Positions 1 through 38,821 of a stretch of DNA of 38,821 nucleotides are shown one piece after another (the first letter of the stretch is position 1; each line of letters opens with the position of its first letter). Made by a program: the position numbers and the translations under genes. The notes under the pieces are model-generated. The model saw nothing but the letters and a program-made list of their open reading frames with translations, was not told the origin of the DNA and did not search any database. This DNA is from Acidobacteriota bacterium (GTDB taxonomy: Bacteria > Acidobacteriota > UBA6911): the NCBI GenBank assembly GCA_016934295.1, contig JAFGTD010000008.1, positions 1 to 38,821 of the forward strand. Reading direction: 5' to 3'.

Positions 1-34
1 GTTGCGCCGCATCAGACTCCTCCTCGCGCCTTGA

Positions 35-88
35 GCTTGCCTCGCAAGCCCCATGCGCGCGACCTGTTGTACTTTTACCACGGGCTGT
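35..88. repeat. Direct repeat copy A beside the JAMM gene
   Basis: This ~54-bp segment recurs in the same orientation at about 682-735 with only scattered mismatches. Both copies share a core reading CTCGCAAGCCC followed by ATGCGCGCGA, then a TGTACTTTT block. The left end of this copy is a tight inverted repeat (GCTTGC, CTC, GCAAGC). The two copies bracket the JAMM-domain gene. I do not recognise the family. Confidence 0.6.
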
Positions 89-618
89 TAACACTGAACA
101 ATCGGAATATTCTGAAAACCGCTCTCGCCAAGGGAAAATATTCCAACTTCCGCAGCAGGTGGATTGTTGACGGATATAATATAGCAAAGCAGGTCGGGAT
201 CGGAACTTAAAGCAAGATCCGCTTTTGTAGGTTCCACGTTATAAAAACGGTGAGAATGGAAAACACCCACCAAGGACTCACCGCGAGCCGACATTGCATC
301 CTTAACGCTCTTGACTTCGGAAGGAGCGACAACAAATCCCACATCCGGATTCCTATGAAACTCCCCGAAAGAATCAAAGATCGCTTTCCACTCGGGAGTA
401 TTCCTCAGATTTGTATAACATGGATACAGGCTCTTAGGATGATATTTATCGGAGCCCCCTATTAATCCGTATGCCTTGTCCGGAAGTGCATCGAGACATA
501 TCCGGGTCAGTTCGGCATAGAGCTCCCGGCTGATTACAATTTCAGATTTAAGGGGCTGTTCCCCCCGGCTGGTTTCAGGGTTTCCAGATTTGGATTCACA
601 GACTTCGCTAGACATCAT
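88..618 (-). CDS. JAMM/MPN-domain (Mov34/PAD-1-like) protein, possibly catalytically dead
   Basis: The 176-residue product has one JAMM-type domain from about residue 26 onward. The zinc-binding pattern is clear: His121-Ser-His123, then ten residues and Asp134. JAMM proteins are zinc peptidases that cleave isopeptide or C-terminal peptide bonds; bacterial forms often act on ThiS/MoaD-like sulfur carriers. The usual catalytic Glu, in a P-x-E-x-x-G-L-x-x-G segment, appears to be Lys48 here (sequence PDKAYGLIGG). The enzyme may therefore be inactive and serve as a binding or scaffold protein. No ThiS/MoaD-like or E1-like gene is visible nearby. The start is uncertain: no good ribosome-binding site precedes the double ATG, and the first ~24 residues look disordered. 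The gene is separated from the downstream-reading nrfD-like gene by a 315-bp palindrome-rich spacer. Confidence 0.7.
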   Translation of the reverse strand: MMSSEVCESKSGNPETSRGEQPLKSEIVISRELYAELTRICLDALPDKAYGLIGGSDKYHPKSLYPCYTNLRNTPEWKAIFDSFGEFHRNPDVGFVVAPSEVKSVKDAMSARGESLVGVFHSHRFYNVEPTKADLALSSDPDLLCYIISVNNPPAAEVGIFSLGESGFQNIPIVQC

Positions 619-681
619 AAAAAAACTATAGCAGAACCGACATCATCTGAAGGAGAAAATATCAGTCCCGGAGTGCGACGA

Positions 682-735
682 GCATGCCTCGCAAGCCCTA
701 TGCGCGCGACTGCTGTACTTTTGCCACCGGCTGTC
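682..735. repeat. Direct repeat copy B
   Basis: This is the second copy of the ~54-bp sequence at 35-88, in the same orientation and about 85% alike by eye. It lies just upstream of the JAMM gene, so the gene sits between the two copies. Confidence 0.6.
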
Positions 736-789
736 GGGCTTGGAGCTTTCTTGATCAGCGCGTCAGAATTTTGGGAGGGAATATTAATC

Positions 790-835
790 CGCGGATTTTC
801 GCAGGCATCACCGCCGGGGCCTGCGAAAATCCGCG
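790..835. repeat. Perfect 17-bp inverted repeat (hairpin)
   Basis: The arms at 790-806 and 819-835 are exact reverse complements with a 12-base loop. It lies about 100 bp beyond the stop of the NrfD-like gene, so it could protect the 3' end of that transcript or stop it. The absence of a T-run makes classical rho-independent termination doubtful. Confidence 0.75.
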
Positions 836-933
836 TAAATTTTCGGTTCATTCATTCAAGCAGGAACGATTCGGGCTGCTCCACATAACTTCAATTCCGA
901 ATCGGAATTGAGTCGGAATCCGGGAGCCGCGGT

Positions 934-1887
934 CTAGCACGGCGGCAGCTTTCCCATTGCGGGCATGGGATCTTTCGGTCGGTGGACCCTTGCGAATACG
1001 AATCCCGACGCTGTTATGGGGGTGAATATACCGCCCACCAGGATTGTGAATCGCAGGCAGAGCCCGCCGAACAGGCCCAGTAAGGCTCCAATAGTCAAAA
1101 TCGCTCCGTGCCGGCCCAACAGCTCCAGTATTAGAGGGATTGCCAGTCCACACATGACAACGCCGAGCCAGAAATAGGAAGCGACGGGGCCTCTTAGAAT
1201 GCGCTGCGCCGAAGGCCTCGATTCGAGTGTCCGATAAGCGTTGTAAAGGTAGACGATCAGGACGAAAAGCTCAAAAATCAGGATGACGGCATCGATGTTT
1301 TCCATAACATCCAATTGAGCCACCGCAACTCCCATGGATTGGGCAATTATCATGATCGCCATGAGGCCCGTCGATACGGCCGAGACAAAGAACAGGACCG
1401 GAAGCAGTGCCGTCCGCCACAAAGCGATGGGCTGGCTGTAACCCAACAGGAGTCCCGTATAGATCACCGTGAGAAATGCGAAAATGGAGCCGAAGACGCC
1501 TATGAAGTGGCGTGCAGACTCATTGGCCTCTAACGGGCCGGCGAAAGGCCATATCCAGAAGGCGGTGTGTATGGCCGCCAGAATCATAAAAATGACGATG
1601 ATGATCGTCCCACGCGCTATCCATGAAGTCCCGGGTTTCATCCAGACCCTCCAGGCATGGGTCGGCGTACCCAGATCGGCGAGCAGAAAAAAGGTCCCTA
1701 TAAGAACACAGGGTACACCCAGGAATACTCCGATCTTGGATACGAGCATCCATTCCGCGCCGCCGGTTAAATCGGCTATGACACCCGCCATGTAAGCCCC
1801 GCCGCCGACACCGGCGAGAAAAAGGTACGCGGCGATTAGCCAGCGCCACTCACTCTGAACCTGGCCGTCCAATTTTGCTGATCCCAT
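934..1887 (-). CDS. NrfD/PsrC-family membrane quinone-interacting subunit
   Basis: The 317-residue protein is almost entirely hydrophobic, with about eight to nine predicted membrane helices. The N-terminal stretch (WRWLIAAYLFLAGVGGGAYM) is the characteristic opening of NrfD/PsrC subunits. These anchor complex iron-sulfur molybdoenzymes and exchange electrons between the menaquinone pool and the Fe-S subunit. It is the last gene of a three-gene minus-strand operon, 50 bp after the Fe-S subunit stop, preceded by a good AGGAG site. The family is clear. The substrate of the complex cannot be read from this subunit, and quinone oxidation and reduction are both possible. Confidence 0.88.
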   Translation of the reverse strand: MGSAKLDGQVQSEWRWLIAAYLFLAGVGGGAYMAGVIADLTGGAEWMLVSKIGVFLGVPCVLIGTFFLLADLGTPTHAWRVWMKPGTSWIARGTIIIVIFMILAAIHTAFWIWPFAGPLEANESARHFIGVFGSIFAFLTVIYTGLLLGYSQPIALWRTALLPVLFFVSAVSTGLMAIMIIAQSMGVAVAQLDVMENIDAVILIFELFVLIVYLYNAYRTLESRPSAQRILRGPVASYFWLGVVMCGLAIPLILELLGRHGAILTIGALLGLFGGLCLRFTILVGGIFTPITASGFVFARVHRPKDPMPAMGKLPPC

Positions 1888-1937
1888 ATATTTCTCCTAT
1901 CCGCAACTGTGCCCGCATTCCGGGTGCTGTAATATGA

Positions 1938-2564
1938 CTACCTCGGGGGCAGATAATAAACTTTGGGCTCGGTGCCGACCTCTGGCCGCAAGACAAAACC
2001 GCGTTTAGTCTTGATGAGATAGGATATCTCACTATCCGGATCGTCAAGATCGCCGAAAACCCGTGCCTTGGCAGAACACGCCTGGACGCAGGCAGGCTCT
2101 TTACCCTCGGCGCGCCTGTCGATGCAAAAATCGCATTTCGTCGAAACGCCAAGACCGCTTTTCTGCTCCCAGAACTCTTTTGTATGCTCTTCATACGGGC
2201 TGAGAGGAAGCCCTTCAGGGAAATAGCTGTTCCAATCATCCACCTTATACCGTGCGCCGTAAGGGCATCCCATCACACAGTACGCGCAGCCGATGCACTT
2301 ATCCTTGTCCACCCGCACGATTCCATCATCCGTCTTATACGTTGCGCCCGTGGGGCAGACTTTCATGCAGTCCGGTTCCTCGCATTGATTGCAAAGCACC
2401 GGCAAAGCCTGCCGGACGGAATTGGGGAAAGTACCCATTTCGCCTCTCAGGACTCGTGCCCAGAACACTCCGGGCGGCGTCCGGTTTGCCACTTTGCATG
2501 CCATCGCGCAGGCGTAACAGCCGTAGCATCTATTGAGGTCAATGACCATTCCGTAACGTGCCAT
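1938..2564 (-). CDS. Four-cluster ferredoxin-type electron-transfer subunit (DmsB/PsrB family)
   Basis: The 208-residue protein carries four cysteine groups: CYGCYACAMACK, CNQCEEPDCMKVCP, CIGCAYCVMGCP, and a final group beginning CDFC and ending CVQAC. This is the layout of the DmsB/PsrB/PhsB subunits, which pass electrons between the molybdenum subunit and the NrfD-like membrane subunit. I chose ATG at 2564 over an upstream in-frame TTG because GGAG lies seven bases before it. The gene sits 63 bp after the catalytic subunit and 50 bp before the membrane subunit. There is no export signal, as expected for a subunit that would travel with a partner. Confidence 0.9.
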   Translation of the reverse strand: MARYGMVIDLNRCYGCYACAMACKVANRTPPGVFWARVLRGEMGTFPNSVRQALPVLCNQCEEPDCMKVCPTGATYKTDDGIVRVDKDKCIGCAYCVMGCPYGARYKVDDWNSYFPEGLPLSPYEEHTKEFWEQKSGLGVSTKCDFCIDRRAEGKEPACVQACSAKARVFGDLDDPDSEISYLIKTKRGFVLRPEVGTEPKVYYLPPR

Positions 2565-2627
2565 ATTCAACTCCAATCAAAATTGCCCAGTGTCGCAGCT
2601 ATGCGTTCACGGGTTCTCTTTCTCTCA

Positions 2628-5303
2628 CTAGTCCTTGTAAATTTTTACGCGGCAACAGATGTCCTGGTTTAATGTCAGGGGGTCCGTGTGCGGTTCGTCC
2701 ATCATGACAAGATCGTTGAAAAACGCACCTTTACCCTTGGCTACCGGCATGTATTCACCCCAGTGGCCCAGGATGGCAGCGAAGGCCAGGTGGCTCGGTT
2801 CGATCCCTTCGCTGAGCGTAACCCAGCCCTTGATTTTTTTGCCTTCCGGGTTTTCAACCCATACCAGGTCGCCTTCCTTGATCCCTTTTTCTGCGGCGGT
2901 CTTGCTGTGCATCTGGATGCCGAAGACAATGGTATCCTCCTGGGACATTTCATCCAGGTACGGGTTTTGCTGGGTCATGGAATTGGTTTGTGTGACCGCG
3001 CGCCAGTAAAACGCGTGCATGTCAAATTCAGGATTCTTTTCCGTGTGAGTCGGACAGGGATACCAGTCCGCGAGAGGTTTGAAAACAGACCAGTCCAGAT
3101 TAATGTACTTCTTCTCCGGGTCCATCTGCTTGCACAGCTCGGTTATCTGCTCGCCGGAATCGATGAAATATTCGAAATATACCGGCACCCTGGAGGGATT
3201 AAACCATTTCCAGTACACATCTTCCTTGCGCTTCGGCCATGTGAATACGCCCTTTTTGCGAACATGCTCGAGCCCGTGCTCCGGCCCGAACCGGTCTTTG
3301 AGCATCCGGTCTACGACCTCTTCCCACGTATGTTCCTGAGAACCGTCCTCGCACAGCTTGTACTCATCGCTCATGGCTCCGCCGTAACGGATAACGGTCA
3401 CATCGTTCAGCGCCTTATAGTATTTGTGGAGAATGCCGAGCCGCTTGCAGATTTCCATCATGACCACATTGAAATCCCGCCGCTCATACATCGGCTCGAT
3501 CACCGGCTGCCGGATGGTCCAGCCCCAATCATCCTCGCCCGTTGGATGGGAGAAAGTCGATGGAAAACTTACTGCAGGAGTGTATCTCTCGAGGAAACAT
3601 GTATCCGGCAGAATAATATCCGCCACGGCTTCCTCAAACTCCGTGATGTAGAGCTGGAAAGAGAAGATGAAGTTGAACTTTTTCAGGAAGTTCTCCGTCA
3701 CGATCTCGGCGTTTCCCATCGTCATGACCGAATTGGATCCGAAATTGATCATAATATCCGGTCTGTACGGGATCTTAAACTGCTCCAGCATCTCGAACCA
3801 CTTGGGATTCATGATGGTGAAAGCATTGTAAATCGAGGTGGGGAACATATCGTGCAGGTCGAGCCGCGTCGGCGGTTTGGGTTTGCGCAGAGGATAGGGT
3901 ATGTGGTCGTAAACCCAGGCCTTGCACATAAGCAGGCCGTCCTCGTCCGGGTAGGGAATCTGGTAGGGCTTTCCGGTCGGTTTGTATCCTGCGCCGACCG
4001 CTGCACCCAGGCCCAGGGCGCCTCCCCACGTATCGGCCGCACCGACCATATGGTTGATCATGTCAATGGACAGGCAGGTCCATCCGGAGTTTACATGGCC
4101 CTGAGAGCCGCGGAAAAAGTGCGCCGCGATAGGCCGTTTCGGAATCTTTTTCGGACCTTCGTCCGTCTCGATGATAACCGTTGCGCCGATCTCAACGTTG
4201 TCCGCAATCTCCTTGCCAATGCGTCTTATGGTGGATGCAGGCACGAAGGTGATTTCCGATACGTATTCCGGAGTATATTTTTTGACGTGCTCCTTCAGCA
4301 ACTCGAAACCGGGCCGGCATTTTACGCCGTCGACATCGTATTCGCCGAACAGGGCTACATCGTGAGCTTCCTCTTCATATTGAACTCGCGTTACAGAAGG
4401 ATCGTTGTGAACCTTGGGGCAGTTGTCCACCAAGTCCCAGACCATGGGCTTATTGGTTTCCTTGTCCCGCATGTACCGGCCGTCGGAAGGACGAATCAGG
4501 TAAGGCCCGTTGGTTTTGTACTTCAGGTATTCGTCATCCCAGACACCGAGATCGTTCAACAGCACATTCACCAGTCCCAGTGCCATCGCTCCGTCCGTTC
4601 CTACACGGATCGGTACCCACTCGTAAGCCTTGGAAGCCTGTGCGCTCTGCATGGGATCGAAAGTAATGGTCCTGGATCCACGGGCACGGGAATCGGCGGC
4701 CTGCGTGGCGTTCTGGACCGCCACATGACCCGCACCGTGGCCTTTGGAGCAGCCGAAATTCAAAGGCAGATTGCAGTGGGCGAAATCAGGTATGATCGAC
4801 CAGGCAACATGCATAATGCCGTTCATGAAGTGCGCGCCGTTGCCGCAGTGAAGACCTCCGCCGGACACCCAGTAATTCGGGGTTCCGAAAGCCTTCATGA
4901 ACCCGGTAACTCCATATCGTATCTCGGACGCCTGTGTGGTTGTGGCCTGGAAATAGACGCCCCGAGGATCCTTCTCCTGGCAGGCTTTCATTTTCTTGAC
5001 AATGGTGTCCATCGCCTCTTCCCAGCTGATACGCACGAACTTCGGGTCAACGCCGATACCCTTCTGCGGGTTGGTTCGCTTCAGAGGATAGTTCACCCGG
5101 TACGGGTCATAAAGAAGCTGCGGGGATGCAAGGCCCTTGACACAGATTTTGCCTCGTCCCGTCGGAGCATCCGGGTTCCCCTCAACCTCCGTCACAACAC
5201 CGTCCTGCCGCCGGACCTTGATGCCGCACATGCAGTAGCACTGACCGCAACAGGTGGATATCCAGACATCCTCCTTGACTTTGGATGTATTGGTAAGAGC
5301 CAT
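2628..5303 (-). CDS. Molybdopterin (bis-MGD) oxidoreductase catalytic subunit without Tat signal
   Basis: This 891-residue protein belongs to the DMSO-reductase superfamily. An N-terminal [4Fe-4S] motif is formed by Cys19, Cys22, Cys26 and Cys54, the last followed by Val-Lys-Gly. Cys153, in GGGLHCGNG, sits where the molybdenum or tungsten ligand is expected, which favours the PsrA/PhsA/ArrA-like branch. The molybdopterin-binding C-terminal domain is present (around TQTNSMTQQNPYL and the VWVENPEGKKIKGWV segment). The N-terminus (MALTNTSKVKEDVWIS) has no twin-arginine signal, so the enzyme is probably cytoplasmic, unlike most PsrA/PhsA proteins. The start is supported by AAAGGA eight bases upstream. 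It is the first gene of the operon with the Fe-S and NrfD subunits. The substrate is unknown; a sulfur compound, an aromatic hydroxylation or a quinone-linked redox balance are all possible. Confidence 0.88.
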   Translation of the reverse strand: MALTNTSKVKEDVWISTCCGQCYCMCGIKVRRQDGVVTEVEGNPDAPTGRGKICVKGLASPQLLYDPYRVNYPLKRTNPQKGIGVDPKFVRISWEEAMDTIVKKMKACQEKDPRGVYFQATTTQASEIRYGVTGFMKAFGTPNYWVSGGGLHCGNGAHFMNGIMHVAWSIIPDFAHCNLPLNFGCSKGHGAGHVAVQNATQAADSRARGSRTITFDPMQSAQASKAYEWVPIRVGTDGAMALGLVNVLLNDLGVWDDEYLKYKTNGPYLIRPSDGRYMRDKETNKPMVWDLVDNCPKVHNDPSVTRVQYEEEAHDVALFGEYDVDGVKCRPGFELLKEHVKKYTPEYVSEITFVPASTIRRIGKEIADNVEIGATVIIETDEGPKKIPKRPIAAHFFRGSQGHVNSGWTCLSIDMINHMVGAADTWGGALGLGAAVGAGYKPTGKPYQIPYPDEDGLLMCKAWVYDHIPYPLRKPKPPTRLDLHDMFPTSIYNAFTIMNPKWFEMLEQFKIPYRPDIMINFGSNSVMTMGNAEIVTENFLKKFNFIFSFQLYITEFEEAVADIILPDTCFLERYTPAVSFPSTFSHPTGEDDWGWTIRQPVIEPMYERRDFNVVMMEICKRLGILHKYYKALNDVTVIRYGGAMSDEYKLCEDGSQEHTWEEVVDRMLKDRFGPEHGLEHVRKKGVFTWPKRKEDVYWKWFNPSRVPVYFEYFIDSGEQITELCKQMDPEKKYINLDWSVFKPLADWYPCPTHTEKNPEFDMHAFYWRAVTQTNSMTQQNPYLDEMSQEDTIVFGIQMHSKTAAEKGIKEGDLVWVENPEGKKIKGWVTLSEGIEPSHLAFAAILGHWGEYMPVAKGKGAFFNDLVMMDEPHTDPLTLNQDICCRVKIYKD

Positions 5304-5562
5304 CTAAAATTCCTTTCCTTGAATAGCAGAACTGGTTCAAGTTCCTTCAATAAACTTTTAAAGCAATTCGACGCCCCCCAGAGGAAATATCTATTTCTGG
5401 CGCACCGATTATAAAAGCACCATCTTGGGGCGTCAATAACGAATAAACGAACGGAAACACCGGCCTGCGATCCAGAGGCCGCCGGCAATTTTGTCCTTGC
5501 ACAGAGTTTACAATTCCGAATAGTCTCATGTTTGAAGCGACGGGCGGGGCCCCAAAATACCT
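5304..5562. promoter_or_regulatory. Divergent intergenic region with inverted repeats
   Basis: This 259-bp region separates the minus-strand molybdoenzyme operon from the plus-strand gene at 5563, so it should hold promoters for both. I see an imperfect inverted repeat (GACGCCCCCCA at about 5371 with TGGGGCGTC at about 5425) and a small hairpin at 5461-5481 (CGGCCT/AGGCCG). I cannot place a confident promoter. Confidence 0.35.
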
Positions 5563-6207
5563 GTGGAACATGAGGCGCAACCATTGAGCGAACTGACGGA
5601 AGAACCGGATTGGTCGGAAACCGAAAGAAATTTGGAGCCGCAGTATGTGTCTTACTTCAAAGAATCTATGAGCATGCCGGAAGAAGTAGCGCGTGAAATT
5701 TTCAAGACTTTTGTAGCGGAGCAAAAAGCCGCTGCCCGTAGAGAGGGCACCGACCGGTTTCCGGAATTGTTCGGTTCGATTCTCCTGGAACGGGAGCAGA
5801 CCGATGAAAAGGTCAGAAACGCGTTTGCTCCCAAAAGAGCTGAAGGCGTCACCGACGAAGACATACTCCTGTGGTGGAACATGCACGACCTGGAACGTCG
5901 TTTGATTTGTAAAGTCGACGAGATGAACCGGATACTGCTGTTTGAAAAACTTATGCAGAGCAATGACATGACTGAAATAGAGGCGGCGCGCCAAGTCGCA
6001 AGACTTTTGCCGGTTTACGGCGATCCGGAACATCTTATCCTGGAAACGGATGACGACCGCCCTCTGCCGTATGAGCTGAAATGGCGCGTCAATCGATACA
6101 TCACAGAAAGAACCAAAGCCGAGCCGGACGAATTCCAAAAGGAAGTAGAAGCGACAACCTCCCTGAATGCACTCCTTCGCATGGCAGTGAGGCAGCGCGA
6201 GCTTTAA
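5563..6207 (+). CDS. Hypothetical acidic helical protein
   Basis: This 214-residue, charge-rich and probably all-helical protein has no signal peptide, membrane segment or motif that I recognise. It begins at GTG 5563; an internal TTG at 5584 is an alternative, and neither has a strong ribosome-binding site. The composition (many Glu, Arg, Leu; few Gly or Cys) and the continuous frame are protein-like. It is the only plus-strand gene among about 26 kb of minus-strand catabolic genes, and it is read divergently from the molybdoenzyme operon. A longer frame on the opposite strand (5347-6279) is less protein-like and Phe/Arg-rich, so I take it as the shadow. Function unknown. Confidence 0.55.
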   Translation: MEHEAQPLSELTEEPDWSETERNLEPQYVSYFKESMSMPEEVAREIFKTFVAEQKAAARREGTDRFPELFGSILLEREQTDEKVRNAFAPKRAEGVTDEDILLWWNMHDLERRLICKVDEMNRILLFEKLMQSNDMTEIEAARQVARLLPVYGDPEHLILETDDDRPLPYELKWRVNRYITERTKAEPDEFQKEVEATTSLNALLRMAVRQREL

Positions 6208-6281
6208 CTTCAGGTTCCGATGCTGAAACGCCCTACTGAAGGCGGCGCACACCATTAGTGGAAACTGGAACAACTGCATCG

Positions 6282-7478
6282 CTAGATCACTCCCGCTGAT
6301 TTGAGGCCCTCAATCCGTTGGTCCTCGTATCCAAGAATCTCACTGAGAACTTCCCGCGTATGTTCTCCCAGAACGGGAGGAGGCCGGTGTATCGCCGTTT
6401 CAGCCTCGGAATATTTGACCGGGAGTCCTACCATCTTAATTTTCCCGGCCCTGGGGTGATCCACCTCCACCAGCATATTGCGATGCAGGACCTGCGGATC
6501 TTTAAAGACCTCGTCCATGGCATTAATAGGAGTACATGGTATGGATTCTGCGTTCAGCAGCTTTATCCATTCGTCACGCTTTTTCGTCTTTAAAATAGGA
6601 GCCAGGACGCTGATACACTCCTCACGGTTTTCTACACGAAGCGGATTCGTTTTGAAACGCGGGTCTTCGGCAATTTCAGGAATCCCGAGCAGTCTACAGA
6701 GTTTTACAAAAAGCTGATCATTCCCTACTGCAATAATGACGTACTTATCCTGCGTCTCAAATCCCTGGTAAGGAACAATCGTTTCATGAGCCGTGCCCCA
6801 TCGCTGTGGAACTTTACCGGAAATAAGGTAGGAACTTGCCATATTCACGAGAGCGGCGACCTGGGTTTCCAATAAAGAAAGATCGATGTGCTGTCCAAGC
6901 CCGGTTTTTTCCCGTGCGTAAAGAGCCGCACAAATCGCCCCCTGGGCGGAAATGCCTGTCATCACATCGGTCATCGCCACTCCGGCTTTGACCGGAGGCC
7001 CTTCCCGCTCTCCAGTGATCTCCATCAGTCCCCCGAGAGCCGATATCGCCAAATCATACCCCGCGCGATTCCGGTAAGGACCGTCGGGGCCGAATCCGGT
7101 AATGGAGCAATAAATGATTCGGGGATTCACTTTCCGAATACTTTCGTAGTCCACACCCAATCTATCAGTAGTTCCGGGGATAAAATTCTCGACTAAAACG
7201 TCCGACTTCCTGGCCAGAGCCTTGATGATTTCGATTCCATCGGGATTTTTTAAATCCACCGTTATGCTGCGTTTATTTCTATTGACGCAAAGAAAATACG
7301 CACTTTCTCCCCCCTTTTCAGTAAAAGGCGGGCCCCAGTGCCGTGTTTCATCACCGACTCCCGGCCGTTCAACCTTGACGACATCCGCGCCAAGATCCCC
7401 CAACATCATGGAGCAATAGGGTCCGACCAATACCCGGGAGAGATCGAGCACGCGAACACCGTCGAGCAATCCTTCCAT
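6282..7478 (-). CDS. Class III (CaiB/BaiF, formyl-CoA-transferase family) CoA-transferase
   Basis: The 398-residue product begins with LLDGVRVLDLSRVLVGPYCSMMLGDLGADVVKVERPGVGD, the standard opening of the CaiB/BaiF family. The segment GYDLAISALGG contains the conserved Asp that forms the acyl anhydride intermediate in these enzymes. They move CoA from a CoA-thioester to a carboxylic acid. The frame stays open to 7601, but ATG at 7478 is preferred because GAGGAAA precedes it and the family pattern starts there. It is the last gene of the SDR-thiolase-DUF35 series, 140 bp after DUF35. BbsEF of toluene degradation belong to the same family, but this locus has one subunit, so a homodimer is likely. 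The acid activated is unknown. Confidence 0.85.
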   Translation of the reverse strand: MEGLLDGVRVLDLSRVLVGPYCSMMLGDLGADVVKVERPGVGDETRHWGPPFTEKGGESAYFLCVNRNKRSITVDLKNPDGIEIIKALARKSDVLVENFIPGTTDRLGVDYESIRKVNPRIIYCSITGFGPDGPYRNRAGYDLAISALGGLMEITGEREGPPVKAGVAMTDVMTGISAQGAICAALYAREKTGLGQHIDLSLLETQVAALVNMASSYLISGKVPQRWGTAHETIVPYQGFETQDKYVIIAVGNDQLFVKLCRLLGIPEIAEDPRFKTNPLRVENREECISVLAPILKTKKRDEWIKLLNAESIPCTPINAMDEVFKDPQVLHRNMLVEVDHPRAGKIKMVGLPVKYSEAETAIHRPPPVLGEHTREVLSEILGYEDQRIEGLKSAGVI

Positions 7479-7621
7479 AGATTTCCTCATTATGCGGACG
7501 GATTCGAAAACCTGTCCGCTATTGCGCCAAGAAACGCACGCCCATGGATACAGGCCGCCGGGAGCAAAAACAGTCGGCATCAATGTACAGGCGCGGTACA
7601 CCCTCGATGCTGAAATTCACA

Positions 7622-8053
7622 TCAGGGTTTCTGAAAAATGTAATTCAACTGGCCGTTGGGCAACGTATTGGCCGCTACCTTCATATCCATCCCGATGGAG
7701 ATCTCGGTGTCTTCAAGTTCTTTATCGATCCTTCCAAAGACTTTATATCCGTTGAAATCCAAAACGGCGATACAGTAGGGAAGATCGTCTTCAAAACCTA
7801 CAGGTCCGTATTTCAGCTTGCTGAATGCCATGAGCTTGCCGGTCCCGGCGACTTCGAACCACTCCATGTCGCTTGACAGGCACTGATAGCAATCGGCCCT
7901 CGGGGGGAAAAACTGGAGACCGCATTCCTTGCACTTGGTCCCCATGACCTTGCCCTGTTCCAGCTGGCTGACGAAATCATTCGTCTTCGTAATACTCGTA
8001 AAGCTTACCGTTCCAAATTTTTTGAATCGATCGTCAACTTCTCTTTTCCCCAT
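7622..8053 (-). CDS. DUF35 (zinc-ribbon plus OB-fold) thiolase partner, BbsA-like
   Basis: The 143-residue product has a zinc ribbon (CKECGLQFFPPRADCYQC, two CxxC pairs) followed by an OB-fold (GTGKLMAFSKLKYGPVGFEDDLPYCIAVLDF). This is the DUF35 architecture. Members form stable complexes with SCPx-type thiolases and stabilise the thiolase or help bind acyl-CoA; BbsA in the benzylsuccinate pathway is an example. The gene starts one base after the thiolase stop codon, which indicates translational coupling and a shared complex. Pairing with this thiolase is well supported. The acyl-CoA handled is not known. Confidence 0.85.
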   Translation of the reverse strand: MGKREVDDRFKKFGTVSFTSITKTNDFVSQLEQGKVMGTKCKECGLQFFPPRADCYQCLSSDMEWFEVAGTGKLMAFSKLKYGPVGFEDDLPYCIAVLDFNGYKVFGRIDKELEDTEISIGMDMKVAANTLPNGQLNYIFQKP

Positions 8054-8054
8054 T

Positions 8055-9224
8055 TTATGCCCTCCCGAGAATGGTGACGTTAGCGTAAAGGCCTACTCCG
8101 CCGATATTGTGGACCAGCCCGATCTCCGGATCCTTGACCTGTATTTCGCCCGCGTCCCCTCTAAGCTGCTGTACAATCGTGCGGACCTGAGAACCGCCCG
8201 TAGCGCCGATAGGATGCCCTTTCGAAAGAAGCCCCCCGTCGACGTTAACCGGGATGCTCCCTTCCTTGTAGGTCTCCTTTCCCCGGACGAGGTCCCTGGC
8301 CTCTCCCGGCCCTGCAAATCCGAGAGCTTCATAGGCCAGCATCTCGGCAATGGTAAAGCAATCGTGCACTTCAGCCACGTCGACATCTTTCGGAGAGATC
8401 CCGGCCATTTTATACGCCTGATTTGCGGCTATTTCTGCTGCATCCAATGCTGTAAACACATTTCTTCCGGCCATATTAACCGGGGCCGAAGCGGAACCCA
8501 GCCCCAGGATCCAAACCGGTTTTTTGCTGAGTTCTTTTGCCTTCTCTTCACTGGCGAGGATGACACAGGAACACCCGTCGGCATTTGCACAACAGTCTCC
8601 TACGCGCAGAGGGCTGGAAACAGGTCCGGACATGGGATTTTCGGGATCCGACAGCATTTCAAGCTTTACAGCCTTCCGATAAACCGCCTTGTCGTTGATT
8701 TGACCGTAGGTAGAAGCCTTAACACGGACTAAAGCCAGGTCCTCAAGAGTCGCACCGTATTTTTCCATGTACGCTCCGGCGAACATGGCATAATAAGCAG
8801 GCATCATCGTTCCAAAGGGGCTTTCCCACTGAACATCCGTACCACGCCCCATTCTTTCCTGGGATTCAGCCGAAGAAATTTCAGACATCTTCTGAAAACC
8901 GATGACGGCGACAACATCGTGAAGACCGGACTTGATCATGGAATAGGCGAGCTTTAATCCCGTCGAACTTGATGAGCAAAGGCTTTCCACATAGAAAGTC
9001 GGCTGGGGATTCAAACCGAGATATTCTGCAAATACGCCGGAAGGCGATCGTTGTTTATCGTATTCAGGCGCCGAGCACACAACCGATGCATCAATATCCT
9101 TCACGGCTATCTGAGCATCGGCCATACAGTCTTTGAAACCGTCAAAAGCCAGTTCTCGAATAGATCCCGGATAGCCTCGAACAAAGGCAGTCTGGCCCAC
9201 ACCTATAATTGCCACTTTACCCAT
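8055..9224 (-). CDS. SCPx-type thiolase (acetyl-CoA acyltransferase), BbsB-like
   Basis: The 389-residue product shows the thiolase nucleophile in ESLCSSSSTG, a catalytic His in EVHDCFTIAE and the GGLLSKGHPIGATG segment. Near the C-terminus HNIGGVG stands where classical thiolases have a second catalytic Cys, which is the SCPx pattern. Such enzymes cleave a 3-ketoacyl-CoA with CoA to release a shorter acyl-CoA, or catalyse the reverse. It lies between the SDR gene and its DUF35 partner. Candidate substrates are 3-oxopimeloyl-CoA, from the BamA product, or an aromatic 3-ketoacyl-CoA as in the bbs pathway. The choice cannot be made from sequence. Confidence 0.88.
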   Translation of the reverse strand: MGKVAIIGVGQTAFVRGYPGSIRELAFDGFKDCMADAQIAVKDIDASVVCSAPEYDKQRSPSGVFAEYLGLNPQPTFYVESLCSSSSTGLKLAYSMIKSGLHDVVAVIGFQKMSEISSAESQERMGRGTDVQWESPFGTMMPAYYAMFAGAYMEKYGATLEDLALVRVKASTYGQINDKAVYRKAVKLEMLSDPENPMSGPVSSPLRVGDCCANADGCSCVILASEEKAKELSKKPVWILGLGSASAPVNMAGRNVFTALDAAEIAANQAYKMAGISPKDVDVAEVHDCFTIAEMLAYEALGFAGPGEARDLVRGKETYKEGSIPVNVDGGLLSKGHPIGATGGSQVRTIVQQLRGDAGEIQVKDPEIGLVHNIGGVGLYANVTILGRA

Positions 9225-9279
9225 AGATTACCTCCTTGTTGAGATATCTTGCTTCAATAAAAAGAGTGCCCCGTGCAGG

Positions 9280-10023
9280 TTAGATATACTGCCCGCCGTC
9301 AACCTTGATCACTTCACCGGTTATATGCCGCGCTTTTTCCGTGCAGAGGAACGTCACAAGGAATGCAACTTCTTCGGGAGCACCCATTCTGCCGAGAACG
9401 ATTTCAGCGAGCGCTTTCTGTTTCACATCTTCCGGCGCCTGTTTCATCATGTCGGTTTCTATCAAACCGGGCGCCACCGCGTTGCAGTTCACATTGGATC
9501 TGGCCAGTTCCCGTGCCACGGTTTTGGTCAAGCCGATTATTCCGGCTTTTGCCGCGGAATAATTAGACTGTCCGAATTTACCCCGGATACCGTTAATCGA
9601 AGTAACGTTTACGATTTTCCCTCCCTTTTGCTCTTTGAACAAAGGTGCAACAGCGTGAATGTAGTTGAAATAACCCTTCAAGTTTATATCCAGGGCTTCA
9701 TCCCATTGCTGTTCGGTCATCTTCCAGATCACGGCATCCCGGTTCACACCGGCATTATTGATCAGGATATCGACCCGTCCGAATTCCTTGACAACGGTGT
9801 CCACCATACCCTGTGCATCCTGGAAGCTTGATACATCCGCCTTCACCGCAAGACCGCGCCTGCCCATGGAATTTATCTGTTCACAGATTGCATTGGCTTC
9901 CGCATCGTGCTTCCGGTAATTAATCGCCACATTCGCACCGTTCTTTGCGAGGTCGAGCGCACACGCACTGCCTATTCCGAGGCTGGCCCCGGTTACTATT
10001 GCCACTTTCCCTTCCAGTTCCAT
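9280..10023 (-). CDS. SDR-family 3-hydroxyacyl-CoA dehydrogenase / 3-oxoacyl reductase (FabG/PhaB/BbsCD-like)
   Basis: The 247-residue product is a classical short-chain dehydrogenase. The nucleotide site is TGASLGIG near residue 11, NNAG is present, and the catalytic Ser, Tyr and Lys are seen in VTSINGI and YSAAKAG. The C-terminal DGGQYI fits the FabG subgroup. In this context it likely interconverts a 3-hydroxyacyl-CoA and a 3-ketoacyl-CoA, feeding the adjacent thiolase. The 3-hydroxypimeloyl-CoA made by BamA is an obvious candidate substrate. GGGAGG lies just upstream of ATG 10023. A 250-bp gap separates it from bamI, so it may have its own promoter. Confidence 0.85.
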   Translation of the reverse strand: MELEGKVAIVTGASLGIGSACALDLAKNGANVAINYRKHDAEANAICEQINSMGRRGLAVKADVSSFQDAQGMVDTVVKEFGRVDILINNAGVNRDAVIWKMTEQQWDEALDINLKGYFNYIHAVAPLFKEQKGGKIVNVTSINGIRGKFGQSNYSAAKAGIIGLTKTVARELARSNVNCNAVAPGLIETDMMKQAPEDVKQKALAEIVLGRMGAPEEVAFLVTFLCTEKARHITGEVIKVDGGQYI

Positions 10024-10273
10024 TTTTTATCCTCCCAAAGAATGGATTATCCGTCTGATTTTTGCGCCGTATTCATAAAACATTTTTCAAGACAACTGTT
10101 TCCACTTATAACCGCATATTTCGAAATAGTCCACCTGCTTTAATCTGTATTTCTCACCGGCCTCCTGTGTCGCCAAGAACTTTGGTGATACGGTAGGCCC
10201 AATTTCTGCTGTTGTAGTAATTGCAGGCGTATCCCTTCCTTGGCTTCTATCCTGCCTACGAATGAAGCGCGGC

Positions 10274-10888
10274 CTATTCCTCCGGGGCGGATGCCGAAGC
10301 ACGGTCCGGAAAAGCAAGCGCCTCAGTCAGGACATAGGCAGCCTGCGCATAGGATGTAGGACACAGCTCGAAACACTCCTTACAGTCCCAGCACGCCTTT
10401 GAAGCCACTTCCGGGATAAATATTATTTCCCGTCTCGGTCCCCTGTCGCTGAATCCAACAGCGTATTTCTGCTTGATTTCTGCACAGTATCTCACGCACA
10501 GTCCGCAAAGAATGCAGAACGCGGGCTCCTTTTCAAAACGATCCGCATCGGCCCCATACTCTCGAGCCAAACGCCGCAAATCCTCGGAATCCGGGGCATG
10601 GGCCAACAATTCCTCCAGAATAACTTTGCGGGTTTTTCCCACCTTTACAGATCGGGTCCGTACGACCATATTCCGCTCAACAGGGTAGACACAGGCAGCG
10701 ACAAGACGCGTCCTGCCGGCGGTCTCCAATTCCACCGTACACACCCGGCAGGCTCCATACGGAGTCAGCTTTTCATGGTGGCAAAGCGTGGGAATGAAAA
10801 TCCCGGCGCTTTTAGCCGCTTCGTATATAGTCATCCCTTCGCTTGCTTTGACTTCTTTTCCGTCGATCTGTAGAAGGATTTCACTCAT
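10274..10888 (-). CDS. bamI: BamI: NuoG-like Fe-S subunit of class II benzoyl-CoA reductase complex
   Basis: The 204-residue protein resembles the N-terminal part of NuoG. It has a plant-type [2Fe-2S] site (CHHEKLTPYGACRVC and the later AACVYP), then two cysteine clusters (CILCGLCVRYC and CWDCKECFELCP). The NuoG molybdopterin-like domain is missing, as in BamI proteins. With BamG and BamH it should form an electron-input module that accepts or donates electrons for the bifurcating BamDEF part. It starts two bases after the bamH stop, with GGAGAGAG upstream. The name rests on operon position and domain layout together. Confidence 0.88.
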   Translation of the reverse strand: MSEILLQIDGKEVKASEGMTIYEAAKSAGIFIPTLCHHEKLTPYGACRVCTVELETAGRTRLVAACVYPVERNMVVRTRSVKVGKTRKVILEELLAHAPDSEDLRRLAREYGADADRFEKEPAFCILCGLCVRYCAEIKQKYAVGFSDRGPRREIIFIPEVASKACWDCKECFELCPTSYAQAAYVLTEALAFPDRASASAPEE

Positions 10889-10890
10889 TG

Positions 10891-12825
10891 TTATTTACTC
10901 TCTCCAGCCAAATTTCTCGCTTCTTCCGGTATGGGAGCTGGAACAGGCTCGCCGGAGAGCCGCCTGACCGCGCCAAAGCGAGAGGGACAAACCTCAAAGC
11001 AGGTTCCACAGTTCGTGCATTTTTCCTGATCGATGACATGGATCTGTTTCTTGCCGCCGATGATTGCATCCACGGGGCATTTCCGGAGGCAGATCATACA
11101 GGCCGAACACTTATCCGGATCGATATAGAAGGAGATCAATTCCTTGCAGACAAAGGCAGGGCATTTCTTGTCCTTGATATGTGCATCATACTCGTCTTTG
11201 AAGTAGCGTATTGTACTGAGAACCGGATTGGGTGCGCTTCCGCCCAGGGCGCAAAGCGAGGCATCCCGCGTAGTCTCGGCCAGTGTCTCGAGGAGTTCGA
11301 CATCGCCTTCTTTGCCTTTTCCCTGACTGATATTCGTCAGAATCTTCAGCATCTGACGGATGCCTTCCCGGCACGGAGTGCATTTGCCGCATGATTCATC
11401 CGACAGGAAATTAAGAAAGTACCTGGCAACATCCACCATGCAGGTGTCCTCATCCATTACAATCATGCCGCCGGAACCCATAATGGCGCCGACCTTCGCC
11501 AGTTCGTCGAAGTCGACGCTCATATCCAGATACTCTTCGGGGATGCATCCTCCCGACGGGCCTCCGGTCTGGACCGCCTTGAATTTCTTTTCTCCGGGAA
11601 TGCCGCCGCCCACCTTATATATAATGTCCCTCAGCGTTATTCCCATAGGCACTTCCACGAGACCCGTATTTTTCACCTTGCCGACCAGAGAAAATATCTT
11701 CGTACCCTTGCTTTTTTCAGTGCCGATTGAGGTAAAAAACTTGGAACCCTTGTTGATTATCAGGGGTATGTTGGCCCAGGTTTCCACATTATTTATGTTG
11801 GTCGGCTTGTTCCACAAGCCTTTCACGGCCGGGTACGGCGGTCTTGCGACAGGCTCTCCGGGCTTCCCTTCCAGGGACCTTAAAAGCGCCGTTTCCTCGC
11901 CGCATACGAAAGCGCCGGCACCTCGATGCACCTTTACCGAAAAATCAAAGCCCGATCCGAGAATATTTTTACCAAGAAGACCGAGATCTTCGGCTGCCCG
12001 GATCGCGATGGTTACATTATCCACCGCCAGGGGGTACTCCTGGCGCACATAGAGAAATCCTTCATGGGCCCCGATCGCATACGCGCCGATCAGCAAACCC
12101 TCCAGAACCGCATGCGGATTTCCCTCCAGCAGCGCCCTGTCCATAAACGCGCCCGGGTCGCCTTCATCGGCATTGACAACCACGTACTTCGTATCCCCGG
12201 GACTGTTGCGGGCAAACTCCCACTTCTTCCCGGCCGGGAAACCGGCGCCGCCCCTTCCTCTTATGTTGGAATCCTTCACCACATCCAATACCTGTTCCGG
12301 CTTCATCCCGGCAAGGGCTTTCACCAGGGCCGTATAGCCGCCTACGGCCAGATAATCTTCAATGCTCTTTGGATCCAGCTTGATATTGTTGCCGATTAAA
12401 AGCCGCGTCTGATTCTTGTAAAACGGCACATCGGATTCGCGGATGGACTTTTCTTTGGACACGGGATCGACATACAGCAGCCGGTCGATGACCTTCTTGG
12501 CCAGAATGGTTTCGGCAATGATCTCTTTGGCGTCGTCCGGCTTTACCTGAAGATAGCAGATCTCCTCGGGATAAATCACGATAACCGGGCCCTGCTCACA
12601 AAAACCGGGGCAGCCCGTCTCCCGGATATCCACCTTGACATCCACCTCGGCTCCCAGTCCCTGCTTCTTTATCTCTTCTCTCAAAGCAGCCACCACTTCC
12701 GCCGCGCCGAGAGCAATACAGCCGGTTCCGGTGCAAACGGCTATGCATGGCTTCTGTGGATCCCTTTTCGAAAGGATGCCTTTCCTGAACTCCTCCAATT
12801 CGGCAGGCGATTTTATCCTCGGCAT
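10891..12825 (-). CDS. bamH: BamH: NuoF-like flavoprotein with extra ferredoxin domain
   Basis: The 644-residue protein has, in order, a thioredoxin-like [2Fe-2S] domain (CTGTGCIALGAAE and ETGCPGFCEQGP), an NADH/FMN-binding NuoF core (GRGGAGFPAGKKWEFARN; NADEGDPGAFMDR), a [4Fe-4S] site (SCGKCTPCREG) and a C-terminal double ferredoxin domain (CSACMICLRKCP and CTNCGTCFEVCP). This is the layout of NADH-dependent bifurcating partners such as HydB/HndC. In the Bam complex it is thought to exchange electrons with NAD(H). It follows bamG by nine bases, with an AAGGAA site. Confidence 0.9.
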   Translation of the reverse strand: MPRIKSPAELEEFRKGILSKRDPQKPCIAVCTGTGCIALGAAEVVAALREEIKKQGLGAEVDVKVDIRETGCPGFCEQGPVIVIYPEEICYLQVKPDDAKEIIAETILAKKVIDRLLYVDPVSKEKSIRESDVPFYKNQTRLLIGNNIKLDPKSIEDYLAVGGYTALVKALAGMKPEQVLDVVKDSNIRGRGGAGFPAGKKWEFARNSPGDTKYVVVNADEGDPGAFMDRALLEGNPHAVLEGLLIGAYAIGAHEGFLYVRQEYPLAVDNVTIAIRAAEDLGLLGKNILGSGFDFSVKVHRGAGAFVCGEETALLRSLEGKPGEPVARPPYPAVKGLWNKPTNINNVETWANIPLIINKGSKFFTSIGTEKSKGTKIFSLVGKVKNTGLVEVPMGITLRDIIYKVGGGIPGEKKFKAVQTGGPSGGCIPEEYLDMSVDFDELAKVGAIMGSGGMIVMDEDTCMVDVARYFLNFLSDESCGKCTPCREGIRQMLKILTNISQGKGKEGDVELLETLAETTRDASLCALGGSAPNPVLSTIRYFKDEYDAHIKDKKCPAFVCKELISFYIDPDKCSACMICLRKCPVDAIIGGKKQIHVIDQEKCTNCGTCFEVCPSRFGAVRRLSGEPVPAPIPEEARNLAGESK

Positions 12826-12834
12826 AATTATTCC

Positions 12835-13287
12835 TTACTCGTAGTTTTTCAACACATCTTCCGATTTGGACGGCCCCATTTTGCCATGGTATTTGCCGTC
12901 GATGACCATTACCGGACCCAAGGCGCAGCAGCCGACGCAACCGACGGTCTCGAGGCTGAACTTCATATCCATGTCTGTTTCTCCGGGTTTGATTCCCGTC
13001 AGGTCCTGTACCGAATCGAGCAGGCGCGGGGCTCCGCGCACATGACACGCGGTACCCGTACATATGTGAATCTCATGGCGCCCCTTCGGAAGCAGATTGA
13101 AAGCCTTGTAAAATGTAACGATGTGCTGTATCCGGCTCAGAGGCACTTCCAGTCTCTCCCCGACCCTCTCAATCGCATCCTTCGGCAGCCAGCGATTCTC
13201 GCGCTGAATCTCCAGCAATATCTGTATAAGCGAGCTGGCATCGCTCTGATGTTTTTCTATAATCTTATCGATTTGATCGTTTTCCAT
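12835..13287 (-). CDS. bamG: BamG: NuoE-like [2Fe-2S] thioredoxin-fold subunit
   Basis: The 150-residue protein matches NuoE. The [2Fe-2S] ligands are in CTGTAC and VGCVGCC, separated by about 36 residues. The helical N-terminal half begins at IDKIIEKHQSDASSLIQILLEIQRENRWLP, the family signature. It would act next to BamH in electron transfer. It starts 92 bp after bamF, with CAGGAAG upstream, and is nearly contiguous with bamH. Length is normal for the family. Confidence 0.9.
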   Translation of the reverse strand: MENDQIDKIIEKHQSDASSLIQILLEIQRENRWLPKDAIERVGERLEVPLSRIQHIVTFYKAFNLLPKGRHEIHICTGTACHVRGAPRLLDSVQDLTGIKPGETDMDMKFSLETVGCVGCCALGPVMVIDGKYHGKMGPSKSEDVLKNYE

Positions 13288-13379
13288 AACCGCTTCCTGA
13301 TTAATCGCTACCCTTCATTGACCTTTCGTCGGCGTTAAAACCGTATTTCTTTCATTCACGGGCGAATTAGGATTCGCCC

Positions 13380-14147
13380 CTAGGCGGCGACAAAGCGCTT
13401 CCGGCCTTCGTCAAACCTCGAATATCCCTGCCTGGCAGAAACATTCAGGTGTTTCGATACTTCGGACGAGTCCATGCCCAAGATCTCCGATATCTCTCCG
13501 GTTGACCGGGGACTTTCCCGCAGAAGAGCCAGAATCTGCCCAATCACCAGCTTGTCGCCGATCAGTTCCTGAAACAGACGGTTCACCTCGTCGCTTTTAA
13601 AATATTCGGTATATTCCTTCGCCGTGTCGAATCGCACCCGCAGCCTTTCCCTTTCGACCAGTCGAATAAAGGGAATCAATTTCGTAACCGCCTCGAGTTT
13701 GAACTTCAATCCGGCCGCATCGATGCCTTCACCCTTGCCGAGAGGGCCCAGTTCATGAAGCCTGGCGGAAAAATCATTCATCACTTCGGCGTAACGGATG
13801 CCTTCGCCCGCCGACATCTGCTCAATCCTCAATCTTTCCGGATTGAGACCTATGTGCTCCATCAATTTCCGGCATAGTTGCACCATACTGTAGGCATGGT
13901 GATTCCCGTCCGTAATATAATGGCACTCGTTCAGGTGACACCCGCCGATAAACACCCCGTCCATTCCGTTTGAGAACGCCCGGAGTACGAAAGACAGGTC
14001 GACTCTGCCGCTGCACATCACACGGATCAGCTTAATGTCGGTCGCATACTGTTGTCTGGAAACTCCAGCCAGATCGGCAGCGCCGTACGCTCACCAGTTG
14101 CATACAAAGCCAAGGATTTTCGGCTTGAATTTAAGTCCCGCACTCAT
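13380..14147 (-). CDS. bamF: BamF: MvhD-like Fe-S subunit with predicted selenocysteine (in-frame UGA)
   Basis: Ordinary gene calling gives only a fragment starting near 14021. In the same frame the coding region extends to ATG 14147, preceded by GGAGGAGG. It passes one TGA at 14093-14091 (codon 19), giving PKILGFVCNWUAYGAADLAG. MvhD-family proteins carry Cys at this CNWC position, so UGA is read as selenocysteine. Downstream, MCSGRVD (Cys45) and FIGGCHLNECHY hold the other conserved cysteines. With Sec the product is 255 residues. MvhD subunits relay electrons to an HdrA-type flavoprotein, here BamE. Residues ~205-255 form a winged-helix-like tail (STGEISEILGMDSSEVSKHL) that is not part of the basic MvhD fold. 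Selenocysteine in some BamF homologues is reported to my knowledge. A pseudogene is unlikely, because conservation continues on both sides of the UGA. Confidence 0.9.
14056..14093 (-). promoter_or_regulatory. Selenocysteine UGA and candidate bacterial SECIS hairpin in bamF
   Basis: The UGA is at 14093-14091. Starting 22 bases after it on the minus strand is a perfect 5-bp stem, CTGGA/TCCAG, closed by a GTT loop (14068-14056). A G at the start of a small apical loop, roughly 25-30 bases after the UGA, is what bacterial SelB-binding elements show. A slightly different fold (TCTGG/CCAGA) is also possible. No selA, selB, selC or selD lies in the window. Confidence 0.65.
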
Positions 14148-14184
14148 TCTTTCCCTCCTCCTTTCTTAACATTTCACGCCTGAT

Positions 14185-14323
14185 CTGTGACTCTTTTCAA
14201 AGCGAAAAGCTGGATTGTGAATCCATCGGCGCCAGGGTCGGAATCGGTATCGGGATCGAGTTTTACAAACGATTCCGATACCGACTCCGATACCGACCCC
14301 CGAAAACTCACCCAGAGTCACAG
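14185..14323. repeat. Nested palindromic element between bamE and bamF
   Basis: The 217-bp bamE-bamF spacer contains an outer 9-bp inverted repeat (CTGTGACTC at 14185 and GAGTCACAG at 14315). Inside it is a larger imperfect hairpin. Its arms (about 14234-14258 and 14270-14298) are built from iterations of TCGGTATCGG-like units and are purine- versus pyrimidine-biased. It could form a very stable RNA structure between the bamE stop and the bamF start, and it resembles a dispersed intergenic repeat more than a gene. Confidence 0.65.
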
Positions 14324-14364
14324 GCTGTTCAGTCCGGTCCCAACCGGAAGCTGAGCCCGACTTA

Positions 14365-17300
14365 TCAATGCACTTCCACAAGATCCGGCTTCTCCGCCTT
14401 TGCAGGAGCCGCCGCGTCGATCTGATCCATTATCTCTTCATCCGTGTAGTGCTTTAAAACGATGGCTGCTGTCGCGCATACGGTGTTGCAAAGCCCGTCT
14501 CCTTTACAGAGGACAGGATTCACGTACGCTTTTTTGCCCTGCGGCGTATCGCGGAAGCTGATCGCATCATACGTGCAGACCGAGATGCATGCCCCGCACG
14601 CAACACAGGCGCTTTCATCGACGACACACACGGAACCCGAAGCCGTTACCGTATCATGCGAAAGTAGAGTCAGCGCCCGGCCGGCCGCCCCGTACGCCTG
14701 GCTGACCGCTTCGGTTATATGCTTGGGATAATGCGCCGTCCCGCACAGGTAAACGCCCTCCGCACCGAAATCCACCGGTCTTAATTTCACGTGCGCTTCC
14801 TGAAAGAAACCGTCCGGGTTCATAGTCACCTTGAACAAAGCGGCTATTTCCTTCTGCTCCCTGTTGGGAATGGTGGCGGCAGCCAGGGCGAGATAATCGG
14901 CGTCGATTTCAAGGTCTGTTCCCAGAACAGGATCGGGGGCGGTTATTTTCAGGACAGGCCTGCCCTCGACCTCGGCGGCTTCCACCTTGGGCTTATTTTC
15001 AGGTTCGTAGCGTATGAACTTCACTTCCTTATCCGCTGCTTCCCGATAGTAATCCTCCCTGAATCCGTAAGGCCGCATATCCCGGAAAAGAATGTGGATA
15101 TCCATCTCCGGGTTGATCTCTTTCAGTTTCAGGGCGTTCTTTATGGAATGGCTGCAGCATATCCGTGCGCAGTAATTGCGGTCTTCCTGTCGGCAGCCTA
15201 CACACTGGATCATAGCCAGGCTCCGGGCGCCCGTCACCTTTTCTTCCCCTTCGGCGATTCGCTCCTCAAGTTCCAGCTGGGTCAGAACCCGGTCATCCTC
15301 CCCGTAAAGGTATTCCGTCGGTTTATATTCATCCGCGCCTGTGGCAATGACGGTCGCTCCATGTTTTATCTCAACAACCCGTCCTGCAGAATTCACCCTG
15401 GTTACAAAATTTCCCACGTAACCGCTGGCCTCGGTAATCCTGGAATCCGTTAGCACATGAATCAGCGGGTGCCGATAAACCCTGCGCCTCAGATCTTCCA
15501 GATATGCCTGAACGTCAAGACCTTCCAGTGTGTAATGAATTCTTCGCGCCATGCCTCCCAGATCCGGCTCTTTTTCCACGAGGTAAACCTCGTGTCCCTG
15601 TTCGACAATGCTTAAAGCACTCGTCATCCCGGACAGGCCTCCTCCAACCACCAGCGCCCGTTTGTTCACGGGCAGATCGAATTCCTGCAGCGGCTCCAGA
15701 TTGGCGGCGCGGGCAACGGCCATCCGTATAATTCCCTTGGCCTTTTCGGTGGCGTCTTCCTTTTCCTTGGAATGAACCCAGGAGCAGTGTTCCCGGATAT
15801 TGGCCATATCGTAGAAGTATTGATTGATGCCCGCCTCCCGAAGCGTGTCCCGGAACAACGGCTCATGGGTCCTGGGAGTACAAGCGGCGACAACCACCCG
15901 GTTAAGCCCTTTCTCGCGGATTGAGGCTGCCAACCGCTGTGCGGCATCCGTAGAACATATAAAGAGGCTCTCTTCGGCGTGACACACGTTTGGGAGCGAC
16001 AGAGCATAGTCAACGGTGGAAGGAACATCGACGACTCTTCCGATATTCGCCCCGCAATGACACACGTAGACGCCCACCTTGGGCTCCTCGTTCGAAACAT
16101 CCCTTTCCTGAGGATAGACTCTTTCTTTCGCCAGCTTCCCCCGCCTGTAATTGAGAAGTTCGCCGCATTGGGAGCCGGCGCCGCTGGCCGTTACTACCGA
16201 CTCAGGGATGTCTAAAGGACCCTGAAACGCTCCGCTGATATAAATTCCCGGGCGGGACGTCTTCATGGGATTCACGGGATTGGTTTGACAGAACCCGTGA
16301 GGATTGAGTTCGATACCGAACTTCTCGGCCAGGCTCTTGTAATCGGACGGAGGATTCAATCCGACGGACAGCACCACCATATCGAATTCTTCTTCTTTAA
16401 CCCCCTCGTCAGGAGTGGAGTACCGTATCGTGACATTTTTGGTCTCGGGGATTTCTCTGCCGATGGAAACGTAACTGCGGATGAATCGAACCCCCGGGAG
16501 TTTTTCCGCCCGCTGGTAAAAGCGCTCGAAATCCTTGCCGTAGGAACGGATATCGTTATGAAAAATCGTACACTCGGTGTCCGCGTCGTGATCTTTTGTC
16601 AGGATAACCTGTTTCTGGGTATACGTGCAGCATACGGCCGAACAATAGCTTCTACCGCCCGGAATGACCTGTCGGGAGCCGACACAGTGAATCCAGGCGA
16701 CCTTGTGCGGATGATTCCTGTCGCTCGCGCGCCGGATCTCGCCTTCGTACGGCCCGGTGGCGCACAGCAGCCGTTCGTAGTCCAGGCTCGTGACTACGTT
16801 CTCGAACTTGCCGTATCCATAGTCGTTCCTCAACCTGGGATCAAACGGTTCGAAGCCGGGGGACAGAATGACCGCGCCTACTTTAACCTCCATCTTCTCC
16901 GCCTTCTGATTGAAGTTGATGGCGTCGGCTTTGCAGACCCCCTGGCAGATCTTGCACTTGCCCTCTTTAAGGTAAAGGCAGCTTTCGTCAATATAAGTGA
17001 CCAGCGGGATCGCCTGGGAAAAGTAAATGTGTATGGCCTTATTCGATGAAATGTCCTGATTGAACCGGTCCGGATAGTGAACCGGGCAGTACTCCACGCA
17101 TACGGTACACCCAGTACACTTACTCTCCTCGACGTACCGCGGTTTCTTGGCAAGGGTTACCGTAAAGTTTCCCGCCTCTCCTTCCACGGCATCCACTTCC
17201 GTATAGGTCATGATTTCTATGTTGGGATGCCGGCTGCATTCGACGAACTTGGGAGATTCAATGCACATGGAACAGTCGTTCGTGGGAAAAGTCTTGTCGA

Positions 17301-17481
17301 GCTGGGCCATGTGGCCGCCGATAGTCGGGGATTTTTCAACCAGGTAGACCTTGTACCCTGCCGTAGCGAGATCGAGAGCGGCCTGGATGCCGCTGATCCC
17401 TGCGCCGACGATCATCACATCTCCATAATTGCCGTCAGCGGGGCTTTGCAGCAACTGTCCTTCGATGGTTTCTTTTTCCAC
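14365..17481 (-). CDS. bamE: BamE: HdrA-like flavoprotein with tandem FAD domains
   Basis: The 1038-residue protein is a long HdrA relative. A first FAD site (VGAGISGIQAALDLATAGYKV, near residue 26) leads into the HdrA signature TFPTNDCSMCIESPKFVECSRHPNI. A ferredoxin-type cluster CTGCTVCVEYCP follows at about 121. A second dinucleotide site (VVGGGLSGMTSALSIVEQGHEV) starts near residue 610. The C-terminus carries two [4Fe-4S] motifs (CVACGACISVC and CKGDGLCNTVC). HdrA proteins are the flavin-based bifurcation site in heterodisulfide reductase complexes, and BamE is proposed to play that part in benzoyl-CoA reductase. It starts with GTG, with AAGGA about eight bases upstream. No Sec codon or frame break is seen here. 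Confidence 0.92.
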   Translation of the reverse strand: MEKETIEGQLLQSPADGNYGDVMIVGAGISGIQAALDLATAGYKVYLVEKSPTIGGHMAQLDKTFPTNDCSMCIESPKFVECSRHPNIEIMTYTEVDAVEGEAGNFTVTLAKKPRYVEESKCTGCTVCVEYCPVHYPDRFNQDISSNKAIHIYFSQAIPLVTYIDESCLYLKEGKCKICQGVCKADAINFNQKAEKMEVKVGAVILSPGFEPFDPRLRNDYGYGKFENVVTSLDYERLLCATGPYEGEIRRASDRNHPHKVAWIHCVGSRQVIPGGRSYCSAVCCTYTQKQVILTKDHDADTECTIFHNDIRSYGKDFERFYQRAEKLPGVRFIRSYVSIGREIPETKNVTIRYSTPDEGVKEEEFDMVVLSVGLNPPSDYKSLAEKFGIELNPHGFCQTNPVNPMKTSRPGIYISGAFQGPLDIPESVVTASGAGSQCGELLNYRRGKLAKERVYPQERDVSNEEPKVGVYVCHCGANIGRVVDVPSTVDYALSLPNVCHAEESLFICSTDAAQRLAASIREKGLNRVVVAACTPRTHEPLFRDTLREAGINQYFYDMANIREHCSWVHSKEKEDATEKAKGIIRMAVARAANLEPLQEFDLPVNKRALVVGGGLSGMTSALSIVEQGHEVYLVEKEPDLGGMARRIHYTLEGLDVQAYLEDLRRRVYRHPLIHVLTDSRITEASGYVGNFVTRVNSAGRVVEIKHGATVIATGADEYKPTEYLYGEDDRVLTQLELEERIAEGEEKVTGARSLAMIQCVGCRQEDRNYCARICCSHSIKNALKLKEINPEMDIHILFRDMRPYGFREDYYREAADKEVKFIRYEPENKPKVEAAEVEGRPVLKITAPDPVLGTDLEIDADYLALAAATIPNREQKEIAALFKVTMNPDGFFQEAHVKLRPVDFGAEGVYLCGTAHYPKHITEAVSQAYGAAGRALTLLSHDTVTASGSVCVVDESACVACGACISVCTYDAISFRDTPQGKKAYVNPVLCKGDGLCNTVCATAAIVLKHYTDEEIMDQIDAAAPAKAEKPDLVEVH

Positions 17482-17538
17482 TTTCTTTGTCCTTATCCGG
17501 TTTACTCGCCAGCAAATCGTGCGCGAAATGCAGGTTTA

Positions 17539-17627
17539 TGTGATGTCTCAAAAATAATCGCCTGCATGTAACAAAATTTTTCGCAGCATTTTGCTTTTCC
17601 TGTATGTATTAATCCTGAGGCATCACA
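17539..17627 (-). promoter_or_regulatory. Inverted repeat in the bamD-bamE spacer
   Basis: Arms TGTGATGTCTCA (17539-17550) and TGAGGCATCACA (17616-17627) pair at 11 of 12 positions, and the right arm touches the bamD stop codon. Between them lies a further overlapping pair, ATGCAGG/CCTGCAT. The 146-bp spacer could act as an mRNA processing or attenuation element that sets bamE levels relative to bamBCD. Confidence 0.4.
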
Positions 17628-18779
17628 CTAGATCACTTCCTGAATCAACTCCGTGATGTCCTTAATCTCCATGGTTTCGCTGTCTTCCCGGTTCATCCGG
17701 CTGTCTTCAAAATTGGTAATGCAATAAGGGCAGGAAGTAACCAGGACCTCGGCTCCGATATCGCTCACCTGCTCCAGTCTTAAATCTGAGAAACGCTCCT
17801 CTTTCGGCGTCTCCATCCAGATTCTTCCCCCTCCGCCGCCGCAACAGAGACTGTCGGCACGGGCGTCAGGCAGCTCGGAGAATTCCAGTCCCGGCACTTT
17901 CTTCAGGGTATCCCGGGGTTCATCGTAGATGGAATTATGCCGGCCCAGGTAGCATGGATCATGGTACGTGACTTTCTTCAGGTATTCCTTGTTCAGCTCC
18001 AGCCTTCCATCGTTCACGAGCTCGTTTAAGTACTGCGTGATATGCACGACTTCGAAATTTACTTTGAATTCGGCATAATCGTTTTTGAAGGCTTGATAAC
18101 AATGCGGTGAAGAAACAAGGATTCTCTTCACGCCGTTATCAATAAAAGTTTTGATGTTATCCTTGGCCAGGCGCCGGAATAAGTCCTCGTTGCCCGTCTT
18201 GCGGATGCTTTCACCGCAGCATTTTTCCTGGACACCCAGGATTCCGAAATCCACACCCGCCTTGTTGAGGATATTCACAGTGGCTCTTGCAACTTTTTTC
18301 AATCTTGGATCATAGCTGAGATAGCAACAGGGGAAATACAGGATTTCCATCCCCTCTTCAAACGTTTTTACGGATAGGCCTTCCGTCCAGTTTGCCCTGT
18401 CTTTTTGATCTTCATTCAGGGGATTTCCTTCGCTGATGAGACTCTGGGTGACACCGCGGATCGGCTTGATGGAAGCGGGGAATACATCGAATTCCGTCGC
18501 CAGCCTGCGGTTAGCCACGCCCACTTCCAGAATCCCCACTCCCCTGGGGCATCGTTGCGGGCATCTTCCACAGGTCGTGCATCGCCATATCTCTTCGTTT
18601 TCCACTTCGGTCAGACCGAAGGTCGCCTGCCGGATCAGCTTGCGCATGCTGAAGTTCCGAACCCGGTTCCAGGGACAGACCGTGTCGCATAACCCGCACT
18701 GGTAACAGTATTTGAAGGCTTCTCCGCCTTTTTCTTTGATGATATCGACGATCTCTTTGAAGTCGGCTATATTCTCCAC
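17628..18779 (-). CDS. bamD: BamD: HdrD/HdrB-like Fe-S subunit (ferredoxin domains plus two CCG domains)
   Basis: The 383-residue protein has two N-terminal [4Fe-4S] motifs (CYQCGLCDTVCP, CTTCGRCPQRCP), then two CCG domains (cysteines in FPCCYLS, KCCGES and PHCY; then DPCYLGRH, CCGGGGG and SCPYC). In heterodisulfide reductase such CCG domains hold noncubane [4Fe-4S] clusters that reduce a disulfide. In the Bam complex BamD is thought to relay electrons between BamE and BamC. It starts at GTG with TGGGGA upstream, 111 bp after bamC. Length and cysteine spacing are normal. Confidence 0.92.
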   Translation of the reverse strand: MENIADFKEIVDIIKEKGGEAFKYCYQCGLCDTVCPWNRVRNFSMRKLIRQATFGLTEVENEEIWRCTTCGRCPQRCPRGVGILEVGVANRRLATEFDVFPASIKPIRGVTQSLISEGNPLNEDQKDRANWTEGLSVKTFEEGMEILYFPCCYLSYDPRLKKVARATVNILNKAGVDFGILGVQEKCCGESIRKTGNEDLFRRLAKDNIKTFIDNGVKRILVSSPHCYQAFKNDYAEFKVNFEVVHITQYLNELVNDGRLELNKEYLKKVTYHDPCYLGRHNSIYDEPRDTLKKVPGLEFSELPDARADSLCCGGGGGRIWMETPKEERFSDLRLEQVSDIGAEVLVTSCPYCITNFEDSRMNREDSETMEIKDITELIQEVI

Positions 18780-18890
18780 TGTTTCCCCACTAATCTTTCA
18801 TAGAACTTGTGGTTTTATAAGCTGTTTGCGTCCCATGCAACCACCTCGTATCTTAGAGGCAGTTGGGCTCTTTCCCGGACCTCTTCTTTA

Positions 18891-19439
18891 TCAGTCTTTC
18901 TTCGACATTCGGGCAACGGCATCCATTACATTCTGGAGGCCGTATTTGCCGGCCAATGCTTCCAATCCAATTTCCACCTCTTCCTGCTGAGCCACTGCAT
19001 CTTCCTCCACTTCTTCTTCCCTTGTTTCGTAGATCAGGGCATCGTTCAGGCACCATTGCACGCACATCGGCTCATCCAGTTCCGGATCGCTTTCACACAT
19101 ATCGCATTTTAACGGGAGACCGGAATCAGGCTCCTTGAAGGCGTCCCTGGACGGACAGGAGGCCCGGCAGAAGGCGCACTCCTCGTACTCTTTCCCTTCA
19201 ATAGTGTACTGGTCCCGTCCCATGCATTCGGCGGGCGCGTACTCCCCCGCATATACGGGTATGTATATGTCTCTCAGCGGATGACGAATAACACGAACGC
19301 GGGCTCTCGCCGGATTATTGCTGCTGTATTTCGGCTCTGCGTGGAAGGCGGAACAAATGACTTCGCATGCGCGGCAGCCGTTGCATTTATCAACGTCCAC
19401 TTTAATAGTTTTTATGATTTTCTTTTTTTTCTCACCCAT
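18891..19439 (-). CDS. bamC: BamC: ferredoxin-like small subunit of benzoyl-CoA reductase
   Basis: The ~182-residue protein has three cysteine-rich groups (CNGCRACEVIC; CAFCRASCP; CDMCESDPELDEPMCVQWC) arranged like the electron-transfer subunits that partner aldehyde ferredoxin oxidoreductase-type enzymes. BamC carries electrons to the tungsten subunit BamB. The frame could begin at GTG 19451, but ATG 19439, with AGAGGT about ten bases upstream, fits better. It follows bamB by only ~20 bases. The C-terminal third (about residue 135 on) is acidic and has no cysteines. Confidence 0.92.
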   Translation of the reverse strand: MGEKKKKIIKTIKVDVDKCNGCRACEVICSAFHAEPKYSSNNPARARVRVIRHPLRDIYIPVYAGEYAPAECMGRDQYTIEGKEYEECAFCRASCPSRDAFKEPDSGLPLKCDMCESDPELDEPMCVQWCLNDALIYETREEEVEEDAVAQQEEVEIGLEALAGKYGLQNVMDAVARMSKKD

Positions 19440-19460
19440 GACGGTTACCACCTCTTCACT

Positions 19461-21467
19461 TTATTCCTTTTCCTCTTTAGCCGGAGTATCTGCCGCCGGA
19501 GTATCTCCGTTGCCTGTCAAGATGCCCCTCTTCCGAAAATCTTCGCTGACGTAATCCAAAGACAATTCTTCCAAAGACTCTTTCGTAGGAATACCCTGTT
19601 CGTTCCATCCCTTGAACTTGTAATAGGTATCCAGCAGATCCTTCTCAAGTTCGGGAAATCGTTTCTTCCAATGATCCTCGGGAGGCTTCTCATCTTCCCG
19701 GCGCATTCCCCGTCTGACATTTATGGCCCTTATCAGGGTCCGGTACCGTTTGGCCGCCTGCGTCAGTTTGTCTTCATCCATGTCGATGCCGGCGCCCGAC
19801 GAGATAAACTTGGGGTAATTATGGATGTGGTAGGGAGGTTTCAGGGGGAATGAGGACAGGCCGGCACACATCCCGAGCGCATCGTCGATGTAATGCATTT
19901 TCTCCTGCCAGTCGACGATGTCGCAGCACATTTCAACCGTCGGGTAAAAAGGCATGGAGTTATCGCCGCGCAGCTCCCAGTCCAGAAAATACTGCTTGAA
20001 CCTGTCGTCCGGAACCTGGATCCAGTCCTTCACGAACTCTTCCCGCTGCTCTCTCTTCGGGAAAGGCATCTGGGGAAACTGCCCTTCGATCTGGGTTATG
20101 TTTATCTTCTCTCCGGTACAGTACATCAGGAAATAAATTGGATTCAGCATGGAAAGCTTGAGAGGTAGCTGCTCAATTTTCTTAATGTTATTATGAGCAT
20201 ATTCTTCCGCTCCCTTGCCGATTTCCTGTGCCGCCCAATATGTACCGTTTGCGAGAACATCCCCTATCCCTTCCCGGCGAACGATTTTGTCAAGCAGATA
20301 GTAAAATCTCCCCTCGCTGTCGGACGGCATTTCCGGAAAGTCGTCGTCCGTTAAAATGCCGTTTTCGTGGAGTTCCAGGGCGAAGGCCATAACCTGCGGC
20401 GTCGAAAATCCGTCCACTCCATACTCTGTGGCCCTTTGAGCGATTTTCAGCCCGAAATCCAGGTCCGAAAAAGCCGCCATTGTATAGGTAAGCTTCGAGA
20501 AGCATTTCATCATGTAGGTTGGAAGGCCGGGAATCGAAATGGTCCCGCCGCATTTCATCGGGCAGTTATAACAGCTGATCAGCCGCGTCCGTGTATTTTC
20601 CAGGGTCTGCGTCCATTCACTGGCTACTTCCTCTGTCCAGAAATCCTTCCGGCGGACACGGGAATTGCCCCACATGAAGCTTTCGGTGTGCCACTTCTCA
20701 TCGTGGATTTTCATCTCCTGCGGCGAACCGAGCCCGGCTAAAATGGGCATAACTCCGGGTATGGGATTATCTTCGCGTTTTTTAATGTACTGCAGCACCT
20801 CACTGCAAAGCCCGTGAAATTCAGCCGGGCGGGCGACATTGATGTCCCTGGTTCCCCGGACGACAATGGCCTTTAATCCCTTGTCGCCCATCACGGCCCC
20901 TATTCCTGCGCGGCTGGCGCTGGATCGGCCCTGTTCGATGGAGGCAAAAAAGACCCTGTTTTCACCGGCCAGGCCGATAGCAGCCACCTGGGCGTTGGAA
21001 TCCTTTACTTCCTGGCGAAGTAAATCCGTGGTTTCATTGGAACCTTTGCCCTGCAGATGGGTAGCATCCCGGATTTCCACCTTGTCGTTGTTGATGTACA
21101 GATAGACCAGGCTGGGAGACCTGCCGCGAATAATCACTTTGTCGTAACCGGCATACTTCAATTCCGGCGCCCAGAATCCTCCCATCATTGAGAATGCCAG
21201 CAGCTTAGTCTGGGGAGAGATAGTCGTTACAATCGTACGATTGCAGCCGACGGCTGGCGTTCCACATAAAAGACCGGCGCTGAATATCAGCAGATTATCG
21301 GGAGAAAATGCATCGACTTCCGGGGGAACCCTGTCCCACATGATCTTGGCGTTCGTACCCAGCCCTCCCAGGTAAAGCTCGGTATCTACGGGATCGTTTT
21401 CCACCCTTTCTATGTTTCCGCGGGATAGATCGATTTCTAAATTAAACCCTGTCTCTCCGTACCTCAT
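19461..21467 (-). CDS. bamB: BamB: tungsten active-site subunit of class II benzoyl-CoA reductase
   Basis: The 668-residue protein belongs to the aldehyde:ferredoxin oxidoreductase family. The [4Fe-4S] ligands are Cys299, Cys302 and Cys306 (CYNCPMKC) plus the later Cys in DDALGMC. Pterin-binding segments are present (GRSSASRAGIGAVMGDKGLKA; TEYGVDGFSTPQVM). From memory of the Geobacter BamBC structure, the active site uses Glu251, His255, His260 and a tungsten-ligating Cys322. This protein has Glu251, His255, His260 and Cys322 at exactly those numbers. That argues strongly for a true ring reductase rather than a generic aldehyde oxidoreductase. It is the first gene of the operon, 96 bp after the HTH-GNAT gene, and has a G-rich ribosome site. 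Confidence 0.94.
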   Translation of the reverse strand: MRYGETGFNLEIDLSRGNIERVENDPVDTELYLGGLGTNAKIMWDRVPPEVDAFSPDNLLIFSAGLLCGTPAVGCNRTIVTTISPQTKLLAFSMMGGFWAPELKYAGYDKVIIRGRSPSLVYLYINNDKVEIRDATHLQGKGSNETTDLLRQEVKDSNAQVAAIGLAGENRVFFASIEQGRSSASRAGIGAVMGDKGLKAIVVRGTRDINVARPAEFHGLCSEVLQYIKKREDNPIPGVMPILAGLGSPQEMKIHDEKWHTESFMWGNSRVRRKDFWTEEVASEWTQTLENTRTRLISCYNCPMKCGGTISIPGLPTYMMKCFSKLTYTMAAFSDLDFGLKIAQRATEYGVDGFSTPQVMAFALELHENGILTDDDFPEMPSDSEGRFYYLLDKIVRREGIGDVLANGTYWAAQEIGKGAEEYAHNNIKKIEQLPLKLSMLNPIYFLMYCTGEKINITQIEGQFPQMPFPKREQREEFVKDWIQVPDDRFKQYFLDWELRGDNSMPFYPTVEMCCDIVDWQEKMHYIDDALGMCAGLSSFPLKPPYHIHNYPKFISSGAGIDMDEDKLTQAAKRYRTLIRAINVRRGMRREDEKPPEDHWKKRFPELEKDLLDTYYKFKGWNEQGIPTKESLEELSLDYVSEDFRKRGILTGNGDTPAADTPAKEEKE

Positions 21468-21563
21468 TATTTTTTACCCCCCTCTAATTGCCCTGCAAAA
21501 GCAAGGTATAAGAGAATACATCCAGGCGGCATTCTTCACATATGTATTACCGGCATTCACCGG

Positions 21564-22211
21564 TTATATTTCTTTCTCCAAGGGCAACATGCTGAGCATA
21601 TTAAAACCCAGCGACTTGAAATAGGAAATCAGGTCCCCCTCGTACCAGTCCACCAGGGTCCTGACTTTCTTGACATTTTTCTTCTTGAAATGGCCGAGCA
21701 GCATCTCTCCCAGCTTGTACCCTACGCCCATTCCCTGAAATTCCTGATCCACTCCCAGGACTTTTATCCAACCGGTTCTTTCACTGCGCCCGAACTCCCA
21801 GAGTTTGACTTCTCCAAAGATAAAACCGACCAGTTTACCGTCAATTTCCGCGCCCAGGTTAAAGAGCGGATCGCCGTATTCCAGTTGATAGACGGCTGTC
21901 TCTTTCAGGGAAGCCATTCTTTCAGCTTTGTCGGAATTATCCTCCCGCTCGATTTTATCAGCGATACGCAGAATTTCTTCAAGATCCTCCGAGCCCAACA
22001 GCCTTGTAGCCACAGCGGTCGACAAAACCTTCCAGAGCTTGGTGCGACCAGCCTTGGTATAGTGAATCTTTCCTTCTGCCCGGAGTATTTCCAGGTACTT
22101 GGCAACGGTGTGGCGCGTCAGGCCGAGCTTCTCCCCAACTTCCTCAATCTGAAGACCGGTATTGGAGTCCTGAAGAATTTTCAATATTTGTGTCTGGATA
22201 TTTTCTTCCAT
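21564..22211 (-). CDS. Winged-helix/HTH domain fused to a GNAT acetyltransferase; candidate regulator of the bam genes
   Basis: The 215-residue protein starts at ATG 22211 (GGAGC upstream). Residues ~1-65 form a winged helix (TQILKILQDSNTGLQIEEVGEKLGLTRHTVAKYLEILRAEGKIHYTKAGRTKLW) of the kind that binds operator DNA. Residues ~100-215 are a GNAT fold, with the acetyl-CoA loop in VDQEFQGMGVGYKLGEMLL. A short helical linker joins them. The gene lies directly upstream of bamB on the same strand. A fusion of this type could sense an acyl-CoA through the GNAT pocket, or acetylate a pathway protein. Its own promoter region carries a tandem repeat. Regulation of bam is inferred from position only; known Geobacter regulators (BamVW, BgeR) are different types. 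Confidence 0.8.
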   Translation of the reverse strand: MEENIQTQILKILQDSNTGLQIEEVGEKLGLTRHTVAKYLEILRAEGKIHYTKAGRTKLWKVLSTAVATRLLGSEDLEEILRIADKIEREDNSDKAERMASLKETAVYQLEYGDPLFNLGAEIDGKLVGFIFGEVKLWEFGRSERTGWIKVLGVDQEFQGMGVGYKLGEMLLGHFKKKNVKKVRTLVDWYEGDLISYFKSLGFNMLSMLPLEKEI

Positions 22212-22227
22212 GCAGCAGCTCCAATTG

Positions 22228-22281
22228 CGGTATCCAATATCGGTTACCAATACTCTATTAAAAACACGACAATTTTGTCAA
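22228..22281 (-). promoter_or_regulatory. Putative promoter and tandem operator of the HTH-GNAT gene
   Basis: Reading the minus strand, a perfect -35 (TTGACA, 22281-22276) is followed after 18 bases by TAGAGT (22257-22252). Overlapping and just downstream of the -10 are two adjacent 13-bp direct repeats (plus strand CGGTATCCAATAT at 22228 and CGGTTACCAATAC at 22241, 10 of 13 identical). A small inverted repeat (GACAA/TTGTC) overlaps the -35. The arrangement suits autoregulation. Confidence 0.5.
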
Positions 22282-22347
22282 CCAAATTCAAATCTACCGG
22301 ATATCAAAATCAGGGCGCCACAAAATGCCGGGGATGACGGGCGCGCT

Positions 22348-22557
22348 ATGGATGTAAAATCGCATCTAGTTATATTTAAAGGGTTAGTGGAGATGACTCC
22401 ATTTGAATACCAAGGATCGGCTGGTGAAATAATCGTGCCGATATATCAATCCAAATGCCGAAATGATATCTTTACCCTTGAAAAACAGGGCCTTCAAAGA
22501 TACTTAAAAAAGAAGTTATCGGTTACCATAAAAGTCGATATTGATAACATTCGGTGA
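22348..22557 (+). CDS. Possible small protein of unknown function
   Basis: A 69-codon frame starts at ATG 22348 (MDVKSHLVIFKGLVEMTPFEYQ...). It reads divergently from the HTH-GNAT gene and away from its promoter. The composition is plausible for a protein, but there is no ribosome-binding site and no domain that I recognise. It may be a remnant or chance frame. Confidence 0.25.
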   Translation: MDVKSHLVIFKGLVEMTPFEYQGSAGEIIVPIYQSKCRNDIFTLEKQGLQRYLKKKLSVTIKVDIDNIR

Positions 22558-22647
22558 ATTCGACGTTGTTTAAACAGTATTAGGAATGAAGAAGTTTTCT
22601 TTTTGAAGACGCCTATTTCATGAAGAGAACCGACGATGGAATGCGGA

Positions 22648-23511
22648 TTAAATACCCAGTATTGCTTCGATGTTTCCGCTGAAAACAGCTTTCTTCTCCG
22701 CCAATGTAAAACCGGCCGCGTCCATTCGGTCGCTAATCAGGCCAATTTCACTTTTATGAAGAAACCAGGGCCAATCGGTTCCAAAAAGGATGTGTTCGGA
22801 TCCATGCCGGCGCAGCATTTGGACGAATTGACCTTCAGTGAGTGTATGGGCGGCATTGGAGGTGTCCAGGTAGAAATTCGGCATTGGCTCCAGGCACCGG
22901 CTCAACTCCTCGAAAGGGGCGCCGAGACCGCCCATATGCGCGCCTATGAACTTGATTCCCGGGAAACGCCTGACTAGATCCATCAGTGCCTGGGGCGTAG
23001 TCGTATGATCGGGATCCGTCCCGAAATACCGGTCCGCGAGCGTAAGGGTATCCAAAACCACAGAGAACGGGATCTTCTGCGTCCCGTTGAAAGACTGGAT
23101 TCGTTCAAACATCTTATGTGTTTTCGAATTGCCCGGCGAAAACTTCTGAGAAAAGGAGCACAGTTTGATGACGCGAACCGAGGATCGGCTCAAATGCGAC
23201 AGCTCCCCCTCAATGTCATCGAAGTCCGGGTGGAGCGTACCGGCGGCATACAATCCGGGGCTCCTATCGGCTGTATCGATGCAATCCCTGTTGACCTTCG
23301 CGAGTTTGTATACATCGGCCGTCGGTAACATGAGGGCGCCGATTACCTTCGCCTCCTGCAGTTGTTCGATCAAAGCGGACGGACGCAGCCGGTTCTCTAT
23401 ATTTTCGATCTCAAGACACAGGGCGCGGACAAGATCGGTTCTACGGATTACATTCCCGATTATTTTAGAATTGAAAATATGTACGTGACTGTCGAATATC
23501 CGCATTTCCAT
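22648..23511 (-). CDS. Metal-dependent amidohydrolase-2 (ACMSD/decarboxylase-like TIM barrel)
   Basis: The ~287-residue protein begins MEMRIFDSHVHIFNS, giving the His-x-His metal site of the amidohydrolase superfamily. A further His is in FIGAHMGG and the conserved Asp in LFGTDWPW, as in the amidohydrolase-2 family. That family includes decarboxylases such as ACMSD and gamma-resorcylate decarboxylase as well as hydrolases. The frame extends to 23526, but the family pattern starts at Met 23511 or 23505. It lies 91 bp after bamR on the same strand, beyond a terminator-like palindrome. It is not a standard member of the benzoyl-CoA pathway. A role on a carboxylated or hydroxylated aromatic, or on a hydrolysable CoA-pathway intermediate, is a guess. 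Confidence 0.78.
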   Translation of the reverse strand: MEMRIFDSHVHIFNSKIIGNVIRRTDLVRALCLEIENIENRLRPSALIEQLQEAKVIGALMLPTADVYKLAKVNRDCIDTADRSPGLYAAGTLHPDFDDIEGELSHLSRSSVRVIKLCSFSQKFSPGNSKTHKMFERIQSFNGTQKIPFSVVLDTLTLADRYFGTDPDHTTTPQALMDLVRRFPGIKFIGAHMGGLGAPFEELSRCLEPMPNFYLDTSNAAHTLTEGQFVQMLRRHGSEHILFGTDWPWFLHKSEIGLISDRMDAAGFTLAEKKAVFSGNIEAILGI

Positions 23512-23534
23512 ACCGCTACTCTGCAAAAAAACTT

Positions 23535-23586
23535 CACCGCAGAGACGCGCAGAGAAAATTATTTAAATCTCTGCGCCTCTGCGGTG
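23535..23586. repeat. CCGCAGAG-type palindromic repeat after bamR, terminator-like
   Basis: The left arm (23535-23554, beginning CACCGCAGAG) and right arm (23569-23586, CTCTGCGCCTCTGCGGTG) form a long hairpin with an AT-rich loop. On the minus strand it comes just after the bamR stop and is followed by seven T residues, so it can work as a terminator. The same family recurs at 24441-24585. Confidence 0.75.
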
Positions 23587-23602
23587 CGCTTTTGTTTGCC
23601 GA

Positions 23603-24397
23603 TTATGAGTCTTTCCAGACAGGTTTGCGGCGTTCGATAAAGGAATTGATTCCCTCATTGCCGTCATGGCTTGCCACGACTTCATCAACATACTGCCGTT
23701 CGATTCTGGCGAGCGGTTCTTCGACAGCCGCGAATAATCCGGAACCGATCCGGGCGACGCGCGTATTCTGACGTATTGCGAATGCCGACAATGGGCGCAG
23801 GTTTTTCTGATACCACGCCATCAGTTCCTCGTCGGGATTGTCGCTGGAAAAAATGGTCGATACCATCCCCGATTTCTCTGCCGTCGCGGCATCGATCGTG
23901 TCACCGGTCAGGATCAATCTCTCAGCCAGCGGTCCGCCGAGACGCTTAGCCCCGATGGCAGCAAGAACGGGGGGCAGAACTCCGAGTTTGATTTCAGGGC
24001 ATCCGAGCACTGCGGTCGGGGTTGCAAAAACCATATGGCAGGCCAGGATCAGCTCGAACGCTCCCCCAAGACACGATCCTTCAACCAGGGCGATAACAGG
24101 CACCGGATACGTGACAATCTTACGGATCATTGCGTGGAATCCGGCAAGCATCGACGGCGCCTGATCCTTCTGATGTTCTTCAACAGAGGCGCCGAAGGAA
24201 AAATGCTTTCCGGCACCGCGAATCACAACCGCGCGCAGATGCGGGTTGTCGCTTTGAGCATCGAGTTCTTTTGAAAGCGCCTGCATCATCTCCAGTGTAA
24301 GGACATTCCCTTTGGGTTTGTCCAACACAAGGCGAAGAAGAGTCCCGTCTTCGAGGAGAGTTGCATTTACAATCGGAGAAGCATTTTCAACAGACAT
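23603..24397 (-). CDS. bamR: BamR: cyclohexa-1,5-diene-1-carbonyl-CoA hydratase
   Basis: The 264-residue protein is in the enoyl-CoA hydratase/crotonase family. The oxyanion-hole segment GKHFSFGASVEEH is, as I recall, typical of dienoyl-CoA hydratases of anaerobic benzoate degradation (Dch/BamR). The second oxyanion segment is EGSCLGGAFELILACHM. The reaction adds water to the 1,5-dienoyl-CoA made by BamBC, giving 6-hydroxycyclohex-1-ene-1-carbonyl-CoA. I chose ATG 24397, with AAAGGAG upstream, over the longer frame from 24427. Placement beside bamQ and bamA supports the call. Palindromic repeats lie on both sides of the gene. Confidence 0.88.
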   Translation of the reverse strand: MSVENASPIVNATLLEDGTLLRLVLDKPKGNVLTLEMMQALSKELDAQSDNPHLRAVVIRGAGKHFSFGASVEEHQKDQAPSMLAGFHAMIRKIVTYPVPVIALVEGSCLGGAFELILACHMVFATPTAVLGCPEIKLGVLPPVLAAIGAKRLGGPLAERLILTGDTIDAATAEKSGMVSTIFSSDNPDEELMAWYQKNLRPLSAFAIRQNTRVARIGSGLFAAVEEPLARIERQYVDEVVASHDGNEGINSFIERRKPVWKDS

Positions 24398-24440
24398 ATA
24401 CGCTCCTTTTACCGGAATGGCCGGCATCTTAAAAAAATAT

Positions 24441-24585
24441 CACCGCAGAGGCGCAAAGAACGCAGAGACACGCAGAGAAAATATATTTAAATCTCTGCGT
24501 TCCTCGGCGTGCGCCCGATCGGCGGTGACAACGGTTGGTTGGTCGGAATGTTTACGGCCGTCGATCGGGCTGCGTCTCTGCGGTG
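24441..24585. repeat. Second CCGCAGAG-type palindromic repeat, with an internal insertion
   Basis: The element opens with CACCGCAGAG (24441) and closes with CTCTGCGGTG (24576-24585). It shares the ATTTAAAT loop region with the copy at 23535. Its right arm is interrupted at about 24500-24575 by ~75 bp that contain their own inverted pair around GCCCGATCG/CGATCGGGC. A/T runs lie at both ends, so it could stop transcription in either direction. It separates bamQ from bamR. Confidence 0.7.
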
Positions 24586-24611
24586 CGCTTTTTTATAAAT
24601 CACAATTTGTA

Positions 24612-25667
24612 CTAAGTGAGTGGATCCATCACCATCCGGCGCTCAAGTTTGTGCGCTGTCATGGCTGCAAAGTATTCGTCGACCTTGGACATCGGACCGT
24701 ATTCGATGAAAGGATCCAGTTTTACCTTGCCTTCCTCGATCAATTTAAGGACACCGGGATAGGCTTCCGGGGCACATCCCCAGGTGCCGTGAATCGTTGC
24801 ATCGAAAGCCATAAGATTCGAAAGCCGCACTTCGACCTTTTTGGGAGTATATCCCACCTGCATCAGTGTAGCGCCGCGCTCCAATAAGCCGTACGCCGTA
24901 ACCTGGCCGGCCGGACTTCCGCTGCACTCGAAAATTTTGAAATTTAAAGTAGGCACACCCTTTCCGAAACCGCGAACCTGCTTGCGAAGCTCCCGAGGAT
25001 CCTTGTCCGTCAGGTTGACGGTTTCCTCGGCCCCATGCTCCGCGATCAGCTTCAAACGATCCTCCACTATATCGCAGGCAATAACACGGGCTCCCATGGC
25101 AGCGGCAATTTGAACGACAAAACCGCCGACGCCGCCCGAACCTACGACAATAGCTATGTCGTCCGAAGTCAGCTTTGCACGGAGAATCGCCTGGTAGGCG
25201 GTCGAAACCGCATCGGCAACGACGGAAAGCGATGCGACATTTGTAGACAGCCCCTCTCCGATTTTAATCACCGGACGGGCAGGGACAAGGAAGTGCGTGG
25301 AAAATCCGCCGTTGATATCGTTTCCGGGCATTTTCTGGTTCGGACAGGCATTCCCGCGCCCCGCATGGCAGAACGCGCATTCTCCGCATGGCAGAACAGC
25401 GGGAACCAGTACAGTCGAACCCATCAGCGATTCAAAGTCCTGGCCGGCGGCTACGACTTTCCCAACCGCTTCGTGCCCGAGCACCAGGGGTATCCCTTTT
25501 TTTGTCGGGACAGATCCATTTGCATATCCCAGATCCGTATGGCAGAGGCCACAGGCGATCACTTCCACAATGACTTCAGCAGGGCCTGGATCGGGGATTG
25601 TCAAAGACCGCCGCACCAGAGGCTTGTTGGCCTCTTCCAAAACATATGCTTCAGCAGTAACACTCAT
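24612..25667 (-). CDS. bamQ: BamQ: 6-hydroxycyclohex-1-ene-1-carbonyl-CoA dehydrogenase
   Basis: The 351-residue protein is a zinc-dependent medium-chain alcohol dehydrogenase. Catalytic zinc ligands are in CGLCHTDLGY and LGHEAVGKV. The structural zinc site is CGECAFCHAGRGNAC. The NAD-binding loop is VVGSGGVGGFVVQIAAAMGA. Such dehydrogenases next to bamA and bamR oxidise the 6-hydroxy compound to the 6-oxo compound with NAD+. AAGGAGG lies just before ATG 25667. Family membership is certain; the specific substrate is inferred from position between bamA and bamR. Confidence 0.87.
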   Translation of the reverse strand: MSVTAEAYVLEEANKPLVRRSLTIPDPGPAEVIVEVIACGLCHTDLGYANGSVPTKKGIPLVLGHEAVGKVVAAGQDFESLMGSTVLVPAVLPCGECAFCHAGRGNACPNQKMPGNDINGGFSTHFLVPARPVIKIGEGLSTNVASLSVVADAVSTAYQAILRAKLTSDDIAIVVGSGGVGGFVVQIAAAMGARVIACDIVEDRLKLIAEHGAEETVNLTDKDPRELRKQVRGFGKGVPTLNFKIFECSGSPAGQVTAYGLLERGATLMQVGYTPKKVEVRLSNLMAFDATIHGTWGCAPEAYPGVLKLIEEGKVKLDPFIEYGPMSKVDEYFAAMTAHKLERRMVMDPLT

Positions 25668-25686
25668 AACGCCTCCTTAAAAATAC

Positions 25687-25785
25687 AGCATGCAGCTGGC
25701 AGTATGCAGTTGGCAGTTAGGGATTCTCTAAAAGTCAACATCCTGCCCATCATATTACTGCCAACCGACAACTGCTTACTGCCTA
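25687..25785. repeat. Imperfect palindromic repeat between bamA and bamQ
   Basis: The spacer holds iterations of GCAGTTGGCAG-like units on one side (from about 25690) and their complement (ACTGCCAACC, CAACTGC, TTACTGCC) on the other. Together they form a long imperfect hairpin. It resembles a dispersed intergenic repeat. It lies wholly between the bamA stop and the bamQ ribosome-binding site. Confidence 0.55.
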
Positions 25786-25789
25786 CCTA

Positions 25790-26932
25790 TTATTTCGGTT
25801 TACCAAGAACCTGCTCCATAAAGTCTTCATTCACCAGGGCTCCTTCCGCAATAAGCTTCCGGCATTTAAGGAAGTCGATGGTATCGGCGCCTGTAATTTT
25901 CTTCGTATTGAATGCACCGAAACCCAGGAAGGCTTCGCCCATCATATTTGTAGCCAGCCAGTGCCTGTTGGAATTCTTGGATTGATCCCAGAAGAATTTC
26001 TTCTTGTTCCGAACCCCGTCGACGGACATCATCAGGCATCCGGGAAACAGATTTGCAAAGGTCCATACGATCTTGTCGACTTCCGCATCGAGAAGCGAGA
26101 AATCGTACTCATCCTTTTTAAGCTTGTCGTAAACAAAAGCCCGCGCCTTTTTGAATTCGTCTCCCGTCTTGAATTCCCCGTAGACAATCTCCCCGTCTTT
26201 CACATAAGTATCCGTTATGATCTGCGGATTTCTCAGCCACTCCCCGTTTTCATCCTTCAACACAGGAACGACCTTGGAGATCATGTTCTTCATCTTCATC
26301 TTGTAGGCGCTCCACATTTCGCAGCTGATGCAGTTCCACATGGCATCTTCCGCAGTCAAGAACCAGGGAAGAAAGTCGGAAGAACCGCCGACAGGAGCGG
26401 ATCCGTGTCTGGGGCCCGCCTGTCCGAAAATGGCCAGGTCGGAAGAAACAGCAATATCGCATGCCAGGCCTATCTCCTGACCTCCTGCGACCCGCATCCC
26501 GTTGACCCGGCAGATTACGGGTTTCTTGCACATGAGTATGGAATCCACCATGTTATTGAACAGTTCCATATAAGCGCCGTACTCCTCAGGGCGCTTGCTG
26601 TAATACTCGGAATATTCCTTGGTATTGCCTCCGGTGCAGAATGCCATCGGCCCCGCTCCGGTAAAAACGGCCGCGACGACTTCCCGGTCTGTCGATGCAT
26701 TTTCAAATCCGGCGACGACGCCTTTAACCATCTCAGTCGTATAGGAATTATACTGAGCTGGATTATTGAGCTGGATCCAGGAAACGAAAAGACCCTCTAC
26801 GACATTCCCCTTGGGATCTTTCAGCGGTTTCTTTTCATAAACAACACATGGGGCTTCGGTCCCCCAGTGTTCCGAACCATAGCGGCTATGATCCTTTTTC
26901 CCGTGTTCTCTCGGCACCCAATCAAGGCTCAT
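25790..26932 (-). CDS. bamA: BamA: 6-oxocyclohex-1-ene-1-carbonyl-CoA hydrolase (ring opening)
   Basis: The 380-residue protein is a crotonase-fold enzyme of the length and sequence type of BamA/Oah. Diagnostic stretches are WVPREHGKKDHSRYGSEHWG at the start, FTGAGPMAFCTGGNTKEYSEYY, and GMRVAGGQEIGLACDIAVSSDLAIFGQAGPRHGSAP. It hydrolyses the ring of the 6-oxo compound to 3-hydroxypimeloyl-CoA, and bamA is widely used as a marker of anaerobic aromatic degradation. AGGAGG is seven bases before ATG 26932. It appears to be the first gene of the bamA-bamQ-bamR series, with a good promoter candidate about 110-140 bp upstream. Confidence 0.95.
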   Translation of the reverse strand: MSLDWVPREHGKKDHSRYGSEHWGTEAPCVVYEKKPLKDPKGNVVEGLFVSWIQLNNPAQYNSYTTEMVKGVVAGFENASTDREVVAAVFTGAGPMAFCTGGNTKEYSEYYSKRPEEYGAYMELFNNMVDSILMCKKPVICRVNGMRVAGGQEIGLACDIAVSSDLAIFGQAGPRHGSAPVGGSSDFLPWFLTAEDAMWNCISCEMWSAYKMKMKNMISKVVPVLKDENGEWLRNPQIITDTYVKDGEIVYGEFKTGDEFKKARAFVYDKLKKDEYDFSLLDAEVDKIVWTFANLFPGCLMMSVDGVRNKKKFFWDQSKNSNRHWLATNMMGEAFLGFGAFNTKKITGADTIDFLKCRKLIAEGALVNEDFMEQVLGKPK

Positions 26933-27239
26933 ATTTGTTCCCTCCTGACAAATCCATCATTAATTCATCAATTTTTTCAAACGCCCTTCTTGCACATGGG
27001 GCGCAGCTTCAGTTCGAATAAAATTCCATTGAGGGCCCTACCACTATCTTTTTTTAGACCGCCGTGTCAAGAAATGAATGAAAGCTCTTCTCTAAAAAGG
27101 AAGGCTATCCGGGTCGGACCCCGTACATAAAACATTTTATAAACATGAACATACGCAGGATGGAGACAGGGATTCGCTCGAGGTCATTTTTACCTTTAAA
27201 ATAAAGGAGACAGGTTGGGGTGACGTGTAAAAGCTGCAA
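26933..27239. other. 307-bp intergenic region upstream of bamA
   Basis: This spacer between the GH3 gene and bamA contains the putative bamA promoter (27043-27070) and an 8-bp palindrome (AGGGCCCT, 27032-27039). I see no tRNA or credible small gene in it. Confidence 0.5.
27032..27070 (-). promoter_or_regulatory. Putative bamA promoter with palindromic site
   Basis: On the minus strand a perfect TTGACA (27070-27065) is followed after 16 bases by GATAGT (27048-27043). Directly downstream is the palindrome AGGGCCCT (27039-27032), where a repressor could sit. The start codon of bamA is about 100 bases further. Confidence 0.45.
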
Positions 27240-29534
27240 CTATTTGACTCTTAAAACGAGCTTTTGAAGGTCCTGGTCTCTGGAGGAATTTCCTACCATA
27301 ATTTCAAATTCCCCGGGCTCGACGACTCGTTTCATTCGAATGTCGTAGAAGGAGAGATGTTCCGGAGTGATGCTCAGGGCAACAGTCTTTTTTTGTCCCG
27401 GCTCCAGCGATACACGTTTGAATCCTTTCAGTTCCTTAACGGGGCGGGTGACTGAACTCACCTTGTCCCGAATATACATCTGTACGACTTCATCTCCTGC
27501 GACTTTGCCGGTATTGGTGACGTCCACCCGCAGAACGGTCGATTCATCGGGCCGGATTGTTGTTTTTCTCAGGCGCGGCCGGCTGAATTCAAACCTGGTA
27601 TAACTTAATCCGAAGCCGAAAGCGTAAAGCGGACTCACATCGTCGAAGAGATATCCCCGCCTGGCTGCAGGTTTATAGTTATAGTAAGCGGGAACGTGCC
27701 CCGCGGAGCGCGGGATTGTAATTGGAAGTTTTCCGCCCGGATTGACGTCCCCGAACAGCACTTCCGCGACAGCCGGCCCCGTTTCCTGCCCCAGATACCA
27801 GCATTCGAAAATAACCGGAACCTTTTCAGCAAGGTTCCGGATCGAAAGAGGCCTCCCATTGAAAAGGAATGCTATAACCGGTTTGCCCGTCGCTACTACC
27901 GCATCCGCCAGTTCATCCTGGAGACCGACCATATCGAGTGAGGCACGATCGCCGAGATGGTTGCCCATCCAGGCTTCCCGGGAGGTCTGTTCGTTTCCGC
28001 CGATTGCCAAAACGACCGCGTCCGCCTTTCGAGCGACTCTTGCAGCCGCGGCAATACTCCTACGGTCCTCCACCGGATCGGCCGGATACACCTCATCCTG
28101 CTGCCACGAACCGCCCACTGTAATTTTGCAGCCTTCGTGATACAGGACTTTCACCGAATCGCCGACCCTGTCCCGGATACCCTGCAGGACTGTCGATGGA
28201 GACTTCGGGATTCCGCTGTATCCGCCCAACAGAACCCGGTCCGCATTGGGACCGATAACCGCAATCGTTTTGATCTTTCTCGGATTCAGCGGCGCAATGC
28301 TTTTCTCATTTTTAAGAAGCGTCAGGGTCTTCCGGGCAGCCTCAAGCGCCAAGACACGGTGCGCGTCACAGCCCACTATCTTTTCGGCAGCGTCAGGATC
28401 CACATACGGATCTTCAAAAAGCCCCATCCGGAATTTCCACTGCAGCATCGGGGCAACCAGCGCGTCAATCATCGACTCACGGAGAATTCCCCTCCGGACC
28501 AGCCCGACAATGTGGCGATAGCAGTCCGGGTCGGGCAATTCTATGTTGACGCCCGCCTTCACCGCTAGCGCCGCAGCCTGACGACCGTCTTTCGCCAGGT
28601 GGTTGCCGAACAACTCCGGGCGCTCGTGAAGTTCGCGTATGGCGAAATAATCCGAGACCACGTACCCCTTAAATCCCCATTCCTTTCGAAGGATATCTTT
28701 CAGGAGCCATTGATTGGCGTGCGACGGAACTCCGTCGATTTCGTTGTAGGACGCCATCACGCTTACAGCACCGGCTTTCTGAACCGCCTGACGGAAGGGG
28801 GGCAGGAATACTTCGCGCAGGATGCGTTCCGAAACGTTGACCGGCGCGCAGTTCGTTCCGGATTCCGGCTGGCCGTGGGCGGCAAAATGTTTTAATGTTG
28901 CAATAATCCTATTCTTGTTTTTAAAGGAAGCGTCTCCCTGAAATCCCCGCACCGCGGCAACGGCCATACAGGAAACCAGACAGGGATCTTCGCCGAAAGT
29001 TTCTTCCACCCGTCCCCAGCGAGGTTCGCGAGCGACATCCACCACAGGCGTAAGCGCCTGATGGGTTCCCCGGACACGGGCTTCCTCCGCCGTCATTGCA
29101 TAGAGGCGCTGCACCATGCCCGGATCGAAAGTTGCGGCCAGACCGATAGGCTGCGGGAAACTCGTAGCATCGACGGCTGCGTGACCATGAAGACACTCCT
29201 CGTGGAAAATGACGGGAATGCCGTGGCGGCTGTTGGAAATAAAAAATTTCTGAATGGCATTCGTCAGTACAGCCATGTCCCTGGCGTTCTTTCCGCCCCC
29301 GGCATCACTGGGCCGCCCCACTTGTCCTAATCCCGTGCGTTTCCTAAAGAAGGCTGCGGCTTTATTCCCGTCGAAATTTCCCTGCTTATCGACAAGCGAT
29401 TTGCTTTTCCCCTCCCATATGCAAAGCATTTGAGAGGCTTTTTCTTCCAGGGTCATTTTCGATAGGAGATCCCTGGTACGGCGTTCGGCGGAAAGCTTCG
29501 GATTTCGATACAATGGCTGCTTTTCTGATTTCAT
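27240..29534 (-). CDS. Glycoside hydrolase family 3 (beta-glucosidase-like)
   Basis: The 764-residue product (from Met 29534) has the GH3 order: N-terminal TIM barrel, alpha/beta sandwich (about 360-600) and C-terminal fibronectin-III-like domain. The nucleophile is Asp295 in KGYVVSDYFAI. Substrate-binding KHFAAHG (about 215) and the opening LLSKMTLEEKASQML are also typical. There is no signal peptide, so the enzyme is probably cytoplasmic, acting on small beta-glucosides or xylosides taken up by the cell. The frame extends upstream to 29606 but that part is not conserved-looking. It is unrelated in function to the bam genes and marks the end of the catabolic locus. Confidence 0.9.
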   Translation of the reverse strand: MKSEKQPLYRNPKLSAERRTRDLLSKMTLEEKASQMLCIWEGKSKSLVDKQGNFDGNKAAAFFRKRTGLGQVGRPSDAGGGKNARDMAVLTNAIQKFFISNSRHGIPVIFHEECLHGHAAVDATSFPQPIGLAATFDPGMVQRLYAMTAEEARVRGTHQALTPVVDVAREPRWGRVEETFGEDPCLVSCMAVAAVRGFQGDASFKNKNRIIATLKHFAAHGQPESGTNCAPVNVSERILREVFLPPFRQAVQKAGAVSVMASYNEIDGVPSHANQWLLKDILRKEWGFKGYVVSDYFAIRELHERPELFGNHLAKDGRQAAALAVKAGVNIELPDPDCYRHIVGLVRRGILRESMIDALVAPMLQWKFRMGLFEDPYVDPDAAEKIVGCDAHRVLALEAARKTLTLLKNEKSIAPLNPRKIKTIAVIGPNADRVLLGGYSGIPKSPSTVLQGIRDRVGDSVKVLYHEGCKITVGGSWQQDEVYPADPVEDRRSIAAAARVARKADAVVLAIGGNEQTSREAWMGNHLGDRASLDMVGLQDELADAVVATGKPVIAFLFNGRPLSIRNLAEKVPVIFECWYLGQETGPAVAEVLFGDVNPGGKLPITIPRSAGHVPAYYNYKPAARRGYLFDDVSPLYAFGFGLSYTRFEFSRPRLRKTTIRPDESTVLRVDVTNTGKVAGDEVVQMYIRDKVSSVTRPVKELKGFKRVSLEPGQKKTVALSITPEHLSFYDIRMKRVVEPGEFEIMVGNSSRDQDLQKLVLRVK

Positions 29535-29827
29535 AGTTGTATATCTTCTTAAAATTGAGATCTTAAATTCTGCGAAGAAAACACAAGCGTCGCAGGTTCG
29601 TATCATTTTGTTAATATGAGTTATCTAATATACCCGGACGAGTCCCCTTGAAAGAAGTTTTTATTATCGGATCATTACAGCACAATTAATTCCGTACCAT
29701 AATACCCGCGGCCGTATTTGTCGGCAAATCCCGGTGAGAATATAAAAAGCTGTGCACTCTGCACCGCACCGAATAATCGATGCGTTCGGCCTATTGTATT
29801 TTCATTGAGGACTGCTAGGATTGACCG

Positions 29828-32122
29828 ATGGATATTTTGTCGCAGATCAACCCTCAACAGCGCCGGGCTGTGGAACACGGCCCCGGACCGGCACTCGTGC
29901 TTGCCGGCGCCGGCAGCGGGAAAACCCGCGTCATCGCCTACCGCATCGCCTATTTGATTCGCAATGCGGCGGCCCGTCCCGAAAACATCCTGGCCGTAAC
30001 CTTTACCAACAAGGCAGCCGCTGAAATGCGTGAGCGTGTCCAGAAAATCCTGGGCCCGTCCCGCAGCGCCGAACCGCTGATTTCAACATTCCACTCTTTC
30101 TGCGTACGGCTTCTTCGAAGAGAAATCCATCAACTCGGCTACAAAAGGGATTTTTCAATTTACGACACCGACGATCAGAAACGACTGATCAAGAATATCC
30201 TGCATGAAATGGATCTCGGGACGGAACTGACTCCGCGCGAGATTCTCAGCAGGATCAGTTACGCCAAGAATCACGGGACTTCTCCCGAGCAATATGCAAA
30301 ACGCTTCCCTTTTGATGCATCCGGGGATGTGCAGCAGGTATACATTCAGTACAACCGGCGCCTGCAGAATACCAACTCCCTTGATTTTGACGATTTGCTG
30401 CTCAAGGCTGCCGAAGTTCTTAAAAAATCACCGGAGCTGAAAAAGTATTACAGCGATCGGTACCGCTATATTCTCGTGGATGAGTACCAGGACACCAACC
30501 GCCCGCAATACGAATTGCTGTGTCTTCTCACATCCGAGCATAAGAATCTCTTCGTGGTCGGGGATGAAGACCAATCCATCTATAAATTCCGCGGCGCGGA
30601 CATTCAAAATATTCTTAAATTCGAAACCGATTTCCCGGGCGCTAAAATCATAAAACTGGAGCAGAATTATCGTTCCAGTCAGAACATCCTTAACGCAGCC
30701 GGGGCAGTCGTTCAAAACAATACGGAACGAAAAGGCAAAACTCTCTGGACGGACAACGGAAGCGGAGATGTCATCACCTGTTACAGCGCGGGATCTGCAC
30801 GCGAAGAGGCCGGGTGGATCGCGGAACAGATTAAAAACTGTCTCTCGGATGAACCGGACAGCCATATCGCCATTTTATATCGAACCAATTTCCTTTCCCG
30901 GAATTTCGAAGATGTTCTTACCGATACAGGCATACCGTACGCGGTTGTCGGAAGCGTTGCTTTCTTCCAGCGCATGGAGATTAAAGACCTGCTCTGCTAT
31001 CTGAGGATTCTGTTCAATCCTGAAGACGACGTTGCTCTTCTCCGAATCATAAACACACCTCCCAGGGGCATCGGCAGCGCCACCGTTCGTATGCTAATGG
31101 AAATCGCGCTGGAAACCAGCGCGCCGATTCTCAGGGTTCTGCGCGAAAAAGTGCAGGATACCGGCCTTCCCGCAAGAACCGCGCGCGTTCTTCGTCGTTT
31201 TCAGGATCTTCTGGATAAATGGAACAGTCTCAAAGAAACAAGTTCCATAGCCCTAATTCTGGATACCATACTCGAAGACGTCCAGTACAAGCAAATGATC
31301 CACCGCAACGAAACGGCATCGGAAGCTGAAAACCGCCTCGCCAACATCGAGGAGCTGACACGGGCCGCCACCGAGTCGGAACAGCGCGGCGAAACAATAT
31401 CGGAATTCCTGGACAGGGCGTCTCTTTCATCCGAACTGGACCACCTCGACCCGAATGCCAGGGTATCTCTAATGACACTGCACAGCGCCAAAGGTCTGGA
31501 GTTCGATTCGGTCTTTCTCGCGGGTTTGGAAGACGGACTTTTCCCCCATTCTCACTCGTTGAATTCTCCGCAAGACCTGGAGGAAGAAAGGCGCCTCTGT
31601 TACGTAGGAATCACGCGCGCCCGTAGAAAACTATTTATTACATGGACTCCATTCCGAAAAAATTACGGCATGGATGCAGGCATACCTGCCGAGAGGTCCC
31701 GATTCCTGAATGAAATGCCTGCAGAGCTGATAGAAAAGATAGAAAGCGATGCACTCAACGAATACGACCGGAGGCCCCGTTCCACCAGGCGTTTTTCTGA
31801 AGATACGGAACCATACCGCGCACCTGAAGTCCATGCGACCATAAAAAGCCCATCCAGCAGAATACCCAAGGTGCAACCTAAATCGATAGCTGAACTCAGG
31901 GCTTACCTGAAAGAGCAAAATAAATCCTCCTCCGGTTCTCCGGAAGCGCCCCCAAAAGGACCGGTGATTAAAGCAGGCACTCGAGTACACCATGACAAGT
32001 TCGGCGACGGCATCGTGTTGAGCCGGGAACGCTCGGGAAACAACATCAAGCTTGTTGTAACTTTCAGCAGAGTCGGAAGAAAATCCCTGATCGAACAGTA
32101 TGCAAAATTGAAGGTGCTTTAA
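29828..32122 (+). CDS. pcrA: UvrD/PcrA-type superfamily 1 DNA helicase
   Basis: The 764-residue protein shows all SF1A helicase signatures. The opening LNPQQRRAVEHGPGPALVLAGAGSGKT holds the Q motif and Walker A. FTNKAAAEM follows, then DEYQDTN (Walker B), VGDEDQSIYKFRGA, LEQNYRSSQNIL, VSLMTLHSAKGLEFDSVFL and YVGITRAR. The C-terminal ~50 residues (VHHDKFGDGIVLSRE...) form the Tudor-like domain found in PcrA and UvrD. It unwinds DNA 3' to 5' in repair and replication restart. It is read divergently from the GH3 gene across a ~290-bp spacer. It could equally be called uvrD. Confidence 0.92.
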   Translation: MDILSQINPQQRRAVEHGPGPALVLAGAGSGKTRVIAYRIAYLIRNAAARPENILAVTFTNKAAAEMRERVQKILGPSRSAEPLISTFHSFCVRLLRREIHQLGYKRDFSIYDTDDQKRLIKNILHEMDLGTELTPREILSRISYAKNHGTSPEQYAKRFPFDASGDVQQVYIQYNRRLQNTNSLDFDDLLLKAAEVLKKSPELKKYYSDRYRYILVDEYQDTNRPQYELLCLLTSEHKNLFVVGDEDQSIYKFRGADIQNILKFETDFPGAKIIKLEQNYRSSQNILNAAGAVVQNNTERKGKTLWTDNGSGDVITCYSAGSAREEAGWIAEQIKNCLSDEPDSHIAILYRTNFLSRNFEDVLTDTGIPYAVVGSVAFFQRMEIKDLLCYLRILFNPEDDVALLRIINTPPRGIGSATVRMLMEIALETSAPILRVLREKVQDTGLPARTARVLRRFQDLLDKWNSLKETSSIALILDTILEDVQYKQMIHRNETASEAENRLANIEELTRAATESEQRGETISEFLDRASLSSELDHLDPNARVSLMTLHSAKGLEFDSVFLAGLEDGLFPHSHSLNSPQDLEEERRLCYVGITRARRKLFITWTPFRKNYGMDAGIPAERSRFLNEMPAELIEKIESDALNEYDRRPRSTRRFSEDTEPYRAPEVHATIKSPSSRIPKVQPKSIAELRAYLKEQNKSSSGSPEAPPKGPVIKAGTRVHHDKFGDGIVLSRERSGNNIKLVVTFSRVGRKSLIEQYAKLKVL

Positions 32123-32297
32123 CTTGATTCAGGATTGAAAAGGGTTTGGAGCATATGTAAGGATTTGCTAAATCATAGGATGCAATTCGCCGATAAATAA
32201 ATACGTATTAGGAAATGGAGGTGGATTCAGCGCCTCTAAACTCAATTGAATAAATTCGCATTATCTTTCGCTCATTGCTTGCGTTTTTGTGATTTCG

Positions 32298-32307
32298 AGG
32301 TTAACCT
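32298..32307. promoter_or_regulatory. 10-bp perfect palindrome upstream of histone-like gene
   Basis: AGGTTAACCT lies about 47 bp before the start of the lysine-rich gene, in a 231-bp spacer after pcrA that holds no other gene. Its position suits an operator, but nothing else supports this. Confidence 0.3.
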
Positions 32308-32353
32308 ATTGCGCAGATTAGCGGTTATATCATTCCACTAGAGGAGGATGAAC

Positions 32354-32644
32354 ATGGCAACAGCCAAAGCCAAAGCTAAACCCAAAGCACCGGCCAAGAA
32401 AAAAGCAGTAGCCAAGAAAAAAGCACCAGCTAAGAAAAAAGCAGTAGCCAAGAAAAAAGCACCAGCCAAGAAAAAAGCAGTTACCAAGAAAAAAGTAGCA
32501 GCCAAACCGAAAGCCAAGGCTGCAGCGAGTGAGAAACGCGAATACAAAACTCCGGAATCCGCTGCCAAGCAGAAGGCGCAGTTCGAGAAGAAGGGATACA
32601 AGGTTACGCGTAAGGGAAATGTCCTGTATCTCAAGAAAGGGTAG
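32354..32644 (+). CDS. Lysine/alanine-rich histone H1-like DNA-binding protein
   Basis: The 96-residue protein has two parts. Residues ~1-58 are low complexity, almost all Lys, Ala, Pro and Val, with KKKA repeats like the tails of histone H1, Hc1 and AlgP. Residues ~62-96 (KREYKTPESAAKQKAQFEKKGYKVTRKGNVLYLKKG) look like a small folded domain. Such proteins usually bind DNA or RNA through charge and help compact the nucleoid. ATG 32354 is preferred over 32348 because GAGGAGG then sits at normal spacing. It has its own strong terminator and stands alone after pcrA. The exact role is unknown. Confidence 0.8.
   Translation: MATAKAKAKPKAPAKKKAVAKKKAPAKKKAVAKKKAPAKKKAVTKKKVAAKPKAKAAASEKREYKTPESAAKQKAQFEKKGYKVTRKGNVLYLKKG
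32387..32494 (+). repeat. Three tandem 36-bp units inside the histone-like gene
   Basis: Three near-identical 36-bp units each encode APAKKKA(V)(A/T)KKK. The copies differ at a few positions. Such in-frame arrays can grow or shrink by slippage and so change the tail length between strains. Confidence 0.85.
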
Positions 32645-32673
32645 CAGTCAGGATCGCGCTTTTTCTCTCAAGG

Positions 32674-32712
32674 AAAAACTCCTCTATTGTTACATCCAAT
32701 AGAGGAGTTTTT
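32674..32712. terminator. Strong bidirectional rho-independent terminator
   Basis: A perfect 16-bp stem (left arm AAAAACTCCTCTATTG at 32674-32689, right arm at 32697-32712) with a 7-base loop ends in T runs on both strands. It lies between the convergent histone-like gene and nfo and should stop transcripts from both sides. Confidence 0.93.
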
Positions 32713-32723
32713 CTTTTTAGCCT

Positions 32724-33575
32724 TCATTTCAAGAGGGACTTCAGTGTTGCCAGGTTCATCCGGTCTTCTTGCAGGTCCGGCCCCTTGGGTGTTTCCAGTA
32801 TTTTAGGTATGTTTTTGAAGCGCCGGTCATTTACCAGGCATCGAAAGGCTTCAAGCCCTATGAAACCATGGCCGATATGGCAGTGACGATCCACCCGGCT
32901 GCCCAGATCCTTCTTGCTGTCATTAACATGAAACGCCTTGAGGGTCTTTATCCCTATGAGGCGTCCGAATTCACGCATTGTACTTCTATAACCCTTCTCC
33001 GTGCGGATATCGTACCCGGCGGCAAAGAGGTGGCAGGTATCGAGACAAATGCCGATCCTTTCACGATCGCAAACCCTCTCCAGAATATCCGCCAGATGCT
33101 CAAACCGGCGACCGAGACAGTGGCCCTGCCCTGAAGTGTTCTCAAGCAGGATTGTAACGGCCGGTCCGGCTATATCCCTTGCTCGATTAAGGGCACGGGC
33201 AACCCGCTGTATCCCCTCTTTGGACCCGGAACCCCTATGCGACCCGGGATGCAGTACCAGGTATGGGATGCCGAGAAAATCCGCGCGTTTCATCTCTTCT
33301 ATGAAGGCATCCAGGGATTTTCTGTAATGCCGGGGGTCGGGTGAAGCCAGATTGATCAGGTAACTGTCATGAGCCAAAACAGGACGGATTCCGGCCGCCT
33401 TCTGCGCCTTGCGGAACAGGCTTCGGTCCTGCTCCGTCAACGGTTTTGCCTCCCATCGATTGCTGTTCTTTAAAAATATCTGGATCGTCCGGCAGTTAGC
33501 GAGAGCGCCGCGCTCGAACGCGCGGTATATCCCTCCGGCAATAGACATGTGTGCGCCCGCGAGTAGGTCTTCCAT
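32724..33575 (-). CDS. nfo: Endonuclease IV (AP endonuclease)
   Basis: The 283-residue protein is an endonuclease IV. Family signatures with metal ligands are visible: GAHMSIAGG at the start, HPGSHRGSG, LLENTSGQG, GICLDTCHLFAAGYD, FHVNDSKKDLGSRVDRHCHIGHGFIG and LETP. It is a zinc enzyme that cuts DNA 5' to abasic sites in base-excision repair. It begins four bases after the glgC stop, so it may be co-transcribed with glgC, and it ends just before the bidirectional terminator. Confidence 0.95.
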   Translation of the reverse strand: MEDLLAGAHMSIAGGIYRAFERGALANCRTIQIFLKNSNRWEAKPLTEQDRSLFRKAQKAAGIRPVLAHDSYLINLASPDPRHYRKSLDAFIEEMKRADFLGIPYLVLHPGSHRGSGSKEGIQRVARALNRARDIAGPAVTILLENTSGQGHCLGRRFEHLADILERVCDRERIGICLDTCHLFAAGYDIRTEKGYRSTMREFGRLIGIKTLKAFHVNDSKKDLGSRVDRHCHIGHGFIGLEAFRCLVNDRRFKNIPKILETPKGPDLQEDRMNLATLKSLLK

Positions 33576-33579
33576 AAAA

Positions 33580-34839
33580 TCAGATCACGGTGCCGTTGGG
33601 AATCCAGGATCTCTTGGGAATTATTATAATCCCGTCCCGGATGTAATAGTTCGCACCGTCTTTTTCCTGCAGGTTGTGCGCGTTGATGATGGAAACGTTG
33701 TCGCCGATACGGACATCCTTGTCGAGAATAGCGTTGATGATAGTGCAGTGATTTCCAATTCCGATATTGGAGATCTTCTTTGCCTTATTCTCTTTTATCT
33801 GTTCGAAGGTTTCATATCGGTCGGCTCCCATAATTATGGAATGTTTGACCGTTGTTCCTCCGCCGATCCGGCTCCGAACACCGATAATGGAATGTTTGAT
33901 ATCGGCGCCGTTGAGAATACAGCCGTCTGCTATGACGGATTGATGCACGTCGCAGTTGTTCAGCTTGGAACCGGGCAGGTTTCGGGGATGGGTGTATACC
34001 GGCATCTGAATATCGTAAAAATTAAACTCGGGCAATGAATTGGTCAGGGCAAGGTTTGCTTCGAAAAAGGACCGTATCGTACCGACATCTTCCCAGTAAC
34101 CGTCATACAGACAGCTGAAGACCTTGTATTTCCCGACCGACTGAGGAATCAGTTCCTTGCCGAAGTCCATAGCAGTCGATTCATTCATCAGGTCGATCAG
34201 GAATTTCGTTTGAAACACATAAATACCCATATTGGCCAAATATGGACGCGCATTATCGACGGGCTTGTCACTCTGCACTTCGGACAATTCTTCGGACTCG
34301 GGCTTTTCTTTGAATGCGACCACTCTCCCGTTTCTCTGGCATTTCAATATGCCTAATCCCGTCGCGGATTCACCGGACACAGGCTTGGCAGCGACGGTAA
34401 TATCCGCGCCGTTCTCATTATGGCACTGTATCAATTCCCGTAGATCCATTTGATACAGCTGATCGCCGGAGAGTATAACGACAAGTCCCGTATCTCCATA
34501 CGGCAGGAAATGCTTGACGCTCTGTCGAACCGCATCCGCGGTTCCCTGATACCAGTTGGAACTTTCCGGGGTCTGCTCGGCAGCCAGGATATCCACAAAA
34601 CCGCCGCTGAACATGTCAAACTTATACGTATGCATGACATGTTTGTTCAGAGATGCCGAGTTGAATTGGGTCAGGACGAAGATCCTGTTGATGCCTGAAT
34701 TCAGGCAGTTGCTGATGGGAATATCGACAAGCCGGTACTTGCCTCCCAGCGGCACGGCCGGCTTGCTGCGGAATTTCGTGAGAGGAAACAATCGTTGTCC
34801 CCGTCCACCCCCTAGAACGACAGCCAAGATATCCTGCAT
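33580..34839 (-). CDS. glgC: Glucose-1-phosphate adenylyltransferase (ADP-glucose pyrophosphorylase)
   Basis: The 419-residue product begins MQDILAVVLGGGRGQRLFPLTKFRSKPAVPLGGKYRLVDIPISNCLNSGI, the nucleotide- and substrate-binding signature of GlgC. The C-terminal third is a left-handed beta-helix (repeated hexapeptides, e.g. IKHSIIGVRSRIGGGTTVKHSIIMGAD). It makes ADP-glucose for glycogen synthesis. I chose ATG 34839, with TTGGAG upstream, over an in-frame TTG at 34851. It lies 30 bp after hisI. Confidence 0.94.
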   Translation of the reverse strand: MQDILAVVLGGGRGQRLFPLTKFRSKPAVPLGGKYRLVDIPISNCLNSGINRIFVLTQFNSASLNKHVMHTYKFDMFSGGFVDILAAEQTPESSNWYQGTADAVRQSVKHFLPYGDTGLVVILSGDQLYQMDLRELIQCHNENGADITVAAKPVSGESATGLGILKCQRNGRVVAFKEKPESEELSEVQSDKPVDNARPYLANMGIYVFQTKFLIDLMNESTAMDFGKELIPQSVGKYKVFSCLYDGYWEDVGTIRSFFEANLALTNSLPEFNFYDIQMPVYTHPRNLPGSKLNNCDVHQSVIADGCILNGADIKHSIIGVRSRIGGGTTVKHSIIMGADRYETFEQIKENKAKKISNIGIGNHCTIINAILDKDVRIGDNVSIINAHNLQEKDGANYYIRDGIIIIPKRSWIPNGTVI

Positions 34840-34869
34840 ATGGATCTCCAATCGATCGATTTTGCCGGC

Positions 34870-35217
34870 CTACTCTTTTTTAAAGCCTTCCACTTCCTCG
34901 TAAAAGCAGGATCGCGCCCCGGTATGGCATGCCGGGCCTTTTGGGTGCACCCGGATGACCAAAGCATCTTCATCACAATCCGTGGAAACACTGACTACTT
35001 TCTGCGTGTTTCCGGAGGTTTCTCCTTTATGCCAGAGGCATTGACGGCTCCGGCTGAAAAAAACCGTCTCTCCTGTTTCGCGCATTTTCGCCATGCTTTC
35101 ACGACTTACATACGCAACCGTGAGGACTTCCCCCGTCGTCGCATCCTGGACCACCGCCGGGATCAAACCGTCCGGGCCCCATCGAAGTTCTTCGATTTTC
35201 TTCATTACCGCTTGCAT
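34870..35217 (-). CDS. hisI: Phosphoribosyl-AMP cyclohydrolase
   Basis: The ~115-residue protein matches His[37 protein letters not shown], then metal-binding DCDEDA and [10 protein letters not shown]. It opens the purine ring of phosphoribosyl-AMP, the third step of histidine synthesis. The HisE pyrophosphohydrolase domain is absent, so hisE must lie elsewhere. The start could be 35217 or Met at 35205. It follows hisF by 133 bp. Confidence 0.94.
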
Positions 35218-35350
35218 CTCCCTGTAAAAACAAAATTTTTAACTCACCGCATAGACGAGGTGAAAACTGAATAATTATATATCAGAATTTTTCTGCATTC
35301 CCTGCGCTGTTTCAGTGAAATCGAATATGAACCCCATACATCGAAAACCG

Positions 35351-36127
35351 CTATGTCAGACGCACGGGTATCCCGCGTTCACGCAGATATCTTTTAGTCT
35401 CGGAAATCGTATGATGTCCAAAATGAAATATGGAAGCGGCCAGAGCCGCACTTGCGTTGCCTTCGATAAATGCATCTGCGATATGTTCCAGCGATCCGCA
35501 TCCTCCGGATGCAATAACGGGGATGTCCACTTTTTCTGCAACTCTGGCGTTTAAAATGTTGTCATAGCCGTTTTGGGTTCCATCGCAATCCATGGAGGTC
35601 AACAGGATTTCCCCTGCACCCGCCTCAGCCGCAGCGACGGCCCAGTCGACGGCTTCTCTGGAGCGGGTTACTCTTCCTCCATGCGTCGTCACCTCCCAGT
35701 GCGGCGCATCCGGATTCCAAGGCTGCACCCGTCGTGCATCGATAGCAACAACAATGCACTGCGATCCGAAATACCTCGAGGCCTCGGAAATCAGGTCGGG
35801 ATTTTCTATTGCCGAGGTATTCAATGAAATCTTGTCGGCGCCCGCCCTCAGAATTGCCTGTATATCCTCAAGAGTGCGCAATCCGCCTCCCACGGTAAAG
35901 GGTATGAAAATCCGGTCCGCAACGGCGCGAACCATCCGGGTTACAATTTCCCTGCGATCGGAGGATGCTGTGATATCAAGAAAAACCAGTTCGTCGGCCC
36001 CCTCCGAATCATATCGCGAAGCAGCTTCAACCGGGTCTCCCGCATCGACAAGGTTTACAAAGTGAGTTCCCTTGACTACGCGCCCGTCACGAACATCCAG
36101 GCAGGGAATAATTCTTTTAGCCAGCAT
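35351..36127 (-). CDS. hisF: Imidazole glycerol phosphate synthase cyclase subunit
   Basis: The 258-residue TIM barrel starts [26 protein letters not shown], with catalytic Asp11 in CLDVRDG. The second catalytic Asp is in TAIENPDLI or the equivalent strand, and the phosphate-binding SGGCGS is near the C-terminus. With HisH it converts PRFAR to imidazole glycerol phosphate and AICAR. The frame is open to 36244, but the family start at 36127, with AGAGGA upstream, is clear. It is 11 bp after hisA. Confidence 0.95.
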
Positions 36128-36138
36128 AATGATTCCTC

Positions 36139-36888
36139 TCACCAGGAAAGCATCCGTTTGCGCAGATCGGCGAAATCGATCTTGCGATCGTACAGCGCCC
36201 GTCCCAGGATGACTCCCTCGATCCCGCAGGCACGACGCTCCCACAAAGTCCGGACATCCTCAACGCTCGAGACGCCTCCGCTGGCAATCACCCGGATTCC
36301 CGCATTACGGCATACATTTTCCGTTTCGTCAAAATTCACTCCCCGGAGCATCCCGTCTCGCGCTACATCGGTATAAATAATCCTGGGCACTCCGGCGTCT
36401 TTCATCCTGCGTGCGAGATCCACGGCCGGTACAACTGTTTTTTTCACCCATCCCCGCAACACGACAGCCCCCTGGCGCGCGTCGATTCCCACAACGATCG
36501 CCTCCGGATAACGCGTCGCAGCCGCCTCGACTATATCGGGATTCTCCACCGCCGCGGTGCCGATGATCGCCCTTTCCGCGCCAAGATCCAGTATAGTGGC
36601 TATCTGATCCGCGGTCCGCAAGCCGCCCCCGAACTGTACGGGTATTTTCAGCGCGCGAAAAATGGATCCTGCGATATCAAGATGAGCAGACTCACCGGAA
36701 AAAGCGCCGTCCAGGTCAACCAGGTGCAGCCGCGTCGCACCCTGGGCTTCCCAATGAAGCGCCATGGCTACAGGATCATCGCTGTATTCGGTCGACCTTG
36801 TCGCGATGCCCTCCTGAAGCCGGACGCACTTTCCTCCCTTGAGGTCTATTGCAGGGATTAATTCAAGTTCTGGGATGGTGGTTTCCAT
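36139..36888 (-). CDS. hisA: Phosphoribosylformimino-5-aminoimidazole carboxamide ribotide isomerase
   Basis: The 249-residue TIM barrel has the HisA opening [19 protein letters not shown], with the catalytic Asp, and the second catalytic Asp in [10 protein letters not shown]. Phosphate-binding segments QFGGGLR and ASGGVSS are present. It catalyses the Amadori isomerisation just before HisHF. It lies between hisH (149-bp gap) and hisF. Confidence 0.95.
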
Positions 36889-37037
36889 CGTGTTCGGACC
36901 TTTATTAAAATATGGATCTTCAGCAGAACTTGAGGTTCCATCCTTTCCGGTTCCCCGTTTCCCGTTAAACCATAAACGGAGAATGCTGATGAAAGGAGGA
37001 CTTCGCCCAAAACTTCCGCTGAAGCCCTTTATTCCTT

Positions 37038-37658
37038 TTAAAGGATTGTCAGAAAATTACGCAGGAGCCGTTTGCCGGCCTCCTGGCTCTTTTCGGGGTG
37101 GAACTGAGCGCCCCAAACTTTGCCCCGGCATGCGATCGAGCAGAAACGAAATCCGTAGCTTGTCCAGCACAAAACATCCTCCGGATTATCCGGCTTTACA
37201 TAGAAGGAATGCACGAAATAGAAATAGCTCCCCTCGGCAATCCCCTCAAGCAGCGGATTCTGCCGCGCGCCCTCAATCTGGTTCCAGCCCACATGCGGCA
37301 CGCGCAAACCGGGTTCATCGATTTTCAGGACAGCCCCCGGTATAAGATTCAGCCCTTCATGGCTGCCGAACTCCTCGCTCCGGGTAAAAAGAAGCTGCAA
37401 TCCGAGACACAGGCCAAGAAGGGGCGCTCCATCCTGCACCGCCTGCTGCACAGCAATATCCAGCCTCTTCCGTCGCAGGTTACTCATCGCGTCGCCGAAT
37501 GCACCGACACCGGGCAGAATCAGCCGGTCCGCACGCCGCACCTTTTCGGGATCCCCGGAAATCAAGGGGCAACCGCCTACATTCTCCAATGCCTTTTCGA
37601 CGCTGCGGAGATTTCCCATTCCGTAGTCGACGATTACCGTTTCAATAGCATCTGTCAA
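37038..37658 (-). CDS. hisH: Imidazole glycerol phosphate synthase glutaminase subunit
   Basis: The 206-residue class I glutamine amidotransferase shows VIVDYGMGNLRSVEKAL, the nucleophile Cys in LLGLCLGLQLLF, and the His/Glu pair in QFHPEKS. It supplies ammonia to HisF. No ATG is available at the family start. TTG 37658, one base after the hisB stop and with AGGGAG upstream, is the best choice; the open frame continues to 37688 inside hisB. Confidence 0.93.
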   Translation of the reverse strand: MTDAIETVIVDYGMGNLRSVEKALENVGGCPLISGDPEKVRRADRLILPGVGAFGDAMSNLRRKRLDIAVQQAVQDGAPLLGLCLGLQLLFTRSEEFGSHEGLNLIPGAVLKIDEPGLRVPHVGWNQIEGARQNPLLEGIAEGSYFYFVHSFYVKPDNPEDVLCWTSYGFRFCSIACRGKVWGAQFHPEKSQEAGKRLLRNFLTIL

Positions 37659-37659
37659 G

Positions 37660-38250
37660 CTAAAGCACTCCCTTGGTGGACGGAACACCCTGGATGCGCG
37701 AATCGATGCGGGTCGCCAGATTCAGGGCCCGTGCAGCCGCCTTGAATACCGCTTCGAAAATATGGTGGGTATTGCGTCCGTACAGCAGTTCAATATGAAT
37801 ATTCACACGCGCATGGGTGACAACGGCTTTCCAGAATTCTTCAATCAGGTCCGCTTCGAGTTCACCGACCCGTTCCCGCTCTACCTTAACGTTATAGACA
37901 AGGTAGGGGCGCCCCGAAAGATCCATCACGACACGCACAAGGGTTTCATCCATCGGGAAATAGGCGTGCGCAAACCTTATCAATCCCGATTTGTCTCCGA
38001 GCACTTTATCCAAAGCCGATCCCAGGCATATGCCGATATCTTCGACGGAATGATGCGCGTCCACTCCCAGATCACCCTTGCAGGAGATTTCGAGATCGAA
38101 AATCCCGTGCTTGGCAAAGAGCATCAGCATGTGATCCAGAAACTGGGCGCCCGTCTGAATATTCCCCTGGCCGGTTCCGTCGATATTCAGCGTGACGGAT
38201 ACATCCGTTTCACTCGTTTTCCTTTTAACCGTTGTTATTCTTTCGCTCAT
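37660..38250 (-). CDS. hisB: Imidazoleglycerol-phosphate dehydratase
   Basis: The 196-residue monofunctional HisB shows manganese-binding motifs DAHHSVEDIG and NTHHIFEA, plus FLDHML. It dehydrates imidazole glycerol phosphate. The ATG start overlaps the hisC stop (ATGA) and the stop nearly touches hisH, so these three genes are translationally coupled. Confidence 0.95.
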   Translation of the reverse strand: MSERITTVKRKTSETDVSVTLNIDGTGQGNIQTGAQFLDHMLMLFAKHGIFDLEISCKGDLGVDAHHSVEDIGICLGSALDKVLGDKSGLIRFAHAYFPMDETLVRVVMDLSGRPYLVYNVKVERERVGELEADLIEEFWKAVVTHARVNIHIELLYGRNTHHIFEAVFKAAARALNLATRIDSRIQGVPSTKGVL

Positions 38251-38821
38251 ATGGATTCCCGGGCGTCTTCCGAGCCGCCGGACATTCTATGTTCCATGCC
38301 GGTCCGGAGCGCAGACAGTAAACGATCGTTTTCCTCCCGAGTCCCTACGCTGATTCGCAGGCACTTCGAAAGCATTGGATAGGAAGATACATCCCTGATT
38401 AAAATTCCCTGCCGGTAGAGGTCGTCGAATATAAGCCTCGGTTCAAACGGCACTTCAACCAGAAAGAAATTGGCTTCGGACGGATAGATCTTGATCCCCG
38501 GAATACGGCCCAGTTCCCTTCCAAGCCTGTCCCTTTCCTTCAGTACCGTTTCGATAGCCGATCGAAACCTGTCCCTGTTTTCCACCGCCACTTCAGCTGC
38601 CGTGAGACTGAATTGATTGACATTATAGGGAAGTTTCGCTTTTGAAATCTCCGACACCAGCTCATCATGGGCCAGCAGGTATCCCACCCTGAGCCCGGCC
38701 ATTCCCATAGCTTTGGAAAAGGTCCTCGTGATGATCAGCCTTGGATACTCCTCGAGCAGCTCCAGGCCGGAATATCCCCAGAATTCGAAATAGGCTTCAT
38801 CCAGAAGAACGTGTCCTGAAA
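38247..38821 (-). CDS. hisC: Histidinol-phosphate aminotransferase, partial (5' end outside window)
   Basis: The frame is open to the window edge and encodes about 190 C-terminal residues of a fold-type I PLP aminotransferase. The strand LLDEAYFEFWG holds the PLP-contacting Asp and Tyr. RTFSKAMGMAGLRVGYLL holds the PLP-binding Lys and the following Arg. RISVGTREEND carries the substrate-binding Arg. It is named by family and by its place at the head of hisB-hisH-hisA-hisF-hisI. Confidence 0.92.
   Translation of the reverse strand, partial: SGHVLLDEAYFEFWGYSGLELLEEYPRLIITRTFSKAMGMAGLRVGYLLAHDELVSEISKAKLPYNVNQFSLTAAEVAVENRDRFRSAIETVLKERDRLGRELGRIPGIKIYPSEANFFLVEVPFEPRLIFDDLYRQGILIRDVSSYPMLSKCLRISVGTREENDRLLSALRTGMEHRMSGGSEDARESI

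Follow-up and report, generated by a model that had tools for sequence, protein, structure and literature searches.

The window, which is the whole stretch of DNA that was analysed (38,821 nucleotides from an Acidobacteriota bacterium), carries a complete bamBCDEFGHI cluster for class II benzoyl-CoA reductase on its minus strand. The genes bamB, bamC, bamD and bamE come before bamF, and bamG, bamH and bamI come after it. Beyond bamB, a dch-like gene lies at about 2 kb, and had and oah at about 3–5 kb. The genes are as follows, with the basis of each assignment in brackets.

25790 to 26932, minus strand: one gene of the had/oah pair (TIGR03200, above cut-off)
24612 to 25667, minus strand: the other gene of the had/oah pair (TIGR03201, above cut-off)
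23603 to 24427, minus strand: dch, cyclohexa-1,5-dienecarbonyl-CoA hydratase-like (TIGR03189 is the best match, below its curated cut-off)
19461 to 21467, minus strand: bamB, tungsten aldehyde:ferredoxin oxidoreductase family (Pfam; homologous clusters)
18891 to 19451, minus strand: bamC, ferredoxin-type subunit (Pfam; homologous clusters)
17628 to 18779, minus strand: bamD, with CCG and 4Fe-4S domains (Pfam; homologous clusters)
14365 to 17481, minus strand: bamE, HdrA-like flavoprotein with Cys at residue 73 (domain and homologue comparison)
13380 to 14147, minus strand: bamF, 255 predicted residues including selenocysteine (Sec) at position 19, with an FlpD/MvhD domain at residues 11–134 and a C-terminal HTH at 204–235
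12835 to 13287, minus strand: bamG, thioredoxin-like [2Fe-2S] subunit (Pfam)
10891 to 12825, minus strand: bamH, NuoF-like (profile matches)
10274 to 10888, minus strand: bamI, 2Fe-2S/4Fe-4S subunit (Pfam)

Two side observations concern the stop codons and spacers of the cluster. Both bamC (18891) and bamE (14365) end in a double stop, TGA followed by TAA, which could act as a guard against read-through. In the gap between bamE and bamF (14220–14300), inspection by eye showed units resembling GGTATCGG/GGAATCGG arranged as an inverted repeat.

The reading frame of bamF starts at ATG 14147 and closes with the TAG ending at 13380. Its sole in-frame UGA is codon 19. Three features surround the start of the gene.

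14153 to 14164, minus strand: strong ribosome-binding site AAAGGAGGAGGG, upstream of ATG 14147
14091 to 14093, minus strand: UGA codon 19, predicted to be read as selenocysteine, in the motif CNWU (homologue alignment)
14056 to 14068, minus strand: putative SECIS hairpin CUGGA-GUU-UCCAG, starting 22 bases past the UGA, with a 5-bp stem, a 3-nt loop and 27 nt from UGA to loop

The first-pass annotation of this DNA had described bamF as a selenoprotein gene that standard calling truncates, and the sequence bears out its main points. The in-frame UGA is present at 14093–14091, where it changes the CNWC of MvhD proteins, which have Cys at that place, to CNWU. The strong ribosome-binding site said to precede it is found at 14164–14153, ahead of the ATG. 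The 5-bp hairpin with a G-leading loop, placed 22 bases past the UGA, reads CTGGA-GTT-TCCAG at 14068–14056. The sequence upstream of the UGA is conserved as claimed: among the 137 rows with TGA, the amino acid at C16 never changes and that at W18 changes once. Finally, a mechanical open reading frame call with table 11 finds in this stretch only a 213-residue frame from GTG 14021, and misses residues 1–42.

The product of that call is itself an alternative reading, in which the UGA is a true stop and BamF is a shorter protein of 213 residues. Such a protein would be without the CxxU motif and the strand with which the modelled fold begins, however, and it would account neither for the ribosome-binding site ahead of ATG 14147 nor for codons conserved as protein before the UGA and frozen as a SECIS after it. 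Since 137 of the 157 long relatives have the same arrangement, we consider a true stop very improbable.

The full-length frame encodes a recognisable protein. PF02662 (FlpD/MvhD) matches BamF with 162.6 bits and PF01022 with 31.3 bits, both above the Pfam cut-off, and the HTH is C-terminal. The AlphaFold model has a mean pLDDT of 91.6. Its best four matches in the PDB are MvhD-type chains of Hdr complexes (5odh, 5odc, 8rvu and 7bkb), and the TM score against chain D of 5odh, normalised by the target, is 0.92.

Homologues were collected from a first scan of one genome per species, which gave 80 loci, and later from 396 genomes of the window's phylum, 395 genomes of a Geobacter's phylum and further stretches. 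The 242 aligned sites include 220 distinct ones, after 22 repeats were dropped. A homologue was called long if it covers at least 185 of the 255 residues; 157 distinct sequences are long, many of them closely related to each other.

The first scan gave 47 long homologues of BamF type. In 46 of them the site is TGA and the fragment also carries bamE; the remaining one (L032) has TGC, and its fragment is without bamE. Among the 157 distinct long homologues, the codon is TGA in 137 and Cys in 19, and in one (L174) it lies beside unread bases. An alignment of homologues had been proposed as a check in the first-pass annotation, and it thus gives Sec or Cys in 156 of 157. Other codons occur at the site in two short, poorly aligned rows among the 220. 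Across 34 aligned rows, five positions of BamF are invariantly Cys or Sec: 16, 19, 45, 70 and 75.

The closest named relative, 89% identical in BamF, comes from a metagenome-assembled genome labelled Acidobacteria and has the same UGA. The next relatives, at 75–77% identity, are labelled Acidobacteria in two cases and Bacteroidetes in one. The presence of the identical UGA in related genomes, including the 89% identical copy, speaks against a pseudogene or a sequencing error at one codon, as does the lack of any further in-frame stop in bamF. Nothing specific favours such an accident apart from an assembly in 343 contigs, and we give it next to no credence.

Bacterial SECIS elements have been modelled, as quoted in PMC13188914, with a loop of 3–9 nt, an upper stem of 4–16 bp, a G at loop position 1 or 2, and 16–37 nt between UGA and loop. 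Loop size, stem length, loop G and spacing were compared with this model. The bamF hairpin agrees in each of them, with a stem of 5 bp, the loop GUU (a leading G and then U) and a spacing of 27 nt.

The hairpin is also preserved where the protein does not require it. All five stem pairs are found in 126 of 141 Sec rows against 2 of 76 Cys rows, and the loop G in 141 of 141 against 59 of 76. Where the same residue is encoded, the codon GGA is used in 131/141 Sec rows and 14/76 Cys rows, GTT in 130/141 and 18/58, the Ser codon TCC in 135/140 and 23/59, and the Arg codon AGA in 119/141 and 4/74; shorter MvhD paralogues make up most of the Cys rows in this comparison, and the rows are not independent.

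Other signs of structure are weaker. The folding energy of the hairpin stretch is unremarkable next to shuffled sequences (z of 0.14, 0.20 and −0.24) and was dropped as evidence for a SECIS. Thus, of the hairpin check suggested by the first-pass annotation, loop, stem, G and spacing fit the published model of bacterial SECIS elements, and the folding energy is no better than that of shuffles. Covariation is also absent in eight sequences, where none of eight pairs has both sides changed, because the hairpin hardly varies. Rfam gives no match at the gathering score within the window. The case for a SECIS therefore rests on synonymous conservation among related genes, and a hairpin frozen in this way is strong sequence evidence for one.

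The genome has the means to insert selenocysteine. The window's assembly (5.45 Mb in 343 contigs, completeness 93.8) contains one tRNA-Sec gene (selC) above cut-off at 72.5 bits, selB at 407 bits, selA at 550 bits and two selD genes above cut-off, each of them with one in-frame TGA. A search for these four genes, which the first-pass annotation had named as a check, therefore finds all of them.

TGA could in principle be reassigned in this genome, or be read by a suppressor tRNA. No support for either was found. Six of the 29 listed genes of the window end in TGA as an ordinary stop, which contradicts reassignment, and the full Sec machinery of the genome is a further point against it. This reading is exceedingly improbable.

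Taken together, a UGA that takes the place of Cys and is almost universally conserved, the frozen SECIS, the Sec machinery and the bam context make it very probable that bamF encodes a selenoprotein, a subunit of class II benzoyl-CoA reductase, with Sec inserted at UGA codon 19. Translation would begin at ATG 14147. At codon 19, SelB with Sec-tRNA, bound on the hairpin 22 bases downstream, would insert selenocysteine, and the ribosome would then continue to the TAG at 13380. We infer from the sequence that the UGA is read through in the host organism.

The resulting protein would be a [2Fe-2S] subunit of MvhD type, through which electrons move between the complex and the flavin of the HdrA-like BamE. 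Sequence and fold similarity suggest that BamF binds one [2Fe-2S] cluster, and the gene cluster predicts that it is part of a benzoyl-CoA-reducing complex. In the CxxC pair, Sec19 would stand in for the second Cys, at one of the five invariant Cys/Sec positions. Its most likely role would be to tune the potential of the cluster or the electron transfer through it. It is plausible that this position is a ligand of the cluster beside the flavoprotein.

Alternatively, Sec19 may be inserted without being a ligand and may, together with Cys16, make up a selenol/thiol pair that is redox-active and adjoins the cluster. Four ligands are usual for a [2Fe-2S] cluster, and the five invariant positions (16, 19, 45, 70 and 75) are one more than that. 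At least 26 other MvhD rows have Sec at a GGU position instead. The distance to be covered is also long. According to PMC12350162, the [2Fe-2S] cluster bound by the MvhD family lies close to the flavin of HdrA, and electrons cross about 25 Å from the cluster to this bifurcating flavin by a mechanism that the paper calls unknown; PMC6019823 puts the same gap at more than 30 Å in a crystal structure. On the other hand, CxxC is present also in MvhD proteins without Sec there. On balance such a pair is rather unlikely, and an influence of Sec19 on the cluster itself is the preferred role.

In a quick tree of 163 rows of BamF and its homologues (156 labelled), Sec and Cys at the site need three changes, or four with the site columns masked. 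The Cys forms are marked by a second Cys: 18 of the 19 read CNWCCY, with an extra Cys adjoining the Sec position (L032, L109, L152, L163, L166, L168–L173, L175, L176, L222, L225 and L254–L256). In the Sec rows the residue after the site is Ala in 104 of 141.

Ten genomes have both Sec and Cys long homologues. Missing Sec machinery was considered as the cause of the Cys forms and rejected: of the 14 genomes with Cys-BamF that were tested (out of 19), 13 have selB above cut-off, so a lack of selenium use fails to explain them. Two Cys-BamF genes (L166 and L168) lie inside clusters with all of bamB to bamI, from which it follows that Sec is dispensable. In five others (L165, L169, L171, L172 and L175), bamE is the neighbour and the stretch covered contains neither bamB nor bamC.

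The Sec site itself varies among relatives. Strict mutual exclusion of Sec at CxxU and at GGU was suggested by the first 80 loci and is broken by L112 and L113, whose BamF/MvhD-like proteins have two in-frame TGA codons, one at each position. In a subgroup of BamF (L054, L056, L057 and L058), a C-terminal ferredoxin-like domain replaces the HTH; neither bamG nor bamI was found on their four fragments. By a motif test, 47 of the Sec rows and 5 of the Cys rows in the tree belong to this type. BamE may have a UGA as well: residue 73 is TGA in 8 of 103 alignments at 50% identity or more. Three such homologues (L057, L058 and L174) are 70–76% identical, and two of them, L057 and L058, have a Sec-type BamF beside them.

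Parts of the bamF start occur without the rest of the gene. A pattern search was made in 113 genomes of another bacterial class, that of G399 (a Desulfotomaculaceae MAG), and in further stretches. Seven short open reading frames in five genomes keep the ribosome-binding site, start, UGA and SECIS of bamF, but not the BamF protein. These will be called leaders.

L173, 2944 to 2768, minus strand: leader
L257, plus strand: leader with UGA at 5128
L285, minus strand: leader with UGA at 1540
L289, minus strand: two leaders, with UGA at 13437 and at 6943
L290, plus strand: leader with UGA at 636
L291, minus strand: leader with UGA at 4496

The first Cys of CxxU is gone in five of the seven, and 41–78 codons separate the UGA from the next TAA or TAG. 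The leader of L173 is a frame of 58 codons before a Cys-bamF gene; it has the bamF ribosome-binding site, start, CNW-UGA and intact hairpin, and the remainder is broken. About 0.8 kb upstream of this leader and its Cys-bamF gene, selB is encoded divergently (3781 to 5706, plus strand), with a NifU-like frame between them, as judged by eye.

In L290, in L291 and at 6943 of L289, the leader is followed by bamE (with Cys73) and then by Cys-bamF. The leaders of L285 and L257 precede bamE of the Cys73 type; the bamE copy of L257 is apparently broken near the contig end. In the other leader of L289, at 13437, the change of a single hairpin base leaves a 4-bp stem and puts the G second in the loop. 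This leader is followed by a small frame and then by a formate dehydrogenase gene (TIGR01553, 1123 bits against a cut-off of 814). Judged by its motif, the probable Sec site of this enzyme is Cys (ARLCHSSTV).

The UGA-SECIS segment is the most conserved part of the leaders. Across the seven, which share ancestry, the hairpin departs from the consensus at 1 of 91 positions, codons 4–17 at 73 of 301 and bases 38–110 at 80 of 560. The leader was compared with the adjoining gene in G815, G883, G892 and G893, the four genomes where an intact leader precedes bamE. The 4-fold sites of bamE are 52–75% identical, whereas in all six pairs the hairpin matches at 13 of 13 bases and the UGA plus spacer at 23–24 of 25. 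Bases 38–110 are 77–81% identical and codons 4–17 67–76%. Both exceed the 4-fold level in the distant pairs and lie at roughly that level in the closest pair. Hence it is in the UGA-SECIS that the excess of conservation is clearest.

One possible role is selenium sensing. The UGA, read as Sec or as a stop, would report the selenium supply and set the expression of the Cys isozyme, an idea to which we give a little less than even weight. We know of no cis element, outside selAB of E. coli, that explains the switching of bacterial Sec and Cys isozymes by selenium supply. If true, the UGA-SECIS leader before Cys isozymes would be such an element.

A serious rival holds that the leaders are gene relics in different stages of decay. 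Among the 23 Cys-bamF genes with an N-terminus in the class of G399 (24 rows, one partial row dropped), six, in five operons, have an intact leader upstream. Four have a leader with UGA and an altered loop, seemingly without the G; five have a degenerate remnant only; in five no leader was found upstream by profile; and in three the contig ends within about 2.5 kb upstream. The two changed-loop leaders that were compared (G812 and G817) match the intact ones at 12 of 13 hairpin bases and 15–18 of 25 bases of UGA plus spacer, with 48–60% identity at 4-fold sites.

In L285, L289, L290 and L291, apparent remnants of bamF and of the 3' end of bamE were seen by eye between leader and bamE, which points to an origin of the leaders by deletion in a tandem array. 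A common intrinsic-terminator attenuator between leader and gene was not found: a simple scan gave a weak candidate in only two of the seven. Against mere relics stands the UGA-SECIS, which is more conserved than the silent sites of bamE in the four genomes compared.

Gene conversion from a Sec bamF gene of the same genome was considered as well, to explain why the leaders are conserved, and is not favoured. All seven leaders are closer to another leader than to bamF of their own genome, in a comparison that covered nine bamF genes, part of the copies in these genomes, and in which a bamF gene of another genome ties with the best leader for two of them. A weakly supported branch (79/77) separates the leaders from nine full-length bamF genes of Sec type in their genomes. 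In the phylum of G396 (395 genomes), none of 30 loci inspected is an orphan leader: 26 are full-length or open for more than 200 codons, and in four the contig stops shortly past the UGA.

If bamF is a selenoprotein gene, one of the most strongly reducing systems known in biology has a subunit that depends on selenium. Gene callers without a model for UGA would lose the CxxU end of BamF.

The cluster resembles known ones. Geobacter metallireducens bamBCDEFGHI and the BamF of Desulfococcus multivorans are like the window's in gene order and domain make-up, and Geobacter-type loci have UGA at the same bamF codon. BamF, including that of Geobacter, has been stated to be a selenoprotein. A 2004 paper on D. 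multivorans reportedly deals, to go by its title, with selenocysteine proteins in benzoate metabolism. A table in PMC1924859 gives the class II BamF domains as hydrogenase delta subunit plus HTH. In contrast to the window, where BamF is the predicted Sec form, the UGA genes listed in PMC5109826 for D. multivorans include BamE, under two locus tags with UGA and SECIS, and not BamF.

The Sec-type bamF is not a new kind of selenoprotein gene, as PF02662 (the MvhD family) with the motif CxxU already stands in the selenoprotein table of PMC13188914. The MvhD/VhuD (FrhD) selenoproteins share with the window's BamF both this domain and the CxxU Sec motif. BamF differs from them in its C-terminal HTH extension and its place in an aryl-CoA reductase cluster. 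It also differs from the MvhD-type rows, at least 26 in number, that have Sec at GGU and not at CxxU. HdrA selenoproteins, also with CxxU, are the partner flavoproteins of the same complexes; the corresponding residue 73 is TGA in some BamE genes, but Cys in the window.

The pairs of Sec and Cys BamF in ten genomes recall the Vhu/Vhc isozyme pairs of methanococci and the Hdr pairs of Desulfobacterium autotrophicum, as described in PMC2702500. They differ in that the BamF pairs are bacterial and that 18 of the 19 Cys forms of BamF have a further Cys next to the first (CNWCCY).
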